The notes beneath the pieces are model-generated. The model was not told the DNA's origin, made no database searches, and was given only the letters and a program-made list of their open reading frames with translations. This document shows, one piece after another, positions 1 through 36,683 of a stretch of 36,683 bases of DNA. The stretch comes from a virus. Position 1 is the stretch's first letter. Every line of letters starts with the position of its first letter. The position numbers and the translations under genes were made by a program. The stretch covers positions 1-36,683 of IMG/VR virus record IMGVR_UViG_3300030333_003084; one strand, given 5' to 3'.

Positions 1-3000
1 ACGTAAGACTACGGGAGTGGGATGGGAGACGGGGACAGCATCATCAGTAGCATTGCTATCTTTGTAGATAGCATCCTTGTCACTACTCGAGATGCCCATA
101 GTCTGAGCCGAGGCGTCATTCTTCAAGTCAGGGGCCAGTATCGCTGCAGTGTTATTGAAAGGAGAGATGTTCTCCCCCCTGTGCTGGTTAAGCAAAGGGG
201 TCCCAGGGAACATTGCTAGCATTGCTGTAGTGTCAAGTATTGCCGAGGAACCCATGTTCTCTCCCACGTGCTGCAAACCAGAGCAACCAGTAGGACCAGA
301 AGAGTAAGGGTGGGAGTAGAACTCCGTATAATCATTCTGAGTTCCATCATTGATATCCATCACCAGCCCACTGAAACCACCCCCGAAGTAGAGAGGGACA
401 CTATGGTCAGGACTTTCTTGCCCTCCCCTGAAGTAGGTCAAGGGCTCCCCGTAGACATTCCCTTGTGTTCTAACACCAGCGAACTCCATATTGAGACGAC
501 TGTAAAAATAAGTGGCTAATGGTATGGTGCTCCCTGCTTTAGGGAAGTCCTTGCTAGATTCGTCATAACCGAGATACCCTGCAACGCTAGAGGATGCTAT
601 CGGAGTAGCATAGATGTAATCCTTGTCATTGATAAACATCACACGCTTCTCGATGTAGGACTTGTAGGATGACTCAATGACATTGTGCCTCCCGACTGGT
701 CCGCCCAAGAACATACTATTGATAGCGAAATTCTGACTAGCGCCTGCACTATCAGTGTAGGACGCACTCCCTCTGTGTGCCTTAATAGCAACGTAATTGG
801 AGAACTGTGTAGTATTAGAGGGGGTTTGTGTGTTCAGTCCTTGTTGGATTTGACTGTTCAACTTCAAAGTATAGGTCTCGATATTAGGGAGGATGTGGTC
901 ACCTCGCCACCCAGTGAACCTCTTCCCTGTAAGATGACCTTTCCATTCACTAACATCTACAGGGTTGTTACTGCTATTCACGAGCAATGGAGTTCCGGTA
1001 TTGCTATTCGGGCCACTAGAACGTGTCTTGATGTTGAGGAGAGTGTAAGGGATGTACCCCACTTCCTTCTGCATACCACGGCTTAACTCATCTTTAGTCA
1101 GCATCTCCCTACCATTTCGAGTGTGAGACACGCAAGAACTGTAGAGGCCCAGGTCACGCCTTCTTTCAACAGTGAACAAGTTTTTCAAAGGAGTGACTTG
1201 ATTCTTATCGTTGAGTGTGGTGATTGTCACAGCCTGCTTCGCACCCTCACCTAGCCAGTCCTTGAAACTCTTACCATCAGTAGCATACATATCACTGATA
1301 TCTAATTTAGTGGGGGTATTCGGGTCTACATTAAAAGCAAGTTCAACAGCAGCAGCAATGACCTCATCAGTCAGGATAGTAGTCCAATTGAGGCTTGGGC
1401 TGATAATCACAGGGTCTGAAGATGTACCCTGAGCGCTATTCCAAGTGCTAGGACTGAAGGCATCCGTCACTCCGAAGAACTTGTGAGGGCCGTTGTGGTC
1501 ATTGGTGGTTCTCGAAGTATAACGTACCACAGTAGTAGTATTACCAGTGTCAGTGTAGGTCAATAGTCCACTTTCAGGGAAGCCTAGGAAACCAAGGATG
1601 TCGATGGCCTCCCCACCACCTCCACCGGCATATTGCTGCGTCTTGACAAAACGAGGTACCTCGTGATAGATACTACCGATAGTGAGAGTATCACCAGCCT
1701 TGGTGGTACTAGCAGCATAGCCATTCGCCGGAGACTTAACCCCCTTCCAGAGATTGCCTCTCCATGATTGGCTTGTGGGGTAGTCATTCCTGTCTGGGTG
1801 GCCACTTCCCCTCATGTGCTTGCCTATGGTGAACCCACCTTGTGATACGTCACGGTCATCGAAATGAATGATTATCTCATTCTCTAGAGTTGGAGGTAAT
1901 TGGGTATCTTTGCCCGAGAATGGTTTCCCTGGTTCTCGATAAAGCAAACGTATGACATAGTCTCTACCCCTGTGGTCTCTGAATTGGAAACCGTAGATTT
2001 CCTGGTCTGTGACATTGTTGCGCTCAGTGCTAGGGATGTAAGCAGAATAAGCCGAAGGGCCAGCATCATTGTAGATGTTATCGAATCTACCACCCTTGTT
2101 ATCATCTCCGAAACCCCATTTACCGGCATCAGGGGCCCAACCTGGGACACCACTAGCGACTAACCCTCCGAAGTTAATACGAGCCTGTGCCTTAGTACCT
2201 GTCCTTAACCCCTCAATTAGTTTCATCGTCTGCCCTTGTGATTCAAAGGACTCATCGAAAACGGTGTTAGCCATTCTTCCAGTAGTCATCTCAGTGTTAC
2301 TATCCCTATCTGAGCCTTCCACAGTAGATTCATAGCCCAAATGGAGACTGCTGACCAGTTCATCTTCCTCATCATCAGTAGGGACTAACTGCCGGAGAGT
2401 AGTGATAGGAGCGAAGGGCCTCCCATTCTTATTGATAGGCATAGGTGCAGGATGCATATTTTCATCCTCCCCTTCTTGTGGGAGGCACCATGTATTACGG
2501 AACCTACCACCTTGCCCGATAAGATACTCAGGCTTGTAAGGGCTCTGCCCCTTGCTGTTATCTAGCCAAGCGCAGAAGTTCCTTCCTGACGCTCCAGGAA
2601 TTGTGCTATGAATGATGACGCTATATCCTTCGTTCCCGTCCAAGTCTTTCACGGAACGACCTATGTGTGCTCTTAGATATCCCATGTGAGTACCACGGTC
2701 ATTCGTGGTAGCGGAAACGGTATCCCAGAAAGCCGCAGGGTCATGCGCTGACCCACCATCTTTAGTAGCCTGCAATGCAGCCCCTTGGTTTATCTGCCTG
2801 ACTATCTCCTCTGCTGCAGACAGGGTATCTGAAACACCATCCTTGATTGCCACCTCACCGAAATCAATGGTGAGCCTTCTGACGAAGTCCATGTTTTTCC
2901 AATGTGGTAAATTGTCTAATCGAGTCTCAGCATGATTGGAAAGGTCATGTGGTGTGTTCCTGATACCTTTCAAGCATAAGAAAGCGGGGATGACTCTCGT

Positions 3001-6000
3001 CCCATCTGGGGTATCAAATAGTGTAGTGTTATAATTCCAATTATCTGCACTCTCCCTAGTGGTCTCTTCATGACGACCCTCTGCTGAAGAAGGGCTCACG
3101 GCTCCCTCTTCTAAGCGTCCTGTGGCTCCTTCTATGCTGGAACTACCATAAGTGACATGGTGTGTATGGGTATCATTCCTATTGATAGACCAAGTTGGCT
3201 CTGCAACTTGAGCCAGACCTGCAGGGTTGAGAAGATAATATGACTGGTGAGCGTAAGCACTCTCCACGAAAGATGAGCGGTTGCTGGTGTTTATCTGGCT
3301 CTTGAAACCAGCAGCGACGTCCAACCCATTTATCTCAGGGGTGGTTTGACTCGTTTGCACTTGCATATAGAGGTCATGGAAAGCAATGAACTCCTTGTCA
3401 TGCGCCACATCATAGAGAAGGACCCTCGCGTGGCCATCAGTATCCAAGTAAGGGTCTACATATGCTACTATAGGGGCACTCGCTGCTGAGTAACCTAACT
3501 GCTGCCAGTTCAAGGACACTGTTTTATTCACATGCTGAGCGAAATTCACCGCAGTTTCTCTACAAGTATCCCCAATCAGGAAGTTCTCTAGAGGTAGAGT
3601 ACTGTTGGCCTCAGTAGTGAGAGCCCCCTCCCCGCCATTGAAACCATTCCATACCTGGAATTGATTGAAGACGCCTCGTGACTTGCAGAAGAGGCCATCT
3701 ATCGCGTGGGGATTCGTGTAATGCATATTCATCCATACAGTATCACCATGCCGCAGTCCACCTGGGGCATAAGGGTAATTCCAAGTACGGTTCAACTGAT
3801 GTGTGGGTTGAGTGGTGTTACTCACTATCACTAATTCCTCCCCCAAGGCTGGAGGAGTCCCTTGCCCGCTTATCGTAATGGTATTAGCAGAAGTCCAATG
3901 ATTGTGAGTGAAAGTCCATGTGGTCCCATCCTTCACACGGATGGCCGTAAAAGTCGTAGTCGCATTCTTAGTTATGGGAATTGTGTCACTCTCTATATTT
4001 AGATTGTAATTGCCACTACCTAAGTTTGATACTGCTACGACCTTGAGCGATGCAGTTTTGGTTTGAATCTTCCGAGCGTGAGGGTTGGTGACTGGTCCAG
4101 CCTTGAACTCTACAGCGCTGACATGCTGTCGTAACCCGTAATCTATGTTCCCACCCTGAGTCTGAACATTACCCCTGTCGTAATAGAAGGGCCTACGGAA
4201 TTCACGTGCACTGGAGAGGGACCTGCTATCATCTCGCAACGGAGCACCAGTGAAATCAAAGAAGGGTGTCAACGAAAGGACAGTACCGCTTTCCAAGCCA
4301 TCGAAGAACCCACTGCTCTGCTCTTCAATCTCTATGTAGTCATTAGAATAATCCCCTATCTTGTAGATTAATGCCCACTCTCCGTTCGGGCGGAAGACCC
4401 GTCTGAACACAGGCATGCCACGCATGCCACGATACATCCTCTCACCAGACCAACCATCATCCGTATCCAAAGAACCTGAAGACGTGCTTGTTTCTAGGTC
4501 AGTGTTCTCAGGAAACCTGTCTGCTACGTCATCGACATACAAGCGTGACCTAGTGGAACGCTCGAAATTAGTCCAACCTACCCCCACACTACCTAGGAAA
4601 TTAGTGGTGCCTGTGGTTATTGCTCCGGGGTAGCGTGTGAGACTGAAACGGACATAATTGACGCCATGACCCCAGCCACGCACCTTAATCTTGGCATTCA
4701 CACTAGTAGGCCCTACTATGTTACTCACTAGATAGAAGTTCTTTCCAGACACCGTAGTAGGCCATGACTGGGTTGCTTCCATAGAACCATTATGACCGTT
4801 CTCGTGGTTTATGGCTGCTATCAATTGCGTGACGAAGACAGTGCTCCAAGTCGCATCACCAGGGTCAGTGAAGACGACCTTGACTCTATTCTGGTCATCC
4901 AAATCTCCTGTAGCCACCCCTGCGGCTGTCGCATAAGGGACGTATATCTTCTCTAGACCTGCAGCATCCACGATGTAAATCTCTGCATCACCGAACATGC
5001 TATTATCAGGCCAATCATCCGAGTCTGAATCGGACCCAGTATCAATAGTCACATGCATGTAAGACCGAGTGGGAGGGCTCACTTCCCCAAGTTTAACAGC
5101 CATTACAGACTTCCCATCTTGGAGTCTAGTATGGTAAGGGCCTTCGACGTCTCTATCAGCAGGATAATGGTCAGAAGGTCTACGACCAACAGGGTTAGGG
5201 GCCCAACTGTGGGCTGTCATGGTCGCATCCAGATGTAATTTCATGCTGTTGTCTGGCCCAGGGAAGATACCATTACTAGGGTCATTGAAGAACTGATTGG
5301 CAAAGACAGGTATCTCTACCATAGCACGAGTGCTAGAGTATTGTGTCCCCAATTGATAGTCATGGGAAACCCCACCCAGTTGCTGAAAGAGCCTATCATT
5401 CAAAGTGGTACCATCAGGGATAATACTGTCTTCAGTGAACTTACTGTCAACGATGATTGCATCTCCTTCTATTACACCCATGACTGTATTCCAAGCAGAG
5501 AAACTGTCATACTCCTTCCCATCGGCATCTACGAAACGCCCTGTCCCTAGATGCCCAGTACCAGCATGGAAGTAGAACTTGTTACTGTCTAACTTGTAAT
5601 ACTCCACACTTGCCCCACTAGGTAGGTAGAATCTACCACGTGGTGGGAAGGAAGCCGCGGGTTGTATCGAATCAGGTACGTTATTAATACCAGTCGAGTT
5701 GTTCAGCGGGAGGGTGTCCACATAGGTACTAGCCACAAGTCGGACCATCGTAGCCCCATCTCTCCTTGAAGACCAACCTAGTCGAGACAACGTGCTCTTA
5801 TCCCAAGTTGGTTGGGTCAAGACCGCCCCTTGTCCAGGCCCACCTAGAGTGACACTCACCACAGGTGCATCAGGACTAATCTCTTTCACTATAGTAGAGT
5901 CAGGTGCACCCTCTCCACTGTAGTTTGCCTCCATGGAGGCCACATCATCCATTAACCCTCTGACGCTCAAATCGACATAGTCGCCACTTTCATCTTCTAC

Positions 6001-8541
6001 TACTTTGAAGTCTGAGATTCGACCGTTCATCATTAAGAAGTTGATAGCAAAGAGAGAAGGGTCATTGGTCGAGGTGTTGTATTTACTGAGTTGCATGGTT
6101 CTAGCCCTATCTGAAGGGTGCATGACAACATAGTGCCTCTGCCTTTTTGTATAGTTAATAATAACATCATAGACCTCGAACAGATGATTACTGAGGTTGT
6201 TCTCTCCCTTGTTGCCGTCTACAGCGCCACGCCTGAAGAATTGGTGAGAGCCCATATCTGACGTGGCTTCAGAATTATTAGGGACAGATAACATACGATG
6301 GTAGACTGATGGGTGAGTGGTGTTATCAGCATGGGCTGCAAGAACTGGGCGAGGTATATCCTGCCCGTAATCATTAGCCACTCGGGGTGTGTAATTTGAC
6401 GGAATGCGACTCAAGTCCAACTCTACTTCATTGAGTTGCCCTCCTGTGTTATCACCCACCAATGAATAATTAGACAACTCCATGGGAGAGTCTCTCAAAC
6501 GAGACTTATGGAACTCAATCACACCACCAGGAGCATGGATGAGTCGCCCTGCTGAGATGGCCGATGCTATGGTGGCTGCCACTCTTTTCCCGTTGATGAC
6601 TGTACCACCATGAGGGACAGTCTTCTCTACAAGCAGAGCAGGCCCTGCCATGCCCATGGTCCCGCCAGTCAAATCAATCGCACTGTAATGAATCTCCACT
6701 AGAGGGAAGTCATTGTCACCAGTCTCCAAGACAGCCACTCGACTCTCTGTCTCTGGCGTTAGGTGGAGATTGTATGCAGTATCAGATGCAGTGACACCAT
6801 CAATAGGTACACCCTTCAGCAAGAAAGGTAGAGGGTCGAATGTCGACCCACCAATGGCGATGATGGTATCATGGGCTGGGTTGAGAGAGGCTCGCCCGTT
6901 CCTAACTACAGCGTTGGCCTTACTAGAAGAGCGAATTGCAGAAGGAGGGAGACCAGTACCATCCTTGTAGACCTTCACAGGGGCATTGATGGACAATTGA
7001 GAAACTAACGAAGTGGTCTGGCTATCGAAGGCGAACTCACCAGCATCTGCAATACCATCCATAGTACGCGTGACTGTAGCACCATTCGGGTCAGGGAGTC
7101 GAGTGAGATAGTCATGGCCTGTGAGCACATTTAGATTGTGCAGACCACTATGCCCTACCTTGAACTTGTCATCAACACCCCAATTTCCACTGGAGACAGA
7201 GAATGGGTTAGTAGAGTCATTGACACTCATTGAACTACCAATACAGAACCCATGGAAACCATAAGGCCCTTCATCAACCACTGTGATTCCAGCACTGTCT
7301 ATGGCCTGAGAACCAGTACCGTGAATTTGCACACCTGTGGAGTCTCCTGTATCCACTAACAGGTCAGATTTGACTAGAACGAAAGTGCTGTCATGAGCAA
7401 GGCGGTTGGCACTATCATAAGCAGTACGAGGATGTAAAAGACCTCTCTCACCAGTATTAGCATTAGTATCGAAATCGAGATGAATACTCTCAACCACTAT
7501 CTGGTCATTGTAAGTGCTCATTGACTTGATACGACACCGCTCAGGGGGCTTATTGTTAGGTAAGCCCGTCTTTATGTCAGTGCCGGTAGGATTGATGATG
7601 ATATTCCATGCATAGTGAGTCTTGCTTATCGTCTGTGAACCACCACTATGTGCATTGTTCTGCACTTGATAGGTACCCAACGAGGGAGTGAGATACTGCC
7701 CTTTTAGAGTGTCATTCTTCCCGCTCATAACCCGGTAGAGTCTCTGTATTGTGCTTTCATTCAGTTGTAGAGTGGTAGCACCAGCACTTGCATTACCTAG
7801 GATGTGAAAAACCTCGCTATCTATTTCCTGACTAGACTCGAACCTCCACAGACCGAGTGTCCTACTTGAGTTCAAAAAAGGGCGAGGGGTGATACTATCT
7901 ACATCAGTGTCTTTAGTCCAATGCACACTCTCGATATACCCTCTGTATTCACCACCCTTGCCCCCTATGAGAATATCAGTAGAGTCAGCAATACATCTCT
8001 TCACGTTCTTGAAAGTCTTTCTGGCTACTAACTCACCATTGACGAATAGATACAGAGCCTTTCTAGTGAAGAGACCTGCTACGTACAATAGTTCTCGACT
8101 GTTCCTAGAAATATCATTATCGCCAATAGATGCATGAGCGTCACTAGGGAAGAGCAAACCCTCGTGCCCTGTACCACTTGCCACTGCAGATGCTACAGAT
8201 TCCTTCGTCCCCTCACCATCATCACTATGGGTCCAGACGGTAAAACTAGCAGGTCCTGGTGCCCCAGGGGTCCCTATGGAAAGAGAGAAGAGATTTTCCT
8301 TTGAAGCGATAACGCCACCACAATCTGGCTTTACCCACGCTTCTACTGAGAAGTTACCCAAGTTATCGAGGATGCTATTACGCTCTCGTGCATCCCGCTG
8401 GCTTTGCCCAATGAGAGCACGAGAAGAGCGAGCATCCCCGAACTTCAGACCAGTGGTCCTGAAGTCCACAGTGGGACAAATGATAGAGTCACTGACTCCA
8501 TTGAAATACACACTAGTAGATGTCTTGCCATATAACGACAC
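1..8541 (-). CDS. Giant tail fibre/adhesin-like protein with N-terminal LamG domain (C-terminus off window)
   Basis: An open frame with no stop codon runs from about 8541 to the window edge, at least 2847 codons. I translated several stretches by hand and the lines I checked are free of stops. Residues about 60-230 look like a LamG/concanavalin A-like jelly roll: FSVEAWVKP, then LYVAGLF, LYLFVNGELVA, ILIGGKGGEYRGYIESV and GLWRFE, in the usual strand order. The rest is rich in Ser, Thr, Asn, Gly and Asp and poor in Cys, as in long fibres; I recognise no further catalytic domain. It follows the tape measure and a tail-tip-like gene, the usual place for receptor-binding proteins, so host-surface glycan binding is the likely job (inference). 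The start is uncertain. GTG at 8541 has GGGG eight bases upstream; TTG at 8547 overlaps the previous TGA. No ATG is available near the junction. Confidence 0.85.
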   Translation of the reverse strand, partial: MSLYGKTSTSVYFNGVSDSIICPTVDFRTTGLKFGDARSSRALIGQSQRDARERNSILDNLGNFSVEAWVKPDCGGVIASKENLFSLSIGTPGAPGPASFTVWTHSDDGEGTKESVASAVASGTGHEGLLFPSDAHASIGDNDISRNSRELLYVAGLFTRKALYLFVNGELVARKTFKNVKRCIADSTDILIGGKGGEYRGYIESVHWTKDTDVDSITPRPFLNSSRTLGLWRFESSQEIDSEVFHILGNASAGATTLQLNESTIQRLYRVMSGKNDTLKGQYLTPSLGTYQVQNNAHSGGSQTISKTHYAWNIIINPTGTDIKTGLPNNKPPERCRIKSMSTYNDQIVVESIHLDFDTNANTGERGLLHPRTAYDSANRLAHDSTFVLVKSDLLVDTGDSTGVQIHGTGSQAIDSAGITVVDEGPYGFHGFCIGSSMSVNDSTNPFSVSSGNWGVDDKFKVGHSGLHNLNVLTGHDYLTRLPDPNGATVTRTMDGIADAGEFAFDSQTTSLVSQLSINAPVKVYKDGTGLPPSAIRSSSKANAVVRNGRASLNPAHDTIIAIGGSTFDPLPFLLKGVPIDGVTASDTAYNLHLTPETESRVAVLETGDNDFPLVEIHYSAIDLTGGTMGMAGPALLVEKTVPHGGTVINGKRVAATIASAISAGRLIHAPGGVIEFHKSRLRDSPMELSNYSLVGDNTGGQLNEVELDLSRIPSNYTPRVANDYGQDIPRPVLAAHADNTTHPSVYHRMLSVPNNSEATSDMGSHQFFRRGAVDGNKGENNLSNHLFEVYDVIINYTKRQRHYVVMHPSDRARTMQLSKYNTSTNDPSLFAINFLMMNGRISDFKVVEDESGDYVDLSVRGLMDDVASMEANYSGEGAPDSTIVKEISPDAPVVSVTLGGPGQGAVLTQPTWDKSTLSRLGWSSRRDGATMVRLVASTYVDTLPLNNSTGINNVPDSIQPAASFPPRGRFYLPSGASVEYYKLDSNKFYFHAGTGHLGTGRFVDADGKEYDSFSAWNTVMGVIEGDAIIVDSKFTEDSIIPDGTTLNDRLFQQLGGVSHDYQLGTQYSSTRAMVEIPVFANQFFNDPSNGIFPGPDNSMKLHLDATMTAHSWAPNPVGRRPSDHYPADRDVEGPYHTRLQDGKSVMAVKLGEVSPPTRSYMHVTIDTGSDSDSDDWPDNSMFGDAEIYIVDAAGLEKIYVPYATAAGVATGDLDDQNRVKVVFTDPGDATWSTVFVTQLIAAINHENGHNGSMEATQSWPTTVSGKNFYLVSNIVGPTSVNAKIKVRGWGHGVNYVRFSLTRYPGAITTGTTNFLGSVGVGWTNFERSTRSRLYVDDVADRFPENTDLETSTSSGSLDTDDGWSGERMYRGMRGMPVFRRVFRPNGEWALIYKIGDYSNDYIEIEEQSSGFFDGLESGTVLSLTPFFDFTGAPLRDDSRSLSSAREFRRPFYYDRGNVQTQGGNIDYGLRQHVSAVEFKAGPVTNPHARKIQTKTASLKVVAVSNLGSGNYNLNIESDTIPITKNATTTFTAIRVKDGTTWTFTHNHWTSANTITISGQGTPPALGEELVIVSNTTQPTHQLNRTWNYPYAPGGLRHGDTVWMNMHYTNPHAIDGLFCKSRGVFNQFQVWNGFNGGEGALTTEANSTLPLENFLIGDTCRETAVNFAQHVNKTVSLNWQQLGYSAASAPIVAYVDPYLDTDGHARVLLYDVAHDKEFIAFHDLYMQVQTSQTTPEINGLDVAAGFKSQINTSNRSSFVESAYAHQSYYLLNPAGLAQVAEPTWSINRNDTHTHHVTYGSSSIEGATGRLEEGAVSPSSAEGRHEETTRESADNWNYNTTLFDTPDGTRVIPAFLCLKGIRNTPHDLSNHAETRLDNLPHWKNMDFVRRLTIDFGEVAIKDGVSDTLSAAEEIVRQINQGAALQATKDGGSAHDPAAFWDTVSATTNDRGTHMGYLRAHIGRSVKDLDGNEGYSVIIHSTIPGASGRNFCAWLDNSKGQSPYKPEYLIGQGGRFRNTWCLPQEGEDENMHPAPMPINKNGRPFAPITTLRQLVPTDDEEDELVSSLHLGYESTVEGSDRDSNTEMTTGRMANTVFDESFESQGQTMKLIEGLRTGTKAQARINFGGLVASGVPGWAPDAGKWGFGDDNKGGRFDNIYNDAGPSAYSAYIPSTERNNVTDQEIYGFQFRDHRGRDYVIRLLYREPGKPFSGKDTQLPPTLENEIIIHFDDRDVSQGGFTIGKHMRGSGHPDRNDYPTSQSWRGNLWKGVKSPANGYAASTTKAGDTLTIGSIYHEVPRFVKTQQYAGGGGGEAIDILGFLGFPESGLLTYTDTGNTTTVVRYTSRTTNDHNGPHKFFGVTDAFSPSTWNSAQGTSSDPVIISPSLNWTTILTDEVIAAAVELAFNVDPNTPTKLDISDMYATDGKSFKDWLGEGAKQAVTITTLNDKNQVTPLKNLFTVERRRDLGLYSSCVSHTRNGREMLTKDELSRGMQKEVGYIPYTLLNIKTRSSGPNSNTGTPLLVNSSNNPVDVSEWKGHLTGKRFTGWRGDHILPNIETYTLKLNSQIQQGLNTQTPSNTTQFSNYVAIKAHRGSASYTDSAGASQNFAINSMFLGGPVGRHNVIESSYKSYIEKRVMFINDKDYIYATPIASSSVAGYLGYDESSKDFPKAGSTIPLATYFYSRLNMEFAGVRTQGNVYGEPLTYFRGGQESPDHSVPLYFGGGFSGLVMDINDGTQNDYTEFYSHPYSSGPTGCSGLQHVGENMGSSAILDTTAMLAMFPGTPLLNQHRGENISPFNNTAAILAPDLKNDASAQTMGISSSDKDAIYKDSNATDDAVPVSHPTPVVLR

Positions 8542-8543
8542 AC

Positions 8544-9740
8544 TCAAATCCCCACTATCAAATCCAAAGGCATGAATGTCAGAGTGGCTGAATAGACAGT
8601 CTCCCCTGCAACATACTTGAAATCCATATCCACGAGAGTGCCTCTAATGCCAGTCTTGAACGCACCTTTCCCTGCAATCTCAAAAGGAGTGGCACTTGCA
8701 TCTTTGGTATTGGCATCTGCATCTTTAGCGAGATTCCTGAAACCTGTCCCATAGATGAAATTTCTAACGGAGTATTGATGTGGGCGTGTCTCATTGGTGG
8801 GACCATAGACATCAGTGATATTGTTGAAGGAGTTGTAAGGTATCTGAAGACCTACAATGTAATCGCTCTTCCACCCAGCAGCGTCTTCTTGTGCGAAGAA
8901 CTCCTCATCGAACTCCCAATCATCAGACCCTATACCACCGAAACCACCGAGAATGGAGTTATTGATGACAGTCGCTATTAGGTTCTGCAATTTATCACCT
9001 GCAGAATAACAGCCCTTGGCTTTGCCACCAGACATGGTTTCTATCCTTGGCATCACAGTATCACCATTATCGCCAGCAGAAGGGGTAGCATCCATCCTAT
9101 CACCCATGGGTCCTCGCTTGTTGGCTTGAGTGAACTTCAGCAGGCTCTGCTCGCCAGACACATCCCGGCGTCCAGTAGCCACTGTAGGTGTGAAAAATGT
9201 AGTAATGTCCGATTCAGCCGCTACAGCCTCCTTTATCTTCTGAGCGAGGTAGGCTCCTTTATCTGCGGCTGCTATCCCTGATGAGGTATCATCATCCATC
9301 GACACAGTGAGAATCCTATCACTTGCATTCCATGAATTAGAGCCAGTCGCTACCAACTTGATTGTTAGGGCCCAACCTGATGTGGTATTATTATTACCAA
9401 TTACGATGAAAGTAGCCCCATCCAAATTAGCACGAGTGACGAGGTCTGAGCCATCATCGACATCACCATCCATGTAACGCCCATCCCCATTGTCACTGAA
9501 ATCAATGAAACCAGAAGCATAATTCAATTGGAAATCAGAGTCCTTGCAATCATCATCCCTGAGTATGACATTCATTCTGAAAACAGCATTTACCAGATTC
9601 AAGTCAGTGGCTAGCCTCTCCCCTAGAATGGGTAAGGGTGTGGCTACTATAGCCCGCTTGATAGACCCGTCAAAATCGGTAGCCTCCAAATCTATGGTCT
9701 CACCATCACGCCTGACTAAGCGTATTGGTATCCCTGGCAT
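8544..9740 (-). CDS. Distal tail / tail-tip-like structural protein
   Basis: A 398-residue protein directly after the tape measure gene, with its ATG overlapping the tape measure stop (TAATG). No family is recognised by motif. The position between tape measure and fibre is that of the distal tail (Dit) or tail hub protein of siphoviruses, so that role is inferred from order alone. The N-terminus (PIRLVRRDGETIDLEATDFDG) is a compact beta-rich start plausible for a Dit-like tube domain. Residues about 105-220 form a separate Asp/Ser/Thr-rich module with the pattern YLAQKIKEAV followed by a variable stretch and a Gly-rich strand. A similar pattern occurs in the neck protein at 15105-16712 and in the fibre. 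The C-terminal part (VDMDFKYVAGETVYSATLTF) looks like strands that close a beta domain. No membrane segment or signal peptide is seen. Confidence 0.7.
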   Translation of the reverse strand: MPGIPIRLVRRDGETIDLEATDFDGSIKRAIVATPLPILGERLATDLNLVNAVFRMNVILRDDDCKDSDFQLNYASGFIDFSDNGDGRYMDGDVDDGSDLVTRANLDGATFIVIGNNNTTSGWALTIKLVATGSNSWNASDRILTVSMDDDTSSGIAAADKGAYLAQKIKEAVAAESDITTFFTPTVATGRRDVSGEQSLLKFTQANKRGPMGDRMDATPSAGDNGDTVMPRIETMSGGKAKGCYSAGDKLQNLIATVINNSILGGFGGIGSDDWEFDEEFFAQEDAAGWKSDYIVGLQIPYNSFNNITDVYGPTNETRPHQYSVRNFIYGTGFRNLAKDADANTKDASATPFEIAGKGAFKTGIRGTLVDMDFKYVAGETVYSATLTFMPLDLIVGI

Positions 9741-11410
9741 TAGAATCTACCTCGCGTGGGCGCCCCACCCGTCCGACGCAATTCCTGAGTAAGCATGTCT
9801 CCTATCTCACGTGCGAGTGCACGCTTGTCAGTTCTATCTGTGACACCAGAGACATTGATGTTCATCGTGACATTGGTGCCACCCAGTTCATGGTTAGGGG
9901 TAACGTGACCAGAAGAGCCGGGAACGAAGAGTTCAGGCCCTTGCTCTCCTACGATGTAGGGCTTACCTCCAGTAGCAGGGCCACCCTTGGCCAAGTATTC
10001 CAACTCAGGGATATTGGGGACACCAGGTACAGAACCAACTGTGTTATTGAATTTGATAATCGCAGGGTTTATCTCATCTATCAGCATATTCCACGCCGTT
10101 TTGAACACGTCTGCAATACCATTGATTCTTCCCATGAACCCGTCTACCATACCTGCACCGAAACCAACAACGGTGTCTCTCATCTCACCAATCTCGCTAG
10201 TTACACTATCTTTCAATTCCCCAGCCTTTGTAGCCATGCCAGTCCATTTCTCTCCTATCCAGTCCATGGCATTACCCCACCTATCTCTCCATGTCTCTAT
10301 GAGGTTCCCACCAGACAAGAGAATCTTGAGAGTGTCTATGACTAGCACGACAGCAGCAGCGATGGCTAACGCCATTCCTGCTAAGGCGCCACCAGCGATG
10401 GCAGCACCTCCAGCCAAGACGTATCCGACGACAGCCATCGCAGTGCCCACGAAGGTGAGTAACAGACCAAAGTAATACATTACACTATCCAAGGGCTCCT
10501 TGATTGCAAGATACACCCCTGTCATAGCGACACCAATACCTGACATCCACAGTAGAGTCTGCGCGACCCAAGTCCAGCCTAATACACTGATACCTGAGAA
10601 GAGGTGAGTGAGACCCCCTAACAAAGGGGTGAATTCTCCGAGTAATAGCATGATAGCACCGAAAACCACTCCCAGTGTGACCCCGAAAGCCGTCCATGCT
10701 GCCTGTACGCTTCCTGTCCGTTCCGCTACGAAATTGAATGCTTGACCAGCAGCCCACGCAGCCGCAGATAAGGCACCAAAGACTGGGTGCAATACCCATC
10801 CCACAACAACAAGCGAGAGAATCATAGCATTCATCAGTTGCAAAGCAGTGGCTGTATCCCCACTCATGATAGTCGCCATCCCTGTGAATGCATGACCGAA
10901 GAACATGATATCCTCCGTGGCCGTGACCACTGATGCATCTAGACCGTCTACATGCATCTGATACAACACAAACGCTGCTGCCACCCCCAATATCACCATA
11001 CTAAGCATAGTTAAGACTGCTAGGAGCCTACTGAAATTTATCCAAAGACCACCCACTACCTTGTTTCCCGCACCCCATTGAGCCACCCCGTACTCGAAAA
11101 TAGCATTGGTAAGTTGCATCCCGGCACCGAATTTCAGCACACTCTTAGCGGCCATCTGCATACCAAGGGATAGTTTTTTCATGGCCTTCGTCTTCTCTGC
11201 ATCTGTCTCTTGTAATTGAGCAGCAGCGAGAGCGGTATCTACCAAAGCCTTACCATAGACTAGCAACGAACCAATAGCCGTGTCATGTATCGCTTTACCT
11301 ACCTTGATGATAGCCTTCTCGAATATACCAACACGCTTGTTAGCACCCATTATGGAAAGGGTCATCTGGTCTAAAGCCGAAGTAAAGATGTTGATGTTCT
11401 GTGCTGACAC
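9740..11410 (-). CDS. Tape measure protein
   Basis: A 556-residue protein that sets tail length and is ejected ahead of the DNA in siphoviruses. The C-terminal region from about residue 474 has the hallmark KGGPATGGKPYIVGEQGPE followed by LFVPGSSGHVTPN, matching the conserved end of many tape measure proteins. Residues about 130-375 contain a run of hydrophobic helices (for example LAVLTMLSMVILGVAAAF), also typical. It starts with GTG at 11410, overlapping the TAG of the preceding chaperone frame (TAGTG), with GAGGGG a few bases upstream. It sits after the frameshifted chaperone pair and before the tail-tip gene, the standard order. At about 0.15 nm per residue it predicts a tail of roughly 80 nm, which is an estimate only. 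It is short for a tape measure protein but complete at both ends. Confidence 0.93.
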   Translation of the reverse strand: MSAQNINIFTSALDQMTLSIMGANKRVGIFEKAIIKVGKAIHDTAIGSLLVYGKALVDTALAAAQLQETDAEKTKAMKKLSLGMQMAAKSVLKFGAGMQLTNAIFEYGVAQWGAGNKVVGGLWINFSRLLAVLTMLSMVILGVAAAFVLYQMHVDGLDASVVTATEDIMFFGHAFTGMATIMSGDTATALQLMNAMILSLVVVGWVLHPVFGALSAAAWAAGQAFNFVAERTGSVQAAWTAFGVTLGVVFGAIMLLLGEFTPLLGGLTHLFSGISVLGWTWVAQTLLWMSGIGVAMTGVYLAIKEPLDSVMYYFGLLLTFVGTAMAVVGYVLAGGAAIAGGALAGMALAIAAAVVLVIDTLKILLSGGNLIETWRDRWGNAMDWIGEKWTGMATKAGELKDSVTSEIGEMRDTVVGFGAGMVDGFMGRINGIADVFKTAWNMLIDEINPAIIKFNNTVGSVPGVPNIPELEYLAKGGPATGGKPYIVGEQGPELFVPGSSGHVTPNHELGGTNVTMNINVSGVTDRTDKRALAREIGDMLTQELRRTGGAPTRGRF

Positions 11411-12053
11411 TATAACCCCTCACTGTGTGGCATGGGACGCGACATATCAGTGCTTCCTATACGCACCTTATCTTGTGATGCTGCTTGACTATCTTTCATT
11501 GAGTCTTGTTGGTGCTTAGTGCTAGCCGCAGCCCATGTGAACATCATACTGAACCCCTCAGGGGTTAGTTGGTCTATGTCGGTTAGACTAAGTGAATAAT
11601 GGTGCATGACGAAGTATGTGGCTGACTCAAGTGCCATCCCAGCATCATCCACCTTACCTTTCAAAAAATCTTCAATGTGCTCTATTCGCTCAGTCCATCC
11701 TCTAAAGGGCCAGCCACCAATTCCTGTGGTTGGGGTAATAGAGATGTAATTTGTTTAGCAACGTCAGGTTTCAAACGTATCAGTTGAGACTTCGACATCT
11801 GAGGCTCTGTCTTCTCGATGGCCTCGAGGAACATGTACTTCCAATATCCGGCTATGTCCATCGCTAACTGCCCATTGGCATCTATAGACATGAACTCCTT
11901 AACGGCCCTCTGTGTATCGAGGAACGAGAGTTCCTTAATCCAGACACGGATTATTCTATCTTCACCGACATCTATGTCGTGTGCATTCGTTCCACCTTGA
12001 ACTAAAAGGCTGTTTATGTCTTCTACTATTTTCTTATTGCTCTCCTGACTCAC
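11410..12053 (-). CDS. Tail assembly chaperone, frameshifted long form (GT-like)
   Basis: This is the predicted product of a -1 frameshift: 117 residues read in the frame of the 12053-11682 gene, then a slip at CCCTTTA (11709-11703), then 97 residues to the TAG at 11412-11410, about 214 residues in all. After the slip the frame reads RGWTERIEHIEDFLKGKV and continues without stop. The downstream frame has no convincing start of its own: the first candidate is a TTG at 11664 with no ribosome site, and coding-like sequence extends upstream of it to the slippery site. In lambda-like and many other siphoviruses the two genes between tail tube and tape measure are joined in this way (gpG and gpGT), and the T part recruits the tail tube. 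Position, spacing and direction of the slip all match. Tail assembly chaperone is inferred from context; I see no sequence motif. Confidence 0.82.
11682..12053 (-). CDS. Tail assembly chaperone, short form (G-like)
   Basis: A 123-residue protein ending ...AGPLEDGLSE. It starts with GTG at 12053, inside the last 20 bases of the SAP-domain gene, with GGAGGG about nine bases upstream. The protein is mainly helical and mixed-charge, with no membrane segment and no recognised domain. Its place immediately before the tape measure gene, and the slippery heptamer seven codons before its stop, identify it as the short (unshifted) tail assembly chaperone that coats the tape measure during tail assembly. 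The family assignment is from gene order and the frameshift architecture, not from sequence similarity. Confidence 0.8.
   Translation of the reverse strand: MSQESNKKIVEDINSLLVQGGTNAHDIDVGEDRIIRVWIKELSFLDTQRAVKEFMSIDANGQLAMDIAGYWKYMFLEAIEKTEPQMSKSQLIRLKPDVAKQITSLLPQPQELVAGPLEDGLSE
11703..11709 (-). promoter_or_regulatory. -1 ribosomal frameshift slippery heptamer CCCTTTA
   Basis: On the minus strand the zero-frame codons are CCT TTA preceded by C, giving the heptamer C CCT TTA, which fits the X XXY YYZ rule exactly. A -1 slip repairs the codons as CCC and TTT and enters the open frame that ends at 11410. An AGGA sequence lies about 12 bases upstream and could act as an internal Shine-Dalgarno stimulator. 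I did not find a convincing downstream hairpin by eye. Confidence 0.8.
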
Positions 12054-12420
12054 TTACGTCGCCCTCCTCGGGCATCTCATCACTAGAGGCTGCCTCTTCC
12101 GAGGGGACCTCCGCAGACTCGTCAGGAGCCTCTTCAGAGGGGCCTGCGTCGTCTGCTTCTAGGCGGGCAATGAGTTCCGCCTTGACTCCGCTGACCGTCA
12201 GACCACGCTCTGTTAGTAAGTCACGTAGTTGGGGGACAGTCATGGAATTGTAATCTGTAGTCTCTTCCTCTGCTACTAAGTCTTCAGGGAAGGGGTTGCC
12301 ATCGGTGGCGGCTCCCTCAGGGTGGAAGACAGTCACTTCTTCTTCTTCGCTTAGCGGTCTAACCGCTGGGGCAGGTTCAGGCCCTCTGTTACCACCTGGA
12401 TGTAGACTCTCCCTTGCCAT
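12034..12420 (-). CDS. SAP-domain acidic protein
   Basis: About 128 residues. Residues 58-90 (NSMTVPQLRDLLTERGLTV, then SGVKAELIARLEA) form a clear SAP motif, a helix-extension-helix fold that usually binds DNA. The flanks are acidic and Pro/Glu/Ser-rich and look disordered. I place the start at the ATG at 12420, not the ATG at 12426, because GAGGT at 12431-12427 is six bases from the former and abuts the latter. It lies between the tail tube and the chaperone genes, an odd place for a DNA-binding domain. It may instead be a protein-binding or virion-associated helix-extension-helix. Function in the virus is unknown. Confidence 0.82.
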   Translation of the reverse strand: MARESLHPGGNRGPEPAPAVRPLSEEEEVTVFHPEGAATDGNPFPEDLVAEEETTDYNSMTVPQLRDLLTERGLTVSGVKAELIARLEADDAGPSEEAPDESAEVPSEEAASSDEMPEEGDVSESGEQ

Positions 12421-12426
12421 CTTCAT

Positions 12427-12431
12427 ACCTC
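12427..12431 (-). promoter_or_regulatory. Ribosome binding site that sets the SAP-gene start
   Basis: GAGGT on the minus strand lies six bases before the ATG at 12420 and directly abuts the ATG at 12426, so it favours the shorter protein. It overlaps the TGA of the tail tube gene at 12432-12430, which suggests coupled translation. Confidence 0.6.
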
Positions 12432-14388
12432 AACAATGTAGCATGGCGTCATAGGCCACCACCTTGACGTGCTTTGGGAGAATCTTCAACTCTGTCTTGA
12501 TGGGTGTTTTGTCATCTGGGATTTGTAGAGGTGCTTCTTTGATGATATAATCATCAATGATGACTCTAACCTCCTCCCTGTTAGTACCCGGACCATTCTT
12601 CTTCAAGAGAAGCGTAATGGGGTCATCATAATCCCTTGACCTATTTGTTCTGAACTCATGGTACAGCAATGGGTCAGTGATAATGACTTCCATATCGCAT
12701 TCGTACTCGACCTTACCCTCTGCTATGAGAGTGGGGTTCCTGCTACCAGCGAATGGTACTTGTTCCAAAGAGTCCCCTGTAGTAGTGTTCCTACTCTCTG
12801 CCTTGGGCATGGCACCAACTGAGTAGTAGGTAGCCAGATTGTTATTCCCCTTGAGGACGAATTTCGTAACCTGAGCAAGATTCTGACCAAACGCAGTAAT
12901 GGTTCCATTGTAGAAAAAGAACGGCTTCTCGGTGTTGGGTGCTATACCTGCCGCTTTCCTCTCTAGAGGCCCGTTGGCTATGTTCTCGAACATCCTATGT
13001 GCCGTATAACGGTCTCCGGTGTTGTTACCACTCTCTAGTCTCCCAGTATCTGTATAACACATCAGAGCATCGAAATTGATAACCATCTTGACTTCAGCAT
13101 CAGCATCAGCAGTCAACTCCCAGTCCTTGACCTTGCACCCCTTGTAGATGCGAGTCAATTGCTTGGAATCATTAGCGCCACCAGGAGCATTCTGAGACTG
13201 AGTGCCTGCTCTACTAGCAGTACCATAGGAATCCACATTCCTGGTCCTCATGCTAGTCTCAAGAGCGAAACTAGGCTGCCTCCACATACTGAAGAGAACT
13301 CTCTTCTGCATGTTCTGTATATCACCCCAGTCCGCTGGAGTGGTTTGGAAATGAGGACTTCCAGTATCGTTGTTATCAGCGAGAACTATCTTCCTGATGG
13401 ACTGAATACCGGCATTGCCATTCTTTGCTGCATGGTTGAAGTTGAACGGGTCATCCACATATAGTCGCTTGAAATTAGTAGTATTGTCCACTGCGACGAC
13501 TCTACGAATCTCACTCTTCACAGTGCTATGGAATTGAGTCTGGGCTCCCGTCCACTTAACTCGCGTCGTGGGTTCCTCAGAGTAGGGGGTCAGTACCTCG
13601 TCCTCATCCTTTACTGTGATGTAGTCACCGACTGCCACACCTGAAAGGTCAACAGCATTAGCGAACCCAATGTATGTATCACCCATGCCTATCGTTTCCG
13701 CATTACTACCATCAGCCACTTCCTCTGCACCTGTTGGGTTAGGTACTGCAATGGCCTCGTTACCCAGAGCGTAATAGAGCCAACGTGCACTATGCATCAT
13801 AGTCTCAAGACTACCACCCTCGTTCTTCATGCTCTGCGCCTCTTGCACTACTACATCCCGCCCGACACCAACCACGTGGGACCTCTTCACCTCAACTGTG
13901 GTTTCAGGGAGTCCGACAGTAGCAGCAAGACCGACGAACTGGTCAGTCAGGACCGTCTCATCACTAGCGTCAGCATTATTGGCCACTAGGCAACCCACAT
14001 CAATAGTGGGTGTCCCCATTGCTTCGATGATGAGTTCATCACCAGCAGCAGAGATACCAGTAGACTTCATCGCTGGAGTGACTTCTAACTTGTTCTGATA
14101 GTTGTCTATGATAGTGTAGACGTGAGCCTTGTCCGTATCATCAGCAGTGTAATTACCCGCACCAATCACCCTCATGCGAGAGCCTGCTAGCATCCCTCTA
14201 GGGTATTTCAAGTGACTGCTACCCTGGAAGAAACCTGTAGTGGCCGTACCGAAAGTTATGGTACTCACATCGCCTACAGTTCCGATGGTGAATGTCAAAC
14301 CTCCAAAAGCACCGTGTGTTAGGTGCAAACCAGTCTCATGCCCGAATGTTACTTCTGCTAAATCTCCACGATACACTGTTGATGGCAT
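12430..14388 (-). CDS. Major tail tube protein (large form)
   Basis: A 652-residue protein in the tail tube position, after the tail terminator-like gene and before the chaperones. The segment YKGCKVKDWELTADADAEVK followed by a hydrophobic strand resembles the core of siphovirus tail tube proteins, where a surface strand-turn-strand precedes the amphipathic beta sheet. The C-terminal part (VEYECDMEVIITDPLLYHEF, later VRVIIDDYIIKEAPLQIPDD) continues this beta-rich pattern. It is much longer than the usual 150-350 residues, so it probably carries extra surface domains in the N-terminal half. It starts with ATG at 14388, with GGGTGA seven bases upstream. The alternative is a tail protein that only occupies the tube position; I favour tube because the window has no other candidate. 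Confidence 0.72.
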   Translation of the reverse strand: MPSTVYRGDLAEVTFGHETGLHLTHGAFGGLTFTIGTVGDVSTITFGTATTGFFQGSSHLKYPRGMLAGSRMRVIGAGNYTADDTDKAHVYTIIDNYQNKLEVTPAMKSTGISAAGDELIIEAMGTPTIDVGCLVANNADASDETVLTDQFVGLAATVGLPETTVEVKRSHVVGVGRDVVVQEAQSMKNEGGSLETMMHSARWLYYALGNEAIAVPNPTGAEEVADGSNAETIGMGDTYIGFANAVDLSGVAVGDYITVKDEDEVLTPYSEEPTTRVKWTGAQTQFHSTVKSEIRRVVAVDNTTNFKRLYVDDPFNFNHAAKNGNAGIQSIRKIVLADNNDTGSPHFQTTPADWGDIQNMQKRVLFSMWRQPSFALETSMRTRNVDSYGTASRAGTQSQNAPGGANDSKQLTRIYKGCKVKDWELTADADAEVKMVINFDALMCYTDTGRLESGNNTGDRYTAHRMFENIANGPLERKAAGIAPNTEKPFFFYNGTITAFGQNLAQVTKFVLKGNNNLATYYSVGAMPKAESRNTTTGDSLEQVPFAGSRNPTLIAEGKVEYECDMEVIITDPLLYHEFRTNRSRDYDDPITLLLKKNGPGTNREEVRVIIDDYIIKEAPLQIPDDKTPIKTELKILPKHVKVVAYDAMLHC

Positions 14389-14399
14389 GTCGTCTCACC

Positions 14400-14852
14400 C
14401 TATGCGATAAGTTCACTGAATATTACTATTTCTATCTGGAAGGTCATTCTGTGCAAATGTTTGGTCCTATCAGACAAATCTGTTCGAGTTTTGAACAGAA
14501 GGCGGTCAAAGTTAATCCCGTCACCCTTCCTGTTCTTATGGACAACCCTACGAATCTCGTCTTCCATCTTCATTAATTGCTCTCTACCCCTCACAGTCCG
14601 TATATCCACAGTGACGTTTATCCTAGTATTGACGAAGTCGTAGAAGACCTCTGGTTGCTCTTCGCTGTGTGCTGTCTCATACAGGAAGACTGCATCGCTT
14701 CTATTGAGGTCGAACCTCTTTCCTCTCCCAGGGTCCAAGGTGGTGATGTCCATCACAACAGGAGTACGCTGGTCTGTATTAGCCCTGTTCCATCCATTAG
14801 GGGAAGCAGCAGTAAGAAGGTCTTTCATGAGAGTGACAGATTCTTTAGGCAT
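14400..14852 (-). CDS. Tail terminator / tail completion-like protein
   Basis: 150 residues. ATG overlaps the stop of the previous gene (TAATG). The order of strands and helices (TPVVMDITTLDPGRGKRFDL, a tyrosine-rich segment, VNTRINVTVDIRT, a helix MEDEIRRVVHKNR, then HRMTFQIEIVIFSEL) fits the small alpha/beta fold of tail terminator proteins such as gpU of lambda: a strand pair, a central helix and returning strands. It lies just before the tail tube gene, where terminators normally sit. Assignment rests on order and predicted fold; no conserved motif is diagnostic. Confidence 0.62.
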   Translation of the reverse strand: MPKESVTLMKDLLTAASPNGWNRANTDQRTPVVMDITTLDPGRGKRFDLNRSDAVFLYETAHSEEQPEVFYDFVNTRINVTVDIRTVRGREQLMKMEDEIRRVVHKNRKGDGINFDRLLFKTRTDLSDRTKHLHRMTFQIEIVIFSELIA

Positions 14853-15112
14853 TACTTCCAGTTCTCCATTGGTTTCTCTACCTGTGCTTGTCTAGCAGCA
14901 TCAGTGATTATCGCATCCCAATCAGGTGAGGAGGAATTGATGGGCCTACCAGCCTCGTCTATGATGTTCCCCTCGGAGACACTATAGCCATGGGCGGTCG
15001 CTGCAGCCACGAGAAAGGGGCGACCTGTGTCTGAAAGAACTAGGCTCTTCCAGAGTTCTATCTGGTCATTGACTGGAATCAGTTCTTTCCATACAATCAG
15101 TTCATCACTCAA
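14852..15112 (-). CDS. Small neck-region protein, unknown
   Basis: 86 residues, acidic with a Trp-containing N-terminus (VWKELIPVNDQIELWKSLVL) and a short C-terminal helix. I do not recognise the family. It begins with TTG at 15112, eight bases inside the end of the connector-like gene, with GAGGT nine bases upstream that is part of the coding end of that gene. The only nearby ATG (15105) leads at once to a stop, so TTG is the most likely start. Between the connector and the terminator it is a candidate for a head closure or neck component, which is inference from position only. Confidence 0.7.
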   Translation of the reverse strand: MSDELIVWKELIPVNDQIELWKSLVLSDTGRPFLVAAATAHGYSVSEGNIIDEAGRPINSSSPDWDAIITDAARQAQVEKPMENWK

Positions 15113-16712
15113 GGGTCATTACCTCCATATAACGTGGGAGAGTCTCTGCGACCTGCTGCTTGAACAACTGGTACTTAGCCCCCAAGTCAATGTTCTGTGT
15201 ACCCTCAGGCATGAGCACGCTACGGTCATCTGACAGGAGCAGGTCCATGGCCACCATCTTCGTGCAGATATCCTCTATCGCCTTCTCGACGTATCGCTCT
15301 CCATATACATAGGAAACCTTGACCGAGTTCCACTGGAAATAGGGGTAGGTGTTATTGAAATAGACAACTCCCAGGTCATAATCACACCACCAATCACGGA
15401 GCCTAGCCTCATCCCCTGTGGTCTGACCGAAGTAGTCAATCTTGAATCTGTATTGAGTGAGAACAGTACCATTTGCCGCCGAAGCCAAGAGCCCGCTATT
15501 AGCAAGGTCAGTAACACCAGTGAGTGTGGTATCCGTTTTACCTGTGTAGTAAGCACATTTGACAGAAGAGCCTGTACCTGTGCAGATGATACCAAAGGGA
15601 GTCAATGCGGAGGTATCGGCCATGGTAATGGTTTGATTACCAGCATGCCCACTAGTGACAGTCACATTTGTACTAGTCAGATTAGTAGCAGATATAGCAT
15701 TGAGATTAGTGATGCCTAACGTAGCAGTCTCGCCAGCCTCACCACGATTCATGCTCGTGAGTTTCAACTTAGAGTTTCCGTAGTCAGCATTAGCAGAAGC
15801 CATAAACTCATGATGAACATTAGCAACAAGTGTACCACTATCCGTTGAAGATGTCTCAAGATTGAACGAGGGAGAGAACGTAATAGCGTCCTTCTTTCTC
15901 CGAAGGTCCTTGTTAATGAGGTCAGCAAGTTGCTGAGCAGCGTTGACACCATCGAAATCCGCACTCCATGTTGATGATGTTGCCCCTACCCTTAGACTCG
16001 CTACACCACCTCCACCTGGGCATAAGAATAAGTAATCATTGGTAGTCAAAGCCGAGTGGTCAGTGATTTCCAAGCGTGCCTCCGAAGCACCCACTTCCCT
16101 GTATTCCTGACCTTGCCATATTTCTAGCCTTAGAATCTGCTGGACGTTGCGAAACATCAAGGGTACCGTACCCACGTAGTCTGTGTAGTATCGCCGTCTA
16201 TACGGCTTGTAGGTATCAAAATTGAGGTACTCTGCAGTCTGCAGCATTGGCCTCCATGAGTTATTGCATAGATTGTCTATCTTGTCCTGCATGCGGAGTA
16301 TCATAGTCTCCACGGCCTTGCGTGTTACACCCCTCCGCTTACCGTTGTTGAATGACTGGAGACTCTGCACAGTGGCGTTGTCTGCAGTGTCGTAGTCTCC
16401 TGATACACCACCGCTCCAACGCAGGACCACATCAGTCCCGTCTCTCTCCACAGTAGTGAGCGTCACTGTCTCACCTAACTCGGTATCACTAGCCAACTCT
16501 ACTTTGTCACCTTCCTCGAAACCCACAAGCCTGTAATCAGCAGGGCTTATCTTCAGGCTGGTGGCTCCTGTATCGGCATTAGCCGTCAGGTAGACTGGGT
16601 CTGGAAATGGAATCTGAAGTATATCAGCGACCTTCTGCGCACTAGTGTAGACTACTTGGTCAGGGAAGAGCGGTCGAGGCTCACGTTCCCCTGTGTTGAA
16701 TACTACTGGCAT
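15105..16712 (-). CDS. Large head-tail connector/adaptor-like protein
   Basis: About 535 residues, starting at the ATG at 16712, which overlaps the upstream TAA (TAATG) and follows GGAGAGG; a TTG two codons earlier is less likely. The middle (RKAVETMILRMQDKIDNLCN) and the C-terminus (YVEKAIEDICTKMVAMDLLL, then SDDRSVLMPEG) form helical elements like those of the HK97 gp6 type head-tail adaptor, which is normally only about 100-150 residues. Between them lie beta-rich insertions, including a module at about residues 225-335 (AAQQLADLINKDLRRKKDAI then a Gly-rich strand) similar in pattern to one in the tail-tip gene. The position between capsid and tail genes supports a neck role. The exact family is uncertain. 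Confidence 0.62.
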   Translation of the reverse strand: MPVVFNTGEREPRPLFPDQVVYTSAQKVADILQIPFPDPVYLTANADTGATSLKISPADYRLVGFEEGDKVELASDTELGETVTLTTVERDGTDVVLRWSGGVSGDYDTADNATVQSLQSFNNGKRRGVTRKAVETMILRMQDKIDNLCNNSWRPMLQTAEYLNFDTYKPYRRRYYTDYVGTVPLMFRNVQQILRLEIWQGQEYREVGASEARLEITDHSALTTNDYLFLCPGGGGVASLRVGATSSTWSADFDGVNAAQQLADLINKDLRRKKDAITFSPSFNLETSSTDSGTLVANVHHEFMASANADYGNSKLKLTSMNRGEAGETATLGITNLNAISATNLTSTNVTVTSGHAGNQTITMADTSALTPFGIICTGTGSSVKCAYYTGKTDTTLTGVTDLANSGLLASAANGTVLTQYRFKIDYFGQTTGDEARLRDWWCDYDLGVVYFNNTYPYFQWNSVKVSYVYGERYVEKAIEDICTKMVAMDLLLSDDRSVLMPEGTQNIDLGAKYQLFKQQVAETLPRYMEVMTLE

Positions 16713-16966
16713 TACCAATCCTCTCCAACTGCATCCATGCGTTGTTTGGTTTCTTGCAATTGCCGTAGTTTAGCCTGCAGTTGCTCATCCAAACCTGCAC
16801 GCTCTGCACTCGTAGCCTCACGCAATCTGGCCCCGCGAGTGCTAGGTTTCTGAGCGTCTTCTTCTGCAAGCCGACGTTGTCTCTGCTCATTGTCTAGGTT
16901 TGCCATGATACGGGCCATTATCTCGTCATGTCCCGGCTCAGTTTTCAATACTCCGATAAAACTCAT
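16712..16966 (-). CDS. Small coiled-coil protein, unknown
   Basis: 84 residues. After MSFIGVLKTEPGHDEIMARI the chain is almost all charged helix (QRQRRLAEEDAQ, LDEQLQAKLRQLQETKQRM), probably a coiled coil. No family is recognised. Its ATG overlaps the stop of the zinc-ribbon gene (ATGA), with GGTGG about 11 bases upstream. In other siphoviruses small helical proteins here are head-completion or assembly factors, but nothing in the sequence proves this. Confidence 0.72.
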   Translation of the reverse strand: MSFIGVLKTEPGHDEIMARIMANLDNEQRQRRLAEEDAQKPSTRGARLREATSAERAGLDEQLQAKLRQLQETKQRMDAVGEDW

Positions 16967-17238
16967 ACCTGTGTATCCACCTTGCCTAGATTATACTCCA
17001 TCGGTTTGCTGCATGCACCGCAGCGTTCTAGGTAGCAGAAGTGGAGCATACCACAATGCTTGCATCGTGTCCCACTACCTATGTCAATCACGTCCCGTAT
17101 GTTACGAGAGCGTGTGTTCTGCTCTTGTATTTGGCCGGCGAGCCGCTCACGCCCACTTGCGTCGGTGCGAACAGACTCGCCGGTTGCGTATTTCCAGCCT
17201 TGCTTGGATTGTCGGCGGAGGTCTTCAGCGTCCATCAT
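16963..17238 (-). CDS. Small zinc-ribbon protein
   Basis: 91 residues. The C-terminal third has Cys59-x2-Cys62 (CKHC), Cys68, and Cys73-x2-Cys76 (CGAC), the spacing of a rubredoxin-like or zinc-ribbon knuckle that binds one zinc ion. The N-terminal part is basic and polar (SKQGWKYATGESVRTDASGR). It begins at ATGATG, overlapping the preceding TGA, with GGGGA upstream. Similar small zinc ribbons are common in archaeal and viral genomes as nucleic-acid or protein adaptors. Its role inside a head/neck gene cluster is unknown. Confidence 0.8.
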   Translation of the reverse strand: MMDAEDLRRQSKQGWKYATGESVRTDASGRERLAGQIQEQNTRSRNIRDVIDIGSGTRCKHCGMLHFCYLERCGACSKPMEYNLGKVDTQV

Positions 17239-17450
17239 CAGTCCCCATCGGTGTTACCACTAGTGGCCACGGCCACATATAGGTTACCTCCGATGAGCCA
17301 ACTGGTCAGGCCTTCTACAGTCTTGTCACTCATGTAGTCGGCAAGTAACTTCCTCACGCCATCTGCGGTGGAACCATCTGTAGCGGTTCCCGCAGTGGTG
17401 GTGTCGGTAGCCTGCTCAGGTGCAAACTCAAATATCTTGACCGAGGACAT
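17238..17450 (-). CDS. Small unknown protein
   Basis: 70 residues, Thr/Ala/Gly-rich in the first half (PEQATDTTTAGTATDGSTAD) with a helix-like second half (VRKLLADYMSDKTVEGLTSW) and a short hydrophobic strand. No family is recognised. The ATG at 17450 has GGGGG about nine bases upstream, in a small GC hairpin described separately. It lies in the run of small accessory genes between capsid protein and connector, so it may be a virion accessory protein. Confidence 0.65.
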   Translation of the reverse strand: MSSVKIFEFAPEQATDTTTAGTATDGSTADGVRKLLADYMSDKTVEGLTSWLIGGNLYVAVATSGNTDGD

Positions 17451-17463
17451 GGGGTCTTACCCC
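17451..17463 (-). promoter_or_regulatory. GC hairpin over a ribosome binding site
   Basis: On the minus strand GGGG TAAGA CCCC sits directly before the ATG at 17450: a 4-bp stem with a five-base loop. The G run is the only Shine-Dalgarno-like sequence for that gene, so the stem would hide it. The stem is short, so the effect, if any, is modest; it could be chance. Confidence 0.35.
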
Positions 17464-17466
17464 CAA

Positions 17467-17733
17467 TCAGCGCTGACCTATGACCATGAAAAGGCCACTT
17501 TTGTCATTGGCTGCCGCTTTGATGTTCGCGGTGGTATCCCCAACGTCCGTCAACCAAGCGTGCATCTGCGTGTTGTCGGTGCCATTCACTGTGATTGAAT
17601 GTACCTTGCTCAGATACGCGCTTACGTCTAGGACTTCAGCGTCGGATGAACCAGACATCGTGAAGGTGCCTGTTAATACCATCATGTTGCCAAACGTGCT
17701 TGGTCTCTCGTCAAATGTTACTGCTATTGCCAT
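17467..17733 (-). CDS. Small beta-rich virion-like protein, unknown
   Basis: About 88 residues. The ATG at 17733 is preferred to the one at 17739 because GAGGAGG at 17747-17741 is seven bases from the former and one base from the latter. The sequence (AIAVTFDERPSTFGNMMVLT, then YLSKVHSITVNGT and AWLTDVGDTTANIKAAANDK) is beta-rich and resembles small decoration or tail-associated beta proteins. No family is recognised. It is in the cluster just downstream of the capsid gene, a usual place for capsid stabilising proteins. Confidence 0.7.
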   Translation of the reverse strand: MAIAVTFDERPSTFGNMMVLTGTFTMSGSSDAEVLDVSAYLSKVHSITVNGTDNTQMHAWLTDVGDTTANIKAAANDKSGLFMVIGQR

Positions 17734-17735
17734 AT

Positions 17736-18071
17736 TCATTCCTCCTCTTGTGCGACCTCAGAGGCTAGCACTTCATCAACCTTTTCCAGCATCTTCGCTT
17801 TCGTGGCGCGGAGCCCGGACATCTCGACTCCATTCTCGTACAGCCATTGTTGAATGTCTGCTTTGAGCCAGTTCATGTCCGGGATTCCGTCACCATCGTC
17901 TTGCGTGAAGAGGACTCCAGGGTAGTCGTCCTCAATGCGGTAATTGTCGCTGAAGCCTACTCGCCTCGCATCCAACCATTCCTGGGTTACCACGGTACCT
18001 TCTATCTTGTGAAAGTATCCGTGCTTGCCTCGGGTCCAAGACCCTGCGCCGTCCCAATAGATTGTTGGCAT
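17736..18071 (-). CDS. Protein with C-terminal HeH/SAP-like helix pair
   Basis: 111 residues. The first half (MPTIYWDGAGSWTRGKHGYF, then VVTQEWLDARRV) is a compact domain I cannot name. Residues 67-102 (NWLKADIQQWLYENGVEMSG, then LRATKAKMLEKVDEVL) match the helix-extension-helix (HeH/LEM/SAP-like) pattern: a helix, a turn with hydrophobic residues and a second basic helix. Such motifs occur at the ends of small head-completion proteins in some phages. Its ATG follows GAGGTGACC with good spacing. It belongs to the neck/capsid accessory cluster; a head-completion role is plausible but inferred. Confidence 0.72.
   Translation of the reverse strand: MPTIYWDGAGSWTRGKHGYFHKIEGTVVTQEWLDARRVGFSDNYRIEDDYPGVLFTQDDGDGIPDMNWLKADIQQWLYENGVEMSGLRATKAKMLEKVDEVLASEVAQEEE
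17741..17747 (-). promoter_or_regulatory. Ribosome binding site that sets the 17733 start
   Basis: GAGGAGG on the minus strand, seven bases before ATG 17733 and nearly abutting ATG 17739. It lies within the last codons of the upstream gene, so translation is probably coupled. Confidence 0.6.
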
Positions 18072-18086
18072 GCTTGGTCACCTCAA

Positions 18087-18527
18087 TCAGTTATACATCA
18101 CCATGACGTCAACGCTTGCTGTTGCTGAGCCACCTTCGGAGACTAGTTGTATCTGAACGTCTCTCTTTCCGGTGTCTGCATTTGCAGCGCCGACAGTTCC
18201 AGTTAGTACCGAGAGAGTGTCTAAGGCATCCCCTGCCGTAGCCGTCCCTCTCTGTGATACTGCCGTGAACAGGACGCTGTTCATTCCTGTCCCAGACAGC
18301 ACGTGGTTGCTTGCATTACCAGCCAAGGTTACTCTGAGAAGAGCCATCTTCGGGGCAGGGTCGTAGCCCTGCGCTAAGTCAGACTGCTGAGGTTTGAACC
18401 CATCAAGGGAACCAGGGTAACTTGTCCCTAGCCATTCCTCAGTGCCTTGCGACCCTGCTCTCAACTCCCAGTTACCTAGGATTTCCATTGTTCCTGTTGT
18501 GCTTGTTTTTACTTCTAGCATATCCAT
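18087..18527 (-). CDS. Capsid decoration-like protein, unknown family
   Basis: 146 residues, the first gene after the major capsid gene. The start ATG at 18527 has GAGGTGAT five bases upstream. The C-terminal two thirds are Ser/Thr/Ala/Gly-rich beta sequence (KMALLRVTLAGNASNHVLSG, ending SEGGSATASVDVMVMYN). No Cys and no membrane segment. Genes in this position often encode decoration or minor capsid proteins produced in high amounts; the strong ribosome site fits that. Family not recognised. Confidence 0.68.
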   Translation of the reverse strand: MDMLEVKTSTTGTMEILGNWELRAGSQGTEEWLGTSYPGSLDGFKPQQSDLAQGYDPAPKMALLRVTLAGNASNHVLSGTGMNSVLFTAVSQRGTATAGDALDTLSVLTGTVGAANADTGKRDVQIQLVSEGGSATASVDVMVMYN

Positions 18528-18557
18528 CTCATATCACCTCTGTATCTTTCCTCAACC

Positions 18558-19697
18558 TCACTTCAGGTCTCGGATTGAACCTCCTGCACCGAAGAAAGAA
18601 TCCCACACCTCACCCATGGTTCGGTAGAGTCCTTCCTGTCCTAGTCTGTTGATAGCGAACGGGTCACCAGTCTCGATACCAGACTCGAAATACTGAGTCG
18701 GGATAGCGGTCTGGAACCATAGGTAGTCCGTATCAAAGTAGTAAATCCTCGAAATACCGTCAGTCACTACGTCCTTGGATGGAATCAGGGGCACACCGTT
18801 GTAGGTAGCCACGATGAATCCAGCCTCGATACCTGGTACACCCTTTACACCGTTGTAGGTTGGGGTGACCCTCTTCGACTCCATGAACCTCTGCTGGCTC
18901 TGTAGGAGTTGCTGGACACGCATTAGGGTATCGTACCCTGTCAGCATGACCTTGGGGTTACCACCACGCTTCCAAATCTGCTGGAAGAGTCCGTCAAGAT
19001 GGTTCAGGCTCAGGCTTCTGTTTGCACTTGCTGCGTCTACGTCAACCTCTGCAGACTTCCATGCATCGTCAGAGTCACGTCGCTGGATAGAGTAGACATC
19101 GCAGTCTCCTGCTGCAGTCAAGTGGTTCGAGCCAACCGTCATCTTGTCAGGGTCTGATGTTAGCCTGTCTAGAGACTCTAGGTCGTTACCGGCTGCAGTG
19201 CCTACATCCTTCAGTAGCATCTGATTGATGTGGTCAGCGTGGTGCTTCCCCATCTCTTCCTTGAGCACTTGGCGCACGTCACCTAGACCGTCATCCTTAT
19301 CGGAAAGGAACATGGACACTTCGCTCAGGTCGAAGGCGTGTCCAATGGTCTTGGGCTTGGAAGCCACGTGTAGGAAGGAAGGCTTGGTTGTGTCTGGCAG
19401 TGTAGCGTTCTCAGCCAGACCACCACCGACATTGAACGAAGGCTTGTCGGTGATGATTCTCCACCCACTTCGCTCCCAAGGCTTCTTTGGTAGAAGGCTA
19501 AACGCGTTGAACTCTTGGTTCAGTTGCGACCAGACCTTTCGTCCGTAGATTGCTTGGTAGGTACCAGCCGTAGTGCTCATTAGAGGAGCATCGGCCTTTA
19601 GGATGTCACCACTGCTGTACGTGTATCCGGTTAGAGCAGTGCCACCGTAGTAGTATCGCTCCATGTCCTGGATTGTCCTTACGTAATTACGTGCCAT
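18558..19697 (-). CDS. HK97-fold major capsid protein
   Basis: 379 residues. It overlaps the protease stop as TGATG and has a strong GAGGTGAC ribosome site ending five bases before the ATG. The N-terminal arm region (NAFSLLPKKPWERSGWRI) leads into a helix-rich P domain (VRQVLKEEMGKHHADHINQM) and an A domain with KVMLTGYDTLMRVQQLLQSQ, the loop GVKGVPGIEAGFIVATYNGV, and the strand ISRIYYFDTDYLWFQT. This order, and the pairing with an HK97-type protease/scaffold upstream, support the HK97 fold. There is no long N-terminal scaffold (delta) domain, consistent with the scaffold being fused to the protease. The nearest relatives cannot be named without a search. Confidence 0.88.
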   Translation of the reverse strand: MARNYVRTIQDMERYYYGGTALTGYTYSSGDILKADAPLMSTTAGTYQAIYGRKVWSQLNQEFNAFSLLPKKPWERSGWRIITDKPSFNVGGGLAENATLPDTTKPSFLHVASKPKTIGHAFDLSEVSMFLSDKDDGLGDVRQVLKEEMGKHHADHINQMLLKDVGTAAGNDLESLDRLTSDPDKMTVGSNHLTAAGDCDVYSIQRRDSDDAWKSAEVDVDAASANRSLSLNHLDGLFQQIWKRGGNPKVMLTGYDTLMRVQQLLQSQQRFMESKRVTPTYNGVKGVPGIEAGFIVATYNGVPLIPSKDVVTDGISRIYYFDTDYLWFQTAIPTQYFESGIETGDPFAINRLGQEGLYRTMGEVWDSFFGAGGSIRDLK

Positions 19698-21106
19698 CAG
19701 TTGTCACCTCTTAGTGCGCTGCCGGCTAGTCTGTGAACATCGTCCCAGGACATCTCGGCCATTTCCATAGTCTCGGGCACAACCACGTTGGTCTCGGGTG
19801 CGCTCTTGGTTATGGTCTCTCCGGTCTCTGGGGTAGCCATGTTGTCAAACCTGTCAGCGAGAGATAGAACTGCTTTCTGTAGGTCAGCGAGAGGGCCTCT
19901 TGCGTCAAATTCGTCGCGGGCCTGCTCGTTCTCTGCTGCAGTCATCTCCTTCTGGAATCTCATAGAGAACTCGTTACCAAGGTCAGTCTTGAACCTCTGC
20001 TCGAGAGCAGCGGCCTTGTAGACCTGGTATGCTTCCTCTATCTGAGTCGGGGTTACCGCCTCAGGGCTGATGTAGTCATCTGCTTTGATGACGACCTTGT
20101 TCCCAGTAGCACCGGGTCCAAAGTTCATCTTTGGTCTCTTACCAGAATCATCTTCACCAGCACCCTCGATGCTTCCCTGGCCACGGTGGTCGTAGCCATG
20201 AGCACCTTCCTGTAGGTAAGCCTTCTCGACTCCCTCAGGGGTCTCAAGAGCGCCTCTTGCTGCCTCAGGGTCGTACCCTGCAGACTTCACGGTGCTCTCT
20301 AGCCAATTCAGATAGTCCGTGGTAATCACGTCCTCCAAATCAGATTTCTCGACATCAGCAGATTTCTCATGCTTTCCATCGTCTTCGTCTTTCATTTTTG
20401 CTTTCTCGGTGCTTTCAGCCTTCTCCTTCTTCTCGTCTTCGCTCTTCTCGGCTGCTTCGGCTGCTTTCAGTGCAGCCTCATTCGCCTCGTCAGCGTCATC
20501 GAGTCGCTTGGAGAGACGCTCTAGCACGTTCTGCAACTCATTCATTGTTTCACTTTCAGTTTCAGTCATTTTATCACCTTTATTTGTTGTAGTATCCTCC
20601 TTTAGGATTCTGAACTGGGCCTCGGGATTGATGCCCTTCTCGCAAATGGTCACCTCATGCAACTCCATGCGGCTTATCTCACGATAGTCACCTCTGGTGC
20701 CATCGTGCTTATTGACACGCTCGAAAGCCTGTCCACCGATGGAGAACGACTTTAGGTTCCCCTTGCGAATTTCTGCTGCCACTTCTCGGGCCTTCTCAAT
20801 GTCATCTCGTAGTTTGATGACGACAAACATGCCAGTCTCATCTACCTCTGACTTCCACATCCTACCAGATGTATCTTCGTACTGGGGGATAACCTCCCCT
20901 ACTTGTATATTGGAGTGGGCTAGTTGGACGTTCCTGAAACCAGGAGATTTCATGAACTTGCCGAAGGCATCCTTCAAAGCATTCTTGGTAATCAAGTCTC
21001 CTTGCTTGTCCACCATCTCGACTGAGGCATAGCCCGCAACGACCAAATCACTAGACCTGGATTTCAGGAGAATTGGGTCCTCTACAGGAGCCTCCATCAT
21101 GAGCAT
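19697..21106 (-). CDS. Prohead protease fused to a scaffold domain (HK97 S78/U35-like)
   Basis: 469 residues. Residues 1-165 are the protease: VVAGYASVEMVDKQGDLI, His64 in QLAHS, Ser122 in LKSFSIGG, and the acidic strand MELHEVTICEKGINPEA that supplies the third catalytic position. This is the herpes/HK97 assemblin-type serine protease that trims scaffold and capsid inside the prohead. Residues about 185-260 are a highly charged Lys/Glu/Ala coiled coil, followed by a polar C-terminal region: a scaffold domain carried on the same chain. Several ATGs start the gene (residues 1, 3, 4). There is no good ribosome site, but a TATA-like box lies about 24 bases upstream, so the message may be leaderless from ATG 21106. 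The next gene is the capsid protein, with a 3-base stop/start overlap. Confidence 0.88.
   Translation of the reverse strand: MLMMEAPVEDPILLKSRSSDLVVAGYASVEMVDKQGDLITKNALKDAFGKFMKSPGFRNVQLAHSNIQVGEVIPQYEDTSGRMWKSEVDETGMFVVIKLRDDIEKAREVAAEIRKGNLKSFSIGGQAFERVNKHDGTRGDYREISRMELHEVTICEKGINPEAQFRILKEDTTTNKGDKMTETESETMNELQNVLERLSKRLDDADEANEAALKAAEAAEKSEDEKKEKAESTEKAKMKDEDDGKHEKSADVEKSDLEDVITTDYLNWLESTVKSAGYDPEAARGALETPEGVEKAYLQEGAHGYDHRGQGSIEGAGEDDSGKRPKMNFGPGATGNKVVIKADDYISPEAVTPTQIEEAYQVYKAAALEQRFKTDLGNEFSMRFQKEMTAAENEQARDEFDARGPLADLQKAVLSLADRFDNMATPETGETITKSAPETNVVVPETMEMAEMSWDDVHRLAGSALRGDN
19703..19710 (-). promoter_or_regulatory. Strong ribosome binding site of the capsid gene
   Basis: GAGGTGAC on the minus strand, inside the end of the protease gene and close to the TGATG stop/start overlap at 19699-19695. 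It is one of the best matches to the 3' end of 16S rRNA in the window, fitting a highly expressed gene. Confidence 0.7.
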
Positions 21107-21130
21107 TGAGTTGCAAACAATAACTTATGC

Positions 21131-21138
21131 TACTTAAA
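21131..21138 (-). promoter_or_regulatory. Archaeal TATA-box-like promoter for protease/capsid genes
   Basis: TTTAAGTA on the minus strand in the 35-base gap after the 2400-residue gene, the widest intergenic gap in the window. It ends 24 bases before ATG 21106. In archaea the TATA box is centred about 26-27 bases before the transcription start, so transcription would begin at or within about two bases of the ATG, giving a leaderless message. The gap is AT-rich compared with its surroundings and lacks a GAGGTG site. The match to consensus is good but not perfect. Confidence 0.6.
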
Positions 21139-21141
21139 TCC

Positions 21142-24100
21142 CTACCCTGAAATGGGGATTTTTACGTGTTTATCATCTCTTTCTTGCGGGGGAGGAGAAA
21201 ACTTCGGGCAGTCTTCCATCTTAGTCGCAAGACCCTGCTCACACTCCTGCCCAATTTGTGCCCCGCACCAACAAACACCGTCCTTTTCTTGCCGATGCCC
21301 AGGGTCATGGTCAGGGAGATTCTTGGGTTCTGTCAGGGTAGTCGGTCCAGAAGGTGACTCGACAGGGGTAGCGAAGTCTATCCCCAACCCCTTAGGTCCA
21401 GTGAAAGTGATTTTCTCCTTGAGTAGACCTTCTACCATCTCCAATGCCGTTACCACTTGCTTTGTGAGTACTGGGTCTTTGAGGATTCTCTCCTTTGGCT
21501 TGAGTACCTTCTTGGGTTTCACCTCCTCATGATTAGCAGGCGGCTCTGGTACCACTGCAGCCTTGCGACTCTTCTTCGCTTCTATGTCTGCACGAAGCAA
21601 AACTGCTGCTAGAGGGTGCCAGTATTCTTCCTGGGTCTCAGCAAGTTGTCTCAGGTAATCACTAGGACTATCCACGGATTTGACAATGAAACCGTGGCCA
21701 TGCACTTCTGTGTCATAGATGACATGGCCATGGGGAAACTCAAGATGTATGGCTGTCTTCTTGATACGGACATGGTGAGGCACGTTCATGTTATGCTCCC
21801 CAGACAGTATCTCTAGAGTTTCTATGCTATCAGTACCCGCAGACTCAGCGTCCTTTACATATCGAGCACCTGTTAGTTTGTAGACTTTGAAACCCCCTCT
21901 GTTCAAACTGGTGACCTTAGGAGTCCTGACAGTGATGTAATCACCTTTCTCTAAACCCTTCCTAGTGATATAACCCACATCCATGTAGTAATCACCGTCA
22001 TAGGATGCCGCCCTATTGCCTAGCGAAGACGCATCGTCGTCCATCAACGGGCCGATACCCATGAGATGCTTGTCATTCTCACTATCCACAATACGGACAT
22101 CTAACTGCTTTTGAGGTGTGAGCATTACCCATTTCGGGTGTCTGCTCTCCCCACGCATATAAGTGGATTCAGCATCTCTTAGCATGACTTGTTTCACACC
22201 TTTCTCCTTGAGTAAGTCTTTCACAGCGCGCTCCAACCCTTCGCTATCCACCCTCTTGGTATTGAACGGGGCAGGAATAGACACCTCTTCGGTCGCAGAA
22301 AACTCTGCTCGTAGGTGCCTGATTCTATCTTTGGTGGGCATGTTCTCCATCTTCTCATCACCACAATGCACGATATCCACAAAGAAGACATTCTCCCCAT
22401 CCCATATTGCATCCACGATGAAATTAGCCTTGTGAGCAGCACGTATGCCTTCTTGGACCTTCTTAGGTAAGATGACAGAATCATGCGCTTGGTTGTAGCA
22501 AGTCAAGCGAGTTTTCTTTTTGTCAATTATCACTCGCTCCCCTGAAGCCCATGATGAAACCACCCAATCCTCTGAGAATCCTCGCAGGTGCGATAAATCA
22601 CCAACAGTGAAAATACGATGCATGGCTTTGACAGGGATAGGCCTGCCTTTGTTTGAGTCGTCCCCTTTGTAAAGCAAGTCAATATCAGTTAGGACATCCA
22701 GTGATTTGATGGTGTCCATGTCTGCCGTATTGGGGTCTATATCTTGAGGGTTCCCCTCTTCTCTATAATCTAACTGAGCACCATCAACTACAGAGGCACT
22801 ACCAATATGGTTGATAGTATCAGGGTGGAGACGCATGAATGAAATCTCTCTTTCCTTAGGGGAACGCACGGTGTCCCCCATCTTCCCCTCTCCTGTGATT
22901 TCCTGCCACTCTTCATCTCCGCCTCCCCACGATGGGTGGATTGAGACACCTCCTTTACCACCAAGAAGGCGCAAGAGAGAGCCATCCTGGAAAACCCCAG
23001 GCATTTTCATATGTCGATATGGTACACCCTCACTATACCCGATTTTTCGCTTGCTATGTTGCCCACTGTCATAATCATAAGTATGCCCTAGAGGGAGAGA
23101 GCGACTTTCTGATGTCAAGAAACTACTCAACCTGTCAATGCCTCCCCTATCTTCATCAGTGAGAATGTGGTGAGCCTCAGGGAAAGCGGGCTTGCCAAAC
23201 TTAGTTTTACTAGTAGCAATCAAAGATGAGAGAATGTTCCAGATACTAATGCCATCCGACCCCCTCTGGAATAAAAACTGCAGAGTATCCTGGAAGGTTT
23301 GAGGGTCGGAATCTCGCAAAGACAGCAAATGTCCCTTCAGGGATTGAGATTGTCGCGCTCTAGCGGCACGGCGCTGGGCTAGTATGAGTTTGTTCCCCCG
23401 TCGTCCTTTCGCATCACGTGCCTCCATAGCCTGCCTTGAGGCCTCTTCTTCTGAGAGAGCCACACCATGCCAGTGCAAGGGGTCGCTCTTTGTCCCTTTC
23501 GCGTAATGCGTTGCTGCTACAATGTCTTTCACGCAACTAGCATAACTCTGTGTGGGGTCTACCTCGGGCTCACCGAACAGACCCATGACATTGTTTCCTG
23601 TGATTTTCTCAACCGCCTCCTCGGGTGTCATACCGAAACTCTCGAGGATTTTCTCAACTCTTGGCTCATTCTCAAGGACGTGGGTGAGGAACTCCAACCC
23701 TGTAAAATTCCCCTGGAGTTTCTTGGCACTGACAAGTTCACGTAGAATATTCTCCTCTGGCTCTATCGGCCCAAACAAAGTCCTATGAGGATATTCCAAC
23801 TCTGTCTCTGAAAGAATTCTATCAGAATTGTCCAGTGCCGTCTCTATCTCTGGCATACGCTCTTCGAGATAATTACGGACACGGCGCCTGAACCCTCCTT
23901 CATAAGAACTCGTGGGGTTGTTAATGTATTTCACGGCATGATTGATTAGCATCTGCTGGCGAGAGCGAACTGCATCAGTCTCACTGGGGGATTTATCCAC
24001 GACATGTTTTGACCCGGCCTCGTAGTGCCTATTGTTGAGTGTGAGTTTGTTTTCTACATAACGCTGTACTGCTTCAGCAGGCCCCAGAGGTAGCCCGTCA

Positions 24101-27100
24101 TCACCCAAATACTCGTCAGGTTTGCGTTCAGCATCTCCTAAACCATGGAACCAAGCCATGATACCAAAGGCTGTGGGGAGTTTGCTCATGAGTTCATGCA
24201 CTTGCTTGTTCATGAAAGAGAGGGATTCCAGAGTGAGATTGTGATTCTTGGCATCCCTAGTCTCATTAGCGTCACCCATGTCCCCTTGGGGGTAATCCTT
24301 CTCCGCCCTGTCTTTAGCCCCATTAAGGAAAAGATGGGAGGCAGATGTCAAATCAGGTGTGTGGGGTAACTTGGATAGGACCAAATCAGTGAAGTCAGCA
24401 GCAAGACGACTAGGGTGAGGCCCAAGCATTGCAAGAGTCCCGTCCTCTTGTTGGAAAACACAAGCGGTGGGGATTTCCAACATCGGTGAAGAAGTCAATT
24501 GGCGAGCACGTACTTCTGATTTGGTGCGCCCTTCAGAATCCGTTTGGTCATCATCGGCATGAAGGTCCCTATACCTATAACCTTCCATTCCACCTGCTGG
24601 TTTGAGAGGGTTGATTAGATTGCTAAAGTCTGTTATGGGTTGCCCGTTGACATTCTTGAGCATATTCTGTCTTATCTTCTCTAACCCTTGCTCGATAGGT
24701 CGAGCATCATCCCCCTTTGTGTAGTCAGGGACATATACATTAGAATGCTCCATTTGCTGCAATTGTAAGTAGTATTTACCATTCTCGAACAAAACAGGAT
24801 AGGAGTGCGGCTTCAAATCTACACGGTCCACCCAAGGCATCTCTGCCTCCCCGCCCTTTTCCCTTCCTAGTATGGTCTGCCATACTTCCCTAGCATCGGT
24901 ACTGAAGACAGGGGACTTGAATGACTTCCACTCCTTTGGTAGTGGAAAGCCCCCCTTTATGCTCCTCAGCATCTGGTCAAACACCTCAGGGTGTTCCCAT
25001 ACAGGTTTCCCTGCGTATGCTCCCTTGTTGGCAGGGAAACGTAAAGGAGGTGCTTCCCCTAGACCTAGAAGCATAGCATGTATCTTCGCTTGGACGTCTC
25101 TTGTGCGCAAGCGACTCGTAGGACTGCGTTCGATATGCTGGAAACCCCTAGCGAAACTGGAGTCTCGGGTTTTATTCCTGCTGTCGACATCACTAGTACC
25201 TCTAGACAGACGGGCAGATGGGGTTCCGACCAAATGCCGTGCTGTGATATGCATCGTGGTTTCCCCTGGGAAGAGTGTCTCCACATTCCCGATAGGCACA
25301 GTGTCAGAGCCAATGCCACTAGTCAAAGAGAAATGCCTTGCGAGGCGGTAGTTCTTGAGATAGACATCCAAAGCGTGGAGATGTTGGTCAGTACCGTCAC
25401 TCCCTTCAGGGAACTGGTGACGTCTTGGTAATTTGGCCCTTTCTCGGGCTCTGAAGTCCCCATCCATCTGCATGTTGAGAGGCAAGTCATGCAACAGACG
25501 AATGATTCGATTGGGGTTCATGTAAGCGAGATTCGCCAAGGACAGAGGAGGTGAATGAGGGATTCTCCCCAGTGGTGCGCTTGAGGTATCTCCTAAACGA
25601 CCATGTCGTAACCACCCCCCTTCGGATTCCGACCATAGTGGCCTGCCTGCTTCGTCTGTGGGGATTGAAGTATAGGGGGTAATCTCACCAGGGAAAGCCT
25701 GCATCATAGCCGCGTGGTACAACTGCGCCATGCGCAGGAAACCTGGTACATCCAATGACGTGGATACCTCTTTCACATGGTCAGTGTTTGCACTTTCTTG
25801 CAAGGTTTGCTCTTTCATCTGTTCTTCGGACAATTCAGGAGAGTCAGCATCATGCTTTATCATCCTCGCATAGTTAAGCAGTAGTTTTTGCAACTCAGGG
25901 TAAAGACCACGCTTGTCATCCCTAATCGCTTCTAAGGTACTGCCCTGCTCTAATAGCCTACTTATCTCAGGTGCGAGGACATTGCCGAAGAGAGCAGTCA
26001 GGTTATCCATAGAGCGGTTGGCTTTGACTTTCTCTCTGAGCGCTAACCAGTTTCGGTACTTACGTGAAGTGACATCCACATTAGGGGCCGGTGGTATGGT
26101 GAATTGAGGGAGTTCCTCCTGGTCAGCAATCTCATTTGCTGTATTCCGAATAGGCCTGCCCTTGTGTGTGCGACGGGCTAGTAAGGTATTCTGGGCATCA
26201 TTCTCAGTCATACCCAGACCACCATTTCTCTGGAACCACCCAAGAATGTAACCATACAGCCCTTCTTTGGGGTTCGCCCCTATAGTAGAGTCATGGTCGG
26301 GGGCTAACTGTGGTTCCAAAATGTATAGTTCAGGGGCGGATTTGAATTTGTAATCATCCCTCCTGTCATAGAAGGCTGCAGAATTATCACCATGTCCTAG
26401 ATGGTCTGCCCCTAACCAGACTTCAGCCCTCCTTACTTCAGTGGGAGTCAGTACTCCACGCCGAGCCCACTCTTGGAGGGCTTCTATGCGCTTATGGATA
26501 CTAGAGTAATCACCTTTGGGTAACCCAGCCTCAAAGTCCCAGTTTTCCCTATAGGTATCAAAGAGTTTGTTGCGTATGGTATCAGCACCAGCCTCTGCTG
26601 CTTTGGAAGTCCCTTTCGGGTCACGTCGAATGTAGATAGTCTTGCCACCCCTGCAGCCTTCTACATGGCCACCCCCTATTTTCTTGCACTTGCTACAAAC
26701 AGAAGTGAAGTCCTCTGGCAAGTCTTTGGAGATGAAATTGCTAATGCAACGACTCATGGTATATGTCCCATAATTTGCACGAGTAGGTAGTATCTGCACC
26801 TGTCGGTGGTGGTTCGATATGTCTGGTGGTGCTGTCCAAGCCATCTGTATAGCCCGATTCATAATGTTGAGTCTTCTCTGTTGCATACGATAAAGTTCTT
26901 CGGCGGTGAATCCCTTACCCTGGACATGATGATGGCGCTCCCTAGGGCGGAGGTTAGAATCCCCGTCCTCGAAAAAGCGCTCCTCAGATTCCTCAGGTAC
27001 GTAATCAGGGTCTTGCAGACGGTAGGTCTCGTCATCTACCTTTCTGAAATAAGCCTTGTAAGCAATGAGTCTCTCTTCGTTGTTGGGCTTCCTAGGGTCA

Positions 27101-28344
27101 GAATCCAAGAAGTGCAAACCATGCTCCAGCACCTCTTCTGAAATCGCTTGGTCTCTGTTCCGTACCCCTTGGAACTCAGGGCTTTCTACAATATCACGAG
27201 GGTCTGTCCCTGACAGGCTCCCGTCTTCGTTGTAGAACTTCTCCATGATATATGGCTCTGGTGCCCCAGAATCCCTGAGGAACTTATGCTGCCAGAATAT
27301 CTCCCTGCGTGCTTGCCCCTCCGCCCTTCCTTCTCCACTATGAGGGCCATCGGGAAATGTCTCCTGATACCACTCCTCCCATTGCCTAAAGCCACGTTCA
27401 TACAATCTAGACATCCCATGTTCCACTATCCTCCCCAGAACATCTTCGCCAGCCCTGCCTAGTTCTACTTGATAGTGCTCCCAAGCCTCAGGGCTGTGTG
27501 CTCTCATTTCAGCCTCGGTCATACCCCCAAGCGCTGTTTCTCGAATGGCATCTTCGTGTGCCATATGGAGAGGCTCTGTCTTACGCACGAAGGAAGGTTT
27601 GTAGATGCTCATTTCGGATTCATAGAGATGCCATAAGAATGAGGTCTCTTCTTCTGCCGTCTCACAGTGCTCAGGGAACATATTCAACCATTCATGCTCA
27701 TCTTCTTCCTTTAGTTCCCTGCCAGTCTTACGAATTCTCGGTGCCCTCACTGCTCGAGCGTGGCCAGAGAGGAGGAGTCTCAGGAGTTCATCAACATCTT
27801 CGCTCTCGGTTCCTAGACGGAAAACACCAGTGTCACGAAGTTCTTGTTCTATGTTCTCAACGATGTCTCTTAGATATGAAGGTGGTACAGCCCCTGCCCA
27901 TTTGCTCCTTTCTATGCAATCAATGATAGAAGTGCTAATGGTGTCCCTCGTGGGGCTGGTATCAGCGAGCCACGAAGGTTTGTCCCTTTCACGATAGAGA
28001 GTGACCCCCTTTTGTTGCTCACCTCTATCATCACGCACACGCATCAAGCGACTTCTCCATGCATCCTTCTCGTCGTCTTGTGGTTCTTCTCCCACCAATT
28101 TGAATTTAGGGTCAGGCTTCTTAGTTTCCTCAGCCGCCTCTGCTTCTTCTCGCAAATCCTGCTTGACGCCTTTCTCCTTCAGTAGGACATCCATCTTCTG
28201 GAGCGTGTCATCCCACTCGAACTCGACACCATGATGAATTAAGTTACGAGACGCGAAGAACAGTTCAGCAGCATCTTCGATATCTTCAGATTTCTGAAAA
28301 CGGGCCTTGGCGCTCAGAAAGAAATCTTGGGGGGATTCACGCAC
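21142..28344 (-). CDS. 2400-residue giant head-region protein with dead ligase-like domain
   Basis: It lies between the small post-portal genes and the protease. The GTG start at 28344 has GAGGTGG seven bases upstream. The N-terminal 1900 residues are mostly polar, charged and helical; I recognise only a zinc knuckle-like Cys set at 533-564 (VCSKCKK, later GCRGG). Residues about 1924-2200 resemble an ATP-dependent DNA ligase nucleotidyltransferase core followed by an OB-fold (see the separate entry), with catalytic residues replaced. The end (CWCGAQ, Cys2368, Cys2379) forms a second possible zinc site. There is no signal peptide or membrane segment. Giant genes at this position may be internal virion proteins ejected with DNA, or large assembly factors; both are inference. 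A 9-residue sequence LLKEKGVKQ occurs both near the N-terminus (54-62) and within the ligase-like part. Confidence 0.9.
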   Translation of the reverse strand: MRESPQDFFLSAKARFQKSEDIEDAAELFFASRNLIHHGVEFEWDDTLQKMDVLLKEKGVKQDLREEAEAAEETKKPDPKFKLVGEEPQDDEKDAWRSRLMRVRDDRGEQQKGVTLYRERDKPSWLADTSPTRDTISTSIIDCIERSKWAGAVPPSYLRDIVENIEQELRDTGVFRLGTESEDVDELLRLLLSGHARAVRAPRIRKTGRELKEEDEHEWLNMFPEHCETAEEETSFLWHLYESEMSIYKPSFVRKTEPLHMAHEDAIRETALGGMTEAEMRAHSPEAWEHYQVELGRAGEDVLGRIVEHGMSRLYERGFRQWEEWYQETFPDGPHSGEGRAEGQARREIFWQHKFLRDSGAPEPYIMEKFYNEDGSLSGTDPRDIVESPEFQGVRNRDQAISEEVLEHGLHFLDSDPRKPNNEERLIAYKAYFRKVDDETYRLQDPDYVPEESEERFFEDGDSNLRPRERHHHVQGKGFTAEELYRMQQRRLNIMNRAIQMAWTAPPDISNHHRQVQILPTRANYGTYTMSRCISNFISKDLPEDFTSVCSKCKKIGGGHVEGCRGGKTIYIRRDPKGTSKAAEAGADTIRNKLFDTYRENWDFEAGLPKGDYSSIHKRIEALQEWARRGVLTPTEVRRAEVWLGADHLGHGDNSAAFYDRRDDYKFKSAPELYILEPQLAPDHDSTIGANPKEGLYGYILGWFQRNGGLGMTENDAQNTLLARRTHKGRPIRNTANEIADQEELPQFTIPPAPNVDVTSRKYRNWLALREKVKANRSMDNLTALFGNVLAPEISRLLEQGSTLEAIRDDKRGLYPELQKLLLNYARMIKHDADSPELSEEQMKEQTLQESANTDHVKEVSTSLDVPGFLRMAQLYHAAMMQAFPGEITPYTSIPTDEAGRPLWSESEGGWLRHGRLGDTSSAPLGRIPHSPPLSLANLAYMNPNRIIRLLHDLPLNMQMDGDFRARERAKLPRRHQFPEGSDGTDQHLHALDVYLKNYRLARHFSLTSGIGSDTVPIGNVETLFPGETTMHITARHLVGTPSARLSRGTSDVDSRNKTRDSSFARGFQHIERSPTSRLRTRDVQAKIHAMLLGLGEAPPLRFPANKGAYAGKPVWEHPEVFDQMLRSIKGGFPLPKEWKSFKSPVFSTDAREVWQTILGREKGGEAEMPWVDRVDLKPHSYPVLFENGKYYLQLQQMEHSNVYVPDYTKGDDARPIEQGLEKIRQNMLKNVNGQPITDFSNLINPLKPAGGMEGYRYRDLHADDDQTDSEGRTKSEVRARQLTSSPMLEIPTACVFQQEDGTLAMLGPHPSRLAADFTDLVLSKLPHTPDLTSASHLFLNGAKDRAEKDYPQGDMGDANETRDAKNHNLTLESLSFMNKQVHELMSKLPTAFGIMAWFHGLGDAERKPDEYLGDDGLPLGPAEAVQRYVENKLTLNNRHYEAGSKHVVDKSPSETDAVRSRQQMLINHAVKYINNPTSSYEGGFRRRVRNYLEERMPEIETALDNSDRILSETELEYPHRTLFGPIEPEENILRELVSAKKLQGNFTGLEFLTHVLENEPRVEKILESFGMTPEEAVEKITGNNVMGLFGEPEVDPTQSYASCVKDIVAATHYAKGTKSDPLHWHGVALSEEEASRQAMEARDAKGRRGNKLILAQRRAARARQSQSLKGHLLSLRDSDPQTFQDTLQFLFQRGSDGISIWNILSSLIATSKTKFGKPAFPEAHHILTDEDRGGIDRLSSFLTSESRSLPLGHTYDYDSGQHSKRKIGYSEGVPYRHMKMPGVFQDGSLLRLLGGKGGVSIHPSWGGGDEEWQEITGEGKMGDTVRSPKEREISFMRLHPDTINHIGSASVVDGAQLDYREEGNPQDIDPNTADMDTIKSLDVLTDIDLLYKGDDSNKGRPIPVKAMHRIFTVGDLSHLRGFSEDWVVSSWASGERVIIDKKKTRLTCYNQAHDSVILPKKVQEGIRAAHKANFIVDAIWDGENVFFVDIVHCGDEKMENMPTKDRIRHLRAEFSATEEVSIPAPFNTKRVDSEGLERAVKDLLKEKGVKQVMLRDAESTYMRGESRHPKWVMLTPQKQLDVRIVDSENDKHLMGIGPLMDDDASSLGNRAASYDGDYYMDVGYITRKGLEKGDYITVRTPKVTSLNRGGFKVYKLTGARYVKDAESAGTDSIETLEILSGEHNMNVPHHVRIKKTAIHLEFPHGHVIYDTEVHGHGFIVKSVDSPSDYLRQLAETQEEYWHPLAAVLLRADIEAKKSRKAAVVPEPPANHEEVKPKKVLKPKERILKDPVLTKQVVTALEMVEGLLKEKITFTGPKGLGIDFATPVESPSGPTTLTEPKNLPDHDPGHRQEKDGVCWCGAQIGQECEQGLATKMEDCPKFSPPPQERDDKHVKIPISG
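21740..22600 (-). other. Pseudo-DNA-ligase (nucleotidyltransferase plus OB) domain, residues about 1915-2200
   Basis: Against ATP-dependent ligase motifs: motif I K-x-D-G-x-R appears as SSWASGERVIID (WxSGER; the nucleotidyl-acceptor Lys and the Asp are gone). Motif III/IIIa appears as NFIVDAIWDGENVFFVDIVH, where spacing aligns DAI with DGE. Motif IV (EGxxxK) appears as KQVMLRDAESTYMRGES. Motif V (KWxKxK) appears as KWVMLTPQKQLDVRIV. The downstream MDVGYITRKGLEKGDYITVR matches the OB-fold start. The order, spacing and surrounding hydrophobic residues are ligase-like while each catalytic residue is replaced. This is by-eye alignment, so the fold call is probable, not proven. Confidence 0.6.
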
Positions 28345-28356
28345 ACAACCACCACC

Positions 28357-28938
28357 TCATACAGGAGGTGGTCCCTCTGGTCCTGGACCGCCAGCGCCAC
28401 CTAGTGCGGCTAAGGGGTCCTCACCACCAGGGGAGTCTCCACCACCTAGCATTTCCTGAATCTTCTTGGCATTTTCCTCAATCTCCCTAGCCAACGATGC
28501 CGGGTCCTTGTCACCCATCTCGCCACCCATGTCGCCACCTTCACCTAGAAGGGCTGCGAGGTCATCTCCTCCTCCCCCTCCTTCACCACCCATGCCAGGT
28601 GGCATTGGTGAGGCTTTCTTTACAGTGTCACCACCAGCCGTGTTCTGGTGCGCTGATAGCGTAGAGCCCGTCTGATGGGGGTTTGCTGTTTCATCGAAAT
28701 TGATGGACTCGCTGTGTGCACCCCTGTTAGATACTGCTTCTATATTGTCCTCTGGTTGCTGCTGGTTAGTCCAGTAGTGGCTCATTCTAGCCTCTTCTAC
28801 ACCAGTGATGTTTCTCATCTGAGAGTCGTCTTTTAGTTCTGCGACTTTCATTAACATCTCTTCCATGCTATTTGCTTTCTCTATCAACTCGTCTACATCT
28901 GGGGCGTTCTGCCCTGCACTTACTGGTATAGGTTTCAT
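28357..28938 (-). CDS. Gly/Pro-rich small protein, unknown
   Basis: 193 residues. The N-terminal part is helical (DVDELIEKANSMEEMLMKVA) and the C-terminal part is low-complexity Gly/Pro/Asp/Glu (GMGGEGGGGGDDLAALLGEG, then a Gly-Pro-rich end). The ATG at 28938 overlaps the previous TGA (ATGA). No family is recognised. A portal-proximal helical protein with a flexible tail may be a minor capsid or scaffold-type protein, but I see no direct sign of function. Confidence 0.75.
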   Translation of the reverse strand: MKPIPVSAGQNAPDVDELIEKANSMEEMLMKVAELKDDSQMRNITGVEEARMSHYWTNQQQPEDNIEAVSNRGAHSESINFDETANPHQTGSTLSAHQNTAGGDTVKKASPMPPGMGGEGGGGGDDLAALLGEGGDMGGEMGDKDPASLAREIEENAKKIQEMLGGGDSPGGEDPLAALGGAGGPGPEGPPPV

Positions 28939-29294
28939 ACGTCTACTGGCCTCCCCTCTGCTTGTGCTGCCTGATTAGCCATGGCATGAATCTCGTCCCA
29001 TCCCAACTCGTGCCAATCCTCATTGCTCGTAGGGGGTTGTATCATGACCCCATCAATGGCTATCGCTGCTTTCTCGATGACCTCATTCCGCTCACCTCGA
29101 AGGGGGTCTCCCCATACATCATTCACAGCAGGAGTAGAAGTTCGTACAAAGCCAGCCTTCATGAGAAGGGCGTCAGGGTCTGAGACCATTTTTCTCAGTT
29201 CCGCATTTTGAGCATGCAGTGCTTCGATGTCACCATCCATGCGCTCCATCTTTGTGATGAGAGCGTCCATTAGAGTAGTGACTTCGTCAGTCAT
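28935..29294 (-). CDS. Small protein after the portal, unknown
   Basis: About 119 residues starting MTDEVTTLMDALITKMERMD. I choose the ATG at 29294, which overlaps the previous TGA (TGATG) and has AGGTGG a few bases upstream; a longer open frame to 29333 would overlap the previous gene by 40 bases without a ribosome site. The N-terminal 40 residues are a heptad-like helix (a coiled coil), and the rest is mixed. It ends with EDWHELGWDEIHAMANQAAQ. No family is recognised. Confidence 0.72.
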   Translation of the reverse strand: MTDEVTTLMDALITKMERMDGDIEALHAQNAELRKMVSDPDALLMKAGFVRTSTPAVNDVWGDPLRGERNEVIEKAAIAIDGVMIQPPTSNEDWHELGWDEIHAMANQAAQAEGRPVDV

Positions 29295-29686
29295 CACTCC
29301 ACCTTCTGACCGAATCCATACTGTGGTTGCCAATTGGACTGAATTCCATCAGGGCCGATATAACCCATAGGCCTGTCTCCCTTGATAAGAGAGCCTTGGT
29401 CTTTGAAAGACATGACAGGGACACCACCTGCAAATGTCTCGTTGACACCTATAGGCTTGTTTCCTTCAACATCTGACTTGTATATCGCAGTGACATCCGA
29501 AGCGAGGTAATCACTGGTTTGGGCTATGGACCTCAGGAATTGCTGAGCCCCCACTAAGTCATTGTTCTGCAAGGCGGTCTTGAACTCACCCACGGCTGTT
29601 TCTAGTTTCCTAACCATGGGGTCGAGTTTGATAATCGTGTCCGTCATGACGCTCCGCACCCCATACATCCTCATTAAACTATTCAT
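29294..29686 (-). CDS. Small protein after the portal, unknown
   Basis: 130 residues. The ATG overlaps the portal stop (ATGA). The first part is helical (MVRKLETAVGEFKTALQNND, then QQFLRSIAQTSDYLASDV), then a polar Gly/Pro-rich end (GDRPMGYIGPDGIQSNWQPQ). There is no recognised domain, membrane segment or signal. It is one of three small genes between the portal and the 2400-residue gene, so it is probably a head component or assembly factor (inference). Confidence 0.72.
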   Translation of the reverse strand: MNSLMRMYGVRSVMTDTIIKLDPMVRKLETAVGEFKTALQNNDLVGAQQFLRSIAQTSDYLASDVTAIYKSDVEGNKPIGVNETFAGGVPVMSFKDQGSLIKGDRPMGYIGPDGIQSNWQPQYGFGQKVE

Positions 29687-31692
29687 TGCTTAAAGTTACT
29701 TTTCTTCTTCTTACTACCAAGCGGGTCAGCGGCTTGGTCTTTAGCATCTTGAATAGCATCGTGGGCTTCTTGGATAGGTGTTTTCTTCCTATTGGCGTTT
29801 ATTTTGGGTACAGGAGCGCCGTCAGATGCCGTCTCATGTTTGACTGGGGCTATCTTCTTGGGAGTGTTCCTACGTATGCCCACGCTCTCAGACCCGGAGC
29901 CCATCCCTTGGCTCTTTTCTACATCCTCTGACTTTCTGGTCGGTACTGGGCGATTGCCGAAACGATGAGTCATACCTGTGAGCCTCTCATTGATTCTCGC
30001 TCGGTCTAAACCGATGTTAGTTCCGGGGAGGTTCTTAGGAGGGAGAGGGGGTTGTTGTTGGCCGCCCGGTAGTGGAGCACCTGGGGGTGCTGCTCCGGGA
30101 GCCATACTTTGTGGTAGAGGGCCAGGGCCTCCAGGTGGGACCATCATTGGGCCAGGGCCCATCGGTCCGCCAGGCATGGGTCCACCCGGTGGAGGAGCCC
30201 CTTCGGGGCCACCTCCGGGGGGCGGCTGACCCTGCATGGCTTGCATCTGCGCTTGCTGTGCCATTTCTGCTTCATCCGGCTTTTTGTAGAAGAAGCGGAT
30301 ATCCCTACCTGCGTCTTCAGTCAATTGTGGTTGGAAGCCCAATTGCTGCATACGTTGCGCAATATTGACTTCCATCTCATCTCTACGTAGACGGGTGACA
30401 TCGTCTTCCTCCTCGTTCGGATAGAGAGTCATCTCCCAATCCTCCACACCCATAGCAGAGAAAAGACGAGGGAATACATCGCGGCCCCATAGTTTCTGCC
30501 CAGATTCTACAGCCCTGTTAGTGACGAGAATCTGCATGCCCTCGTTATTGAGACCTCCTCCTTTTCCACTATCCATCATGAAGACATTGGAAACCCCATA
30601 AAATGCAGCGATGCGCATGCGCAACTCATCACGCACAGCACCATATTGCATCTCATCCAAGGTATCCATGAACCTGACAAACTCAACACGACCTCTTCCT
30701 GTGGCAGACTCGATGCCCACCTTGGGGATGTAATGGGGGTCTCTCTCCATCTTCTCCTCAGCACCCTTCCAGAAAGACGCTGTCGATTGGATGTTGTCAG
30801 TGGTGATGGCCAAGACACCTCGAGGCATCCTCCTCTTCTGATAGGACAGATACATGAAATTGTCCATAGCGGAGAGAGTCATGGCTTGTCTCCACAGAGT
30901 AGCGACCGGGCTTCTACCATACAGTTTGGAGGGGTTGAACTTGCTGAAGTGGATTATCTCCCCTTCTATGTAATACTGAGTCTTCCCCGAACCTGCGGTA
31001 TTGATGAAATGAACGTCTTGCAAGGCCTTGTTACACACTTCACAATTCTTGTAATCCCCACCGAAGGGGTAAGTCTTGTCACGATGGACTGGGCAGACGA
31101 GATAACGTCCACCTCGAACTCCTCTCTTGTCTGACACGATTCTGATGAAGGTAGGGTCACCTCGGAGTATCTCTTTGACACGATAAAGGGAGATGTCATT
31201 ATTGTCAGGCTCTAGGTAGTAATCTTTGATGAGCACCATGAATGCGTCATCTACTATGTCTAAATCCCACTCTAGTTCTCTGAGGACATCCATGAATGAC
31301 TGGTCCATGCTGTTGCGTTGTTTGACGAACCACTTGGGATAGAGTATCTGGTCAGGGTTGGGGGTATCCATCTCTGTGCCACCACACACATCACATTCCT
31401 TCACTTCGTGCTTGTACTCTTCCTGACAACTCTGGCACTTCATCTGGAATTTCTTCTGCCAGTAGAAACCACGGCGAAATATCTCTTGACAAAGGGTGTT
31501 AATGGTGGTTCGTAGAATGATGCTCTCTTGCACAGTAGCATAGAGGGCAGGGATACTGACACCTTGTACCAGAACAGGCTCTTGTACCCCGGATTTCCAT
31601 AATGGCATTATAGGCTCAGGAGTCGTTTTAGTGCGGAAACGAGAACTGATGGCATCAATGAAACGACCGACTGGACCTTTCTCTTCGACCAT
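29683..31692 (-). CDS. Portal protein with zinc-ribbon insertions
   Basis: 669 residues from ATG 31692, which overlaps the previous TGA (TGATG) after GGTGAT. The portal is the dodecameric DNA gate. The early part holds SIPALYATVQESIILRTTIN, the stem region has YIEGEIIHFSKFNPSKLYGR followed by SPVATLWRQAMTLSAMDNF, and later FYGVSNVFMMDSGKGGG: the order of phage portal proteins. Two Cys pair sets are inserted: Cys87, Cys90, Cys101, Cys104 and Cys201, His204, Cys218, Cys221, each plausible as a zinc site. The residues after about 490 are a Pro/Gly-rich linker (PPPGGGPEGAPPPGGPMPGG) followed by a Lys-rich tail. The wing/stem positions of the zinc sites suggest they stabilise the outer domain; this is inference. 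Confidence 0.85.
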   Translation of the reverse strand: MVEEKGPVGRFIDAISSRFRTKTTPEPIMPLWKSGVQEPVLVQGVSIPALYATVQESIILRTTINTLCQEIFRRGFYWQKKFQMKCQSCQEEYKHEVKECDVCGGTEMDTPNPDQILYPKWFVKQRNSMDQSFMDVLRELEWDLDIVDDAFMVLIKDYYLEPDNNDISLYRVKEILRGDPTFIRIVSDKRGVRGGRYLVCPVHRDKTYPFGGDYKNCEVCNKALQDVHFINTAGSGKTQYYIEGEIIHFSKFNPSKLYGRSPVATLWRQAMTLSAMDNFMYLSYQKRRMPRGVLAITTDNIQSTASFWKGAEEKMERDPHYIPKVGIESATGRGRVEFVRFMDTLDEMQYGAVRDELRMRIAAFYGVSNVFMMDSGKGGGLNNEGMQILVTNRAVESGQKLWGRDVFPRLFSAMGVEDWEMTLYPNEEEDDVTRLRRDEMEVNIAQRMQQLGFQPQLTEDAGRDIRFFYKKPDEAEMAQQAQMQAMQGQPPPGGGPEGAPPPGGPMPGGPMGPGPMMVPPGGPGPLPQSMAPGAAPPGAPLPGGQQQPPLPPKNLPGTNIGLDRARINERLTGMTHRFGNRPVPTRKSEDVEKSQGMGSGSESVGIRRNTPKKIAPVKHETASDGAPVPKINANRKKTPIQEAHDAIQDAKDQAADPLGSKKKKSNFKQ

Positions 31693-33161
31693 CAAATATC
31701 ACCTATCAACATGCTCGCATCATCAACCAAGCGTATGACCTCAGGGTCCTGCCTGGCCCACGAGAGGACTTCTCCTTCATCAACATTCCACTCTGCGAGC
31801 AACTCATCGCTCTTAACATCCTTCCAATTCTCCCACTTGACTAGACGGTACAATTGCTCTCTGCGTTTATTGATGAGGTCATTGTCTCTCCCTCTCAGGT
31901 TAAGATGCTGCAATACGTAGTTCGCTTGCTCTTTCTTCATCCTCAGATGGGGCAGAACCCCTTTGAGTAACTTGTTCAAGTCCGCCTTGCTGTAGAACTG
32001 TAGACGGTGCTGGCTACGCTTACTGGACTCGCCTATCTTCAAATCCAGACTGAGCACACCACAATCTAATATCTTGTGCATGTTCTCACAATGAATCTTG
32101 CCTCTGTCCCCAGTGGCGATAATACCAGCCCTAGGCTCCCCGCGCTTGGAGATGGTGATATATCCATCTGCATCCAAGAAGCCAGCAGCATAGGCCCATG
32201 GATTCTTGAGGATGACATCCGTGTCGGTAGAGAGTGACTCCCATGACCCTTTGTTCTTGATGATATCGAATTCCGGCCCATATACCTTGAGAAGCGCACC
32301 TAACTGTTGCACGGAAGGGACACCACGGCTGCGCCCGTCAGTGTTAGTCATATGACTATGGAGGCTGCGACTATCCATAGGCCCCTCTGTGTCCAACAAC
32401 TCTTTCGACTTATGCAAGAACATAGCATCTCTCTTCGTAAGTTGCTCTGACTGATGTAAGGTGTGGCGCCACATCTTCTTCGCCTCTTTCTTCAGGTTGT
32501 TGGCATCTACCCACAAGCGTTGTTGCTCTTCGTTCAAGTCATCAATACTAGCCAGTTTGGTTAGCATTTTATCAGCCCTCTCCCATTGCATGCAACTCTG
32601 TCGCAAGGAGACTTCTCGATTCTCACCGAAGCGTGAGAGGGCCTTGAGGTCCCTGTCACTCAAACCTAGTGATTTGATTGTCATTAGATGCTCTCCTCCC
32701 CAAGATAGTTTCTTCAGGGTATTGTCCACTTCCATCTCTTTCGTCATGCGTATCATCTTAATCGCATCATCAATGTCCTCACGGTATTGTTTGTGGTCTC
32801 GCCTCTTCATGCGCAAGTCCTTTACTATCTCATTGGGGGTCTTCCCGAACACGTTCTCGAACCACCCATGGGATATATCACCAGCCAAGACCATCCCTTC
32901 CATTTCCTTTTTGCGTCTCTCTTCTTCCTTGGGGTCCTTGGCTGGAGGTTGAGTCGGTTGTAATTTACCACTGCCCTTATCAGGGGTAGGTGGGTTCTCA
33001 GCGAATTTAGGTGTGGATATAGAGCCAGATTTGAACAAGGGGTGTTGTGCGAGTTGACGTATCACCCAATTGCGGTCAGAGTCCTCTTCATCTGACTTAG
33101 CGTCGTAATCATCACCAATTATCTGAGAAGCCCACACCACATTTACCGACCGCCTAATCAA
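31692..33161 (-). CDS. Coiled-coil protein with C-terminal LAGLIDADG domain
   Basis: 489 residues, starting with TTG at 33161 overlapping the upstream TGA (TTGA); no ATG is available nearby. Residues 1-260 are charged helices. Residues 272-307 (GVPSVQQLGALLKVYGPEF) are a small helical module. Residues about 320-425 are a LAGLIDADG homing endonuclease domain: AYAAGFLDADGYITIS with the acidic Asp332 retained, GDRGKIHCENMHKILDCGVL, and GVLPHLRMKKEQANYVLQHL. There is one motif, so the domain would act as a dimer if it were an enzyme. I see no intein or intron ends. The next gene is the portal and the gene before it is unknown. Confidence 0.78.
   Translation of the reverse strand: MIRRSVNVVWASQIIGDDYDAKSDEEDSDRNWVIRQLAQHPLFKSGSISTPKFAENPPTPDKGSGKLQPTQPPAKDPKEEERRKKEMEGMVLAGDISHGWFENVFGKTPNEIVKDLRMKRRDHKQYREDIDDAIKMIRMTKEMEVDNTLKKLSWGGEHLMTIKSLGLSDRDLKALSRFGENREVSLRQSCMQWERADKMLTKLASIDDLNEEQQRLWVDANNLKKEAKKMWRHTLHQSEQLTKRDAMFLHKSKELLDTEGPMDSRSLHSHMTNTDGRSRGVPSVQQLGALLKVYGPEFDIIKNKGSWESLSTDTDVILKNPWAYAAGFLDADGYITISKRGEPRAGIIATGDRGKIHCENMHKILDCGVLSLDLKIGESSKRSQHRLQFYSKADLNKLLKGVLPHLRMKKEQANYVLQHLNLRGRDNDLINKRREQLYRLVKWENWKDVKSDELLAEWNVDEGEVLSWARQDPEVIRLVDDASMLIGDI
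31887..32204 (-). other. LAGLIDADG homing-endonuclease-type domain, residues 320-425
   Basis: A single LAGLIDADG helix (GFLDADG), the DxGxI strand region and the typical LPHLRMKKEQA helix. It is fused at the C-terminus of a packaging-side protein, not a free-standing endonuclease gene; activity is unknown. A 64-residue C-terminal extension follows. Confidence 0.8.
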
Positions 33162-34387
33162 CCAGCCAGTAGTGGATTCTCCTCATCATTCGCTCGCTTA
33201 GCATCTCTTCTCTGAGTCAATACTGCTTCCCAGTCTTTCTGTCTATCTCTGGGGTTAGCCGCAGATAAACCAGCATCAGCGTCCCAAGGTTCACCTGTCA
33301 CCGTCTCACGAGGTTGCATGGTCATACTCAAGCCCTCTCTCGGAGACCTTTCTTCTAGAATCCTCATCTGCTCTTTGACCTCCTCCAAGGGCTTACCCAA
33401 GCGGTTGGCTAAGTCACTCCAGTCAGTCTCTTTCAAATCATTCAAATCAATACCCTCCTGTTGTATTCTTTCTCTCAGATACTCGTACATTTTGGGTCCA
33501 TGGAGTCCAGCGGGAATTGCTATCTTGCTATGCTCAAGGTATTCTTTGCCACCCTTCTCTCTGAGACTTTCCTCTACAGGGTCTCTCACTTTCGTCCGAG
33601 TGGACACCTCACCCGTCTTGGGGTCTGTCACATCGTGCTGGTATTCCTCAAGACCGAAATCAGGAGAGGGGTCAGTACCTAGAACATTGACATGGTGGGA
33701 GGGGGTCACCCGGATTGTGTCTTTATCGGAACGTGCCTTCACTCCTATTTTCTTGCCAGACTTGTCCGTGATATCAGTCTCTTTTGGTATCCTACCAGGT
33801 CTTCCTGCATCACCTACGGGGTTAGGCAATCTGCCGACCTCTTCACCTGCTCTGGCATCACGCACACGCACTCTAGTGGGCTGGCTTCTTCTTTGGAATC
33901 TGATATCCTCTGACATGGGAGTCTGTCTCTTGGTGGGAGTAATCATTGCCGTCCCCCCTATCCTCCGATTCAAGAGAGCCTCCTCATCCATCTCCCTGAC
34001 CCTGTCAGCGTGACCAGATGCTTCTACCAAGCCTTTGCCAGGTACCATCTTCTTCTTGCCACGCGTTGATAGTTCATCATCTATGAAATCCCTGAGAGCA
34101 GAGAGAGTATCTGGATGGAGAGTTGACTCCTCACCCATTCTATCTTGGAAAGCGTGACCTTCTTCATACGGAAGTTTCACGTTAGTCAGGCCAGCAGCAC
34201 TAGGTTTTCTACTCTCTTTCTCATACGGTGCCAGCATAGCGTCAATCTGCTCACGAAGAGCATTCAACTCCTTGCTTCTCTTCTCCCTCACTTTGGATTT
34301 GAGAATCATGTAGAAGAAACTCTTCTGCAAGGGCGTGGGGTCGCGGCGCACGCTCATCATAGCCATCCGACATAAGCAACCATACAT
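33158..34387 (-). CDS. Unknown packaging-region protein
   Basis: About 409 residues, starting at ATG 34387; downstream ATGs at 34366, 34360 and 34357 are also possible, and the ribosome site is weak in each case. The first 60 residues are basic and helical (KSKVREKRSKELNALREQID). The rest is charged and polar with a run of Arg/Asp (RVRVRDARAGEEVG) and helices near the C-terminus (KMYEYLRERIQQEGIDLNDL). I recognise no domain. It follows the terminase, where a packaging or portal-vertex accessory gene would be expected. Confidence 0.68.
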   Translation of the reverse strand: MYGCLCRMAMMSVRRDPTPLQKSFFYMILKSKVREKRSKELNALREQIDAMLAPYEKESRKPSAAGLTNVKLPYEEGHAFQDRMGEESTLHPDTLSALRDFIDDELSTRGKKKMVPGKGLVEASGHADRVREMDEEALLNRRIGGTAMITPTKRQTPMSEDIRFQRRSQPTRVRVRDARAGEEVGRLPNPVGDAGRPGRIPKETDITDKSGKKIGVKARSDKDTIRVTPSHHVNVLGTDPSPDFGLEEYQHDVTDPKTGEVSTRTKVRDPVEESLREKGGKEYLEHSKIAIPAGLHGPKMYEYLRERIQQEGIDLNDLKETDWSDLANRLGKPLEEVKEQMRILEERSPREGLSMTMQPRETVTGEPWDADAGLSAANPRDRQKDWEAVLTQRRDAKRANDEENPLLAG

Positions 34388-34395
34388 CAAATTTG

Positions 34396-36683: not shown

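What the first reader, a model, noticed from the sequence alone, without database searches (positions are those of the whole stretch)
21740..22600. Catalytically dead DNA ligase-like module inside a 2400-residue virion-region protein
The region reads through the ATP-dependent ligase motif series (I, III/IIIa, IV, V) plus an OB-fold in order, but motif I has Trp-Ala-Ser in place of Lys-x-Asp, motif IV has Lys-Gln in place of Glu-Gly, and motif V has lost its lysines (KWVMLT). The DGE at WDGE is too close to the FFVDI strand to be motif III; spacing aligns DAI there. A non-catalytic ligase fold fused to a giant protein between portal and protease genes is unexpected. It could be a DNA-end or nick-binding element placed inside the capsid. 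The fold is inferred by eye.
Basis: partly seen in the sequence, partly recalled or inferred. Interest (0 to 1): 0.85.

Follow-up and report, generated by a model that had tools for sequence, protein, structure and literature searches.

The report
Dead DNA-ligase domain in magrovirus protein
Viruses of abundant ocean archaea carry, inside a giant protein encoded beside their capsid genes, a DNA-ligase domain that has lost every residue needed for joining DNA yet is the best-conserved part of that protein, so the 'DNA ligase' reported for these viruses is probably, at least in part, a non-enzyme doing another job.

Summary
Residues 1904-2166 of the 2400-aa protein (nt 22635-21847, minus strand) are an ATP-dependent DNA-ligase nucleotidyltransferase (NTase) domain plus OB-fold. 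Evidence: AlphaFold pLDDT 86.7; the 50 best PDB fold matches are all ATP-dependent DNA ligases (best E 1e-13); a family profile hits Thermococcus ligase at E 9e-6; 19 of 43 related contigs pass Pfam's ligase cut-off. It is catalytically dead throughout the family. In 171 distinct sequences the adenylated lysine is never Lys (W124/Y28/F12/I2/L1, 4 gaps). The motif III Glu, motif IV Lys and motif V lysines are also lost. Intermediates reading KWYDGKR fix the register. The domain is under purifying selection (dN/dS about 0.04-0.11) and evolves far more slowly than the 1300-1900 residues before it. The gene always lies between portal (84/84) and prohead protease (118/118). The contigs are magroviruses (Poseidoniales viruses) by gene content. 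No intact ATP- or NAD-dependent ligase was found in them. Published reports give magroviruses an 'ATP-dependent DNA ligase', and one places it beside the prohead protease, which fits this dead module. Function is inferred: a non-catalytic binding or assembly domain of a portal-adjacent, probably virion, protein. DNA-nick binding is untested.

The parts
21142..28344 (-). giant protein gene, 2400 aa, GTG start
   Evidence: relatives are 1800-2577 aa
22705..28344 (-). N-terminal 1880 residues, fast-evolving, no recognised domain
   Evidence: no Pfam/PHROG/PDB match; mean column conservation mostly 0.1-0.3 vs 0.5-0.7 in the module; acidic
22105..22635 (-). dead nucleotidyltransferase (adenylation) domain of ATP-dependent DNA ligase type
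22534..22557 (-). motif I, SSWASGER: Trp in place of the adenylated Lys, Ser in place of Asp, Gly and Arg kept
22405..22416 (-). motif III position VDAI: Glu replaced by Ile
22372..22386 (-). motif IIIa FFVDI: Asp invariant, adenine-stacking aromatic position is Val/Ile
22174..22194 (-). motif IV KQVMLRD: Glu-Gly lost, Lys to Arg
22117..22161 (-). motif V region YMRGESRHPKWVMLT: Trp kept, both lysines lost; family-specific GExRHPKW signature
21847..22104 (-). OB-fold
   Evidence: predicted strands and Foldseek alignments spanning about 350 columns of full-length ligases; hhalign register continues into the OB-fold
21601..21825 (-). additional small beta domain after the OB-fold, conserved in the family
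   Evidence: secondary structure of model; alignment
21340..21420 (-). conserved C-terminal segment KEKITFTGPKGLGIDFATPVESPSGPT
   Evidence: conservation profile
19697..21106 (-). prohead protease (S78), immediately downstream in 118 of 118 relatives
29683..31695 (-). portal protein, upstream in 84 of 84 relatives

Best explanation
The module is a true homologue of the adenylation (NTase) plus OB-fold core of ATP-dependent DNA ligases that lost catalysis before this virus family diversified. It was kept as a non-catalytic domain in the C-terminal part of a giant, portal-adjacent protein of magroviruses (tailed viruses of marine Poseidoniales archaea). Shown: fold, homology, loss of all ATP-handling residues in all relatives sampled, purifying selection, fixed synteny with portal, protease and capsid genes. 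Inferred: the protein is a head or virion protein; an aromatic side chain (Trp/Tyr/Phe) fills the place of the adenylated lysine, so the former ATP pocket is plugged or turned to another ligand, and the NTase-OB pair serves as a rigid binding or docking module in head assembly, genome packaging or ejection. The conserved C-terminal part would be the constant anchor and the fast-changing N-terminal 1300-1900 residues the lineage-specific part. Within this, binding to a protein partner (portal or capsid) or to DNA near the portal are both open; I slightly favour a protein-docking role. The 'ATP-dependent DNA ligase' credited to magroviruses in the literature is then, at least in group A, this non-enzyme.
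For: Fold: AlphaFold pLDDT 86.7, pTM 0.73; the 50 best PDB matches all ATP-dependent DNA ligases, E from 1.2e-13; best named viral matches are DNA ligases, mRNA capping enzymes also in the list. Sequence homology independent of structure: profile vs 4eq5 E 8.8e-6 with SKWYDGER aligned on EIKYDGAR and the motif IV/V stretch in register; 8 of 25 plus 11 of 18 related contigs over Pfam PF01068's curated cut-off; hhalign to phage ligases E 6e-5; NCBIfam ligase models also hit the same stretch. Dead: 171 distinct sequences, position of catalytic Lys W124/Y28/F12/I2/L1/gap 4, zero Lys; motif III Glu I133/V31/L3/T1; motif IV Lys R165/K4; motif V L/V/M and R/T/S. Maintained: dN/dS 0.04-0.11 where dS is measurable, dN about 2-7 times lower than in the N-terminal part; module is the best conserved part of the protein. 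Context: portal upstream 84/84, prohead protease directly downstream 118/118, MCP next. Magrovirus identity: 79-118 kb contigs with PolB in 16 of 17, AAA/RFC-like ATPase, ERCC4 nuclease, TCP-1 chaperonin, TFIIB. No intact ligase: PF01068, PF04675 and PF01653 find none, while the same search finds the HGTV-1 ligase at 1.2e-27. Literature: PMC7318539 describes a group A magrovirus stretch encoding part of an 'ATP-dependent DNA ligase' and the prohead protease.
Against: No experiment and no proteomics show that the protein is in virions. The functional step (docking or binding) has no direct evidence; the N-terminal part has no recognisable domain; the module's mean net charge is -11. Motif IV keeps a Glu at the aligned position in 23 and a Lys in 4 of 171 sequences, so degeneration differs among sites. 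dS is saturated in several pairs. Equating the published 'DNA ligase' with this module rests on gene position in one paper, not on the accession itself, which is not in the collections.
Confidence: 0.8

Rival explanations
1. One reading: the dead ligase core still clamps DNA nicks or ends and holds the packaged genome's terminus near the portal inside the capsid.
For: The fold is that of a DNA-encircling enzyme core; motif I Arg is kept in 141 of 171 sequences; the gene sits next to portal and terminase genes.
Against: Net charge of the module is negative on average; the N-terminal DNA-binding domain of cellular ligases (PF04675) is not found in these contigs; no invariant basic patch was demonstrated.
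Confidence: 0.25
2. The pocket was converted to bind another nucleotide or cap-like ligand by aromatic stacking, as in the m3G-cap-binding domain of snurportin-1, itself a non-catalytic NTase-fold domain.
For: Aromatic residue at the lysine position in 164 of the 167 sequences that cover it; sub-threshold Pfam matches to the snurportin cap-binding domain in 14 of 41 members; capping enzymes among fold matches.
Against: Pfam matches are weak and expected from shared fold; no cap-like nucleotide is known in archaeal viruses (general knowledge); other pocket positions are aliphatic (III I/V, IIIa I/V).
Confidence: 0.12
3. It is an active ligase with a displaced nucleophile, for example the Lys one residue before the usual position in SKWYDG relatives.
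For: Many relatives have a Lys next to the position (SKWYDGKR).
Against: The window and many others have S, L, A or I there; spacing K-x-x-DG does not fit K-x-DG; motif III Glu and motif V lysines are lost as well.
Confidence: 0.03
4. The resemblance is chance or a decaying pseudogene segment.
For: Weak single-sequence Pfam score for the window (19.4 bits, cut-off 26.2).
Against: Structure, profile matches over cut-off in relatives, purifying selection and family-wide conservation.
Confidence: 0.01

Closest known systems
ATP-dependent DNA ligase, archaeal/LIG1 type (Pfam PF01068 DNA_ligase_A_M; PDB 4eq5, 2cfm, 3rr5, 3l2p)
   Same: NTase plus OB-fold order, motif order, Gly and mostly Arg of motif I, Asp of IIIa, the R..L helix, SxYxxG..R..W around motif V
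   Different: adenylated Lys, motif III Glu, motif IV Glu-Gly-Lys and motif V lysines replaced; no PF04675 DNA-binding domain found; fused in a 1800-2577-aa protein in a capsid gene cluster
Snurportin-1 m3G-cap-binding domain (Pfam PF21974)
   Same: non-catalytic domain with NTase fold and a binding rather than enzymatic role (from general knowledge); sub-threshold profile similarity
   Different: eukaryotic nuclear import factor; better matches here are to DNA ligases, and an OB-fold is present
'ATP-dependent DNA ligase' annotated in magroviruses (PMC12999244, PMC10768690, PMC10160649, PMC7318539)
   Same: same virus group; in PMC7318539 the annotated gene lies beside the prohead protease, as the giant protein does
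   Different: the papers count it as part of the replication machinery; here it is inactive by residue content and lies in the structural cluster. Identity with the ICTV example genomes was not checked (records not held)
Virion internal/ejection proteins of tailed phages (P22 gp7/16/20, giant phage ejection proteins)
   Same: a working analogy: large, fast-evolving protein coded near the portal
   Different: no sequence relation tested or found; virion location unproven here

Membership tests
ATP-dependent DNA ligase (fold family, PF01068) | nucleotidyltransferase fold followed by OB-fold | tested here: met
ATP-dependent DNA ligase (fold family, PF01068) | score over the curated Pfam cut-off | tested here: inconclusive
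   window itself below (19.4 vs 26.2 bits); 19 of 43 related contigs above
ATP-dependent DNA ligase (active enzyme) | motif I lysine (KxDGxR) | tested here: not met
   0 Lys in 171 distinct sequences
ATP-dependent DNA ligase (active enzyme) | motif III Glu and motif V lysines | tested here: not met
ATP-dependent DNA ligase (active enzyme) | ligation or auto-adenylation activity | not testable with these tools
   needs protein
ATP-dependent DNA ligase (LIG1/archaeal type) | N-terminal DNA-binding domain PF04675 | tested here: not met
   no match in 23 related contigs
Magroviruses (order Magrovirales) | about 90-118 kb tailed-virus genome with PolB, primase, clamp loader, chaperonin, ERCC4 nuclease | tested here: met
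   related contigs, e.g. G007 (118 kb; portal 81%, MCP 90% identical to the window); clamp loader inferred from an AAA ATPase match, primase match weak. The window itself is a 36.7 kb fragment of the structural region
Virion or internal head protein | present in purified virions | not testable with these tools
   no cultured virus; only gene position

The most novel reading that the evidence does not exclude
Magroviruses gave up ligase activity: the ligase fold survives in two non-catalytic forms, one as a capsid-cluster module of a giant protein and one as a degenerate stand-alone protein beside the clamp-loader gene. The widely stated self-sufficient magrovirus replisome would then lack a ligase and depend on the host's, while the virion uses a dead ligase core as a portal-proximal DNA- or protein-binding device.
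Probability: 0.3. Interest if true: 0.85.

Novelty: new variant of a known kind. Interest (0 to 1): 0.68.

Why it matters
Magroviruses infect some of the most abundant archaea of the surface ocean, and published genome descriptions credit them with an ATP-dependent DNA ligase as part of an almost complete replication apparatus. If the only Pfam-recognisable ligase is a dead domain in a capsid-cluster giant protein, that statement needs correction and dependence on the host ligase becomes a testable prediction. It would also be a clear case of a replication enzyme core recruited to a non-catalytic, probably virion, role and then fixed across a large virus group.

Tried and rejected
Looked for homologues in the phage record collection (none) and in 84,980 cellular genomes (none). 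Looked for domains in the N-terminal 1300-1880 residues with Pfam, PHROGs and PDB profiles: nothing. First structure run with 14 close sequences was poor (pLDDT 68); a 41-sequence alignment solved it. Considered the WDGE as motif III and rejected it, since the profile alignments put the following strand on IIIa. Considered a displaced nucleophile lysine (SKW) and rejected it. Considered pseudogene decay and rejected it on dN/dS. The MgtC_SapB_C and CI-repressor matches are sub-threshold and were discarded. Records OR863078 and ON649702 (published magroviruses) and two key papers (PMC5434244, PMC11706807) were not held. A full-length conservation run with the slow alignment method timed out and was redone with a faster one.

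Full report
Observation. The minus-strand ORF 28344-21142 encodes 2400 residues. It lies between a portal gene and its small neighbours on one side and an S78 prohead protease and SU10/HK97-type capsid gene on the other. The window's module alone scores just below the curated Pfam cut-off for DNA_ligase_A_M (19.4 vs 26.2 bits, E 9e-4), so it would be missed by routine annotation.

Homology and fold. IMG/VR holds several hundred relatives (219, 435, 223 and 415 confirmed stretches in four scans, with overlap). With 41 of them AlphaFold gave a confident model (pLDDT 86.7, pTM 0.73). Foldseek returned ATP-dependent DNA ligases from human LIG1/LIG3/LIG4, archaea and mycobacterial LigD, E from 1.2e-13, and viral DNA ligases and capping enzymes. 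TM-scores are modest (0.4-0.5) over the whole length and the rmsd is large, as expected when NTase and OB domains are oriented differently. Sequence evidence is independent: the profile of 29 divergent members finds Thermococcus ligase 4eq5 at E 8.8e-6, hhalign against seven phage ligases gives E 6e-5 in the right register, and 19 of 43 related contigs pass Pfam's cut-off.

Catalytic residues. The HMMER alignments put SKWYDGER on EIKYDGAR, so the aromatic residue replaces the adenylated lysine and the D, G and R of KxDGxR survive in many relatives. Over 171 distinct sequences from 358 loci the position is W124, Y28, F12, I2, L1 and 4 gaps, never K. The motif III Glu is I/V/L/T; the adenine-stacking position of IIIa is mostly I/V/L; motif IV Lys is Arg in 165; motif V first lysine is L/V/M and the second R/T/S/D. 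The patterns used to find the loci come from the motif IV/V stretch and other conserved stretches, not from the motif I lysine itself, so absence of the lysine is not a search artefact; but a version with intact motif V could have been missed. An aromatic side chain in 164 of the 167 sequences that cover the position points to a kept role, not to simple decay.

Selection and architecture. The module is by far the best conserved part of the protein. dN/dS in the module is 0.04-0.11 where dS can be estimated, and dN is about 2-7 times lower than in the N-terminal part of the same pairs. Relatives are 1800-2577 aa with the module always in the C-terminal part. A conserved tail (KEKITFTGPKGLGIDFATPVESPSGPT) follows. 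In 118 of 118 loci with room the protease follows immediately; in 84 of 84 the portal precedes.

Which viruses. A 118-kb relative with 90% identical MCP and 81% identical portal (G007), and a 110-kb one (G005), together carry PolB, an RFC-like AAA ATPase, ERCC4 nuclease, TCP-1 chaperonin, a TFIIB and a primase-like protein. That is the published gene content of magroviruses (PMC12999244, PMC10768690, PMC10160649, PMC5332604). Their hosts, Poseidoniales, are taken from those papers.

Consequence for the literature. Those papers (except PMC5332604) list an ATP-dependent DNA ligase or DNA ligase among magrovirus replication proteins. In 43 related contigs the only convincing PF01068 match is this module (plus one weak 0.006 match in the stand-alone protein below), and NAD-dependent ligase is absent from the 17 tested. 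The positive control, HGTV-1, gives 1.2e-27. [quoted passage not shown] in G007 the giant protein gene ends just before the protease gene. I infer that the published ligase is this module at least in group A. I could not open the records to prove it.

Function. What is shown is a dead, selected, positionally fixed ligase core. What follows by inference is a non-catalytic binding or docking role in a portal-adjacent, probably virion, protein. DNA-nick or end binding remains possible but has no positive support: the module is on average acidic. I put a protein-docking or general assembly role slightly ahead of it.

In passing, the replication modules of several of these contigs hold a second, still more degenerate protein of 434-519 aa beside the clamp loader, with hhalign similarity to the dead module (E 1.5e-4) but not convincingly to active ligases (E 0.02). 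If confirmed, magroviruses hold two non-catalytic ligase-fold proteins and no active one.

Noticed in passing
L183:14275-15654 (-); L210:14962-16350 (-); L219:1273-2829 (+); L221:541-1980 (-); L216:1321-2622 (+): A stand-alone 434-519 aa protein in the replication module, next to the RFC-like gene (seen in G005 and G007), looks like a second degenerate ligase (e.g. motif I read as VIREQDGVR, Glu for Lys, in L219). hhalign to the dead module E 1.5e-4, to active ligases only 0.02.
   Followed up: partly
window 1-8547 (-): An ORF of at least 2849 aa runs off the window end; in relatives the equivalent place holds a 5100-5980 aa protein after the tail genes. No PHROG match.
   Followed up: no
window 31692-33161 (-): 489-aa protein between the terminase-side genes and portal with an HNH endonuclease match in its C-terminal part (PHROG 5046, E 2.6e-9).
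   Followed up: no
window 21199-21273 (-): Cysteine-rich stretch CWCGAQIGQEC...EDC at the C-terminus of the giant protein, possibly zinc-binding; a second CxxC stretch lies near residues 533-564.
   Followed up: no
BFVD A0A516LT18 (fold match of window 22704-21601): Best viral fold match (E 1.2e-24, 20% identity, 827 aa) has no name in the tables; possibly a deposited fragment of a related virus.
   Followed up: no
window 22705-28344 (-): The N-terminal 1880 residues evolve very fast (16-27% identity to relatives whose modules are 48-63% identical), while MCP and portal are mostly 55-90% identical.
   Followed up: partly
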